64,000 bases of DNA from Cymodocea nodosa (lineage: Eukaryota > Streptophyta > Magnoliopsida > Alismatales > Cymodoceaceae), in the NCBI GenBank assembly GCA_036874045.1, contig CM072339.1, positions 4,781,501-4,845,500 on the forward strand, in the 5' to 3' direction. The first letter of the stretch is position 1, and each line of letters starts with the position of its first letter. The notes under the pieces were generated by a model. That model ran no database searches. It saw only the letters and a program-made list of their open reading frames with translations, and was not told the DNA's origin. A program made the translations under genes and the position numbers. This document shows, in pieces, positions 1-64,000 of the stretch.

Positions 1-2532
1 AATGGGAGATTTTGTAAAAGATAGAAATCTTTAACTAAAGCAGAAAATAGGGAAATGTCAAACTTTGTTTTTAAGATTGATTTAGTGACCGTATCATTAA
101 ATAAATAGTATTTTAACAATTTATTGTCCAAGTAAGGAATATACAATATCTATTCACTAGCTTGAAGGACGGGTGTTAATCTATTGTTTGTTATAAAACT
201 GTTGCATTTGTAATTGTTACGTTATAAAGGATTGTTTTTGTAATTTTCCCAATCTATATAATGACAATTTAGGGAGATTTTATGTGATCAGAAAATAAGA
301 GGAAATAAAGGAAAATGAAATGACAAAAATGTTTTTCTCACCATTTCTTATATTTATGTCAATAAAAATGAGAGGAGATGATTTTCCATTATTTTCTTTT
401 GTATTAAAGAAAACATTTAATATTATTTTCATCTCACCTGTTCAGAAATAATGGAAAATGATATTAACTTGTAATATAATAAAAAATAAATAATATATAA
501 TTATAATAAATTAAAATATAGTAATTACAATTATAATAATAAATAACATATTATAGTTATAATATATTAAAATAAATAATAACATTAATGTAATATCAAG
601 AAATATGATTATAATAATAAATAAATAATAATGTATTATAATTATAATAGATTAAAATAATAATATACAAACATCTCATTTTCTAATTTCTCGTCATTTC
701 CTATTGTACACAAATAATATTGTATTTCCTATCATATCTTGTTATTTTCATTTCTTGATATGAAATGTGCACAAACAAAATCTTACTTTACATTATATAG
801 TTTAAATGAAAACCCTTCTCTTGTCTATCATTCCCCTCTTTCTTCCACCCATTTACCCTAATTTAGGCGCCACTTGATCTTCCATTGTTGTCTTTGGTTT
901 TCCTCACAATCTCAATAATGAAGTGAGAAGGAACCGTGAGAATGAGGTGGATATTGTCCATGATTAACATGCTATAAACTTACCCACCACAGGAGAGGAC
1001 TTGTTTCACCAAAAACAATAACCTTATGGGAGAATGGGGAAGTGAAGGTGACAATGATAGGGTAGTGATTTAGTAGCAATTAATGTGACTATGCTGCTCG
1101 TCGAGATAGCCAACAACACAATGCCTACCTTAATCGATTAAGCTATTACTAGATGATGACGAAGAGAACAGACATATCATGAGCATTACTGTTTTTTCTG
1201 TTTTTACATGAGAAAAATGTAAATGCAAGCGTTTGCAACATTTTTTATGTAAGGATATTCATGATGAATGGTTGAGAATAAATCTTTCAATCATTTTTCG
1301 TATCCCTCATGCACCTCTCTTGCTCCTTATGTTGGCTTCCTCCTGCACCCCCCCCCCCCCCCCCCTTGATGCACCTCTCCTACTCTTCGTGTCTCTCTCT
1401 ATGTACTTTTCTCGTTCCTCACAGATCACCTTCCCCTCCCTCTTCCTCATGTACCTCTCTTGCTTCTCACGTTGACCTCTCTATTGCTTGCACAAACCTC
1501 CCTTCACTTCTCACACGATGCTACTTGACCTTACAATAAATTAATCTCAATGTTGCTGCCATGTTTGCTCTAACATTGCCTCAGCCATCTTGATTTTTAT
1601 GACTGAGCTCTCAACCACACACAACCTAGTACTCCTCAAACAGAAATGACTGGACCTCTCCTCTAATCTTGCTACCTCTCCCTTAATCATCCGATTCTTA
1701 TTAAACTTGAACATTACAACAAGTGAAAACGTTTTCTTTTTGCATTATCTACCACAAAACGTTTAAATCGAAACTTCGTATTCTATTGTCTGCTATGCTC
1801 TTTGGTGGTTTCCACGGTCGAACACTACTAATATAATTCATCATTCGAAAAAAAAAAGGATTGCGTGGAGAAGGTGTGGGTGGTTTGGACTATGAGATAC
1901 ATAAAAGAAAAAGGCTCATGAGCCTCGTCATTTCTCAAGGATAAATTAAAAATATTTGACGTCAAAAGCAAGTGCAGCCCAACTCACATGGGTTGGGTTA
2001 ATTTATGGTATATCCGATCATGAGAGGAAAAGATATTCTGATTGATTCGTTGATATTTTCCAAGTGATCCTTGTGTAACATTTCAATCATATAGCCATGC
2101 ACGGGGAGGAAGAAAATGCAGGGTCTCAAAAAAGAGACTCGAGTTTCTCTTATTGGTACAACATGGAAACAAATGTATGACCGTAATCAAAGAATATATA
2201 AATGAGTAAATAATAACCAAGATTATTGCAGAACCCAGGTAAAGCAAAGCAATAACAGACTATACCTAGGCTCTTCCTATGTACATAAGTCTGCAAGAAT
2301 GACTATGCTCCTTCCTATATATATATACAGTCACGACTTGCAAGCTCCATTATCATCATATATGCTTGGAATCTGGGAGCCAAGAATCGAAACTGAAATC
2401 TTCTAAACTACTCTACAAGATACAAGATTCCTCGGTCAAAAGATGAGCAGAACCAGCTGATATGAAGAACATACCCGTACAAAAGGTAAGTTCCTGATCT
2501 GTATGAACCCAGTTTATGCATTTTTCTTCATC
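1..2532. other. Intergenic 3' flank, no gene seen
   Basis: AT-rich DNA beyond the 3' end of the flippase gene. It includes an AT/ATAA-rich stretch at about 470-660, an uninterrupted run of 18 C at 1348-1365, and a pyrimidine-rich stretch at about 1300-1560. The short open frames in the pyrimidine-rich stretch are low-complexity (Pro, Ser, Leu) and show no domain. About 2200-2532 probably holds the 3' UTR of the flippase gene, but I could not place its poly(A) site. The segment around 660-790 resembles 31850-32010, so both may be remnants of the same small repeat. Confidence 0.6.
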
Positions 2533-5500
2533 TTACAATCTTAATGATTCACGTCGAGCGCTATAGCCAACCATGTTTTGCCTCACAGACTTCGCACGCA
2601 CCATGCTGGCGTACTCGGGATCATTTGCCTTTGCATCCAACCTTAACCACTGTATCATCTCATGGAGCATGGGGAAGAATCTTGTCTGAACTGCTGAAAA
2701 AGTGAAGTAGGGAATCAGAGTGCCAATCACAACAAAAAGTGTAAGGAGCCAGAAAGAAGCTGCAGGAGCACAAGCTTCTACGAAGACCATGAAGGCATTT
2801 GTTGTTATGGTTGGTGTAATGGCGCCATAGGCCAGCAGGAAGAGATACCATAAAGCTACGCCTCCCCAAATTGCTATGTGTTGCACTAAGGTGAAATATT
2901 TGACAAAGATAGCCATTTGAACATTCACCACCCACACAACACATGTGTACATTGCAACCCCAAGAATGTCTGCCCCTACAGTTTCACCACCTTCCCTGAA
3001 TGCTTGGTGTTGATATGCAGATATGCAGAAGAAGAAGATGGTCACAGCATTAAAGATACCAAGAATCATCCAGCCAAGGATCCGGACCCATTTAAAAAGA
3101 AGATTTTGAATGCCTTCTTGATATAGTAGAGGGAACTGCAGTTTAGAATCTACCATTAGTTAATGGATAAAATGCAGTAAAAAGACTTCAGAACTGAAGA
3201 TATGTTAGATTTTGTGGCTGTACCTTCAGGCAGTACTTTGGTGAAACATCTTGGTCAAATACTCCCAAGGCCAGCACAGCAAGCGATGTGAAGAACAAAT
3301 TATATGTTGACATGAACCAATCATTATATGCAGGTTGTGCAGAGAATGAGGTGTATGCTTCATACAAAAAAATAGTCACACCAAAAGTGATGTTCTTGTA
3401 GAAGAAATAGCATATCTGCAAAATCAACAAAAAGGAACAAGAGGATTAGCACATAAATGTGAGATAGTGCATCACAACTACAAGAACAAAAAATAAGCAC
3501 ATACCATTGATGAGATCCTTCGATAACACCAGTGTCCATGCACAAGCAGTAAACGTTCCAGATATCTAAACTGAGCAATGGCAATGTCACTTGCCATAAC
3601 AGCCTGAAAATTTTGCGTTAGGGTTTATGAAATGTAACTGCATGGAAGTGTTTAAAATGTTTATCCATAGTATATCTTTGGAAATCTGAGTGCACCATAA
3701 AATGAAATTTCTTTCAAAAAAAATAAAGGGAAATCTCCAAAACACACCTGCATTCCTTCAAATCCACTAATTCCAATTCCTATATCTGCTTCTTGAAGCA
3801 TTCCAACGTCATTGGCCCCATCACCAATGCCTAACGTTGTTTTACCCGTTCCTAACTTGACTAGTCTTGTAACCTGCATGATGTGGTAAATACCTAATTA
3901 ATATCAAATTATTAATGTACAACAACACACACTAAATCAAAGTGCAAACCAACTAGATGTAAGGAAAAATGGAAAAGATAACTTACAAGAGCTTTTTGCT
4001 TGGGGGATGAACGACAGCAAATGACAGAGGCACATGCAGTAGCCAATGCCAGAAACATGTCTTTGACATCATCCATCAAAGCAAATGCAAGTGATTTTCC
4101 ATCAATTATAAGGGCAAATGCTTCATTACTAGATGAAGTAACAAGTTTTATCCCCTCATTTATTTGGCGAGTAACATTGGCTTTAGATGCCTGAAATATC
4201 AAAAGAATAATCAGAGAGAATGAATGAAGCCAAGTGGAATGACAGAATGTTATATCCATAGATTTGCAAACGTAAGAAGTATAGGAGGATTTCTATGACA
4301 AAGCACTTTAAAAAATCTGATCCTGCCTTCGCACAAGGAACATAAATAGTTTCAGCATTATGACCACAGATACAGATTATTTTTTGAGTTAGTGCAAATG
4401 CAAATTCCTTGTATACAGAGATGATAAATAATTTTAAGTTATCAAGGTTTGCAAATGAAAAAAATTACTATTTCACAAATGTTATCATGACAGAATGATT
4501 CCAGTAATAATTCACAGTACAGGCAAAATACCACTTAACATATTCTTCATGCTCACTACTAACTTGAATGCCAACTTTAAGTCTTCGTGATTTATTCATA
4601 AACCACAGGAACAATTTCAAACAATCATTAATGCCAGGAAAATAAACTTGAGGAAGGCTACCTTGGCAATGGCATCCTTGTTTCCTTCTTTCTCCAAGGC
4701 TTTAATTTCTGTTGAATCTAAAGAAACAAGTATCTGTTTCATTCCTTGTCTCAGTAGACTACAAGCAAAACTGCAATATGCGTAATTAAGCTAGTAGTAA
4801 GACAAGTGAATTGTAGGTTATACAACGATTAAGTAGTAGCTTAAAAAATCATGGCCATACTAAAATTAATACCCAATGTTGATAGCAGTCTCCATCTTAT
4901 CTCCAGTTAGGACCCAAATCTTGATTCCAGCTTGAGCAAGTTTGTCGATACAATCAGGAACCTGACATAAATAATATTAGAAGGCTGATTTACAAGAAAA
5001 AGTTCATATCAAATTATTTATTTATATTTGCACTACTCACGCCAGCCTGCAGTTTGTCCTCTACAGCCGTGGCACCAAGAAGTACCAAGTCCTTTTCCAT
5101 CATCTCTGCAGCAGCAGCAATCTTTCCCTCTCGATCTGCACTAACAGAGGTCTTTGCCTCTATATATCTCTTGTTGAATTCAACATATTCTTCTTCGTCA
5201 AGTTCACGATATGCCAATACCAAGGTTCTAAGACCAGCATCAGCATACTCATTTATATGCTCCCTCGTTTCTTCCTCAAATCTCCTATTTGTCCCAAGCA
5301 GATCGAACATAACACTGTTGATATTAATCCAGAGAGAGAAGGAATGCAGTTAAGATCAGGGACATATATAAAGACCAAAATCTGTAGCCGTTTCATTTAC
5401 ACTGCAATGAGTAGTTTGCAAGCATCATAGAAAACACACACCTGTCAGCGCCTTTGCAAAGTAGCAACAATTTGCCATCCTCGGCTTTAACAATAACAGA

Positions 5501-7604
5501 CATCCGCTTCCTCGTGCTGTTGAACTCTAAAATATTCAAAAGCTTATATTCCCTGCTATATGTAAAGAAGACATCTATAAGTGCCCCAAGCAATATGATT
5601 AAAAACAAAAATACAGAGAACTATAAGATATTGAAAGTCCCATCCTAAAAAGCATTTGATCAACCAATATGCCAAACAAGTAGAAATATTGAAGTAACTT
5701 TATAAAACTGCAAGAAAAAGAAAGACCTTTCAATTGTCATTCCCGAAGAAGGATCCAGCTCATGAACTGAGACGCTTGTCTGTGTCCTCTGGAAAAATTC
5801 AAAGCCTAATTCCCTTGCTGCAACAACAAAGGCTGCCTCATCCGGTGATTCAGCTTCATAAGATACTTTGCGGGAATTGTCATCAATTTCTGGTATCACA
5901 GTGTGACAGACTGATAATACTTGAAAGAAAATTTGAATGACATCTGAATGAGGCTCTCCAACCCAATTGCCATCCATAACACGTTCATCCTTGAAGTTGA
6001 AACCCTTCACAGCAGGACCTTTAGTCACATGATCATTATCTTCAGTTCCATTTCCAGAATATAACGGTGATCTATTTTTTCGGGCCACTGCTCTCTCAAC
6101 TTCAGTAACTCCAAGACCATATGCTGTCCCAGCAATAGAACACTTCATGAATTCCATGGAGTTACATGTCAAAGTCCCAGTTTTATCAGTAAGAATAGTG
6201 TCAACCAGACCAAGTTCCTCATTCAAGTTAGATGTACGAGCATGTGCTGGTTTGTCAGCCTCCTCGTAGTACATGTTGATATCTTGGTTGATAAACATGC
6301 TTTGCAAAACTTTAACTATCTCGATGGATATATACAAAGAGATGGGAATGAAGTAGCCATACAAAATCATTGCTGACAAGAAATGGAAAAATCCAGCAGC
6401 GGCTGACTTTTCAGGATTAAAGAAAATGGTGGTGTCATCAGGTCTAAGATACCACCGCTTCAATTTACCACTGCTAATGTCCTCATCAGTTATGACTCCG
6501 AAGAATATTGATCCAAGAACTGATAAGAAGACCATGAAAGAGAGCAGAACGTAGATAATCTTATCCATCTTTCTCTCTATGGAACTTCTCTTGGATGGTG
6601 GAGTTGTGGCATTTTGCATTACTTTGGTATCATGACCAGTAAAAACCACAGCTCCATAAACATATTCCGTGTTTCGAAGTTTTGAGTCCCTAAGAAGAAG
6701 TTGCTGAGGAGAAAGTGGATATTGTTGCTCTTCATAATCCATGGTTCCCACAAAAGAATAAAGATTGGCATTTGGGTCTTCACATTTAACTACAGCTTTA
6801 AATTGACAAATGCTAGAATCACTCTGTAAGCTTGAGGTCACATCTAGTGCTTGCTTTACCTTCAAATTTGTCTCACCATCGAGATTCATGGTCTCAACAT
6901 AGCAAACACCATCATCAAAGCTTGAGGAAAGTAAGATTAGGTCTGCTGGGAAGTAGTTGTCCTTCTCTACCTTTACTACGTCCCCAACTCTAAGGTTCTT
7001 CCATTCAGTAGAATTAAAAGTACCATCACCTTGGTGTACTTCAGTCTTTCGGTTGTTCACTTCATTATCCTAAAAGTTAAATTAGCCAATCAGACTAGCA
7101 TTCAATCATTGAAATGGGAACAGATAGGAAACAGTTGAAAAATAAGGCACTACAGAAGAGAGAAGAATCAAAAAATTACTGTCAGATTGTACCAATTGAT
7201 AGATAGGATACCTGTTGCCTCCGCCTCCAATCTTCAAGGGCTTCCTTGAGCATGGTAGCAGTAATCACCAAAACCAGGGGTAAAATGGCACTGACAGGAG
7301 TGAAGGGTGACAATGGTGTGAAGGAGAGGATGCCTGAGATGAGAAAATATATATTTGCAACCCTCCTGAACTGCTCGTACAATGACTTGGGGAAGAAATT
7401 GATCAAAGTGTACTTCGTGGTAGAAATATGGTTCACCCCGTAGTTGAGGCTAGTGGCCTCAAAGCAATCGGGTTCGTTTAGGAAAGCAACGCGGGAGTAC
7501 CCAGGACCTCCGACCTGGCTGTGATCCTCCTGGAACGAGGGTCGCACACATCCGAACGAATATATTTTGCTCAGAAGCAATTTCCTCCTTCTCCCCCTCG
7601 CCAT
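2533..7604 (-). CDS. P4-type ATPase, phospholipid flippase (ALA9/ALA10-like)
   Basis: P4 ATPases use ATP to move phospholipids from the outer to the cytosolic leaflet of plasma or Golgi/endosome membranes, usually with a CDC50/ALIS beta subunit. I assembled eleven exons by GT/AG sites and frame: 7212-7604, 5727-7069, 5442-5552, 5041-5314, 4873-4961, 4662-4770, 3987-4190, 3748-3873, 3505-3603, 3224-3415 and 2533-3135. The joined frame has no stop, is 3543 bp long and encodes 1180 residues, the usual family length. Visible motifs are the actuator DGET at about 195-198, the P4-specific PISL at about 373-376, the phosphorylated Asp in DKTGTLT at about 426, SPDEAA in the nucleotide domain, CKGAD at the end of exon 3, and GDGAND at about 858-863. 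Membrane segments of the C-terminal flippase domain fill exons 10-11. The start is the first ATG (MARGRRRK), followed by a SKIYSF segment typical of this clade. All catalytic motifs are intact, so the gene looks functional. Assignment to the ALA4-ALA12 group is by remembered family similarity; the exact orthologue is not settled. Confidence 0.95.
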
Positions 7605-8665
7605 CTATACAACTTTTCTCGACCCAGACACCAAGTTCCGGTAAAAAATAAGTTTTTCTACGGATGGTTATCTCTCAGCTCAAAGTACTGCAAATTCAGA
7701 AGCAATAAACCCGAAGAACTTCAAATGAGATTGTGAAAGCTCAAATTCAGAAGTGGGAAATTGAAAATCCTTTATTCTCATAGATCTTGAAGAAAGGTAC
7801 TTGACCATTGTGTGCAGATTGCATTTTCTTTGCAGTAAAGCAAACAAACAAAAATGAACAATGTTTTCCAACCAGGAATCTCCGATTTCCTACCAGTAAA
7901 TCAAAGCGAAGGAACAGAGCATGATCGCCCAACAACCATACCAAGCAGGAAAAATAACACAATACAGAAAAACTCGAACTTATCACGTCATTATACCCAG
8001 AAAACAAATTAACAAAGTGCACACCTTTCCACCTCCCAGCCTTGTCCAGAAGCAGCCAGTGAAATAAAGGGCAGTCCGTCCAATATACGCTCGACCAAGT
8101 ACGCCTCACCCTGTCGGCAACGTGCTGACGAGGATATATAGCAGAGGAGAAGAGTATGTGGAGGGAACGGAACGCCTCGAGTTCGATGTACCCATGACTT
8201 CGGAAGAAAGGGGGGATGTTTCTTCCCTTGACTGCATCATTGGTGGCGGCGGCAACAATGGCAGCAACCAGAAAGAAGGAAAACCACGAAAATGTCATGT
8301 TCACGAAATCAACGCGTGGAAAACCGATTTTCCATTTTCTCGTGTAGCGTTTGGTGCAGAGAACGGTCGTCTGTTCCAGAAGGTCAAAATCTCAAATAAT
8401 CGACTGGGGACGAATTCTTTTTCCTCTCCCTCTCATGGCCTTCCTCTTCCTTTCCTCGTTGCTTCCGCCGGTGACCCACACATGTCGTCATCTGTGTCTT
8501 TTCCGGTTAAGATTTCTCACATCACGACCACGAATTTCGACTTTTGCGTATTGGATCTTAAATTCACAATTCAAATAATAATAAGATATTTTTTATTATC
8601 TTTATGCATGATTTTGTCTCTTACCAATAGTTTTTTTTTTTTTTTTTTTCCAACCTCGAGTATAA
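7605..8665 (-). promoter_or_regulatory. 5' leader and promoter region of the flippase gene
   Basis: This is the 1.06 kb upstream of the start codon. A TATATA-type motif at 8133-8140 reads CTATATAT on the minus strand and would place transcription start near 8100. A donor-like site near 8111 and an acceptor-like site (TTTGCAG) near 7697 would allow an intron in the 5' UTR, but this is speculative. A run of about 21 T lies at 8629-8649. The open frames here on either strand have no domain content and are treated as chance. Confidence 0.35.
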
Positions 8666-9220
8666 AACAACGCAAAGAATTCCTCGTTTGTTTTCAACTA
8701 TTCAAGGAGGTCTGACGTTTATGATTGTTATATATATATGATTCAAATCCACTTATATTCACGATGAAACGTACTTAATTTTTATTTCAAATTTACCTTA
8801 TTGTGTGCATATATGAGTTATATATATCGGGTGGTTTTTCCTATTTCTTAAGGTAGGGAATCAAATAAAGATCAATCTAGCTCTTTTTTCCCCCTTTGAA
8901 ATGCACCCGTGGAACCTTCTTGTAGAATGTGATCAAATAAGATTTCTAGCAACATAAATTTCTAAGTCTTTTTGTTCTATTTTTCTAAGCATGTTAGATT
9001 TTTTATTTAGGTTAGAATTAATCCCAAATCTTATCCCTAACAATTAATGGATGTGGATCAACTCTACCACCCCACTATCTTCGGCTAAAATTCTTATAGA
9101 TCAATAATAAAATTACAAATTATAAAAGTTATAAATACTTTTACACTATCTTTGGATATATAATTACTAGTTTGTTGTGTGCACAATCCTCCTCGATGAC
9201 TTCAAATCCAACCTACACGT
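8666..9220. repeat. Left copy of a 0.56-kb direct repeat
   Basis: This segment matches 29379-29954 in the same orientation over its whole length, by eye at roughly 85-90% identity. Both start at an AAAGAATTCCTC block, pass a TA microsatellite that is longer in the right copy, and end at CCAACCT followed by CGT. The two copies bracket the nested retrotransposons. Removing the copia element would leave only about 0.65 kb between them. They could therefore be the long terminal repeats of a small internal-deleted element, or a segmental duplication. I see no primer-binding site next to either copy. Confidence 0.6.
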
Positions 9221-9668
9221 CTTGTCATAAGGTTTTTTTCGAAGATTAATGAAATCCTTGTCGACACTAGCAAACTTGTTCTTTGTTCAACCTATCTTGG
9301 TATTCCTTAGTTGAAAAGTTAGTGGTCATTCTACCACCAATGAAGTTTCACACGTAGCTTACATCCTTTTACGTCTTCATTTTTACCCTCAATGAGTCCT
9401 TTGTTGCATAAAGTAGCATCTATCTCTACTCCACTCACTCGAGCCCTTTTATAGATACAACTCACATTTAAGAGTCTCATCTTTTGAGCTTTGCAATTAC
9501 TCCATGGTATGACACTTTATTTTCTTCGACATCACTTCAATGGTACTTTCTCACTACCATGTGTTGGCATTGCTTGCTAACTAGTGTGTCTCTTCACAAC
9601 CCCAACTACGCATTAGCTTCTTTTGTCAATCGATATATTGCTTCGTTATTTTGATTTTCAGTCACTTG
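9221..9668. other. Interval between direct repeat and copia element, nothing recognised
   Basis: A 448-bp interval without a convincing reading frame. It ends at ACTTG (9664-9668), the left target duplication of the copia element. It should once have been continuous with 29182-29378. Together these would form the inside of whatever element or duplication the flanking direct repeats belong to. Confidence 0.35.
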
Positions 9669-11260
9669 TGTTAAGATCAAATGACACATTAGAGGGGATG
9701 TAAATAATGTCCTAATAAGTTTTAATTACTTTTAAAAATTTCAGAAGCTGTTGACACTAATGAATCATAATTAAAATAATTCAATGAACAATAAACAATC
9801 ACACAAATAAAAGGAACACAAATGATTTATAGCAGTTCTCCAAACAAGTAGTCCACTCCTAAAGGCTCCAACCTTGAGAATTCAATAAGTGTTTTTCAAG
9901 GTTAAACACAAACATTAGTCTTGTTACTTTTATAGGTTAAGCAGCAACCTTACAAATGTTATTTTTCCTAGGCTTAACAATAACTCTACACAAAGCACCA
10001 ACCTTATGCACTTAAGACCCTAATCTTGAATAAGTAAAGTCACACACTTCACTCTATTCACTAAGGCTCCAACCTTGTGAAAGTATACTTACAGTACCCC
10101 TATAAGTTAAGGTTTTCAAAAGTAGAAAATAAACAATTCAACATAGGAGTACAAGACTCAATATGATTAAAACACAAAATAGAAAACTCCTTGTTTGAAT
10201 GTTGATGATTGAAAATTTCAGGAGAAATTTGGATGAATCTGCATGATTGAATCTTTAATAGTTATTGTAGGAAAAGTCTTTCAATTCTTTAGAAAAATTC
10301 TTCAATATGCTTGAGCTTGATCCTTTTTAGAAAATTACTTCAGTAGTTGCAAGATCTATTCTTTTCTCTCTTAATTCTCTCTTCTCTATTTTGTCTATTC
10401 TATAATCTAATTTTCTATTCTTCTACAAGTTTCTTAATCATGAAATTACTCTATATTCATCAAATTCTATGTGCAGTACTTAATTTCTAAGCATAATTGG
10501 TAATCTTCAAATCAGGTCTACAATAAGGATAATATCTTTCCAAAACAGTAATATATCATATAACAGTAGTAGAAATACTAAGTTAAGATGCATCGTATAC
10601 TTTTAGAAAAATAGAAAAGACATTTCAAATACTTTCAGTAAAAATTGAAACCTTTCAATTGAAACCTTCTAAAAAACAAAACTTAAGTTATGCGTTAAGA
10701 ATATGACATATGTCATTCTATAAACAATAAAATAAAATGCTCTCTAAATGTTTCAAATGAAACCATCCGATAAAACAGTGAAACCCTCTAATTTTGAATA
10801 ATATTTCAATGACTTTCAAAAAAAACATTCTAAAGGATTGAAATTGAACTCATTGATAGGTAAAAACTATTTCGAATACTTTTAAGTGAAACCATCCGAA
10901 AATGAAAAGCATTTTGATGACTTTCAAAACAAACATTCTGGAAGCTTAAAACTAAAGTTCACCAATAGTTAAAAAATATTTTGGATACTTTCTAATGAAA
11001 CTATTTTAAAATGAAGTGTAAAACTAAAACCTTCTAATTGACCTAGGATTTCAATGACTTCTAGTGAAACTCTCCAATTGTGTACCTAAGGAGAAATGAA
11101 ACATTTCAAAACCTATTTTCAAAGGTTTGCAATAATAATACTGAATAAAAAATAATTAGGCAATAATAGTTAAATTAAAGGTAAGTTCTAAAACATTTTA
11201 TTAATGATAATTACTCAGTTTTTCATCATCAAAATTGAACTTATAAATAAATAACTAACA
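9669..11260 (-). repeat. 3' LTR of the copia element
   Basis: A 1592-bp repeat matching 27627-29181 nearly end to end. Many differences between the two LTRs are transitions, as expected for an old, methylated insertion. The purine tract that primes plus-strand synthesis lies just inside it, about 11300-11313, reading AAAGGGGGAGA on the sense strand. Confidence 0.88.
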
Positions 11261-11689
11261 ATCTCACTTTTTTGATAATAACAAAACATTCAACATAAAT
11301 ATTCTCCCCCTTTGTCATAATTAAAAAGGATAATAGCATTGCAAAGAATATTCAAAATGGTATACAATCAAAATTTTATTGCAAATACAATGGAGATATA
11401 CATGATGTAGAAGTAAATACATAAGTTCAAATAATTATATAGAATCAAAAATTAGTAGACAATCATTACATAAGTTCTTGAATTAAAGTATCCTTCTCTC
11501 TTAAAGTTTGTTCTAAATGAGCAATTTAGTCTAATAACAATTGATTATGTTGAAGTAATTGCTCATTTTGATGTAGGAGAGAAGTAGAACTATCTACAAG
11601 TTGAGAAGAAGGTATATGGTTATGGGAAGTCTACTCAGCAACTGAATCAAACTATCTAAAGATAGTAAAATTATTCCAAAAATATATGT
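11261..11689 (-). other. 3' internal end of the copia element with purine tract
   Basis: Non-coding sequence between the 3' LTR and the inserted solo LTR. It holds the purine tract near 11300-11313 and AT-rich sequence. Its continuation beyond the insertion is at 22228 onward. The last five bases, TATGT (11685-11689), pair with TCTGT at 22228-22232 as an imperfect target duplication of the inserted LTR. Confidence 0.6.
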
Positions 11690-11858
11690 TGTTAGGATCG
11701 AATGACTCACTAGAGGGGGGTAAATGGCGATCTATGTGTAATTTTAACTCTTTTCAAAACTTAGCTAATTGATTTGATTAGTAAGTAAGCATAAGTATTA
11801 AATAAACATGCACAGCAGTACTAAATAATTGATATACAAGAATTTTTAGGTGGTTCAC

Positions 11859-13796
11859 TGTTTGGGTTTTCCCAGCACTACACTAGAAAAACTTGGATTT
11901 GTTACTTCCATTTTTACTTAGTTAATTTATCTTTATGCCTATTCTTTCTTTTAGAAGTAAACAAACAACCTTTAATACAATTTAGATATTAATTCCAATT
12001 TGTACTTTAACTACAAGTGTACAGTGTCTATTGTATCAGTGTGCAAGTACAGGTCGATCCCACAGGGAATTGCTGACGAATTTAAGAAATGTTTGATTGT
12101 GAACAATTCAAATTTATATTCAATAAGTACTCCGTTAAGTTACAGTTAACTCAACGGAATAAGTTCATTGAGTTATGGCTAACTCAACGGACTATCCTCG
12201 TGGACTTAAGTTAACTCCACGAGCCTGTCTCTTCTTTATAATACTGCTATTTACAGAGGAATTCAGCCAACCATTAGGCGATTCCACAGATTGTAAATAA
12301 CATCAATTAAGCTTTTTAATGCTATTTAACATTGGATTTATCATTAAGCAATACTAACATTCAGATGATTCAAACAGTAACCATTAAAATCTTTAAGTTT
12401 TTTGTACGAACCAATTTCAGTAAACTGTAAAATTAAAACTAACATAAAACAATCATAAAACTGATATAGATAACATTAATCACGATACAACACAAACAAT
12501 ACAACACTCAAATACAACATACAAACAAAGATAAATTGTTTTTGGTAATTTTGTTTTTGATATGAACATGGAAATGAGCGAAAGGTGAAATGTAAAGTAA
12601 TCTCACTTGACAGTAAATACTTCCGACACTACTTGCAACACGGTTACACCACTGAAAATTAAACCACTTACAATTCTGTCTCCTCTCCCTATAGAATCGC
12701 GAGTCCAGAATTGCAAGATGATCTCCTCTTCAACATACAGGCATCAACCCGAAGCCAAGGCTAAAAGCTTTACGATCTCCTGAAATATGAGTCGGCGCTT
12801 GGTGAAAATGGCTTCCCTTCCCACGACGCGATCACTCCTCACAGTGGTTGTCAAGCACTGTGTTTGGCTTGGAATTGACTCGACATCAGGCAAGTATCCT
12901 CACAGACCTCCGATGATTGGTGATTATGGTGGTGATACGATGGTTGGTGTGATACTTCGGAGAATTGTCGATATTGTCTGCAGAAAGCTCGGTGCTCCTC
13001 CTCTGTATACACTGCCCTCCATCAATCACACACTTTCTTTTTTTTTCTTCTTTTCTTTTATATTTCTTCAGTAGTAACTGCTTCTGCTTGAATGATCGGT
13101 TGGATTTCCTTCTTTCAGATCAACGGCGATGATTTCTTTCTCCCTGTGCGATTGAATTCCTGCGTGATACGTGCAAACATGGTTTTTCCTTCCAACTGTC
13201 TGTTCCTACAACCGCTATAGTGGCATTTTGGAAAATAACTATAAAATACATGCAATAAAGAAATAAGCCGCTAACCTAACGCGTTACCTTAGTGTATATT
13301 CATGTAACTCAACGCATACAGTTATGCTAACTTAACTAGTTATAACTTAAGTAAATCTACCAGCTCTCGACACATGTCAGCAGTAGTTTAAACATAAAAT
13401 AACATTTCAGAGAGTTACAGGTATAACTATCCGATGCTCAGATGCATTTTCAGATAGCTATAGCTAACTCACCGAAAATTCACTTAAGACATTCATTCTG
13501 GTTTCGACACGTGTACATTTGGAAATAATAAAATATTCTCTCTAAACATAACTGTTCAGCAATTTAAACATAACTATTCGAAATATCAGAAAATTCGAAT
13601 ACTTAAGAATTTCACAGCTTGTAACTTACCGACAGTTCATAAATATACTAAATTAACATTAATTCCCTAAAATTAAGTAGATTCTTCAATTAAAGCATAT
13701 AATAGTGCAATTATAACATAATGGCTTAATTCTCATATGATAAGCTAAATATTATGTAATTAACCATTAATAATATGCACTTTTTCATTCTAAACA
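11859..13796 (-). repeat. 3' LTR of element A
   Basis: 1938 bp. The sense-strand TATA box is at about 13055-13066 (AATATAAAAG), which gives a U3 of about 0.73 kb and an R/U5 of about 1.2 kb. A trio of short hairpins lies at 12131-12223, and the conserved GATCCCACAGGGAATTG block is at about 12056-12072. The antisense open frame at 12787-13074 recurs in the other LTRs. Differences from the 5' LTR in the hairpin block are almost all C/T or G/A. Confidence 0.88.
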
Positions 13797-15558
13797 CTTC
13801 CCCCATACCTAAATTTTGCTAGTCCCTTAGCAAACTAAGATCTAATTAATTGGTCTTTCAAAAAGTGCTAGAATTAATTCTTCCCCTTTTGTTTTTTTTT
13901 CTTCTGTTTAGCATAAACATATATTCTGTATGTTTCAGTAATCAACCTGCAAAGATATTAGAATATATGTAAATTACATACAAAGTATATCATCTTCATA
14001 TAGGTGTTAATTATATTATCGTTTGTTCTTCTTTTCATCATCTGTAATCCTGAATTTTCCAATAAGTTTTCTAGAAGAAATTTCAACAACATACGAATCA
14101 AAGTAAAATCCAATTCAATCTGATTAAGACAAGTAGAATAAAGAATTGTATTTCCATTAAACAACTTCAAAAGTCAATTTCAGATTCATATTTCAGCAAT
14201 TCTAGATAATAGAAAATATACTCGATTCATAAGATATCTGTATTTCACAAAACACTTGTATCTTTTCAGAAAAGTATATATATATATATTTTTTTTATAC
14301 TTTAAAAGTTAATTTGACAAGCTTGAATCATACAAGAGCTTTCTAATGTACCCATGTAACGAGCTTTCAGTCAACAATCCCAGATCTGATCAGGATCTTA
14401 GGTTGCCAGATTTTCAGAGTCCTTTTTCAGGTCAACAATCCTTACATACCTATCTGCTCAAGTACAAAAGGCTCGTGATCAAATAAGTCAATAAACTCTC
14501 AAAGTTTTTTTTCTCTTTTTTTTTTTCTAAAAATAAATGCACACACAAAACAAAGCATTAATCACATACTGTATATGCACGTATTTCATTAATACAGATG
14601 TAGTAAAACACCAATCTCATATAATCCTGCTTCTATCATTTACTAAAAATATGAATCCATAACAATAAGCTCATACTTTATCTATAGTTTAATAAGATCT
14701 ACACATAAATCATTCTACAAGTTCAATCAGTCAAAGTAAATGTATCTTTCATCATATGTGTTTCATTTAATCTAGAATTCACATCTCAGCTCCTTCAGGA
14801 CTTCAGATAATTTTCTGATTAAGCATTAAATATTCTGATTTCATTTTAAAATCGTGAAACTGTTAAACTCATGAAATTCAGAAAAATCATAAGATACTAT
14901 ATCTAGATTTACATAAATAATAAATTCTATAGCATCTTCTATAGCCTTCTAAATATAACATTCAAGCAGTTTATAAAAATTTTACAGTCTCAATTATCGA
15001 ATAGTTACAGCAAGTTCATAAAAATTTTCAATTTCCTCAAAACTTTGCAGTACCATTTTAATTCCTTTAATTAACAAACTTACATGGCTGTTACTTTAAT
15101 TACATCCCCCCCATACTTACATTTTGCATTGTCCTCAATGTAAAAGATTTGACAATAAGTATAGTAATTGTAGCAAACATGAATAAAATTTTGTTTGATT
15201 TAAAATTCAGGATAAGTAATTGGTTACATACCTTGTTCCATTTGTATCTCTTTCTGCATATTCCGATTTTTGATTCTGAAAAACTTTTCATTCCCAGATA
15301 AACACAGAATATAAAACAAAATAACATTTAACAGATATTAATAAATCAGTGTCTTGTGTGGAACCCAAGCTTCTATGCCTTTGGTGGCTCACAAGCAAGC
15401 TAGTTGATTTCCTAGAACAGATACCAACAAACTAGATTGATATTTTGTTTTGTTTTTTTTTTTTATAAAATGAACATGAAAAATTTCAAAATTCCTTCTT
15501 CTTTTTTTCTCTAAAAATAAATGCAGAATACACAACATTAAACACACAAAATCACAGC
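13797..15558 (-). other. 3' non-coding internal region of element A, with two purine tracts
   Basis: There is no coding frame on the sense strand. The primary purine tract is at 13797-13806, directly against the 3' LTR. A second one is at 15105-15146, preceded by CATTGAGGACAATG, a block often seen ahead of the purine tract in Athila/Tat elements (from memory). A strongly conserved block around 14340-14490 is also present in C (from 56426) and D (from 62298). On the + strand it opens a short frame starting MYPCNELSVNNP, antisense to the element, so I do not call it a gene. Confidence 0.6.
15105..15146 (-). promoter_or_regulatory. Second, internal polypurine tract of element A
   Basis: The sense strand reads CATTGAGGACAATG, then GTATGGGGGGG. 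The same arrangement recurs at 57172-57214 (C), 63051-63090 (D) and, degenerate, 45139-45175 (E). It lies about 0.4 kb downstream of each F-box stop codon and 1.3 kb before the 3' LTR. It could be a second plus-strand primer or the relic of an older 3' end. Confidence 0.5.
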
Positions 15559-16725
15559 TTAAGAGCATGATTGAAAAGTAGAAACAAATGGAATAAATGT
15601 ATCAGTCCAAGCAAACTTTTTAGGCATAGTTCTTCTTGCTATTAATTCTGTTTCAATGCTGTTCTTGTTCCTTTTTAATTTGTAAACATGCAATATATTA
15701 TAAATTCCAAATACGAGTGTATTACCATTGATGATATGTAATGCAGAAAGGGATCCTTTTTGGTTCCAAGGTAATGTAGCAGTTTCTATTTCTACATCTA
15801 TTTCAATATACTCCTCTTCCCACTTCCATTCATTCATGTCTTCCATAATCCATATTTGAAATTTCATCAGTTCATCCCACCATCTTATCAGACATAAAGT
15901 AGGATCATCTTCTTCATTATACCACATTCCTATTTGAATTTCATTAAATTTTGCAGATGGTGGTTTAGCTATTTCACTCGGTACAGGTAAAATTTCTATA
16001 TAATCATCATAACTGTCTATGCTCACTATGTATAAATCAGATCCATATGCTAATGATATCTCCGTGACTAGATATATATATCCATCAAGTATGACATGTG
16101 TTTGGTTAATTAATGATTTCTGTCCTAGATATATCATAATATTTTCATTCCAAGATTTGTTCAGAAAATTATACACACTTAAACGTAAATCTTCACCCCA
16201 ATTTCCTGTAGGTCTCCAATAATATAATTTTTCAGGAATTGCAGAATTTTTATCAGAAAATATTAAAGCTGACCTACAATTTTCAGTTGGTGCTTCAAAT
16301 ATATTAGGCCTTCTTATATTCCATTCTTCTCCTGTTATAGGATTTTGTATCAAAATATCAGGTAATGATAAACTTGCATACCTTGGTCTCGTCTTGTATA
16401 TGATTAATCCTTCATCTATCCCCATAATATGACTCATTCCTTCTAATGCATTGGGTGGAATTCCAGTAGTTTCTTCCATAGCCAGATATTCATGGGTATT
16501 TGAACTACGATTAAATGACCTCCATATGAATCCATCTCTAATCTTAGTCATTTTTGCAGCTTGTAGTCCTTGAAAATATTTTTCTTCAATACAGTCTTTA
16601 ATTTCCTTTGATACACAACACAGCCTGCACAGATCTTTAGCTGACAAGTTACTTAATACTTCCCTTAGTGCATCCATTGGTAATTGCATCAATTCCATTT
16701 GTCGATTCAGTCTGAAGCTTTCCAT
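15559..16725 (-). CDS. F-box protein carried by an LTR retrotransposon
   Basis: An intact 388-residue frame. F-box proteins bind SKP1 and bring targets to SCF ubiquitin ligases. The F-box is at about residues 12-50: LPMDALREVLSNLSAKDLC, then CRLCCVSKEIKD. The remainder resembles F-box-associated kelch/propeller-like domains, with LYIVSIDSYDD, WYNEEDDPTLCLIRWWDE, then a FQIWIMEDMNEWKWEEE strand typical of plant FBA regions. There is no intron. The start is the first ATG; a second in-frame ATG ten codons later also precedes the F-box. The gene lies between the element's leader and 3' LTR, on its coding strand. Three other copies (43985-44588, 57650-58786, 63316-64000) are broken. Whether A is translated is unknown; its target is unknown. 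Confidence 0.88.
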   Translation of the reverse strand: MESFRLNRQMELMQLPMDALREVLSNLSAKDLCRLCCVSKEIKDCIEEKYFQGLQAAKMTKIRDGFIWRSFNRSSNTHEYLAMEETTGIPPNALEGMSHIMGIDEGLIIYKTRPRYASLSLPDILIQNPITGEEWNIRRPNIFEAPTENCRSALIFSDKNSAIPEKLYYWRPTGNWGEDLRLSVYNFLNKSWNENIMIYLGQKSLINQTHVILDGYIYLVTEISLAYGSDLYIVSIDSYDDYIEILPVPSEIAKPPSAKFNEIQIGMWYNEEDDPTLCLIRWWDELMKFQIWIMEDMNEWKWEEEYIEIDVEIETATLPWNQKGSLSALHIINGNTLVFGIYNILHVYKLKRNKNSIETELIARRTMPKKFAWTDTFIPFVSTFQSCS

Positions 16726-18230
16726 TCTATAAATATTTGTTGTCGGATGAAGGTTGAATCAGCTGCTTCTCCTTCCAGTTCCTCCAATGCTTTCTCCTTT
16801 CTTTTAAAAGTGCTGGTAACTCGTAAATAACATTCTGTTTCATATATATACTGCGCATCCATAAAGTGAATAAATCTTGTTGCAAGAACGTGTCTTGCAA
16901 CGTGCATCGTGGTTCCTGTTTTTATGGGTACGTGTACTACTACTAATTTCAAATTTTGGTAACCGCTAAACCGACGAAGTTTCGTTTGTGGTTAAAAGAA
17001 TAACCGTTCTGCTTAATCCACGAACTAACCTCGTTGAGTTATAGATTACTCAACAGAACACAATTGGTTATTGTTGCTAACTCCACGAACTAACTTCGTT
17101 GAGTTATAGATAACTCAATGGAGTGACCTTAAATTATATTACTGACCTCGTGGAGTTACGGTTAACTCAACAGACTTACTTCGTTGAGTTAACACTTGGC
17201 AACTTCTAAGTTTCACTCTCGTAAGTTTTCTATTCTGTTTTTTTCTCTTTGTCATTCTGCTAACTGTAATAAAGTTAAATCTATGTCATTAATGCCTCAT
17301 TTTGATTAAAATATATTTAAATCTGAACATTATATAAAGATTTAACTTGCAGGTCATTTTATGTTATGCAGAATTTACATTTTACCTTATAACATGTAGA
17401 AATTTTTAAGCAGTTATCTTGTCATTCAGCAAATTGTAAATCTGTTACATATTCATAAAGTTCCACAAATTACATAATATTCAATAAATTCCATTCATTT
17501 CACATCCACATACGTATGAAAATTGCATCTGAAAAATTATATTCATTAATATGAATCAATTACATTACAAGTACATCATACAATTTCATACAATTTTACA
17601 CAAGTAGACGAACAATACAATTTAATCTCTATGCCAAAATTCATCTACTTCATTCTGAAGTTTTTCTAATTTTAGGTCTTAGCTACAGTACTCCGTTGAG
17701 TTACAGTTAACTCAACGGAATAAGCTTGTTGACTAACTCAAGACTCAACGGAGTAAGCTCGTTGAGTTAAGTGTAACTCAACGGACTCCCCGTATATGCA
17801 ATTATAATAATAATAATATTACAGAGAATAGTTTTTCTATTTTTTTACAGGTTTAACCGATAGTATGCTTCGGTCAGACCTAAATATTTTTATTATTTTT
17901 CTTTCGGTTGAACCGATACTATGTTTCGGTAAAACCAATATTTTTTTCTGAAAATTAATATACAATTTTTTTACCGATTTAACCGATACTATGCTTCGGT
18001 TAGACCTAAATATTTTTTATTTTTTTATTTTTCTTTCGATTGGACTGATACTATGTTTCGGTAAAACCAATATTTTTTTCTGAAAATTAATATACAATTT
18101 TTTTTTTTTTAATGTTTCAATCATGCCAATGGATCCAATCGGTAGAACCGCAGCTATTTTTATGTTTTATATATATTTTTAATGTTTAACTCAATTCAAT
18201 TCAATTCACTTCGACTCAATTCAATTCAAT
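16726..18230 (-). other. Leader of element A with hairpin and tandem-repeat arrays
   Basis: 1.5 kb between the primer-binding site and the F-box start. Hairpin units built on GTTGAGTTA and TAACTCAAC lie at about 17020-17200 and 17690-17795. A tandem array at about 17845-18070 repeats a 60-bp-scale unit containing AACCGATACTATGCTTCGGT. A short frame at 16707-16952 overlaps the F-box start in another frame and has no recognisable domain. No gag is visible here, unlike copy C. Confidence 0.6.
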
Positions 18231-18248
18231 TCCCCAGCAACGGTGCCA
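18231..18248 (-). other. Primer-binding site of element A (tRNA-Asp type)
   Basis: The sense strand reads TGGCACCGTTGCTGGGGA, eight bases inside the 5' LTR. It differs at two positions from TGGCGCCGTTGCCGGGGA, whose first 17 bases are the complement of the plant tRNA-Asp 3' end as I recall it. This sets the orientation of the element as minus. Confidence 0.85.
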
Positions 18249-18278
18249 TAAAACTTGTTTGGGTTTTCCCAGCACTAC

Positions 18279-18908
18279 GGGCGTGTTAGTGCATGACGGA
18301 AAATTCTGACGGAAAGGAAAAGGAAAATTCTGACGGAAAGGAAATGGAAAATTTGTAACGGAAAGGAAAAGGAAAATTCTGAGAGGGGTTTAGTGCAGGA
18401 CGGAAAATTCTGATGGAAATTCTGACAAAAATTTATTACAACTAATATTCGAAAAATACAAATACATCTTAATTGAAATATTACAATACGAAATAATATC
18501 ATCTAGTTCTTCCATCCCACATTGCCATCATCATATCTTCTCGCATCTTATCTGCCATTTCTTTTCTTTGTTCTTGAGTCATTCGAACTTGGGTATTGCT
18601 TTCTATATGTATCTCTCCCATTGGTTGTATGTCATCAATAATATTTAACTCTTTCAACTCATCTAGCAGGTCCTCAAGTAAATCTTCCTTATCAGTCTTA
18701 CGAATTCCGTCAGGCACGAGAGAGGGAGAAAAATTTTCTGAATGGGGGCGATCGGAAATTTTCTGACGGTAAAGGAAATTTTTGGATTTTATACAACGAT
18801 AAAATCCGACTTTCCTTTTCGTCAAGTGTAATGCACACTAACAGCATTCTAACAGAATTCAATAATTTTCCTTTCCGTCAGCTGAATTTCGTTAGGCACT
18901 AACCCCCC
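18279..18908. mobile_element. PIF/Harbinger-like DNA element inside the LTR
   Basis: Comparison with the uninterrupted 3' LTR shows exactly where it entered. It is a 630-bp insertion with a duplication of TAC (equally CTA or CTAC). The ends are imperfect inverted repeats, GGGCGTGTTAGTGC against GGGGGGTTAGTGCC, continuing through shared GACGGAAAGGAAAA. GGG-rich ends and a 3-bp duplication fit PIF/Harbinger, although the usual target is TWA. A second copy of the terminal motif lies inside, near 18382-18410. Confidence 0.75.
18499..18825 (-). pseudogene. Possible HARBI1-type transposase C-terminal fragment
   Basis: A 108-residue frame in the DNA element. Its last 20 residues (KEMADKMREDMMMAMWDGR) resemble the MR(D/E)...MW tail of PIF/Harbinger nucleases, after an acidic LLEDLLDELKEL segment. 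The beginning runs through the element's repetitive end and is probably not a true start. No DDE residues are present, so this would be an internal-deletion derivative. The family call rests on a short match plus the element's ends. Confidence 0.4.
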
Positions 18909-21900
18909 TACACTAGAAAAACTTGGATTTGTTACTTCTATTTTTACTTAGTTAATTTATCTTTATGCCTATTCTTTCTTTTAGAAGTAAACAAACAACC
19001 TTTAATACAATTTAGATATTAATTCCAATTTGTACTTTAACTGCAAGTGCACAGTGTCTATTGTATCAGTGTGCAAGTACAGGTCGATCCCACAGGGAAT
19101 TGCTGACGAATTTAAGAAATGTTTGATTGTGAACAATTCAAATTTATATTCAATAAGCACTCCGTTGAGTTACAGTTAATTCAACGGAATAAGTTCGTTG
19201 AGTTATGGCTAACTCAATAGAATATCCTCGTGAACTTAAGTTAACTCTACGAGCCTATCTCTTCTTTATAATACTATTGTTTACAGAGGAATTCGGCCAA
19301 CCATTGGGCGATTCCACAGATTGTAAATAACATTAATTAAGCTTTTTAATGCTATTTAACATTGGATTTATCATTAAGCAATACTAACATTCAGATGATT
19401 CAAACAGTAACCATTAAAATCTTTAAGTTTTTTGTACGAACCAATTTCAGTAAACTGTAAAATTAAAACTAACATAAAACAATCATAAAACTGATACAGA
19501 TAACATTAATCACGATACAACACAAACAATACAACACTCAAATACAACATACAAACAAAGATAAATTGTTTTTGGTATTTTTGTTTTTGATATGAACATG
19601 GAAATGGGCGAAAGGTGAAATGAAAAGTAATCTCACTAGACAATAAATACTTCCGACACTACTTGCAACACGGTTACACCACTGAAAATTAAACCACTTA
19701 CAATTTTGTCTCCTCTCCCTGTAGAATCGCGAGTCCAAAATTGCAAGATGATCTCCTCTTCAGCATACAGGCATCAACCCAAAGCCAAGGCTAAAAGCTT
19801 TACGATCTCCTAAAATATGAGTCGGCGCTTGGTGAAAATGGCTTCCCTTCCCGCGACACAATCACTCCTCACAGTGGTTGTCAAGCACTGTGTTTGGCTT
19901 GGAATCGACCCGACATCAGGCAAGTATCCTCATAGACCTCTGATGATTGGTGATTATGGTGGTGATACGTTGGTTGGTGTGATACTTCGAAGAATCGCCG
20001 ATACTGTCTATAGAAAGCTTGGTGCTCCTCCTCTGTATACACTACCCTCCATCGATCACACACTTTCTTCTTTTTTTCTTCTTTTCTTTTATATTTCTTT
20101 AGTAGTAACTACTTCTACTTGAATGATCGGTTGAATTTCCTTCCTTCAGATCAACGGCGATGATTTCTTTCTCCCTACGCGATTGAATTCCTACGTGATA
20201 TGTGCAAACGTGGTTTTTCCTTCCAACTGTTTGTTCCTACAACCGCTACAGTGGCATTTTGGAAAATAACTATAAAATACATGCAATAAAGAAATAAGTC
20301 GCTAACCTAACGCGTTACCTTAGTGTATATTCATGTAACTCAACGCGTACAGTTATGCTAACTTAACGAGTTATAACTTAAGTAAATCTACCAGCTCTCG
20401 ACACGTGTCAATAGCAGTTTAAACATAAAATAACATTTCGGAGAGTTACAGGTATAACTATCCGATGCTCAAATGCATTTTCGGATAGTTATAGCTAACT
20501 CACCGAAAATTCACTTAAGACATTCATTCTAGTTTCAACACGTGTACATCTGGAAATAATAAAATATTCTCTCTAAACATAACTATTCGGCAATTTAAAC
20601 ATAACTATCCGAAATATCAGAAAATTCAGATACTTAAGAATTTCACAGCCTGCAACTTACCGACAGTTCATAAATGTACTAAATTAACATTAATTCCCCA
20701 AAATTAAGCAGATTCTTCAATTAAAGCATATAATAGTGCAATTATAACATAATGGCTTAATTCTCATATGATAAGCTAAATATTACGTAATTAACCATTA
20801 TTTAACCGTTAATAATATGCACTTTTTCATTTTAAACATTCACCAACTTGGCTAGTCCACCCTCAAGATTCACTTGGGTTTCACTAAGTATTTTACTACT
20901 TACAGCATTTGCTTTCAAGTTGAAGTAAGAACCAATACTTGAGCTTTCAAGTAAAAGCGAACCAACACTTGAGCTTTCAACCTTTCTCGAGCTTTTATGT
21001 ATAAACTCTTAACCAATAGTGAGTTTTCAGGTATAAACTCACAAACCAACAATCTTGCTTTCTTTTAGAATGTGAGTATAGAGAGCTTTTGTTATTATTC
21101 TTCTTCTTCAGTATTTTCTAAAATGTGTATTGTGAAATATTTTATGTAGCTCTCAAAAGTATATGATGATCTTCTTTTTTTCTTTCTGTTCAGATCATAC
21201 TTATACCAAGGTGTATAACGATTATATTCTTTCTAACGGCATTTGTCTTGTTGTACTTACTGCACTATCAATCCCAAAAATAATAAGTTACCATTTAGAG
21301 AGATGCTTCAAGGTAACCCTTCGATTCTATTTGACTTTTGGATAGTTAACTGATGTAACCTTCCAAAAAATCCAAATGCCTAATCTGTAACTCTTTAAAA
21401 AACCTTGAAGAGTTATTCCACTCACATGATCTTTAAGTTCTGCGTGTGACTTTAAATTTAGCACGTGAGCCTTTAAGTTTGGATAGTTATGCTGTTAACT
21501 TACCGAAATATTTTAACTTTCGAATAGTTAGCTACAGTAACCTTCTAGTTCTTCATCTAAGCTTTCGACTGCTGTTTTCTTATTTCTACATATGTATAAT
21601 TGAATAACTTAAGTTTCAGATAGTTAAATCTATAATCTTTCGAAACTTCCTATTTTTCAGATAGTTATCTTTCCTAACTTTTCGAAAATCCCTTTAAGCT
21701 TCCGACTAGATTTCTACACATGTATTTTTAAATGACTTAACTGTCTAGATAGTTAGCCTTCCTAACTTTCCAATTTTAAAATATTTCCAGATAGTTAATT
21801 TCTCAATCTTTCGATCATTCGATCAACTATCCTACTAACTTTCCGAAGGACTTCCAATTTTGGATAGTTAGCCTTCTAACTTTCTAAAAGAATTCCTATT

Positions 21901-22227
21901 GCTTTAAACTGCTTTTTGGATACTTAACTTGTTAACCTTCCAAAAGTCTTCTTCTTTTAGATAATTTGTCATGTAACCTTCTAAAAATGTTTCCCTACTA
22001 CTTTAAGCTAACTTTCGGATAATTAGCTTGGTAACCTTCTAATTCTCTTCTTCTTTCAGATAATTAAGCTTTAAACTGTGTTGTAACTATCCAAAATTCT
22101 TGTTTTTCTCTAGCAGTAATTTCTAAACTACTTGTATCTATTTATTTACCATCTGTAACAGTCTTGTGAAATACAAATAGTTTCTTTACTTAGATTTTTG
22201 CATTATCAAAACATAAGAGTTTTAACA

Positions 22228-22690
22228 TCTGTAATCAAAGAATTGTAGACTTTCTAAAGGAGAATTAAGCTCCCCAAAAATATGTGCCTTATGAATTTAA
22301 AATAATAATCTTGAAAATTATGAAAAAATCAAGAACATTATAAAAAAATGATAAACTCCCCAAGAATCATCAAGTTTAGCTTTGAAGAAAATAATTACTA
22401 AATTAGTAAGGTAACTTGGCTATTTTTCAAATTTAGATCTCCATACTAAGCTTCATGTGAGCATTATTCTATTTGTGGAGCTCTAGACTTCAATAATTTT
22501 GTGAAATAAGTATTTTGTGTTTTAATATTGATAGAGAATTATTCTAGAATATAAACTTAGTAAAAAAAATTAACACACCAATTCAGATATTGTTTTCTAT
22601 TTTTCTAATATTTTTTTTAAAATATTGGTAGAGAAAGAAAGAAATAAATCAACCAAAAATAATTGAAAAGAAAACAATAAATGAAACAAA
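22228..22690 (-). other. Copia internal sequence downstream of RNase H
   Basis: AT-rich non-coding sequence between the RNase H remnant and the point where the solo LTR was inserted. It is the continuation of 11261-11689. No gene is seen. Confidence 0.5.
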
Positions 22691-24380
22691 ATGATTAGGA
22701 AAATATAGTAGAAGGATATTACAAATCATTTAGGCAACATATTCCTAAGTCTCTTCTTAATTTCATAAACTATTTTTCTTTAATAGGCTTTGTGCAAATA
22801 TTTGTCAACTATTCATGAGTAAGAATAAAACTCAATTCAATATTTTCCTTCATAATATTATCTCTTAAGAAATTATGCCTAATCTCAATATGCTTCACTT
22901 AAGAGTATAGTATAGGATTCTTAGAAAGACTTATAGCACTATTACTATCATAATTGATAGAAGTTATTCCATACTCAATTTCATAATCTTTCATGATTTA
23001 CCTCATCCATAAAATTTGTGTACAACATAAGGCAGCAACAACATATTCTGCTTCAATTGTGGATAATGCAACACAACTTTGCTTCTTGATGAACCATGAG
23101 ATTAATGAACTACCAAGTAGTTGACAAGTTCCACTAGTGTTTTTCTATCTAACTTACATCTGCCATAATCAGCATCACTATATCTAATTAAATTCAGGCT
23201 GCTATCCTTGAAATACATTAGACCATAATTTGATGCCCCTTGTAAATATTTCATTATTCTCTTTACTACAATCAAATGGGATTCCTTAGGTTGAGCTTGA
23301 AATGTAATACAAGCACAGAACTAAACATAATGTCAAGTCTAGAAGCTGTTAAGTATAGAAGGGAATCTATCATTCCTCTATATTTTGTAATATTAACAAC
23401 TTTTCTTGATTCATCTTTATCCAATTTAATTGAAGCACTCATAGGAGTTCTTGAAGATTTACAGTTATTCACTCCAAATTTTTCTAAAAGTTGTTTTGTA
23501 TATTTTTCTTGATATATAAAGGTGTCTTTCTCAACTTGTTTAATTTGTAAACCTAAAAAGAAAGTTAACTCACTCATTAAGCTCATTTCAAATTGATTTT
23601 ACGTTTGATCTGCAAAATGATTACTTAAACTCTCATTTATTACTCCAAAAATAATATTATCAACATAAATTTGAACAACTAGCAGACCAAGATAATTTTT
23701 CTTAAAGAATAAAGTATTATCAACATTACCAATTAAGAAACCATTATCTAACAGAAAGGTTTTCAGCCTATCATACCAAGCTCTCGAAGCTTATTTTAAA
23801 ACATACAATGTCTTCTTTAGTTTGAAAACATGCTCAAGAAAATCAATATCCTCAAAACCAAGTGATTGCTTCACATAAACTTCCTCTTTAATTAATCCAT
23901 TAAGAAATGCACTCTTGACATCTATCTAATATAATTTAAAATTCATATGAGCAGCAAAAGTTAGAAAATTTCTAATGGATTTTAACTTAGCCATAGGAGC
24001 AAAAGTTTCTTCAAAATCTATTCCTTCTTGTTAGTTATATCCTTAAGCAACTAATCTAGACTTATTTCTAATCACATGTCTTGATTCATCAGATTTATTC
24101 TTAAAAACCCATTTAGTGCCTATTATAGAATGATTTTGGAGTTTAGGAACTAAATCCTATACTTCATTTCTTCTGATCTGATTAAGTTTTTCTTGCATGA
24201 CACTAATCCAAAATTCATCATCTAATGCCTCATTTATAATTTTAGGTTCTAACTTAGATAAAAATGCATTACACTTGGAGAAATTAATTTTAGATCTGGT
24301 TTGAACACCTTTAGAAATGTCATCAATCACAAGTTCTTTAGGATGTTGAGGTAGGAATTTATGAGTTGTAGGGTTTTCTT
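22690..24380 (-). pseudogene. Copia reverse transcriptase and RNase H remnant
   Basis: Sense-strand reading gives an RT core with AFLNG and LYVLK near 23800-23920, and the catalytic box near 23640-23680. That box reads YVDN where active elements have YVDD. It is followed by FFLGLQIKQVEKDTF and TPMSASIKL (23272-23586), then KYRGMIDSLLYL. RNase H follows with LSTIEAEYVVAALCC near 23020-23080 and KNPILYS..KHIEIRH near 22880-22920. Multiple stops and frame shifts make it non-functional. The Asp to Asn change in the catalytic box fits G-to-A decay. Confidence 0.85.
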
Positions 24381-25330
24381 ATCTATCTTGAATCATGGTA
24401 CTTGGTTCTCCATTAATTGTTTCCTCACACTCATCTTTAGAAGTATCAATATTTTCTCTTATGTTGATAATTGACTCTTCATCAAAATTTATTTGCATTG
24501 ATTCCTCAATAGCCAATGAATTTTTATTATACACTCGGTATGCTTTACTTCTAGAAAAATATTCTAAAAATATTCTTTCATCAGACTTTGGTTCAAACTT
24601 GTCTTTATTTTCTTTAATATTCAAAATGAAACATCTAGATCCAAAGGCTTTAAAATAGTAAACTTTAGGTATTCTTCCTAACCACAATTCAAAAGGAGTC
24701 TTGTCTAAACTAATTCTAAGTTACCCTATTTAGAATAAAACATGCAGTATTAATTGCCTCAGCCCAAAAATAATAGGCAACATTATTCTCATTAAGCATA
24801 GTCCTGACCATTTCTTGAAGAGATCTATTCTTCCTTTCTATAACTCCATTTTGAGAAGGGGCTTTAAGAAAGGCAAATCTATATTCTATTCTTGGTTCTT
24901 GGCAAAGATTTTCTATATTCTCATTTTCAAATTCTCCTCTATGATCACTCTTAATTTTTTGAATTTTCAATTGCTTCTCATTCTATACTAAATTTAGAAA
25001 ATTTTTAAACACCTCAAATACTTCACTATTATGTTTTAGGAAAATTACCCATGTATATCTTTGGAAATCATCCACTAGAACAAATACATATTTCTTTCCA
25101 CCTAGACTTTCAGTTCTAGTAGGACTAAACAAATCCATGTGGATTAATTCTAGAATTCTTTTAGAGATAATCTTCTAACTAGACTTAAAAGAACTTTTTC
25201 TCTACTTTCCTAGCTCACAAGCATCACAAATTTTATCCTTCTTATAGCTCATTCTAAGTAATCTTTTAACTAAGTTTTTCTTAGCTAACTTATCTAATTG
25301 CTTCATATTAATATGACCTAATATAGATGT
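24380..25330 (-). pseudogene. Copia integrase remnant
   Basis: The sense strand carries the integrase core. MDLFSPTRTESLGGKKY and VLVDDFQRYTW lie near 25020-25150, and the SDHRGEFENENI segment is at 24716-24970. The catalytic Glu of the DD35E triad is in QNGVIERKNRSLQEM. The 102-residue frame at 24379-24687 is the integrase C-terminal region (RIPKVYYFKAFGSRCF). Stops separate the pieces. Confidence 0.85.
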
Positions 25331-25760
25331 CATAACCATGCATTATCTAAATTACTAGCAATTAAATAGGAATCAGTAGAAGATACACCATCAAGTAAAT
25401 TTAGAAAACATACATCATTCTTTCTATGAGCAACAAATTTAACTTCATTTGATTTTTCATCAATAACTAAACATTTCTTAGATTTGAACAAAACCATATA
25501 GCATTTATCTTCTAATTGAGAAATACTAATTAGATTATGTTCTAAATTTTCAACTAATAAAATATTATTAATAATCATTTTATCATTGACATATACTGAA
25601 CTAATTCCAATAATTTTACCTTTTTGATCATTTCCAAATTTTACATTTCCTCTATCTATTTTCTTCAAATATTTTAGGATAGTTTTGTCTCCTATCATAT
25701 GTTTTGATGCACCATTGTTCATCACCCATAATGATCTTTTAGTTTTTACTTGTAAGAATA
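25330..25760 (-). pseudogene. Copia protease remnant and pre-integrase linker
   Basis: A 131-residue frame beginning near the protease active site. The site reads NNGASKHM where active copia proteases have DSGASKHM, so the catalytic Asp is lost. It continues into the linker with NILLVENLEHNLISISQL and AHRKNDVCFLNL. Confidence 0.82.
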
Positions 25761-27600
25761 GTCATGATCACTTACTTTGGTACCTAGATTTTCTTAGGTC
25801 CATTCTTGTTAGTAGAAAATTTTTTAAATCTATTCTATTTGCATATCCAAGTATTATTTAGAGTTTCTTTTTAGCACATAAATAACTTTTTCTTTATTAA
25901 TGATTTTTAAATAGCCATTTCTATAATTCATTTTATAACTATTTGAAAAATTAACAGAAGCATAGATTTTTTGGTAGTTCATAATTATAACCTATACTAG
26001 TTATATCACTAAAAATTTTATAACTATTTATGATGTTAATTAATTTCTTATCTCCTTTAGTAAAGGCTTCTAATTTATATTTTAGTCCACTTATTTCTCT
26101 TTCCAATTAATCTATCTAGTTTTCAAAATGGATTTTTCTTCACAATAATTTCTAAGTTTGTTATTTAATTCAAAAATTTCATTCTATAAATTTTTATTTC
26201 CTAGAGACTGATTTTCTACTTCTTTTGTAAGTTCTGAATTATCATTTTCAAGTTCAAAAATCTTATTATGCATATCAGAATCAAAAGTAATAGATTTATT
26301 CTTCTTAAGTGCAAAATTTTTAGATTTTAATTCAGCATTTTCTTTTTCTAATTTTATAACCAATTTATTGTTGTTTGATAATTTTCTTTTCAAGGAAAAA
26401 TTCTCTAGACTAACATTCTTTAATTCTTCAAATAATTCATTATAGTCTTCTTAATTAATATCATATATGTCTAAATCATTATCAGAAATAAATGAATCAA
26501 CAATTTTAGAATCAAAATGTACCTCATCTATTTTAGCCATAAAGCATATATTGACTAATTCTTCAATTTCAGATTTAGTCTGTGATCCTTTAGTGTTGGT
26601 ATCTTCAGAGACTTCAAAGGTTGTAGAATCATCCCAAGTGACTTGAAATGTTTTCTTCATTCTTAGGCCATATTTTCTCTAATTGTATTTCTTCTTTCCG
26701 TAGAATTTTTTCTTGTTAAAATTGTTTTTCTCATCCTTCTTTTGATAGTTACATTAACTTTGAAAATGTCCAAATTCATTGTAGTTGAAGCACTTAGAAC
26801 CTAATTGTTTGCTTTTGTCATTGTCTTTTCCTTTCTTCCAAAATTTTTTGTATTTTCAGATGACACAAGCAAGTTCCTTAGAAAAATTATTAATAGGTTC
26901 TTCAACAAGTTGTTGAACTTTCAAAGCAAGCTTCTTTTTCTTTTCAACTTTCTTTGAGGATTCTCCTTCCTCTTCTTTACAATCATTTAATTGTCTCATA
27001 GGCTAATAGATTGCTAGTGAGATCTTCTAAAGTAAAAGTCCTCATGTCCTTAGAATCTTGTAGAGATGTAGTCTTGACCTTCTAATCTTTATTTAGACTT
27101 CTCAAGACTTTAATGACTTGTTCTTTCATAGGGAATTCTTTTCCAAGATTCTTCAAGACATTTATAATTTCAATAAATCAAGATATGAGATCAATGATGC
27201 TCTCATTCTCTTTCATTTTAAACATTTCATACTTTCTCAGTAGTATGCTAATATTGGTGTCTTTCACTTCATTTGTGCCCTCATAGGTAATTTCTAGGCT
27301 ATGCTAAGTTTCACATGTAGTAGAATAAGTAGAAATCTTGTTATATATTTCAGTAGTCAGTGCATAAGCCAATGCATTCATTCCTTTAGCATTTATCTAA
27401 ATTTTCTTTTCATCTTCATGAGACCACATGTCTTCAAGGATGGTTGGTAGTTGTATCCCATATACAACTGCTCTTCAAACCTTTACATCCATATATTTAA
27501 GGAAATTAGTCATTATCATAGTTATTACCATCACAAACAAAGGTGGTCTGTGAACATGTTGACCTTCTACCATTGATCTTAAATTAATTAAATCTATTAA
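25761..27600 (-). pseudogene. Copia gag remnant
   Basis: Broken sense-strand frames. A knuckle-like CFNYNEFGHFQS segment near 26730-26800 has its second Cys replaced by Tyr. Lys/Glu-rich segments follow, at 26451-26660 (MKKTFQVTWDDSTTF) and at 26184-26393, a coiled-coil-like stretch rich in Leu, Glu and Asn. RQLNDCKEEE..SSKK near 26930-27000 is typical of the basic gag segment before the knuckle. Confidence 0.75.
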
Positions 27601-27605
27601 AGAGA

Positions 27606-27621
27606 TAACATTGCTCTAATA
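27606..27621 (-). other. Copia primer-binding site (initiator Met-tRNA type)
   Basis: Just inside the 5' LTR the sense strand reads TTGTATTAGAGC, two differences from the TGGTATCAGAGC used by most plant copia elements. This fixes the element as minus strand. Confidence 0.7.
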
Positions 27622-27626
27622 CAACT

Positions 27627-29181
27627 TGTTAGGATTGAATGACACACTAGAGGGAGGGTGAATAATGTCCTAATAAGTTTTAATTACTTTTAAAAATTTT
27701 AGAAGTTATTGACACTAATGAACCTTAATTAAGATGATTTAATGAATAATAAACAATCACACAAACAAAAGCAACATAAATGATTTATAGTGATTCCCCA
27801 AACAGGTAGTCCACTCCTCAAGGTCCTAACATTAAGAATTCACTAAGTGCTTTTCAAGGCTAAACACAAACATTAGTCTTATTACTTTTACAGGCTAACA
27901 ATAACCTTACAGATGTTTTTCCCAGACTTAACAATAACATTGTACAAAGCATTAATCTTGTGCACTCAAGACCCTAATCTTGAGTAAGTGAAGTCACACA
28001 CTTCACTCTCTTCACCAAGGCCCTAACCTTGTGAAGGTATACTCACTTGTGAGTTAGGATTTTCAAAAGTAGAAAAGAAACAATTCAACATAGGAGTATA
28101 ATACTCAATATGATTAAAACACACAACAGAAAACTCCTTATTTGAATGTTGATGGTTGAAAGCTTCAGGAGAAATCTGGATGAATCTGCATGATTGAATC
28201 TTCAATAGTTGTTGTAGGAAAGTCTTTCAATTCTTCAAAAGAATTCTTTAGTATACTTGAACTCAATCCTTTTTAGAAAATTACTTCAGTAGTTGCAGGA
28301 TCTATTCTTTTCTCTCTTAATTCTCTCTTCTCTATTCTATCTATTCTATAATCTAATTTTCTATTCTTCTACATTTTTCTTAATCAAGAAATTACTTTAT
28401 ATTCATTAGATTCCATGTGTAGTAATTAATTTCCAAGCATAATTGGTAATCTTCAAATTAGATCTACAATAAGAATAATATCTTTCCAAAATAGTAATAT
28501 ATCATATAACAGTAGTAGAAACAATAAGTTAAGACACATTAGATACTTTCAGAAAAATAAAAGAGACATTTTGGATACTTTTAGTAAAAATCAAAATCTT
28601 TTAGCTGAAACCTTTCGAAAAACAAAACTTAAATTATACATTAAAAACATGACATGTATCCTTCTATAAATAGTAAAACAAAATACTCTTTAAACGTTTC
28701 AAATGAAACCATCTGATAAAACTGTGAAACCCTCTAATTTTGAATAGTATTTTGGTGACTTTCAAAAACTAACATTCCAAAGGATTAAAACTGAACTCAT
28801 CGATACGTAAAAAGTATTTCAGATACTTTCAAGTGAAACCATCTGAAAATGAAAAATATTTTGGTGATTTTCAAAACAAACGTTTCAAAAGCTTAAAAAT
28901 TAAAGTTCACATATATTTCAAGATACTTTCAAATGAAGTGTAAAACTAAAACCTTCCGACTAATCTAAGATTTCAATGACTTTTAGTAAAACTCTTTGAT
29001 TGTGTACCTAAGGAGAAATGAAACCTTTCAAAACCTATTTTCAAAAGTTTGTGGTAATAATACTGAATAAAAAATAATTAGGTAAAATAGTTAAATTAAA
29101 GGTAAGTTCTAAAACATTTGCTTAATAATAATTACTTAGTTTTTTATCGTCAAAATTGAACTTGCAAATAAAGAACTAACA
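27627..29181 (-). repeat. 5' LTR of the copia element
   Basis: A 1555-bp repeat, the partner of 9669-11260, starting TGTTAGTTCTTTATT and ending CCTAACA on the sense strand. It is followed outward by ACTTA (29182-29186), the right target duplication. Confidence 0.88.
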
Positions 29182-29378
29182 ACTTATCTTGCGACTCTTC
29201 GTCTTCTACAACTATCGACATTTCACTTTACTATTCCCTTAGTAGGTACATTGATTACGATCAATATTATTGTAGTATTAGTTTAAGTGTCTATTTGAAT
29301 CTTAACTTCATTAACTTACTTTGTGTGAGTCAACTTCACGTAGACATAACATTGTTATAATAAGTGTGATAATGTAGA

Positions 29379-29444
29379 TCAACATCAAAGAATTCCTCTT
29401 TGTTGGTTTTCAACTCTTCAAAGAGGTCTAGTGTTTATGATTGT

Positions 29445-29476
<32 letters not shown>

Positions 29477-29954
29477 AAATCTACTTATATTCACAATGAG
29501 GCATACTTAATTTTTATTTCAAATTTATCTTATTGTGTGCATATATAAGTTATATATAGAGAGAGTGTTTTTTCCTATTTCTTAAGGTAGGAAATTAAAT
29601 AAAGATCAATCTAGCTCTTTTTCTCCTTTGAAATGCATCCGTGGAACCTTCTTCTAGAATGTGGCCAGGTAAGATTTCTAGCAACATAAATTTCTGATCC
29701 TTTCAGATCTATTTTTCTCAGCATGTTAGAATTTTTATTTAGGTTAAAATTAATCCTAAATCTTATCCCTAACAATTAATGGGTGTGGATAAACCGTACC
29801 ATCCTGCTATCTATGGCTAAAATTCTTATAGATCAATAATAAAATTACAAATTATAAAAGTTACAGATACTTCTACACCATCCATGGATATATATAATCA
29901 CTGGCTTGTTGTGCGTGAAATCCTCCTCAATGACTACAAATCCAACCTGCGCGT
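29379..29954. repeat. Right copy of the 0.56-kb direct repeat
   Basis: Partner of 8666-9220 in the same orientation. It has a longer TA run near 29443-29472 than the left copy. The 197 bp between the copia target duplication and this repeat (29182-29378) shows no gene. Confidence 0.6.
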
Positions 29955-32900
29955 ACAATGGCGGCTTTCAACTCTAACATTTTAACAAAAATTAAGCACG
30001 GAAAATTAATAAGATCACCTAGAGATTTGCAACCTGCACGTACATTATAATCTTTCCGTGGGTCAAATAATTCCAGAACACGTTTTCACAAAGCAGAAAA
30101 GAGTGACCAGAAAAGCACAGCAATCTCAACCCTCCACCCGAAGTAATTTAAATGAAACGTATATGTAATTAATGCTGTTGATATTAAACTCTGTATCTCC
30201 TCTGGTTCTGACCGTGCTCAAGCGCCGTGGAAACATCACGCCCTAGGGTTTAGATTCGTCTACCGATATGTCGTCCTCAAGGTTGGCGTCAGAGGAAAAT
30301 GAAATAAGTACACGCTATAAACGGAGACCGGAAAAATAATAAATACCGTATTGACTTTCAATTTTGCCTACTAGGAACCTTGATTTTTTCAGATTAATCC
30401 GCGTAGGATCCATGATCCTCACGCGAAAGCTTCTTCTTTTTTTAAGGTATGGGTAAATTAAATTAAAAACCCAATTTTGAAAGTATATTTGAGTAAAAAG
30501 TTATAGCCAACAAATTCAACAAAAAAGCAACTACCACAAAATAAAGATCAGTTCCGACACTTGTTCAATAATGTCTGCCCACTTCCTAGAAACTCCAGCT
30601 CAGGCAAATTGGACGAAGGAGACTCAATCTAGCTAATATTATTGCAAGTTTAGGTAGAGTTCTAAATAAAAAAAAAGATCTTTCAATTAGATTAAATTTC
30701 TTTAAAATTTTCAATTTCTTTACTAATAGAGAGATATTTATCTATCCAAAAGAAGTTAGATTAATAATAGAGTTGAATATCTTTTCTTTTGGGTTAACTG
30801 TGTTCTTAGATTTGGTTTTTTTTTAATTCTTTTTGAACATTATCTAGCTTTACTTTGAATATATATTCACAACTTGAAGGGGCTCATACCACCATGACAT
30901 ATCCGGAAATAACATATTATGGTGGGAGATGTACCAATTTCCATCCATTGTCCTTAAATTAAGCTATTTGTGTAGTGAGGAGATGAGGGGAAATTGTTTT
31001 CCCTCACTACCTCATATATAAACCTTTGAAAAATTCATTTCTCCTCTCCCCCCCCTTAGTAACACTGGGTGAACATCTCGCTTGAAAAATTTCTGAAGCC
31101 CCTTCTACAAATGTCTTGCCTGGTAATGTTGTCTGTCGTCTATGTCACTCATCGTCTGCATCATTGCCCATTCGACCATTCATTGTCATCGCCCTGTTGT
31201 AGTCATTTGCCCGTCGCCAGTTCCTATACAAATGTCCTGAATCCATCTTCTTATGCCATTCCTAGTTGCCTCAAGGTCTCCCTACACAAACGTTGTTTGA
31301 CTTATTCAATTCTAGCTATCGCACCTACTCCATCGACCATCACTGTTCCAACTCTAACGACCCAAATACGCCTCCACCCACACCATTGATGCTTCATTGT
31401 CCTCAATTTGGACTCAGTCGACTTTCCTCCATTGGAACCACAGCTCGTCTGTATCCTCCACTACGCTCTATCGAAATAAGGGACAGACGCCATTAGTCTG
31501 TTCCCAAGCTTTCATTTTCGCCTTTTTTGTTGGTTATGCATGTAAATATTAGAGCAATCATATTAGGAGATCTTGAAATAATATTTAGGTCTACTACCTT
31601 AGTTCAAGTATTTAGTGTTCACATGAAAGTTTCCCAAGATTTATGTAGGTCCTCCACTCGTTGGCTTACACTATATATTTTAAATAACAAAAAGTTAATA
31701 ACATTAATAAAATGTTATTTTTAATTTGCATGTTACACTCTATTTTATAAATTGTTAATATATATTATATTTATTTAAAATATTATTTTTAAAATATAAT
31801 ATTTAATATTTTAAAAAAATTTAAATAATATATTTCCTAACATTTCATGTAAGTACACAAATACCTCAAAATTTCTATCATTTCTCATGTGTGCACAAAT
31901 AATATTTTATTTTCTATAATGTCTTATCATTTTTATTTTTCATAATTTCTTACATCTTTTGTTGTTTTATTTTTTGACAGAAAATATGTACAAACATATT
32001 TTTATATTTTCTTCTCTCTAATATTACCTTCATTTGCAAAAGAAAAAAGATTGATTGAATTTAAAATGTGAATTCACTCGTTTAGCGTTTCTTTAACTTC
32101 ATGGTGGTCCAAAATTGAACTTAAATCACAAACTGAAGCTCTTCCTTTCACCAACTAATTTGGTCATATACGGTGGTCCAAAATTGGCCAAATCAAAGTC
32201 CATCCATTGACCAACATGGTGGGACAAGACCTAACCCGGTAATTATTTAAGGCCTTCAATTGTCAAATTCGAGTATCAAATCCGTGAGCGTTCTTCGTCA
32301 TTTTTCTTACATTTCATGCATGAATCTTTGGATTCGCAACGCGCGATAATTTATCTACTTTGAGAAAGAAAATCAAACTAGAATAAGTGATAAATTTTGA
32401 TTTTTTATTATTTTTAAAATAGACTAACATCAAGCTACCTAAAATTGAAAAAATTGATTCAGATTTGCCAACAAAATCGGCTGGTCTAAACCGTTATCTT
32501 TCTTTCATTCTAAAAAAAATCTAACGTTTTCTTATTTTATTCTTTTAAATAGTTATTTAAAATATTATATTTAAAAATCAACTACATCATTTGGTACTCT
32601 ATACGTTACCTCAAAAGATCAATCTTTCTTCTTCATGGGCAACATTGGTGATCTCTAATATTTTGAAAAAATATTATATAACAAAAAATTGAAGTTTACT
32701 TGAGAAAAATTCCAATGTAATTGAAATTGAAAAAGCCTTAACTAAATGCTTCTCTCTAATAAATAAGTTACCGCTTAGACTGCATTTTGAAATGGAAGCT
32801 TTGGATTTGTTTGGTAATGATTGTTTTATATTCAACATATATGTGAAAATAAACCAGCATTGGTTAAAAAAAAATTCACATAAATTAGCTTTTTTCATTA

Positions 32901-33767
32901 AGCATTTTAAACTCAAACTAAAATGTATATAGATTAACATATAGAAATAATTAAGCTGGTGTATGAAGAATACATTTGATTGTGATTATTTAAAAATACT
33001 AACGCATTTTCATAACCTGGATAGCTTTAGCTATAAAAATAACCTTTACTGTGGTGACCAAGAGCCCATAAAATGATAAAAACATGAGTCCAACATTTTG
33101 AGTGTTGAAAATATCTTTTACTATTTATTTGATTAGGAATTCAAATTTTATCGAAATCAAAAGGTTTTAAACACGTAAAAAATATTTTACAACCGAAATA
33201 CATGAATATTTAAGATTCGAACTTTATCTAATGATTTCGATCTTTTGGAAATGCAACTTCTACATTTTAATTCAAATAGTGTTTATTAAAAACCTAATGA
33301 AGATGAGCTGTGGAAATATTTTCCTATATTTTAAAGCTTGTCCTCATCATTATTTTTTTGTATTTTTCAGGCATCACTACTTTTAATAAGTTGGTTTAAT
33401 TTTTCTAAAAGTTGTAATCCCTTGGTCATAAAATTAATAGTTTAGATATTAATACAAATGAATTGAAAGTAACTATATATCATCTAGATGTTTTTGGGTT
33501 TCTGACAATAACCTGATCTACAGCCACAACATATATTCTTACCAACAAAGTAAATGTGACAGGTCAAGCGTATCATGCCATGTGGACCTCAATATCATGA
33601 CTTCAAGAGAAAATGAGACGATGACCAACGGAAGTATGGAAGCCGAAGATGCAATTTCTTCATGTCCAACAGAAGAAGATGTTGTCGTTAAAGTTAAATT
33701 TTAATATAAAAAGAAGATCATACCGCATTTGACCGATGACTCACTTGTATATGAATGTTAAACAATA
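29955..33767. other. Intergenic, AT-rich; no gene recognised
   Basis: No domain-bearing frame on either strand. A pyrimidine-rich stretch at 31045-31500 has short frames (for example 31069-31389) without recognisable motifs. The stretch 31830-32040 resembles 660-800, sharing GTGCACAAATAATATT and a following block. It may be a small, degenerate inverted-repeat element, but I could not define its ends. Confidence 0.5.
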
Positions 33768-33985
33768 GGCTTGACCTCTTTCTTTGGAAGTTCATGGATG
33801 GATATTCCGAACGGAATTCTTCTTCCGCAGGTAAACATTCAACACGCATACAATATATGTTACTTCCGAATATAACAAAAAAGAAAGAAAGGCTTGATCT
33901 CTTTCTTTGGAAGTTCATTGATGGGAATTCCGAGTGACGGGAGTAAACTTCAACACGCACACAATAAATTATATGTTACTTCCAA
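33768..33985. repeat. Imperfect tandem duplication, about 110 bp unit
   Basis: Two adjacent units, about 33768-33870 and 33891-33985, share CTCTTTCTTTGGAAGTTCAT, then GATGG..ATTCCGA, then CAACACGCA.ACAAT and ATGTTACTTCC. The short frames across it on both strands simply follow the duplication. Confidence 0.7.
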
Positions 33986-34999
33986 TTAACAAAAAAAAAG
34001 TCAAATAATACTAATTTGTGTGGGGGAGGCTGCGGGTGAAGAAAGATCATAGAAAAGAGATGAATAATAAAGTTTGAAATGAGAAATTGGTCCTACAGCA
34101 GCAAATTTCTAGAAGATGAGAAAGAAATGACGTGTGCTTTACCAATCTTATATGGAATGCAACCTTACAGGAGAAGGGATGAGAGGAAAGAGGAGCCTCT
34201 TATGGTCCACTTCGGAAGAAGAGAGCGGTGGGTCAAGAAAGCATCTCCAGGTAAGATAGAAAAGTGGAGATGAATGGATGAATGAATATTAGAGGAGAAA
34301 GAGGATACTGCATGTACTATATAAATCATGCTCAACCTCTAGAGAAGACATGGTTTTCTAAGTGTTTTAAGGACGTCTTATGATTAAACTATGTTATTAT
34401 GAGTAATTTGTTTTAACATGTTCATGGATGAGTGCCAAATTCTCTGCATGCATGCATGTATGAAAATGCAACCATTTACTGTGCATGAGACGGTGGGATT
34501 GCTCATTTATAGCAACCATTAAGCAAGCAAACGAGAATACATGTTTCTCAATAACATAATTAAAAATTTTAGCATGCATTATGAAATCTAGGAGGATGAA
34601 TGTAGATGTAAATATCCTTTCAGCATGCACTACACGCTATGGAATGCAACTGTTTATTCAATTAAAAATGAACTAAACAGGCAAGGATGGTATGAAAGAT
34701 GAATAACTATTGGGCATTTAAGAAAGCACACAAATCATCCACAAGTACAGATCCACCAGAAAACAGGAGGCTTTAAAATTCATACCTTTAAATCCGCTAA
34801 TCGAAACATGGAAAATAAGGTATCGATTTAAATCCCATGAAACATGCAAACAAGGAAAAATAATGAAAACAAGTGGTCAGATTGAAAGAGAATTCATGAG
34901 GAACAATCATTCGTACACAAAAACGAAATCAGAAAACAGTCCATTCACATAAACTTCAAAAAATCGTATCTATAAATCTGTTTATTAAAATATAGTAAA
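33986..34999. other. Intergenic; no gene recognised
   Basis: AT-rich sequence with a short TGCA repeat at 34447-34458. The frames at 34079-34273 and 34397-34630 lack recognisable domains. Confidence 0.5.
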
Positions 35000-35515
35000 T
35001 CTTGTTCGAAGGCCATCTTTCCCACCGTCTCCCCTTCAAAAGCCTAGGAAAGTCGAGCAGCAGCTGTGGCGAGCATTCGATCTTCCTGAATCGAAAAACC
35101 CTTCTCCATTCCGATCTTGTCTCGTCATTCATCTTTTGTTGGTTCCGGAGAAATCCTACCCGCCTTGTCGTTCATCATTCGTTGTTTGTCTGTTGTTGGT
35201 TCCAGAGAAAGCCGTAGAAAGCCTCTCCTCCCCTCCTGTAAAGCGTCGCCGGTTCTTCACCTTTCTTGTTCGCATGAGAGGTTCTACCGGTGCCTGTCGT
35301 ACAAAACCCTATCTTCCTTCTGCCTTGGAAAATTTGGCATTTCTTTCGCTAGTGGCCACCGCTTTGACCACATCTTTTGCCCATGCCTGCCTACCGTTCG
35401 GACAACATCTTCGCCTGTTTGCCACAGTTTGTGAGATCATCCTCGTGCCACCTGCTTCTTTTTTTTTGCTTTTCGTTATCCTGCCAAGGTTGATCATGTT
35501 GATTTTTTGTTAAGA
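35000..35515 (+). other. GC-richer pocket with overlapping short frames, function unknown
   Basis: This 0.5 kb has noticeably more C and G than its surroundings and keeps open frames of 71, 105 and 125 residues in different + strand frames (35002-35217, 35117-35434, 35136-35513). It could be the 5' exon of a decayed gene or of a transposon. None of the frames has a motif I recognise, and overlapping open frames are expected from GC-richer composition alone. Confidence 0.3.
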
Positions 35516-37318
35516 AACAATTGGATGATTTTTACATTTAAATCATCTATCAACTTTTCGTAGTTGGTTCATCCTTAACAATGCCCTGTATAGCTGGTTT
35601 ATGTATATGAAGGATCTAGAATGGTCTCATTTCGTAGATCTGAGACATATAAGTACATGACTACATGATTTACAACTTGTGCAGTATTGGCCATAAGATG
35701 ATCCTTATTCAATCTTTGTGCCCTGTCTATATTATTTTCCTAGTGAGGCATCTTGATCAACAGAAAACTCAGATTAGCTATTTTAGTATTAAAACTCCTT
35801 AAAGTGATTTTATACATGTAGTATTTGAGGTATACAATTTTTATATTTTCTGGAAAGGGTTTTTGCTAATGTGTAATGCATCACTTGTTGACTATGAACC
35901 ATCTTTTGAATGAAATAATTGCATTGCAGTTGTGTCTGGATGTGAATGTAGGATTATATGATGAATTTTTTCAATTATTATTAATTGATTTTAAAATATA
36001 ATATTTTTAATAAATAGAAAAATCTTACAAAGATAAAGTATGAAAAGTCTTACAGATGAATGTAGGAATAGGATCTGATTTAATATATAATGGATTTTTC
36101 CATTCATTATCAATTATTTTAAAATGAAATATTATATTTCAATATGATATTACAGTTAATTCACGTACATTTGGTTACATATACTTACAGACATATAAGT
36201 AAAACACAAGTGAAGAAAAATACTAGAAAAATCTTAGAGATCAGATTAAGTCTTATATATAATGAACTTTTCTATTCATTGTCAACTGAATTTAATTTAA
36301 CATTTTAATAGATGATTGGTTCAATGCACCATGTAATCTTACGTAATGTTTGAGATGGTTTTGAATTCAATTATTTTTTTGATAATGGTAGTGATTTTAT
36401 GTTGGTCAAGATTCGAATCATGAACAGGATAATCTTCATTCTTTCTAATTTTTCCAAAAGTAGTGATTTTATGTTGCCATGTTGTTTACCTCAAGATAAC
36501 TAAGTAGGTGATGCATCCCATCTTCACATAAGAAAATTTTTCCTTAAACTCATATTCAATTGCAAATGTGGTGCTATCTAAATTTTTTAATCACATTATC
36601 AGGTAATTGTGGCAAGCATTCAAGAATTACTTTCTAACATCTTTTAGAATATAGGCATTATGATGCTGCTCAAGAGAAAGGAATATAGCCATTATGGTTA
36701 CAATAAGAGATGTATTCAAGAATTTTCCTTGTTCAAGCAATCTAAAATTTTTAATTTATTCAAAAAGAGAATACAACTCAGTAGACATGTTTGGAAATTT
36801 TCTTCAAAGAGGATGCATCATCTCTTCATGACAGATAATCATGATTTGGTTACATGGTTTGGACATTAAGGATAGGATGAAGTACAACATAATTATTTAT
36901 GCTCATATGTTAAGTACTTGGAAAATATTCCAAATATACGTAATCCATACTAATGTTTACTAATATTAGGAGAATGGTTGTAAAGTAACTTTCAACTAAA
37001 ATTACAAGAAAGTGATTAAGTTCCTAATGTTCCAATTTCATGGAGAAATAGTTATGCTCTATAATTCTTAAAGACGGTGGTATGCATCTCTCCATTGGAA
37101 ATGGATCAGTATTGAAAGACTATCAATTATGACATCCGATTTTTTTTATTTGAGTCACCTGTTATATTGAAATTACCATGGAATAAATCAAGATGCTCTA
37201 GTATTTCATTCTCTAATAGTTGATTTTGAATGCTCATGGCATTTATCCATTAAATGTTTATAATTTTGCCATAGGCTATAGATCTTTTTGGTCTTGATAA
37301 TGAATTTGCAGAAAATGC
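35516..37318. other. Intergenic; no gene recognised
   Basis: AT-rich. A 69-residue + strand frame at 36660-36869 is richer in varied residues than its surroundings (HYGYNKRCIQEFSLFKQS), so it could be a degraded transposon exon, but I cannot assign it. Confidence 0.4.
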
Positions 37319-37326
37319 TCTACTAG

Positions 37327-39160
37327 TAGAGGTGTCAATGGGTCGAGTCGGGTCAACTCAGTCCAAAAAGTATTAGCTTGTACGAGCTACGGGCTAGGTT
37401 AATTTTTTTAGGATAGCCCGACCCAACCCAAAATTTTTTCAGGATAGTCCAACTCGACCCATAGTCTGGCTCATTTTATAATTTCTTATTATTTTTATTT
37501 TCTTCTTTTGTCTAACTAAAGTTTTTTATTTTTTTTATTTTTGCATCGGTCTGACTGAATCTTTACTTCGATTCAATTGAAGTTTTTAATTTTTTAAAAC
37601 TTATTATTATTATTTTTTCTTTGGTCTAACTAACCAAAGTTTTTTATTTTTTTTCTTTAGTCTGACCAAAGTTTTTTATTTGGTTTGACTAAAGTTTTTT
37701 ATTTTCTCCTTTAGTTTGATTGAAATTTTTTAATTTTTTCTTTAGTCTAACTGAAGTTTTTTAATTTTTTAATTTTTTCTTCAATCTGACCAAATCTCAA
37801 CTTCGGTCAAACTAAAGTTTTTTATTTTTTTTATTTTTTCCTTCAATCTAATCAAATCTCAACTTCAATACAACCGAAGTTTTTGATTTTCAATTAAAAA
37901 AAAAAAAAATTACAACGTTTTCGATAATCAATTCATCATTCAAACACATTATTTTATTTATAAATACATGAACATCAAACATAAGTCATCATTCATAAAT
38001 CATGATTATCACATTAACATTAATATCATGACATCATCAACACACCATTCATGATTCATCATCCATCAACACATTCAAACATAAGTCAAAAAGTTAAAAT
38101 AATTATTTTATTTCTAAATTCAAATTAAAAATACATTATTTTTGTAATTACATCAAATATTTTTACATTTAATATACGTAATTATATTTAAATATTTAAA
38201 TTTGTAAATTCATCAATGAAGTCATCTTTCTATTGTTGTCTACAAACATGATCAAGCTCTTAATTTTTAATACATATTAATGCTTCTAAAATATCATCTT
38301 TTAATTTTACTCTTCTATCATCTAATATATTACCATTAATAGTAATGTATGTTCACATGCTACAAAAGAAATTGGAATTGTTAGTAAATCTCTAGTCATT
38401 AATGATAAAATAAGAAATGTGCGTTTTTGTGTTTTTCACTAATTTATTACATCAAAATTTAGAAAATCAAGATTATCTCTTATTAAATAGTTATGATTAA
38501 AATTATTTAATTATTTCCTATTTGTTATGTTAAAATCATTATGTTCATCATCAAATATGCTATAATCAATTATTGATGATGATGGTTGTGAAAAGTAGTA
38601 TATTTTGTGTTTGTTGTGTTTTATATTTTGTAACATATATATCAAACATATTATTTAAACTTTGTTCTATATTTTCAATTGTTACATCAAGTTCTAGGTT
38701 TAAACAAGTTTGTATTACATTTATTAATTTTTTAACAACTTTTACTTTAGTCATATGATCTAAATAAGTACTTAATGTATATAAGAGAGGTATATTATTC
38801 CAATATATATATATATATATATATTGATTTCAACGTTCGGTTGTTTGCTTTTTATGAACATTGAAAAACAAGGGTTATTTTAACATTCGTAAAAAAGAAC
38901 GTTGAAAAACGAACACAGACTTACAGGTTAGGCTTGCAGGCCAACCTAAGCTAAGCCTAAATCGATTAACGGGCTAGTTTGGGTCTAGCTCGAATCAACC
39001 TACGGACCAACCTAGCCTATGGGTTGATTTTCTAATATATTGTAGCCTTGCCTGACCCGATTTTTTAAATCAAGCTGGGCCAAGTTGGGCCAACTCATTA
39101 TGGGTTGGGCCAAGCTGGCCCGCAATGGCTTGGGTTGGCCCAACCCAATTGACACCTCTA
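37327..39160 (-). mobile_element. hAT-superfamily transposon with perfect 8-bp target duplication
   Basis: The ends are inverted repeats sharing TAGAGGTGTCAAT exactly and continuing imperfectly through the GGGT-rich stretch. Both sides carry TCTACTAG (37319-37326 and 39161-39168), the 8-bp duplication expected of hAT. It is 1834 bp, too short for a full transposase, and holds only C-terminal transposase sequence. The half at about 37440-37890 is a run of related units of the type CTTCGGT.TGACTGAAG plus TTTTTTATTTTTT. Confidence 0.9.
38215..38800 (-). pseudogene. hAT transposase C-terminal remnant
   Basis: The minus strand, in broken frames, reads LSTYLDHMTKVKVVKKLIN and then LNNMFDIYVTKYKT (38566-38790), like the RICESLEEPER/Ac middle region. 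Further on (38215-38400) come MTRDLLTIPISFVACEHT and ILDDRRVKLKDDILEALICI. The latter is the hAT dimerisation domain, normally SIPVSSVASE..FS then LxP..VEALIC. The catalytic half is missing and stops interrupt the rest. Confidence 0.75.
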
Positions 39161-39479
39161 TCTACTAGGGAAGCTTTTAAGTGTCCATACATGTTCAAAT
39201 ATAGTTTTAACTTTTAACCATGCCATGATATATTTTCTAGGATTTCCTTATTAAAAATAGAAATGTGATTTTCTATGTAAGTAGTGATATCGATTATTTA
39301 TGTTATGTTGTATTATTTGTGTATATTTTGATAGTAGTGATATATGGATTCATGTTATATATAATGTTTTGAAATATGTGTTTTATTATCTTGTTTCTTG
39401 TAAGTTTTTATCATATAATGTTTTGAAATATTTATGATATATATGTTTTTTTGAAATATATGTTTTGTTATCTTGTTGT

Positions 39480-40560
39480 TTCTTGTATAATATTACAAGT
39501 TCTTAGTCAACCATGTCTACCATGAACAATAAAGAGGGTGAAGGATGAAGTTACACAAGTTAGAGTGTAACAAGTGATGAATTTATTTTAAATATCTTGT
39601 GTGGGAAATTGAATGAAAGAAATGATAGATCAATTGATGGAAATATAAAAGCTGATATTTGGGTAAAGTTATTAAAGAATATAATGAGAATGTAAAATCT
39701 AGTATTACAAGAAAGAATGTGGACAGTTGCATGAAGACCTAACAATTAATGTATAAAAATTACAAAAAGATTTCGAGTCAAAGTGGATAGAGTTAGGATT
39801 ACATAAACAAATATATCGATATACCTAAAGAAATATGAAAAGAATTTGTTAAGGTAAGAAATTATAATCATTTTTATTTATTGATTACATGACATTAATT
39901 TAACACATTCATCTTTTCAAATACAAAAATATCCTAATTGTAAGCAATGTAAAGGGAAACATTACCTTATCTATGAGCAACTTTAAATAATTTTTGAATA
40001 TAGCATAACATTTAGTACTTGAGTAAAGCATCTTGAGGAATGTACACAACTTAAAGAAGATATAAATGTCAATTTAAATAATGATGACATTAATATGTTC
40101 ACTCTAGTATTTGATGAAGTTTCAATTGAAAACACTTCTTAAATACAAAAAAAGTCCCCATTAACAAATACATTTAAAATAGATGTATCTAAGAAGAGTA
40201 ACCTTGACCACATGTAAAGTCACAAGAGCTAATGTCTAATGTAGTTTAAGATATGATAGATACATTTAGAGAATATTTTGAAAAAGATGATCGAAGGGAC
40301 ACACATAGGATAGAAATAATAGATGAATTATATGAAGTTAAATAAGAAAGGTTGGAAATCATGGGTAGATTATATAAAGTAGAACAAAAAAGGTTGCATA
40401 TGTAATATATATCATCAAGGAAAATTGAAGATGCAATGAATATATTATTCTCACTATTTGAGCTTACTAATAGTGAGTAATTCAAAGCCATGAAATTATT
40501 ATAAAGTATAGAAATACAAGAACAATTTTTGGTCATACTAGATGACAAGAAAGTAGTATG
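39480..40560 (+). pseudogene. PIF/Harbinger ORF1 (Myb/SANT-like) remnant
   Basis: The + strand in broken frames reads like the trihelix/Myb-SANT protein encoded next to PIF transposases. It has a segment GNFKADIWVKLLKEYNENV preceding SSITRKNVDSCMKT and YKNYKKISSQSG (39560-39790), with further acidic sequence to about 40560. Numerous stops. The partner transposase lies immediately downstream on the same strand. Confidence 0.55.
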
Positions 40561-40899
40561 GTTGAAGTTTTATTTAAGTTGATGTAGTTAACTTATTAGT
40601 AGATAGGTAATTGGAAAATTATATTAATATTTTAAAAAGTTGTTGTTATATGTGATGTAATAAATTCTTTTGTTGTTTGATGTGATATGATAATGATATT
40701 TTTATAGTTTATGATAAATTATTATTGATCACGTAATATACATTATGATGTTTTTATAGGTGACATTCTTTGCAAATGAATTCAAAGGAAAACACTTACC
40801 AATTAAGTTTGGTATTAGAAGAAGAGAAGGAAAAAATAAAAAAAGGTGAAAGATAATGATGTGTGCATAAAGTTTTTTTTAATATAATTGCATATCATT

Positions 40900-42120
40900 C
40901 TAGTGTTAGTTCAATGATTACTGATCACATCTACAACAAAGAAGGGTGAGATTATGTTAAAAGATTATTGGATCTTAATTTATCAAATTAAACATATAAC
41001 TGTAGGAAAATATATTATATGAGTTAGCTTATATTCTTATAATTTTGTGACCTATTAAGAAAAGAGAGAGTAGCACATGATGATAATAATATTATTGTGG
41101 AGGAGAAATTAACATTATTTTTGGTAATAGTTAGAAAAAATCAAAGATATAGAATAACGTAAGAAAGATTTTGTTGTTCAAGTTATATTATAAGTTGTGT
41201 ATTCAATAAGTCGATTATTTCTAGTTAAACATTCTTAATCATCATATAGATGAATTTGTAATGATGTAAATGTCTTCTCATATTTCAAGGTAAATTATTA
41301 TTACCACTTTTTTATTTTTAACAACATTGATCTTATTTTATATAATGCTTCTTTTGTATTTATTAATAGGATTGTATTAGTGCAATAGATGGTATACATA
41401 TAAAAGTAACCATTTATGAACAAGAAATAGTAAAATTTAGGAATAGGAATGATGAATTATTGCAAAATGTATTGATGACTTATAATTTTATTATGAAATT
41501 TGTTTATATTCTTATTAGATGAGAAGGATTTGCTACTGATATTAAAATACTTTAAGATACAATATCTTGACTTAATGGACTTCAAGTTTTACTTGATAAG
41601 TATTTTTGAAAAAATTCAAACATAAGTTAAATTATATTTAAGTAAGAGTGAGTTAGACTAATAGTTATTTTAATATAGGAAAATTTTACTTAGTAGATGT
41701 TGATTTTTCTAATCAATCAAAATTTATTTTCTCATTTAAAAGTATTAGATATCATTTATCTAATTATGATATATCTCAACTTCTAATAAATATTATAGAA
41801 AGTTTTCATTATAAATATTCATAATTAAGGATAGTGATCAAATGTACATTTAGAGTTGTGAAACATTATTTTACAATTCTATATGGTTATATGTCATTTC
41901 CATTTGAAACTTAGATAAAGATTATGTATGCATATTTTCTATTTCACAATTTTAATCATAAAGCAGATACAAAAAGATTTATTTGAGATCTTCAAAATGA
42001 GTTAAAAGAATTTAAAGGTATTGATATTGAACAAACTTATAAAAGTATGGATGAAGAAGTTGAAAGTAATTACATCTTGATTAACTCAATAATAAAAGAA
42101 AGAAATAATTGATAACATAT
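40900..42120 (+). pseudogene. PIF/Harbinger (HARBI1-type) transposase remnant
   Basis: In broken + strand frames the three catalytic regions of the DDE nuclease can be read: CISAIDGIHIKVTIYEQE (41375-41430), then FATDIKIL (about 41528-41555), then YLVDVDFSNQSKFIF (about 41690-41730) followed by RYHLSNYD. The C-terminal FRVVKHYFTILYG..MSF and FHNFN match the usual RT.FG.LK.RF and LHNF motifs. Many stops and frame shifts, so it is dead. I found no terminal inverted repeats. Confidence 0.75.
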
Positions 42121-42699
42121 ATAACCAAATGATGTTATCTATATGAGAAGAACATAATATATATGTATTATCATAAAGATATAAATATTATTAACTTATG
42201 AATTTTTTCATAAATTTGTCAAGAGTATAAACATTTTTATTTTATTTTATTTATATTTTATTAATTTTTGTCACTTTCTTGATTATGCACAAATATTTAT
42301 ATTTCTATTTACTTTTTTGTATTTTTTCTTTCTGTTACTTTCTATAACTTTTTTTTTTTGTTACTTTTTGAATCTTAAGATATCAATTTAAAACTCATGA
42401 AGCATGACAATAGGAAAAAATAGTGAAAGTCGAATTCAATGGTTGGATTGAAAACAAATTCATGAGAAATAGTCATGCATAGATAGGAATGAAAGTAGAA
42501 GAAAAATGAAAATCCAAGAAGAAAGGCCATGTTCACACATAAATCTGGTTGGAAAAGAGTGGACGCATACTAGCTTCAAAAATCTGCAGTTATGAATTCA
42601 TTAATTGAAATGAAACAAACAAGTTATTGATTTAAAGCTTATGAAGCATGCTAACAAGGAAAAATGATAAAATAGGGATTTGGCAAGCGTATTGTTGAA
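42121..42699. other. Intergenic; no gene recognised
   Basis: AT-rich sequence between the PIF remnant and the chromovirus remnant. Confidence 0.4.
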
Positions 42700-43850
42700 G
42701 CAACATGGAAAGAAATCCCAGGACCGTGCTCTGACGTGGAGAGGTCCGCAGGTGATACTCCAATGACGCTCGGGACTAGTGGTGAGATGCTTTGTTCATT
42801 GGCAGAAGTAGTGGTCTAGTGGTAGAGTATGGTGGTGTCGGCCAGGTAAACACGACAACATTGCCAAATCACCTCCTTACCCTTCCTGAGTATGGTGGTG
42901 ATTTGGCAATGTTGTCGTGTTGCCGAGTGATCGAGACAAATTGTGTGCCAATGGCGTTCCGAGTCGAAAAGTGAGGGAGGAGGAGAGAGAAATCGATGAA
43001 CTAGGAAATGAGAACCTCGCCCTTCGATGACTTTCATTCACGACTTCTTGGGTTTTTATAACTAACTCAACACATTTAATGAACTCGAAACATTCAATGC
43101 AAACAACAACTCGTTTAATGAACAATTAAATACGACTCTTCGTTTATTAGTTGATGGCTCCTCCTTTGTCTGGGTGGGTGCCCGCGTTTGATCTCGCATT
43201 GAAGACGATGACACACTTTCGCCACTTTGGTCTCCCACGTCGCTTCCGTTGTTGGGCCGCTCTAGCGATGTTGCAACAACTTCCTCCCCTGGTGAAGGAC
43301 ACTACTTGTTCTCAAGCGAGAAGGTCGGGTAGGTGTGGATGAAGTTTGAGATAAGTCTTCCCATGTCAGATTTTCGGGGTCCAGGCCAACCCATTGAATA
43401 AGCAATTGGGTAATGGCACGTCCTCTGCGATTAACCATCGGCCCAAGAGTTTGACTGGCTCTTGTCCGCGGCCCTAGGAGTTTGGAAGGGCTGGTTCTGG
43501 GCCGAGGAAGTGGGTTTCTCATGGTGAGGCTTGAGTTGAGACATACGCAGGACAGGGCGATCTTAGTGGCGACGATAGTAAGGTTCGGTTCATACGCGAT
43601 GGCACCGATCTACCGAAGGATCTTGTACAGGCTGAAGTGATGTGACCGAAGCCTGGTTACAGTTTTAGGGTAGAACGAGAGCTGACTATAGGTATGGAGT
43701 TGACGTATACCCAATGGCCGATGGAGAAGCTACAGTCACATCGTCCCAACTACTTCCGGACTCAGTGCAGGTAGTGTTCGAGGGTTTCTAGCATCTAATC
43801 GCGGGATTAGAGTTGCTTAGCCACCTTGTCCACTCTAATTGTACCTGAAA
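42700..43850 (-). mobile_element. 3' end of a Ty3/gypsy chromovirus (integrase tail, chromodomain, part of LTR)
   Basis: GC-richer than its surroundings. In the sense (minus) direction, 43850-43540 reads as a decayed integrase C-terminus, ending with a MSQLKPHHE segment equivalent to the usual HPVFHVSQLK. The frame 43262-43522 continues into LLIQWVGLDPENLTWEDL, the second half of a chromodomain. Downstream, about 43200-42700, probable LTR sequence carries a TATAAAAACCC promoter motif near 43050-43060 and a long perfect inverted repeat at 42851-42919. The left end is not defined. Confidence 0.7.
42851..42919. repeat. Perfect 23-bp inverted repeat with 23-nt loop
   Basis: Arms at 42851-42873 and 42897-42919 are exact reverse complements, and the loop is 42874-42896. 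Just outside and inside the structure, AGTATGGTGGTG occurs twice (about 42826 and 42890) as a direct repeat. It lies in probable chromovirus LTR sequence and would form a stable hairpin in RNA. Confidence 0.9.
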
Positions 43851-43984
43851 CAAAAGTAAGGTGGGAGGTAGCGTACTGTAGACGGTCTCAGTGATCTTTT
43901 TGAGGTTTTCACTAAAGATTCAGAGATAATATTAATATTTTCTTATTGAAATTCAATTATATCTTATAAATTATTAGAGATCAA

Positions 43985-44588
43985 TTGAAAATTAAAATGA
44001 AGAATTATATCCAAATATTTACAATTTTGAGAAAAGATATTGACATGAGAATACTATAGCATATCTAAGAGATAGAATATTAGTTAACAAAATTCATATA
44101 TAACACTTGATAGTTATATATATCTAATTTCAAATATATCAATTATATTTAGATCCAATATGTATATAGTGAATATAAATAGTTACGATGAAATGGTAGA
44201 AATTTTACCTATACCTTAGATTATCGTTGAATCACCATCTACCTAATATAATAAAATTCAACTAGAATTATGGTATAATGAATTTATTTATCCTACTTTA
44301 TGTATAATAAGATGGTGAGATGACTTTGTGAAATTTCAAATTTAGATAGTGGAAGACTTGAATAAAAGGAAATGGAGAAATGAGTACATTGAATTATTTA
44401 TGGTAATAGAATCATCTATATCATCATGGTTGAGAAGAGGAACAATTTTTACATTTCATTTCATCAATGACAATACTCTGATTTTTAGTGTTGATAACAT
44501 ACTACAAGTTTATCAGTTAAAGAAACAAGCAAATTCCATAGAAGTAGAATTAAAAGTTAGAAAGATGATGCTTAAAGGTTTTGTATGA
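43985..44588 (+). pseudogene. F-box gene remnant of element E
   Basis: The + strand, with stops, corresponds to the last half of the element A F-box protein: ENTIAYLRDRILVNKIHI near 44045-44100, SYDEMVEILPIP near 44183-44220, LWYNEFIYPTLCIIRW near 44270-44315, then the open stretch 44349-44588 with EDLNKRKWRNEYIEL and DNILQVYQLKKQANSIEVE. Clearly homologous but strongly diverged, so this is the oldest copy in the window. Its N-terminal F-box half is not recognisable. Confidence 0.8.
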
Positions 44589-45459
44589 ATTGATACATTC
44601 ATTTCATATGTCATTACTTTTCGGTTATATTCTTAAACTGTGTTTCTATAATAATCATTTATTATTAATGTATTTACATTTATGAATTAAAAAAAATTAG
44701 TATATGTTTTTGTTATTTTTCGTATACATTATGTTTTATTTGTCTTACAAGAAAAGAATTGAAAGAAATTTTTTTTATCATCAATCCAATTTATTGGTAT
44801 CTATTCTAAGAAACTAATTAGCTTGCTTGTAAGCCACTAAAGGAATAGAAGTCTGGGTTACACACAATGCATATATAAAAATATATATTTTACTTTTATT
44901 TATTATATTATTAATTTTGGTGAATGAAAGATATCTCAAAAAAAAAGTTAAAAAGATATTAATGGAGTTATAATTGAACAAGGTATGCTTATTAATTACC
45001 TTTCATTTAATAGCATTCTTGTGTAGTTTGTGGAGTTATATATTAACTCAATGAACTAAGTCCGTTAACTTAAGTATTATGCTAAGGAAATTAGTTTACC
45101 ATGTTTGCTATCATGTAATGCATATTTTATTAATTTGTTACATTGAGGACAATGCAAAATATAAATATAAGGGTAATTAGATTAAAATCAAATTAAACCT
45201 TATCATTTTTAGGAAATAAGATTGTTTTGCAGTTTTTTGAAGAATTTTTTTCGAAACTTAGTTGAAACCTTTTGAAAAATTTTAAATCATCTAAAACATT
45301 ACTAAAACCTTTCAAAATTTTATACTAAAATTGTTGAAACTTTTTAACATTATTCAGTTGAAGAGAGGAAATCATTTTCCATGTATTTTACTTCAATAGA
45401 GATAAAAAATCATTTCTAGCTATCTTTGAATAGTTTCGGCCATTGTATATTTTCATCTT

Positions 45460-45865
45460 TATAATGAGGTTAATCAAGGTAATTAATGGAAGTAAGATCA
45501 TCCCATAATACTATTAGGGTAAAGTACTAAATTTTTGTCTATCTAGGAATTATCTTTCTTATTTATTACTACCTTGCCTTTGCAATTTTTGTGTAGCATA
45601 TTGTGTAATAGTTTGATTAGGAAAGTTCAAAGTTATGACTTTGGTCTATGTTTTGAAAAAAAAAAGAAGATCAATCAAGGCAATTAATGGAAGTAGGATC
45701 ATCCCATAATACTATTGGGGTAAGGTACTAAATTTTTGTCTATCTAGGAATTATCTTTCTCATTTATTATTGTCTTGCCTTATCAATTTTTGTGTAACAT
45801 ATCATGCAGCAGCTTGATTAGGAAAATTTGAAATTATGACTTTGGTCTATGTTCTAAAAAAAAAA
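45460..45865 (+). repeat. Tandem duplication of about 200 bp inside element E
   Basis: Two adjacent units, about 45469-45660 and 45671-45860, share ATCATCCCATAATACTATT, ATTTTTGTCTATCTAGGAAT, and TATGACTTTGGTCTATGTT followed by a run of A. The units are close to 90% alike by eye, more similar to each other than E is to element A, so the duplication postdates much of the decay of E. Confidence 0.8.
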
Positions 45866-46287
45866 CACTCTTTCACAAAAATGCATTTGCACCATTTGCC
45901 ATTCCAATTTTTTAGCAAAGCAAGAAGTTTTTTTACAATCAATGAGAAAGCAATGATTTTTAGTAAATATGATAAGTACACTTGTTGCCAAGATGAATCA
46001 ATATTTTCGAAGGATGAGAATATGTACATTAAAGTTTTGATTAATGTCATCATCTATATAAAGTATATATGGTTTGAGATTAGACCTGGATAGTGAAAAA
46101 CATGTGCATAAATCTCTGTTTGAATTGATATATGTGTGAGATTGAATGACTTTTTAAGATTGAATTTTTGTAGGAAGGTGCACATTTAAAAAAAGAAAAG
46201 TAATATAGTCCTCACATTTTAGAAAGAAATTTTAGCAATATTATAGTAGGTTACTAAGGGACTAGCAAAACTTAGGTACGAGGGAAG

Positions 46288-47830
46288 TGTTTAGAATAAA
46301 ATTATGCATAATACTAATAGTTAATCGTATAGTATTTAGCTTATCATATGAGAATTAAGTCATTATGTTATATTTATACAATTATAAGCCTTAATTAAAG
46401 AATATGCATAACTTAGAGGAATTAATGTTAATTAAGTATCATTTAAGAATGAATTAGAAATTACTTCTTTTACATATTAAGTGTTAAATGTTATATAAAT
46501 AGTTGTTTTATTAAATTATAGAATTAAATGAGTCCATTGATTTAAGCTGTAACTCAACGAAGCTAATTCATTGAGTTAATAGTTAAGTCAATAGAGTAAG
46601 TCTGTTGAGTTACACTAACTCCACAGACCAATTATTTTCTAATATTCAATTGTGAGTAGTTGTAGGAAATGTGTAAGGAAATCATGTTGTAAGAATCACA
46701 CCATGGTTTCAATTATGAATTGAAGAAGTAATTGCCATCGTTGATACAAATGAAGAAAATCTAACCGATCAATTTGGCAGAAGTAGTTATTATAAGAAAG
46801 AAATATAAAAGGAAAGGAAAAATAATAAAGAAAAGGGGAGAAGAACCATGCTCACTACAGAAAGCATTAGACATTCCTTGAGCTCTCACCATTACCACCA
46901 TTTATTAAAGGTTTGTGAGGATACTTTCTAGAAGTCAGGACAATTCCAAGCAAAACACGGTGACTGATAATCATTGTGAGGAGTGATTGCATTATAGGAA
47001 GGAAATACATTTTCACCAAACACCGAATTATCTCTCAAGAGATAGTAAAACTTTTAACCTTGGTTTTATGTTGATGCCACTATACTGAAGAAGAGATCAA
47101 CTTACAAAAGTCTAGGTTTGCAATCTAGTAGGGAGAGGAGCACTTGACAATAAGTGATTAAGTTTTAGAGGTGTAATCGTATCGCATGTAGTGACGAAAG
47201 TTTCTTTTATTGTCAATAGAGAATTTTACCTATCATGAATCATCTATCTTAAGGAACAAAATAAAAATCAATATATGTTTACATTTACATTATTTTGTTT
47301 ATCAAGATCTATGTTTGTATCATATGTGTTTGTATTGTTTGTTTAAATGGTTTGTGTTTATCTTATTTCAATTAATATAGAATCGTATGATTTAATATTG
47401 AAAATAGTTGGTATAAACCTCTGAAATTGTGATTGATTTATTTACTATTTGGAGTATTTGAATGCTAGAATTAATTAGTGATAAATCTAATATAAAATAA
47501 CATTTGAAGAACATAATAGATGTTTGCAATTTATGGAATCACCTAATGGATGGTTGTATTCTTTTGCAATCAGCAAAATTAATAAGAAGTTACCAAAGAG
47601 CTCGTTGAATTAACTGTAACTCAATGAGGGTAATTTGTTGAATTAATTATAACTTTACAAACTTAGTCCGTTAAGTTAACAATAAATCAATAGAGTGAGT
47701 AGATTAGTAGTATACACTAAACTCTAGCTATGAAAAATTTAAAGAGTCAAATTTCAACCATTCCTTGTGGGTTCAACCTGTTCTTACATACTTATATAAT
47801 AGGTGTTGTGCACTTGCAAACAATTTAACG
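46288..47830 (+). repeat. 3' LTR of element E
   Basis: Starts TGTTTAGAAT directly after the purine tract. Recognisable matches to the other LTRs of the family include the GCTTATCATATGAGAATTAA block, the R/U5 segment at about 46900-47170, and hairpin units near 47590-47700. Its distal end is uncertain because the terminal bases diverge after about 47830. Confidence 0.65.
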
Positions 47831-47924
47831 AATTAAGTTACTAAAATTAAATCTTGTTCATGGAATTGCTTATTACTTACAAAAAAAAAAAACAAGTCAT
47901 GGGGTGTGATTTTATAGTAGAATT

Positions 47925-48360
47925 TGTTAAGAATCTTTGTTTTGATGATAAATATTTGACTTAGTTTGAAAATAGGTCTCAATAAGTCAAAGTCTTTACC
48001 TTAGTCATATAGTTATGCATTAACATGTTTTGAAAAGTTGGATAGTTATCAATTAACATTTCAAAAAATTCGAAGAGTTATTTTAAAAACCTATATAGTT
48101 ATGATTTTCTACACATGTATTTTAAATGACTTAAGTTCCTCACGTGTTTTCCATGTGTGTTTAAAGAAATTAAAGAGTTAGGATAATTGTTCAAATTTTT
48201 ATGCATAGATGGTGATAACTGTTCAAGTTTTACAAGTGACTAACATTTACATTAAGTTATTTCAAGTCATGTTTTGCAAGTGAAAAACTTGAAGAGTTAT
48301 TAGATAAGTGTTTGAGTTTTTACAAGTATTATAGGTTAACTATTTGACAAAAATGATGAT
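47925..48360 (+). repeat. Fragment of a copia LTR
   Basis: Begins TGTTAAGAATCTTTGTTTTGA, similar to the sense-strand start of the solo copia LTR (TGTTAAAACTCTTATGTTTTGA at 22227 reading leftward). It continues with AGTTATGCA and GGATAGTTAT motifs like those of that LTR. It is incomplete and diverged, and its right end is not defined. Confidence 0.45.
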
Positions 48361-48952
48361 GTAAACCCCTTCTGGGAAAAAGTGTAGGAAAAGGAAATTT
48401 CAATTTCGCTTACACCCTCTTCTCCCACGAGGAAAATAAAATGGGAGATGGAAAAAAAAATCCTAGAAGGTCTACAAATAACACTACCCAACAATGCGAG
48501 CTAACTCATTCGCATTAGAGAAGAACAGAGTCGTCACCTAGTCTAATTAGAGGAAGATTAGGATAACTTGAGTGGTGTGAAATTGGAATCCTACATGAGT
48601 TGATCCAAGAGACTCATGTAAGTTTCTTAGGTACGAATAGGGAAGGTGTGAGACACCATATTTGCTTGGACAAGTAAGCCTCTCAAAGAAATGCGTGCGA
48701 ATGATCCTAACTTCTAAAGGTACTAGGATAAGTAGACTAGGCTTTCTCCAAAGAAACCATGGGTCTTCCTAAAGGTCTTTGGTCGAAATGTCAAAAGTCA
48801 AAGTCAACTATTGACTTTGATTAGTTAAAGTTAATGGTTTGACTTTGACCAGAGTTAATAAAGCGCATTGAGTCCACTAAAAATCTTAACTTATGGTTGG
48901 GGTCGACTATAAGGTGACTCCACCTAAGGCAGGCAAAGGAGGCAAAAGGCAT
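48361..48952. other. Unassigned, possibly retrotransposon leader or LTR
   Basis: Non-coding, with phrases such as AGTCGTCACCTAGTCTAATT that remind me of gypsy-type leader sequence, but I cannot assign a family. It ends at GGCAT (48948-48952), next to the LTR of element B. Confidence 0.3.
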
Positions 48953-51900
48953 TGTTTAGAATGAAAAAGTGCATAATATTAAGGGTTAAATGATGGTTAA
49001 TTATATAATATTTAGCTTATCATATGAGAATTAAGCCATTATGTTATAATTGCACTGTTATATGCTTTAATGAAAGAATTTACATAATTCCAGGGAATTA
49101 ATGTTAATTTAGTACATTTTTGAATTGTCGGTAAATTGCAGGCTGTGAAATTCTTAAGTATCCAAATTTTCTGTTATTTTAGAGAGTTATGTTTAATGTA
49201 TCAGATAGTTATGTTTTAAATGCTTAAAGAATATTTTATTATTTCTTGGATTACACGTGTTGAAACTACAATGCATGACTTAAGTGGATTTTTGGAAGGT
49301 TATCTGTAACTATCCGAAATGCATCTGAGAATCAGATAGTTAGGTTCGTAAGTGTCCGAAATATTTGAACTTGTTAAGATAGAATTATGCACGTGTTGAA
49401 TTTAAATTGCTTTAGTATATCATGTGAGATGCACATGTTTAATTTGTTAAGTTAGCATAACTGTACGCGTTGAGTTACATGAATACACACTAAGGTAACG
49501 CATTATGTTAGCAGCTTATTTCTTTATTGCACGTGTTTTATAGTTAAATCAACGAAGTAAGTCCGTTGAGTTATCTGTAACTCTGCAGACCATTTATTTT
49601 CTAATATTCCATTGTAGCGGTTACAGAAACAGAACATTCGAAGGAAAACCACGATTGCATGTATCACGTAGGAAATCACTTGTGGAAGGAAGAAGAAATC
49701 ACCATCGTTGATATAAATGAAGGAAATCCAACCGATAATCGAAGTAGAAGTAGTTACTACTAAGAAATATAAGAGACAAGGAGAAAAAAAAACGAAGCGA
49801 GGTGGCCAATGTGTGTGCAAAGGAGGAGGACCGCGCTAACTGCAGGCAGCGACGGAAGTTCCCTGAAGTTCCATACTACCATCACCACCACCACCATAAT
49901 CACCAACCATCGGAGGTCTGTGAGGATACTTTCTTGATGTTGGGTCAATTCCGAGCCAAACACGGTGCTTGACAACCACTGTGAGGAGTGATCGTGTCGC
50001 GGGAAGGGAAGCCATTTTCACCAAGCACCGACTCATATCTCAAGAGATCGTAAAGCTTCTAGCCTTGGTTTCAGGTTGATGCCAGTATGCTGAAGAGGAG
50101 ATCAACTTGCAATTCTGGACTCGCGATTCTATAGGGAGAGGAGACAGAATTGTAAGTGGTTAAATTTTCAATGGTGTATTCGCATCACATGTAGTGACAG
50201 AAGTTTTTACTATCAATAGAGATTACTTTTACATTTCACCTTTCGCCCATTTTCATGATCATATAAAAACAAAAATACCAAAAACAACTTATCTGTGTTT
50301 ATAGTTAGTATTTGAGTGTTGTATTATTTGTTTTGTATCGTGATTAATGTTATCATTGTCAGTGTTTGGAATGTTTCATGTTTGTTTAATTTAGAAAATA
50401 GAAAATAGTTTTACAGTTTACTGAAATTGAATCGTTCCTGATACTTAAAGATTTTAATGGTTATTGTTTGTGTTTTCCCAGCACTACACCAGAAAAACTT
50501 GGATTTGTTACTCCTGTTTTTACTTAGTTAATTTATCTTTATGCCTATTCTTTCTTTTAGAAGTAAACAAACAACCTTTAATACAATTTAGATATTAATT
50601 CCAATTTGTACTTTAACTGCAAGTGCATAATGTCTATTATATTAGTGTGCAAGTATAGGTCGATCCCACAGGGAATTGCTGAAGAACTTGAGAACTATTC
50701 GTTTGTTAATAATCAAATTTATATATTCAATAAGCTCTCTATTGAGTTACAGTTTACTCAATGGACAAAGTTCGTTGAGTTATGGCTAACTCAACAGACT
50801 AACCTCGTGGACTTAATTTAACTCCATGAGTCTGCCTTTTCTTTTAATACTACTATTTACAGAGGAATTCGGCCAACGATTGGGCGATTCCACAGATTGT
50901 AAATAACATCAATTAAGCTCTTTAATGTTAGTTAACATTGGATTTATCATTAAGTAATACTAACATTTAGATAATTCAAATAATAACCATTAAAATCTTT
51001 AAGTCTTTTGAACGAACCAATTTCAGTAAACTGTAAAACTAAAACAACATAAAACAATCACAACACTAACAAAGATAACATTAATCACGATACAACACAA
51101 ACAATACAACACTCAAATACAACATACAAACATAGATAAATTATTTTTGGTATTTTTGTTTTAATATGAACATGGAAATGGGCGAAAGGTGAAATGTAAA
51201 GTAATCTCAATCGATAGTAAATACTTTCGACACTACTTGCAACACGATTACACCGCTGAAAATTAAACCACTTACAATTCTATTTCCTCTCCTTATAGAA
51301 TCGAGAGTCTAGAATTGCAAGATGATCTCCTCTTCAGCATATAGGCATCAACCCGAAGCCAAGGCTAAAACCTAAAATATGAGTCGACGCTTGGTGAAAA
51401 TGGCTTCCCTTCCTGCGACGCGATCACTCCTTACAGTGGTTGTCAGGCATTGTGTTTGGTTCGAAATCGACCCGACATCAGGCAAATATCCTCACATACC
51501 TCCAATGGTTGGTGATTATGGTGGTGATGATGATGGTTGGTGTGGTACTTCAGAGAATTGCGACGCTGATCCTCCTCTACACACACTGTTTGCCCATTGA
51601 TCACACACCTCTTCTTTTTTCTTCTTTTCTTTTATATTTCTTCAGTAGTAACTGCTTCTGCTTGAATGGTCGGTTAAATTTCCTTCATTTGTATCAACGG
51701 CGATGATTTCTTTCCCTGCGCGATACGTGCAAACGTGGTTTTTCTCTTTCAATTGTCTGTTCCTACAATCGCTACAGTGGCATATTAGAAAATATATAGT
51801 TTGTGGAGTTACAGATAACTCAACGGACTTTCTTCATTGATTTAACTATAAAACACGTGCATAAATTTGACTATTCAATGCTTAGGTGCATTTCGAATAC

Positions 51901-53095
51901 TTATAAACTTAACTATCTGATGCTCAGATGCATTTCAGATAGTTACAGATAACTCATCGATATATAACTTAAGTAAATCTACCAAATCTCGACACGTGTC
52001 AGTAGTAGTTTAATCATAAAATAACATTTCAGAGAGTTACAGAGCTAACTATCCAATGCTCAGATGCATTTCGGATAGTTAGAGATAACTCACCGAAAAT
52101 CCACTTAAGTCACTTTCCAAGAACATGACACGTGTCCTCAGTTATTTTATAAATAAAAAGAGATTTCGAAGAGTTATAGGGCTAACTATCCGATGCCCAG
52201 CTGCAATTTCGGATAGTTATAGGTAACTCACCGAAAGTTCACTTAAGTCATGCATTATGGTTTCGACACGTGTACTTCAGAAAATAATAAACTATTCTCT
52301 CAAAACATAATTGTTCGGCAATTTAAACATAACTATCCGATATGTTCGGTCTATTAAACATAACTGTCCGAAATATGTCCGGTATGTTAAACATAATTGT
52401 TTGAAATATTAGAAAATTCGGATACTTAAGAATTTCACAGCCTGCAACTTATCGACAGTTCAGAAATGTACTAAATTAACATTAATTCCCCCAAATTAAG
52501 CAGATTTTTCAATTAAAGCATATAACAGTGCAATTATAACATAATGGCTTAATTCTCATATGATAAGCTAAATATTATGCAATTAATCATCATTTAACCG
52601 TTAATAATATGCACTTTTTCATTCCAAACAGTTACTGTTTGAAATATCTGAATGTTAGTGTTGCTGAATGATAAATTTAATATTAACTAGCATTAAAGAG
52701 CTTAATTGATGTTATTTACAATCTATGGAACCGCTCAATGGTTGACCGAATTCCTTTGTAAATAGCAGTATTAAACTAGATAGATAGCTTCATTGAGTTA
52801 CTTCAATTTCACGAGGTTAGTTCGTTGAGTTAGATATAACTCAACAGAGTGCTTACTGAATATATAAATTTCATTATTAAAAATGGAACAGTACATAATT
52901 CTTCCTCAATTCTCTATGGGATCGACCTGTACTTGCACACAAATACAATATACACTATGTACTTGCAGTTAAAATACAAATTGGAATTAATATCTAATTT
53001 GTGTGAAAGATGGTTTGTTGACTTCTAAAAAGGAATTACTGATAAGTATAAAGATAAATTAACTAAGTTACAAACAGAAGTTAACAAGGCAGACA
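48953..53095 (+). repeat. Element B: + strand LTR of the F-box family, split by solo LTR B'
   Basis: The first part is 48953-50464, beginning TGTTTAGAATGAAAAAGTGC. The rest is 52636-53095, ending AGACA. A solo LTR of the same family in the opposite orientation interrupts it. Joined, it is about 1.97 kb, the family length. A primer-binding site follows at 53103, so this is a 5' LTR, but no internal coding sequence or 3' LTR follows. Confidence 0.82.
50465..52630 (-). mobile_element. Solo LTR B' of the same family, inserted in element B
   Basis: 2166 bp, starting TGTTTGTGTTTTCCCAG and ending CATTCCAAACA on the + strand. It is flanked by GTTAT (50460-50464) and GTTAC (52631-52635), a 5-bp duplication with one change. 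It is longer than the LTRs of A because it carries extra ACTATCCGATGC...TTTCGGATAGTT units at about 51870-52390. No internal sequence is left, so it is a recombination-derived solo LTR. Confidence 0.85.
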
Positions 53096-53102
53096 AGTTT
53101 TT

Positions 53103-53120
53103 TGGCGCCGTTGCTAGGGA
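53103..53120 (+). other. Primer-binding site of element B (tRNA-Asp type)
   Basis: TGGCGCCGTTGCTAGGGA, eight bases after the LTR end, matches the tRNA-Asp complement at 16 of 18 positions. A partial echo (TTTGGTGCCG) lies 20 bases further on. The spacing is the same as in element A. Confidence 0.85.
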
Positions 53121-54380
53121 ACTAAATAAGTTCTTTGGTGCCGCCTAAAAATCCAACCAGGCGTCAACCCATGGAAGGTCCATGCACAAACCCAACCTAA
53201 CAGAAAAGGGGGGGTTTGATTTTTAGAAAGTTAAATTTCCTCAAAAAGCTAAGGTGGCTTGGAATGTTGCTAGAGTATGCGACATTCCTCCTTTGAGGCA
53301 TCAGTAAGAGATGAGGCCCCCTTAGAGGGTGCAATGACCCAGAACTTCGCCACAATATGCGTAAAATTCCCCCTTTGAAGCAATGTGCATGTTACATGAA
53401 GGGGCTTCCCCGAAGGGTTAAAAAAGTCATTTTCACGTAATTACAGCAAAAAAGACGCAACCAAAATAGCTAAAAGGGGTGCCTAAAATCCATGGGAAGT
53501 CACCTAGAAAAAATTGGCTGATGAAGGCAGCAAACGAAAGGTAACATCACTGGATGGAAAGCTGATGTCACCACCCCCGACGATGGATTAACTAACTAAT
53601 CTAGTCACCTGAGCCCAATTAACTTGTTATTACCGGTTAATCACGATCTAAAGTAGAATTAACCCATAATTTACCAACTGAATCGGTAAATCCGCAGGAT
53701 TACTGTAGAAATCTAGATCTTGTAGATTCGGATAGGCTAACCAACTCGGTTCAATATGTATTGCGGATTGGGACATGTGGACGGTCGAGATCGTCTGCAT
53801 ATGGATGATCCAATGGCCACAAGGAGTCGCCAAATCGCGACGATGGAGACCTTCATCTCCAATGCCAACAGCTATCCTCTATTAGAGTTAAACCTAATCG
53901 TTCAGTCAACACACTATACCATGATTCTAAAAACTCACCTCTAAACTCACTGAAATTGGGAAGTGAAGAGAAAGAGAAAGAAAGAACAATGAAGACATAG
54001 GATTTACGTGGTTGGGCAATAGCCTATGTCCATGGAGAGTTGGGGATTCTTCTTTGAGCTTTGGCATAATCAACCACATTATTTTACAACATCATATAGG
54101 TTTATATACTACCCAACTTAGGGTTAATAAACCTTTAATTACACTTGAGCCATTATAGTAGTGAGAAAGTGCTTCGGAGAAGGAACATTCAAGTTCGGAG
54201 CCTTTTCTTCCTATCTCTCTGAAATTTGCAACATTTCGTATAGTTCTAAAGCTTAACTATCTAAAGAAAATTATTCTTTCTTCATTTGTTGTAACAGGTA
54301 GTACTGTAGCAGGCTAACTATCTAGAGAGATTCAGTCTTTCGGATAGTGTATTGATTACTTAGCACGACACTAGAAAACT
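53121..54380. other. Unassigned sequence after element B
   Basis: No coding frame of note. The part 53140-53600 reads like retrotransposon leader sequence (for example TTTGAGGCATCAGTAAGAGA), and 54000-54140 contains ACGTGGTTGGGCAATAGCCTATGTCC, split by position here only for description, of the kind seen in copia LTRs. Neither can be assigned. The stretch 54290-54375 carries GATAGT motifs and AGCACGACACTAGAAAACTT, resembling the end of the adjoining LTR. Confidence 0.3.
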
Positions 54381-56163
54381 TGTTTGGATCTCCAGCAACG
54401 CACCAGAAAAACTTGGATTTGTTAACTTCTGTTTTTACTTAGTGAATTTATCTTTATGCCTATTCCTTTTTTAGAAGTAAACAAACAACCTTTCACAAAA
54501 ATTAGATATTAATTCCAATTTGTATTTTAACTGCAAGTGCACAGTGTCTATTGTATTAGTGTGCAAGTATAGGTCGATCCCAAAGGGAATTGCTTAAGAA
54601 TTGAGAACTACTCTGTTTTTAACAATCAAATTTATATATTCAATAAGTTCTCCGTTGAGTTACAATTAACTCAACGGACCAAGTTTGTTGAGTTATGGCT
54701 AACTCAACGAACTAACCTCGTGGACTTAAGTTAACTCCACGAGCTTGCCTTTCCTATTTAATTTTGCTATTTACAGAGGAATTCGACCAACCATTGGGCA
54801 GTTCCATAGATTGTAAATAACATCAATTAAGCTCTTTAATGTTAGTAAACACTGGATTTATCATTAAGCATACTAACATTCAGATAATTCAAATAGTAAC
54901 CATTAAAATTTTTAAGTCTTTTGAATGAACCAATTTCAGTAAACTGTAAAACTAAAACAAATATGAAATAATCACAACACTGACAAAGATAACATTAATC
55001 ACGATACAACACAAACAATACAACACTCAAATACAAATACAAACATAGATAAGTTGTTTTTGGTATTTTTGTTTTAATATGAACATGGAAATGGGCGAAA
55101 GGTGAAATGTAAAGTAATCTCAGTCGATAGTAAATACTTCCATCACTACATACGATGCGATTACACCACTGAAAATTAAACCACTTACAATTCTGTCTCC
55201 TCTCCCTATAGAATCGCGAGTCCAGAATTGCAAAATGATCTCCTCTTCAGCATACAGACATCAACCCGAAGCCAAGGCTAGAAGCTTTACGATCTCCTAA
55301 GATATGAGTTAGTGCTTGGTGAAAATGGCTTCCCTTCCCGCAATGCGATCACTACTTATAGTAGTTGTCAAGCACTGTGTTTGGCTCGGAATCGACCTAA
55401 CATCAAGAAAGTATCCTCACAGACCTCCGATGGTTAGTGATTATGGTGGTGGTGATGATAGTTGGTGTGGTACTTCAGAGAATTGCCGACATTGTCTGTA
55501 GAAAGCTTGGTGCTCCTCCTTTGTACACACTGGCCACACCCATCGATCACACCCTAGTTCTTTTTCTTCTTTTCTTTTATATTTCTTTAGTGGTAACTGC
55601 TTCTGCTTGAATGGTCGGTTAGACTTCCTTCATTCATATCAATGACAATGATTTCTTCTCCCTGCGCAATACGTGCGATCGTGGTTTTTCCTTTCAATTG
55701 TCTTGTTTCTGCAACCGCTATAATGGCATATTAGAAAATAAATAGTCCGTGGAGTTACAAATAACTCAACGGACTTACTTCGTTGATTTAACTATAAAAC
55801 ACGTGCATAAATTTAACTATCTGATGCTGAGGTGCATTTCGGATACTTACAAACTTAACTATCCGATGCGTAGATGCATTTCGGATAGTTACAATAACTC
55901 ACCGATATATAACTTAAGTAAATCTACCAAATCACGACACATGTTAGCAACAGTTTAATAATAAAAGAAACATTTCAGAGAGTTACAAGTCTAACTATCC
56001 GATGCTTAGATGCATTTCGGATAGTTAGAGATAACTCACCGAAAATCCACTTAAGTCACTTTCTAGAACATGACACGTGTCCACAGCTATTTTATAAATA
56101 AAAGGAGATTTTGAAGAGTTACACATATAACGATCTAATGCCCAACTGTAATTTCGGATAGTT
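54381..56163 (-). repeat. 3' LTR of element C, truncated
   Basis: Starts TGTTTGGATCTCCAGCAACG. The hairpin trio is at 54651-54743, and its first unit is a perfect 12-bp inverted repeat (TCCGTTGAGTTA and TAACTCAACGGA). A second hairpin type at 55857-55890 pairs AACTATCCGA with TCGGATAGTT. The antisense frame shared by the LTRs has lost its first start codon here and remains open only at 55316-55501. Confidence 0.8.
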
Positions 56164-57649
56164 AAGAAATTTCAACAACATACGAATCAAAGTACAATCC
56201 AATTCAATATGATTAAGACAAGTAGAATAAAGAATTGTATCTCCATTGAACAACTTCAAAAGTCAATTCTAGATTCATATTTCAACAATTCTAGATAACA
56301 GAAAATATACTCGATTTATAAGATATCTGTATTTCACAAAAAACTTGTATCTTTTCAAAACAGTATATGTATTTTTGTACTTTAAAAGTTAATTTGACAA
56401 GCTTGAATCATATAAGAGCTTTCTAATGTACCCATGTAATGAGCTTTCAGTCAACAATCCCAGATCTGATCAGGATCTTAGGTTGCCAGATTTCAATAGT
56501 CCTTTTTCAGGTCAACAATTCTTACATACCTATCTGCTCAAGTGCAAAAGGCTCGTGATCAAACAAGTCAATAAACTCTCAAAGTTTTTTTTTTTTTTTT
56601 CATTTTACAAAACAAAAACATTAATCACATACTGTATATGTACGTATTTCATTAATACAGATGCAGTAAACACTAATCTCATATAGTCCTGCTTCTATCA
56701 TTTACTAAAAATATGAATCCATAACAATAAACTCATACTTTTTCTGTAGTTTAATAAGATCTACACATAAATCATTCTACAAGTTTAATCAGTCAAATTA
56801 AATGTATCTTTAATCATATGTGTTTCATTTAATCTAGAATTCACATTTTAGCTCCTTCAGGACTTCAGATAATTTACTGATTTTTTCATTAAGCATTCTG
56901 ATTTCATTTTAAAATTGTGAAACTGTTAAACTCATGAAATTAAAAAAAAACATAAGATACTATATCTAGATTTGCATAAATAGTAAATTCTATAGCATCT
57001 TATATAGCCTCTAAATATAACATTTAAGTAGTTACAGTTTATAAAAATTTTATAGTCTCAATTATCGGATAGTTATAGCAAGTTCATAAAAATTTTCAAT
57101 TTCCACAAAACTTTGCAGTACCATTTTAATTCCTTTAATTAACAAACTTACATGGCTGTTACTTTAATTACCTCCCCCTTATACCTACATTTTGCATTGT
57201 CTTCAATGTAAAAGATTTGACAATAAATATGGTAATTATAGCAGGCATGAATACAATTTCGTTGATTTAGCACCTAACTCAACGAATGAGTTTAAATCTA
57301 AATTCAAGATAAGTAATTAATTACATACCTTGTTTCATTTGTATCTCCTTCTGCATATTCCGATTTTTGATTCTGAAAAACTTTTCATTCACAGATAAAA
57401 GCAGAATATATAACAAAATAACATTTAACAGATATTGATAAATCAGTGTCTTATGTGGAACCTAGGCTTTTATGCCTTTGGTGGTTCACGAGCAAGCCAG
57501 TTGATTTCCCAGAACAGATACCAACAAACTAGATTGATATTTTGTTTTTGTTTTCTTTTATAAGATAAAATTAAAACTGAAATTTTTTCTTTTTTTTTTC
57601 TAAAAATAAATGCAGAATACACACAACATTAAACACACAAAATCACAGC
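56164..57649 (-). other. 3' non-coding internal region of element C
   Basis: Matches 14072-15558 of element A. It includes the conserved block from about 56420 and the second purine tract at 57172-57214. The + strand frame at 56426-56686 is antisense to the element and is not called as a gene. Confidence 0.65.
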
Positions 57650-58786
57650 TTAAGAACATGATTGAAAAGTAGAAACAAATGGAATAAACGTGTCAGTCCA
57701 AGCAAACTTTTTAGGTATAATTCTTCTTGCTATTAATTCTGTTTTAAGGCAGTTCTTGTTCCTTCTTAATTTGTAAACTTGTATTATATTATCAATGCTA
57801 AATACAAGTGTATTACCATTAATGAAATGAAATGCAGAAAGTGATCCTTTTCAGTTCCAAGGTAATGTAACAGTTTCTATTTCTACATTTATTTCAATAT
57901 ATTCCTCTTCCTACTTCCATTCATTTATGTCTTTCATAATCCATATTTGAAATTTCATCAATTCATCCCACCATCTTATTAGACATAAAGTAGGATCATC
58001 ATATTCTTTATACCACATTCCTATTTGAATTTTATCAAATTCTGTAGATGGTGGTTTAGCTATTTCTCTTGGTATAGGCCAAATTTCTACATATTCATCG
58101 TAACTGTCTACGCTTACTATGTACAAATCAGATCTAAATGCTACTAATATATCTGTGACTAGATATATATATCCATCAAGTATGACATGCATGCTGTTAA
58201 TTAATGATTTCTATCCTAGATATATCATAGTATTTTCAGTCCAAGATCTATTCATAAAATTATACACACTTAAGCATAAATCTTCATCATAATTTCCTAT
58301 AGGTCTCTAATAATATAATTTTTTAGGAATGGTAGAATTTTTATCAGAAAATATTGAAGCCGACTCATAATTTACCGTTGGTACTTCATATCTATTAGGT
58401 CTTCCTATATTCCATTCTTCTCTTCTGATAAGATTTCTTATCAAAATATCAGGTAATAGACTTGCATACCTTGGTCTGGTCCTGTATATGATTAATCCTT
58501 CATCCATCCCCATAATATAATCTATTCCTTCTAATGTATTGGGTGGAATTCTAGTAGTTTCTTCCATATTCAGATATTCATGGGTAATTGAACTACGATT
58601 AAATGACTTCCATATGAATCCATCTCTAATCTTAGTAATTTTTGCAGCTTGTAGTCCCTAAAAATATTTTTCTTCAATACAGTTTTTAATTTCTTTTGAT
58701 ACACAATACAGCCTGCATAGATCTTTAGCTGACAAGTTACTCAGTACTTCCCTTAGTGCATCCAACGCTAATTGCATCAATTCCAT
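57650..58786 (-). pseudogene. F-box pseudogene of element C
   Basis: Full-length counterpart of the element A gene, starting at the second of the two ATGs (58786); the first is lost. It has several in-frame stops, including Trp to stop at about 57912 and about 58306 and Gln to stop at about 58213. The open pieces are 57911-58192 and 58307-58567. The stops arise mostly by C-to-T or G-to-A changes. The F-box and the FQIWIMKDINEWK segment are still readable. Confidence 0.85.
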
Positions 58787-58972
58787 TTGTCAATTCTATA
58801 TAACACAAACAAAAATTTTAGCAAAGACAAAAATTAACATAACTACTACACACCCTCGTGGAGTTAGGGCATAACTCAACGGACTAAGTTCGTTGAGTTA
58901 AGGACTAACTCTACGATACTATTAACTATAAATAAACTTATATATACAAATAGTTGCTTCAGTTATACTATT

Positions 58973-59563
58973 TCATTCAGCTATCCTCCTAGAAGAGGTA
59001 TCAATTTCATTAACAGTTCTATTGACAGGGTTAGGTATTACTTGTATTGGCAATCCTCCAGTAGGTCTAACTTCCATTGATTCCTTCTGTTTAAGTGGTA
59101 GATTTCTATTCTGATTTTGAATTGCAGCATTTCCAAATACAAAATCCAAACGATTGTTTAATTGTTGGATTATCTTTTCTAATTTCTCTATTCTAGATCC
59201 TTGTTCAAGTAATGCTTCATAACTTATATTCTTATCATTTATATTTTCTCCTCCTTGGAAATTGTTGTTTCTCCAAGATAAATTCGGGTGATTTCTCTAA
59301 TTAGGGTTACAAGAATTTCCAAAGTTATCTTTTTGGTTTCTAGCATAAATAATATCTAAATCATTAATGTTTGCATTCTTTTCTGCTAGCTTTTGATTTA
59401 ATGATAACTCTTCTATTTTCTTTGTTAATTCAGTTAATTTCACTTCTAGCATGGTACTTGAATCTATTTCATGCATTCCTCTTGGTAATATTCTTTTATC
59501 TGCAATAGCTTCAACCAAGTTTTCCCACTGTGCAGTTCTTTTTGCAAAATTTTATAAATATGT
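58973..59563 (-). pseudogene. Athila-type gag remnant in element C
   Basis: The sense strand reads NFAKRTAQWENLVEAIADKR, then LEVKLTELTKKIEELSLNQK, then CNPN-stop-RNHPNLSWRNNN, then RIEKLEKIIQQLNNRLDFVF, and ends RRIAE-stop at 58973. The RNHPN.SW.NN phrase is characteristic of Athila gag (family knowledge, from memory). Its in-frame stop is a Trp codon changed to TAG. The frame ends 187 bp upstream of the F-box start, and protease, RT and integrase are absent between them. Confidence 0.7.
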
Positions 59564-61746
59564 TGTTTGCGTTTTCCCAACACTACACTAGAAAAACTTG
59601 GATTTGTTACTTCTATTTTTACTTAGTTAATTTATCTTTATGCCTATTCTCTCTTTTAGAAGTAAACAAACAACCTTTAATACAATTTAGATATTAATTC
59701 CAATTTGTACTTTAACTGTAAGTGCACAGTGTCTATTGTATCAGTGTGCAAGTACAGGTCGATCCCACAGGGAATTGCTAAATAACTTGAGAACTGTTCA
59801 TTTGTAAACAATCAAATTTATATATTCAATAAGCTCTCCGTTGATTTATAGTTAACTCAACAGACTAAGTTTGTTGAGTTATGGATAACTCAATGGACTA
59901 ACCTCGAGGACTTAAGTTAACTCCACGAACTTGACTTTTCTTTTTTAATATTACTATTTACAGAGGAATTCGGCCAACCATTGAGCGATTCCACAAATTG
60001 TAAATAACATCAATTAAGCTCTTTAATGTTAGTTAACGTTGGATTTATCATTAAGCAATACTAACATTCAGATAATTCAAACAGTAACCATTAAAATCTT
60101 TAAGTCTTTTGAATGAACCAATTTCAGTAAACTGTAAAATTAAAACTAACATAAAACAATCACAACACTAACAAAGACAACATTAATCACGATACAACAC
60201 AAACAATACAACACTCAAATACAACATACAAACATAGATAAATTGTTTTTGGTATTTTGTTTTAATTTGAACATGGAAATGGGCGACACGTGAAATGTAA
60301 AGTAATCTCACTTGACAGTAAATACTTCCGACACTACTTGCAACGCCATTACACCACTAAAAATTAAACCACTTACAATCCTGTCTCCTCTCCCTATAGA
60401 ATCGTGAGTCTAGAATTGTAAGATGATCTCCTCTTCAGCATACAGGCATCAACCTGAAGCCAAGGCTAAAAGCTTTACGATCTCTTAAAATATGAGTCGG
60501 CGCTTGGTGAAAATGGCTTCTCTTCCTGCGACACGATCACTCCTCACAGTGGTTGTCAGACACTGTGTTTGGCTCGGAATCGACCTAACATCAGGCAAGT
60601 ATCCTCACAGACCTCCGATGGTTGGTGATTATGGTGGTGATGATGATGGTTGGTGTGGTACTTCAGAGAATTGCGACGCTCATCCTCCACTACACACACT
60701 GTCCGTCCATCGATCACACACTTTCTTCTTTTTTTCTTCTTTTCTTTTATATTTCTTCAGTAGTAACTGCTTCTACTTGAATGGTCAATTGGATTTCCTT
60801 CATTTGTATCAACGGCGATGATTTCTTTCCCTGCGCGATACGTGCAAACGTGGTTTTTCTCTTCCAACTATCTATTCCTGCAACCGCTACAGTGGCATAT
60901 TAGAAAATATATAGTTCGTGGAGTTACAGATAACTCAACGAACTTTCTTCGTTAATTTAACTATAAAATAGGTGTATAAATTTGACTATTCGATGCTTAG
61001 GTGCATTTCGGATACTTATAAACTTAACTATCCGATGCTCAGATGCATTTCAGATAGTTACAAATAACTCACCGATATATAACTTAAGTAAATCTACTAG
61101 ATCTCAACATGTGTCAGCAGTAGTTTAATCATAAAATAACATTTTAGAGAGTTACAGGATTAACTATCCGATGCTTAGATGCATTTCGGATAATTATAGC
61201 TAACTCACCAAAAATCCACTTAAGTCAATTTCCCAGAACATGACATGTGTCCTTAGCTATTTTATAAATAAAAAGAGATTTCGGAGAGTTACAGGGATAA
61301 CTATCTGATGCCCAGCTGCAATTTCGGATAGTTATAGATAACTCATTGAAAGTTCACTTAAGTCATTCATTATGGTTTCGACACGTGTACTTCAGGAAAT
61401 AATAAAATATTCTCTCAAAAAATAACTGTTCGGCAATTTAAACATAACTATCCGATACATATTCATTCTGTTAAATATAACTGTCTGAATTTGTTCGGTA
61501 TGTTAAACATAACTGTCTGAAATATTAGAAAATTCGGATACTTAAGAATTTCACAGCCTGCAACTTACCAACAGTTCATAAATGTACTAAATTAACATTA
61601 ATTCCCCCAAATTAAGCAGATTCTTCAATTAAAGCATATAATAGTGCAATTATAACAAAATGGCTTAATTCTTATATGATAAGCTAAATATTATGCAATT
61701 AACCATCATTTAACCATTAATAATATGCACTTTTTCATTCTAAACA
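59564..61746 (-). repeat. 3' LTR of element D
   Basis: 2183 bp, TGTTTGCGTTTTCCC to TTCTAAACA on the + strand. The sense TATA box is near 60745-60755 (AATATAAAAG). The hairpin trio lies at about 59836-59930, and several ACTATCCGATGC/TTTCGGATAGTT units at about 60980-61340 account for the extra length over element A. The antisense frame is longest here (60492-60821, 109 residues). Confidence 0.85.
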
Positions 61747-63315
61747 CTTCCCCCATACCTAAATTTTGCTAGTCCCTTAGCAAACTAAGATCTAATTAAT
61801 TGGTCTTTAAAAGTGTTAGAATTAATTCTTCTCCTTTGTTTTTCTTCTATTTAGCATAAAAATATATTCTGTATGTTTCAGTAATCAACCTGCAAATATA
61901 CTTAGAATATATATAAATTACATACAAAGTATATCATCATCACATAGGTGTTAATTATATTATCGTTTGTTCTTCTTTTCATCATTTGTTATCCTAAATT
62001 TTCCAATAAGATTTCTAGAAGAAATTTCAACAACATACGAATCAAAGTACAATCCAATTCAATCGGATTAAGACAAGCAGAATAAAGAATTGTATCTCCA
62101 CTAAACAACTTCAAAAGTCAATTCCAGATTCATATTTCAGCAATTCTAGATAACAGAAAATATACTCGATTCATAAGATATCTGTATTTCACAAAACACT
62201 GTATCTTTTCAAAATAGTATATGTATATATATATATATTTTTTTTTTCATACTTTAAAAGTTAATTTGACAAACTTGAATCATACAAGAGCTTTCTAATG
62301 TACCCATGTAACGAGCTTTCAGTCAACAATCCTAGATCTGATCAGGATCTTAGGTTGCCAGATTTTAAGAGTCCTTTTTCAGGTCAACAATCTTTACATA
62401 CCTATCTACTCAAGTACAAAATGCTCGTGATCAAACAAGTCAATAAACTCTCAAAATTTTCCCTTTTTTTTTTTTTCAATCAAACTACAAACACAACAAA
62501 ACATTAATCACATACTATATATGTACATATTTCATTAATAAAGATGTAGTAAAACACCAATCTCATATAGTCCTGCTTCTATCATTTACTAAAAATATAA
62601 ATCCATAACAATAAGCTCATACTTTTTCTGTAGTTTAATAAGATCTACACATAAATCATTCTACAAGTTCAATCAGTCAAATTAAATGTATCTTTAATCA
62701 TATGTGTTTCATTTAATCTAGAATTCACATCTCAACTCTTTCAGAACTTCAGATAATTTATTGATGTTTTCATTAAGCATTCTGATTTCATTTTAAAATT
62801 GTGAAACTGTTAAACTCATGAAATTCAGAAAAACATAAGATACTATATCTAGTTTTGTATAACTAGTAAATTCAATAGCATCTTATATAGCCTTCTAAAT
62901 ACAACATTCAAGTAGTTTATAAAAATTTTACAGTCTCAATTATTGGATAGTTACAACAAGTTCATAAAAATTTTCGATTTCCTCAAAACTTTGCAATACT
63001 ATTTGAATTTCTTAAATTAACAAACTTACATGGCTGTTACTTCAATTACCTCCCCCCCATACCTACATTTTGCATTGTCCTCAATGTAAAAGATTTGACA
63101 ATAAGTACAGTAATTGTAGCAGGCATGAATACAGTTTTGCTTGATTTAAAATTCAGGATGAGTAATTAATTACATACCTTGTTTCATTTGTATCTCCTTC
63201 TGCATATTCCGATTTTTGATTCTGAAAAACTTTTCATTCACAGATAAAATTCTCTTCTTTTTTTTCTAAAAATAAATGCAAAATACACAAAACATTAAAC
63301 ACACAAAATCAAAGC
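61747..63315 (-). other. 3' non-coding internal region of element D
   Basis: Counterpart of 13797-15558 in element A, with the purine tract directly at 61747 and the second at 63051-63090. The frame at 62298-62507 on the + strand is antisense and is not called. Confidence 0.65.
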
Positions 63316-64000
63316 TTAAGAACATGATTGAAAAGTAGAAACAAATGGAGTAAATGTATTAGTCCAAGCAAACTTTTTAGGCATAGTTCTTCTTGCTATT
63401 AATTCTATTTTAATGCAGTTCTTGTTCCTTCTTAATTTGTAAACATGTAATATATTATAAATTCCAAATATGAGTGTATTACCATTAATGATATGTAATG
63501 TAGAAAGGGATCCTTTTTGGTTCCAGGGTAATGTAGAAGTTTTTATTTCTACATCTATTTCAATATACTCCTCTTCCCACTTCCATTCATTTATGTCTTC
63601 CATAATCCATATTTGAAATTTCATCAATTCATCCCACCATCTTATCAGACATAAAGTAGGATCATCTTCTTCATTATACCACATTTCTATTTGAATTTCA
63701 TTAAATTCTACAGATGGTGGTTTAGCTATTTCACTCGGTACAGGTAAAATTTCTATATATTCATCATAACTGTCTATGATCACTATGTATAAATTAGATC
63801 TATATGCTAATGATATTCTGTGACTAGATATATATATCCATCAAGTATGACATATGTTAGGTTAATTAATGATTTTTGTCCTAGATATATCATAATATTT
63901 TCATTCCAAGATCTGTTTAGAAAATTATACACACTTAAGCGTAAATCTTCACCCCAATTTCTTGTAGGTCTCCAATAATATAATTTTTCAGGAATTGCAG
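63316..64000 (-). pseudogene. F-box gene of element D, frame-shifted and partial
   Basis: The C-terminal 152 or so residues are open (63316-63783) and about 90% identical to element A, with 15 differences that I counted. Near 63813 a single base is missing relative to A (GATATTCTGTGAC against GATATCTCCGTGAC), which shifts the frame. Upstream sequence to the window edge still matches A. The start and the F-box lie outside the window. Confidence 0.82.

Follow-up and report, generated by a model that had tools for sequence, protein, structure and literature searches.

Extra genes are common in plant LTR retrotransposons and are mostly of obscure function. In Ty3/gypsy elements the proteins encoded by extra open reading frames (ORFs) fall into 314 groups, and 21.4% of these proteins have a known domain (PMC6317226); the term "F-box" is absent from the main text of that paper, although its supplementary list could include such a case, and the OTA clade that it describes combines an extra ORF with a long non-coding region. 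Orchid Gypsy elements carry an AlkB m6A demethylase, found in a screen of 121 angiosperm genomes that used reverse transcriptase (RT) as marker (PMC9289625); the open-licence text of that paper has no occurrence of "F-box", and RT-less elements such as the one described below would be missed by its marker. Retrotransposons with cytosine methyltransferases are described from dinoflagellates and charophytes (PMC5890265), and the planarian Burro Gypsy elements encode MATH_TRAF_C together with further motifs linked to ubiquitination or apoptosis (PMC6431247). In Thlaspi, one paper mentions an F-box gene located within an LTR element. F-box proteins are also found in viruses, i.e., P0 of poleroviruses, which acts against AGO1, and Clink of nanoviruses (PMC3588083), and for P0 the role of the contact with SKP1 is debated (PMC6593998). 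Among the titles and abstract openings listed from the open-licence literature, no LTR retrotransposon family carrying an F-box gene was described.

Element A and its F-box gene

The window analyzed here is a stretch of 64,000 nucleotides; all coordinates are positions in it, and all copy counts apply within it. An earlier note on this DNA had described a complete LTR element (A) whose only gene was a 388-residue F-box protein, and both statements were borne out. Element A has two TG..CA LTRs, the 5-bp duplication TTCAC on both sides, a tRNA-Asp-like primer site and a purine tract, and its F-box ORF is intact, lies on the sense strand of the element, and is the sole ATG-started frame of at least 120 codons. 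Its features are as follows.

11854..11858, no strand: target-site duplication TTCAC, left copy (flank comparison)
11859..20838, minus (sense): element A, an LTR retrotransposon complete in structure but lacking gag and pol (called from both LTRs, the flanking TTCAC repeats, the purine tract and the primer site)
11859..13796, minus: 3' LTR, 1938 bp (alignment to the 5' LTR)
13797..13809, minus: polypurine tract GGTATGGGGGAAG, abutting the 3' LTR
15106..15116, minus: second purine tract GCAAAATGTAAGTATGGGGGGG, with like flanking words, 1.3 kb upstream of the first
15559..16725, minus (sense strand of A): F-box ORF, 388 aa, intact (Pfam F-box)
16576..16689, minus: F-box domain, residues 13-50 of the protein (Pfam match)
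16726..18230, minus: 5' internal region, with palindromic TAACTCAACG-type repeats and a tandem pair
18231..18248, minus: primer-binding site TGGCACCGTTGCTGGGGA, differing from the complement of tRNA-Asp at two positions
18256..20838, minus: 5' LTR, MITE-interrupted (LTR pair)
18279..18908, no strand: nested MITE-like insert in the 5' LTR, with imperfect terminal inverted repeats and a TAC duplication
20839..20843, no strand: target-site duplication TTCAC, right copy (flank comparison)

Not counting the 630-bp MITE and the TAC duplicate that goes with it, the 5' LTR measures 1950 bp. The two LTRs differ at 86 of 1938 aligned sites (4.4%; K2P 0.046), and 80 of the 86 differences are transitions. 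The second purine tract is present in a related element, E, and altered in another, D (see below). An Rfam scan of positions 11700-21000 returned nothing at gathering thresholds.

F-box genes normally help to mark proteins for destruction. The protein of A matched the Pfam F-box family (PF00646) with 39.1 bits against a curated cut-off of 20.5 (E = 6e-10), which places it in that family and rules out a chance frame. Against TIGR01640 (F_box_assoc_1) it scored 28.2 bits (E = 1.1e-6), below the cut-off of 37.9; by these profile scores the protein is similar to the F-box-associated type 1 family rather than a full member of it. The homology between A and D begins just before Met10 of A (16698), and this methionine may be the native start of the protein. 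The whole protein had no homologue at E = 0.001, and a 130-residue piece of it no match at E = 1, in a protein collection that may be plant-poor, so that these results say little about plant relatives. No match was obtained in the PDB at E = 1 or in a search of plasmid DNA. A single-sequence structure prediction (one model) had a mean pLDDT of 44 and was too unreliable to use.

Related elements in the window

Homology searches found three further F-box copies, in the elements that we call B, D and E. The earlier note had placed the same gene, in the same position relative to the 3' LTR, in C, D and E; with the labels as assigned here, this holds for D and E, whereas C (50465-52630) is a solo LTR with no internal region, nested in another LTR (F), and was rejected as an F-box carrier, the further copy being that of B. 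The features outside A are as follows.

43932..47818, plus: element B, an old inverted relative (3' F-box part 43932-44636, 3' region, purine tract, 3' LTR)
48953..53095, plus: LTR F, from a related element, with solo LTR C inserted in it
50465..52630, minus: C, a solo LTR without F-box (flanks GTTAT/GTTAC, one mismatch)
53103-53120: primer site TGGCGCCGTTGCTAGGGA of LTR F
54381..59563, minus: element D (partial 3' LTR, 3' region, F-box pseudogene, gag-like frame)
57650-58796, minus: F-box pseudogene of D
58976..59551, minus: gag-like frame of D (..NPN*RNHPNLSWRNNN..), with one internal stop (protein fragment matches)
59564..64000, minus: element E, nested in D (LTR, 3' region, F-box), ending at the window edge
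59564-61746, minus: LTR of E
63316-64000, minus: F-box of E, with a one-base frameshift

Wherever the 3' internal region of an element can be seen (A, B, D and E; four of four), the gene is present, always in the order gene, 3' region, LTR, and by tblastn none of the four copies lies outside an LTR element. Recent gene capture is recognized by presence in one or few copies and by a recognizable source gene; here four elements of the window share the gene, and the protein collection offered no candidate source. The non-coding 3' region (1.4-1.5 kb) of A is 92-93% identical to those of D and E over aligned letters, and in all three it is joined to both the gene and the LTR; judged from these alignments, the likeness of the region and its junctions is far beyond chance.

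The copies differ in their state. The F-box of D has six in-frame stops over residues 7-388 of A, five of the six after Met10; in D, the LTR-adjacent purine tract and the beginning of the 3' LTR have also been lost, and E interrupts the element on its 5' side. Roughly the first 160 codons of the E copy lie beyond the end of the window. What remains of the gene in B is about codons 154-388, and codons 163-388 contain eight stops; the 3' LTR of this element begins at about 46288, and the outer end of that LTR is uncertain. Over BLAST matches B is 70% identical to A in the F-box and 68% in the LTR (K2P about 0.40 and 0.47, respectively), and this divergence of gene and LTR alike indicates that the link between gene and element is old and predates the split between A and B.

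Just upstream of the F-box of D, on the same strand, lies its gag-like frame, a 107-residue piece of which matches the public fragments P0001 (4.3e-22) and P0002 (1.6e-8), both short. The gag-like frames of D, which may represent an Athila-like gag, gave nothing above cut-off in Pfam, Athila ORF-1 not being among the matches, and a search of the open-licence literature for a gag motif found nothing. None of these elements in the window showed a pol region, and no copy there showed RT or integrase. Since a gag-like frame has been retained upstream in D, the F-box resembles an accessory gene in an env-like position. The extra ORF, long non-coding region, long LTR and tRNA-Asp-like primer fit the anatomy of Athila/OTA, a clade defined by RT phylogeny, and use of a tRNA-Asp primer is assigned to this lineage; the gag-bearing family is probably Athila-like. 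As for A, the gag-like pieces of D found nothing in it, and its 5' internal region did not match the gag-like frames of D; this region matches D in short palindromic words only. A thus looks like a derivative, lacking gag and pol, of a gag-bearing family, and the description "non-autonomous, built around an F-box gene" applies to A but fits the family less well, since D has a gag-like frame (58976-59551).

Origin and retention of the gene

The reading that we favor, and hold to be slightly more likely than not, is that A belongs, as a non-autonomous member, to a Ty3-type family, most likely Athila/OTA, which took up a host F-box gene, of the F-box-associated type, and has carried it, sense-oriented and with gag(-pol) on one side and the 3' LTR on the other, from a time before the split of A from B. 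Gag and pol proteins would come in trans from fuller relatives, and the F-box would be expressed from an LTR-started, probably spliced RNA, reverse transcription of which perhaps formed A itself. The F-box of the A protein would serve to bind SKP1, and the C-terminal part would bind a host protein and so present it to the SCF ubiquitin ligase; a component of RNA silencing or another host defence would be the most sensible guess for that target. The earlier claim of an LTR family carrying an F-box gene stands insofar as several elements have the gene at the same place (four of four informative elements in the window), and needs qualifying in that one LTR is solo and three of the four genes are damaged; that only A has an intact gene counts against the reading favored here as well.

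The codon evidence is mixed and leaves selection on the gene uncertain. A codon model of the four sequences, B included, gave an omega of 0.48 (2dlnL about 13.3 versus omega 1), an estimate somewhat lowered by the masking of stop codons, and this counts in favor of our reading; A, D and E by themselves gave 0.72, not separable from 1 (2dlnL about 1.5), which counts against it, and the pairwise Ka/Ks intervals among these three all pass 1. Differences at codon positions 1/2/3 were 61/40/62 for A-B, 42/32/43 for A-D, 13/8/10 for A-E and 29/19/24 for D-E, i.e., third positions did not differ more than first positions, and synonymous counts were not significantly raised in any tested pair. When the changes from A to B over codons 209-388 were placed neutrally, 90 nonsynonymous codons compared with 103.6 expected (none of 2000 runs was as low) and 5 stops with 10.2 expected (P = 0.039); all changed codons were also below expectation (110 versus 118.7), so that part of the nonsynonymous deficit, which itself speaks for our reading, is clustering.

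These figures bear on the alternative that the gene is a passive passenger, captured once and multiplied with its lineage because it was never removed, its protein being useless to the element. The close-to-neutral pattern of codon change in the trio A, D and E, the lack of a third-position excess in any counted pair, the stops in D and B and the frameshift in E would all be expected of such a passenger, and many of the hundreds of LTR-captured genes reported in papers have become pseudogenes in rice (PMC3726574). It fits less well with retention of the gene through the A-B divergence at the omega given above, or with the intact 388-codon frame of A despite the 4.4% difference between its LTRs; we take this alternative seriously but lean slightly away from it. 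A segmental duplication of host DNA containing an LTR and an F-box gene, by contrast, could account for four copies within 64 kb, but A has its own TTCAC duplication and both LTRs, E sits inside D, and B is inverted and much older. The differing flanks contradict this explanation, and we dropped it as highly improbable.

A separate question concerns the origin of A alone. In D, a U-rich, AG-free stretch ends in an AG within one base of the point at which the homology with A starts, the previous AG being 45 bases upstream. The breakpoint thus falls at a plausible 3' splice site, which suggests that A is perhaps a retrotransposed spliced RNA, although this is one coincidence in one pair and hence weak, and the window contains no visible unspliced leader that includes a donor site. 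Alternatively, A could have come from a gag-pol-F-box element by ordinary deletion, or could have arisen by recombination. Upstream of the gene the two elements A and D are unlike, and deletions are common here, as the missing parts of D illustrate. Between a spliced-RNA product and a deletion or recombination product we are evenly divided. If the former is correct, the A/D pair suggests a simple route to non-autonomous elements carrying an accessory gene. A much stronger proposal, that an F-box gene has persisted in the env-like position of a plant Ty3 lineage over many millions of years, serving as an SCF-based counter-defence against silencing or integration control, and that the lineage also spreads as small satellites lacking gag and pol via spliced F-box RNA, seems to us unlikely.

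Comparison with known systems

Among the closest known systems are the extra-ORF elements of Athila/OTA type (PMC6317226), with which the present family shares long LTRs, a tRNA-Asp-like primer, the gag-like frame of D, and a sense gene ahead of a long 3' non-coding region; it differs in that the extra gene is an F-box gene and in that no RT or integrase was seen here. As in the catalogued LTR-captured genes of rice (PMC3726574) and Thlaspi, the latter with its F-box case, a gene lies inside an LTR element, but here one gene occurs at the same junctions in several elements of one family, including the old element B. In the orchid AlkB Gypsy elements (PMC9289625), too, a host gene with a regulatory role has been retained throughout an LTR family of plants, and the methyltransferase retrotransposons (PMC5890265) have a host gene that could act on host control, although gene and hosts are different. 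Burro (PMC6431247) is also an LTR element with ubiquitin-pathway-related domains; these are part of a giant polyprotein in animals, and no F-box is named. A family-wide adaptor of an E3 ligase would give one extra gene a direct, testable biochemical role. If true, a family-wide F-box would be the transposon parallel to the viral F-box proteins (PMC3588083), where a selfish replicon also has an F-box or F-box-like protein, the analogy being functional only.

Element A and its F-box gene

Reading of positions 11700-21000, with comparison against the whole window, gave the following parts of element A.

Parts of element A
11859-20838, minus strand (sense strand): element A
11859-13796, minus strand: 3' LTR
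13797-13809: purine tract GGTATGGGGGAAG, adjoining the 3' LTR
15559-16725, minus strand: F-box ORF, an uninterrupted frame
18256-20838: 5' LTR, split by a 630-bp MITE-like insert
Separated from the 5' LTR by a 7-base spacer: tRNA-Asp-like primer site TGGCACCGTTGCTGGGGA

The earlier note had described A as a complete LTR element, and this was borne out: TTCAC flanks it at both ends, and the LTR pair, primer site and purine tract are all present. The primer site is presumably of tRNA-Asp type. Between the two LTRs, 86 of the 1938 aligned sites are different (K2P 0.046). At a substitution rate of 1.3e-8 per site and year, this divergence gives A an age of about 1.8 million years. At 7e-9, a rate quoted in PMC8764390, the age becomes about 3.3 million years. 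Transitions make up 80 of the 86 differences, a bias that fits the expected decay of methylated DNA.

That the F-box is A's only gene was likewise upheld, its frame being the sole ATG-started one of at least 120 codons within A. The ORF scored 39.1 bits against Pfam F-box (cut-off 20.5) and matched the F-box-associated model TIGR01640 more weakly, under that model's cut-off. Homology with element D (54381-59563, minus strand) begins shortly ahead of Met10, which may therefore be the native protein start. A single-sequence structure model of the protein was too poor for use (mean pLDDT 44).

The MITE-like insert (18279-18908, 630 bp) has imperfect terminal repeats, a 3-bp duplication (TAC) and a short frame ending in MADKMREDMMMAMWDGRTR, for which no Pfam family scored above cut-off. 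A's 5' internal region holds a tandem pair (17839-18104; 134-140 bp unit, 90% alike). Purine tracts with like flanks lie 1.3 kb apart at 15106-15116 and 13797-13809, both downstream of the F-box, and element E (59564-64000, minus strand, nested in D) has an equivalent pair at 63054 and 61750; second-strand priming could thus occur at two places.

Three adjacent hairpins of TAACTCAACG-type palindromes occupy 12110-12245 (minus strand) in A's LTR and the corresponding position in other LTRs (MFE -48.2 kcal/mol versus a mean of -24.5 in 200 shuffles, z -6.7). Across six LTR copies (B omitted) most pairs are kept and 3 of 36 changed on both sides, but covariation counts slightly against the fold, and in copy F, the LTR of a related element, a large part of the first hairpin is disrupted. 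In both A and D, words of the TAACTCAACG type also precede the F-box. An antisense frame, NMSRRLVKMASLP.. (plus strand, 96-110 codons; 12784-13071, 19814-20119, 60489-60818), is open in both A LTRs and, with an altered end, in E; the one A copy tested had no Pfam match.

Outside A, 23275-25761 (minus strand) holds fragments of a broken-up copia-type pol (RVT_2, below cut-off; SH3_retrovirus; Pol_BBD). A weak chromodomain match at 43265-43609 (minus strand; E 0.006, below cut-off), adjoining the truncated element B, is possibly a chromovirus remnant. A likely host gene, for a phospholipid-translocating P-type ATPase, is present in pieces at 2536-7604 (minus strand; PhoLip_ATPase_C 1.5e-34, E1-E2_ATPase 2.5e-8).

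The gene in related elements

Searches of the whole window (tblastn at E 0.001, and blastn) found three F-box copies besides A's, in D, E and B, an old inverted relative, and no further ones.

F-box copies, related LTRs and gag-like frame
57650-58796: F-box copy of D; within the span of A's residues 7-388 it has six in-frame stops, of which five lie past Met10
63316-64000: F-box copy of E; one-base frameshift, truncated near codon 160 where the window stops
43932-44636, opposite strand: F-box copy of B; keeps about codons 154-388, eight stops in 163-388
50465-52630: solo LTR inside LTR F, with flanks GTTAT and GTTAC
48953-53095: LTR F, with its own primer site at 53103
58976-59551, same strand as D's F-box and upstream of it: gag-like frame of D, ..GNSCNPN*RNHPNLSWRNNNFQGG..

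The order gene, same 3' region, LTR is common to A, B, D and E (patchy in B). Recurrence of the gene beside the 3' LTR, as claimed earlier, thus held for D and E, and also for B, but not for 50465-52630, which is a solo LTR. No 3' part is visible in LTR F. With the solo LTR and LTR F set aside for lack of a 3' part, the copy survey in this one 64-kb window shows that all four elements whose 3' internal region can be seen carry the gene, and that none of the four copies lies outside such an element.

K2P distances of E from A were 0.047 for the F-box (685 sites in the window), 0.071 for the 3' region and 0.119 for the LTR; those of D were 0.114, 0.079 and 0.137 (LTR part only). The segments do not rank alike in D and E, so there may have been exchange between family members. 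B lies much further off (F-box 0.40; LTR 0.47, a rough figure, as B's LTR end is uncertain) and, on these distances, shows that gene and LTR were joined long before A's insertion, the junction being present already roughly 15 to 34 million years ago (rates 1.3e-8 and 7e-9, both rough).

The earlier note's non-autonomous family fitted A, where the F-box is the only ATG-started frame of at least 120 codons, but D has a gag-like frame upstream of the gene. No Pfam family scored above cut-off for D's gag-like frames, which presumably resemble Athila-type gag. A 107-residue piece, the only query used, matched the public protein fragments P0001 (4.3e-22) and P0002 (1.6e-8), whose contigs are 658 and 511 bases long; by eye, P0002 runs on into the upstream gag piece, and it is open at the position of D's stop. 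Given this upstream frame, we read the F-box as a gene lying downstream of gag in a family that carries both. It occupies in D the place where, as stated in PMC7264820, Athila and others have env-like frames.

How A came to lack gag and pol can be read in two ways. A spliced RNA might have been reverse-transcribed, giving LTR, primer site, leader, F-box, 3' region, purine tract and LTR; such an origin would leave A without exactly gag and pol. Likeness between A and D runs from GAAT(C/T)GACAAATGG onward, with none ahead of that point, and in D the breakpoint comes directly after GCTAAAATTTTTGTTTGTGTTATATAG (uncertain by one base owing to a shared G). The last 25 bases are 56% T and the preceding AG is 45 bases upstream, a composition resembling plant 3' splice sites. 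However, splicing hangs on this single junction, and what A's leader shares with D is limited to short palindromic words. We therefore give a spliced-RNA origin even odds at most, and plain deletion at least as much.

Possible selection on the F-box gene

By the Nei-Gojobori method, omega lay at 0.54-0.58 where B was one of the pair (three pairs, upper bootstrap limits 0.85-0.91); it was 0.69 for A-D (interval 0.45-1.06), 0.63 for A-E (0.29-2.04) and 0.92 for D-E (0.56-1.89). A four-copy codon model (codons 210-387, tree ((A,E),D,B), best among the kappa values tried) gave omega 0.48, with log-likelihood -1385.3 versus -1391.9 at omega 1; it masks stops, which favours low omega. With A, D and E only, omega was 0.72 (-1234.1 versus -1234.8).

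We also scattered the substitutions seen randomly across A's frame (2000 runs). From A to B, nonsynonymous codons over 209-388 numbered 90 versus 103.6 expected (0 of 2000 runs as low; P 0.012 over 163-388), and stops 5 versus 10.2 (P 0.039; over 163-388, 8 versus 13.8, P 0.041). Changed codons in total were likewise low (110 versus 118.7), so clustering of changes is part of the nonsynonymous deficit. From A to D the deficit had P 0.024 over codons 7-388 and 0.058 over 162-388, with stops as expected (6 versus 8.1). From A to E there were no stops versus 3.4 expected (P 0.018), and no nonsynonymous deficit (P 0.24). None of the pairs tested had significantly more synonymous changes than expected (lowest P 0.08). 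No excess of third-position over first-position differences was seen in any of the six pairs; counts at positions 1/2/3 were 61/40/62 (A-B), 55/41/59 (E-B), 55/42/59 (D-B), 42/32/43 (A-D), 13/8/10 (A-E) and 29/19/24 (D-E). Possibly, then, there was some past constraint on the gene, short of proof of function; more plainly, the F-box may be just a passenger.

F-box changes from A to D comprise 36 G-to-A and 21 C-to-T versus 22 A-to-G and 7 T-to-C.

Proposed working and known systems

As inferred from the domain, transcription of the element RNA would begin in the LTR, and a spliced form would yield the F-box protein, which would join SKP1 and cullin and present a partner bound by its own C-terminal part. 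A host-defence protein is suggested as target by analogy: viral F-box proteins offer one parallel (PMC3588083), and another is an endogenous F-box protein reported to regulate AGO1 (PMC2914764); the role of SKP1 contact is described as debated even for viral P0 (PMC6593998).

In the titles and abstract openings of papers found by searches for such carriers, a scope that leaves out the large extra-ORF list behind PMC6317226, we found no description of an F-box-carrying LTR family. The kind is already known from orchid AlkB elements, methyltransferase retrotransposons, planarian Burro elements and many LTR-captured genes, and we file F-box carriage as a new version of this phenomenon, LTR elements with captured genes.
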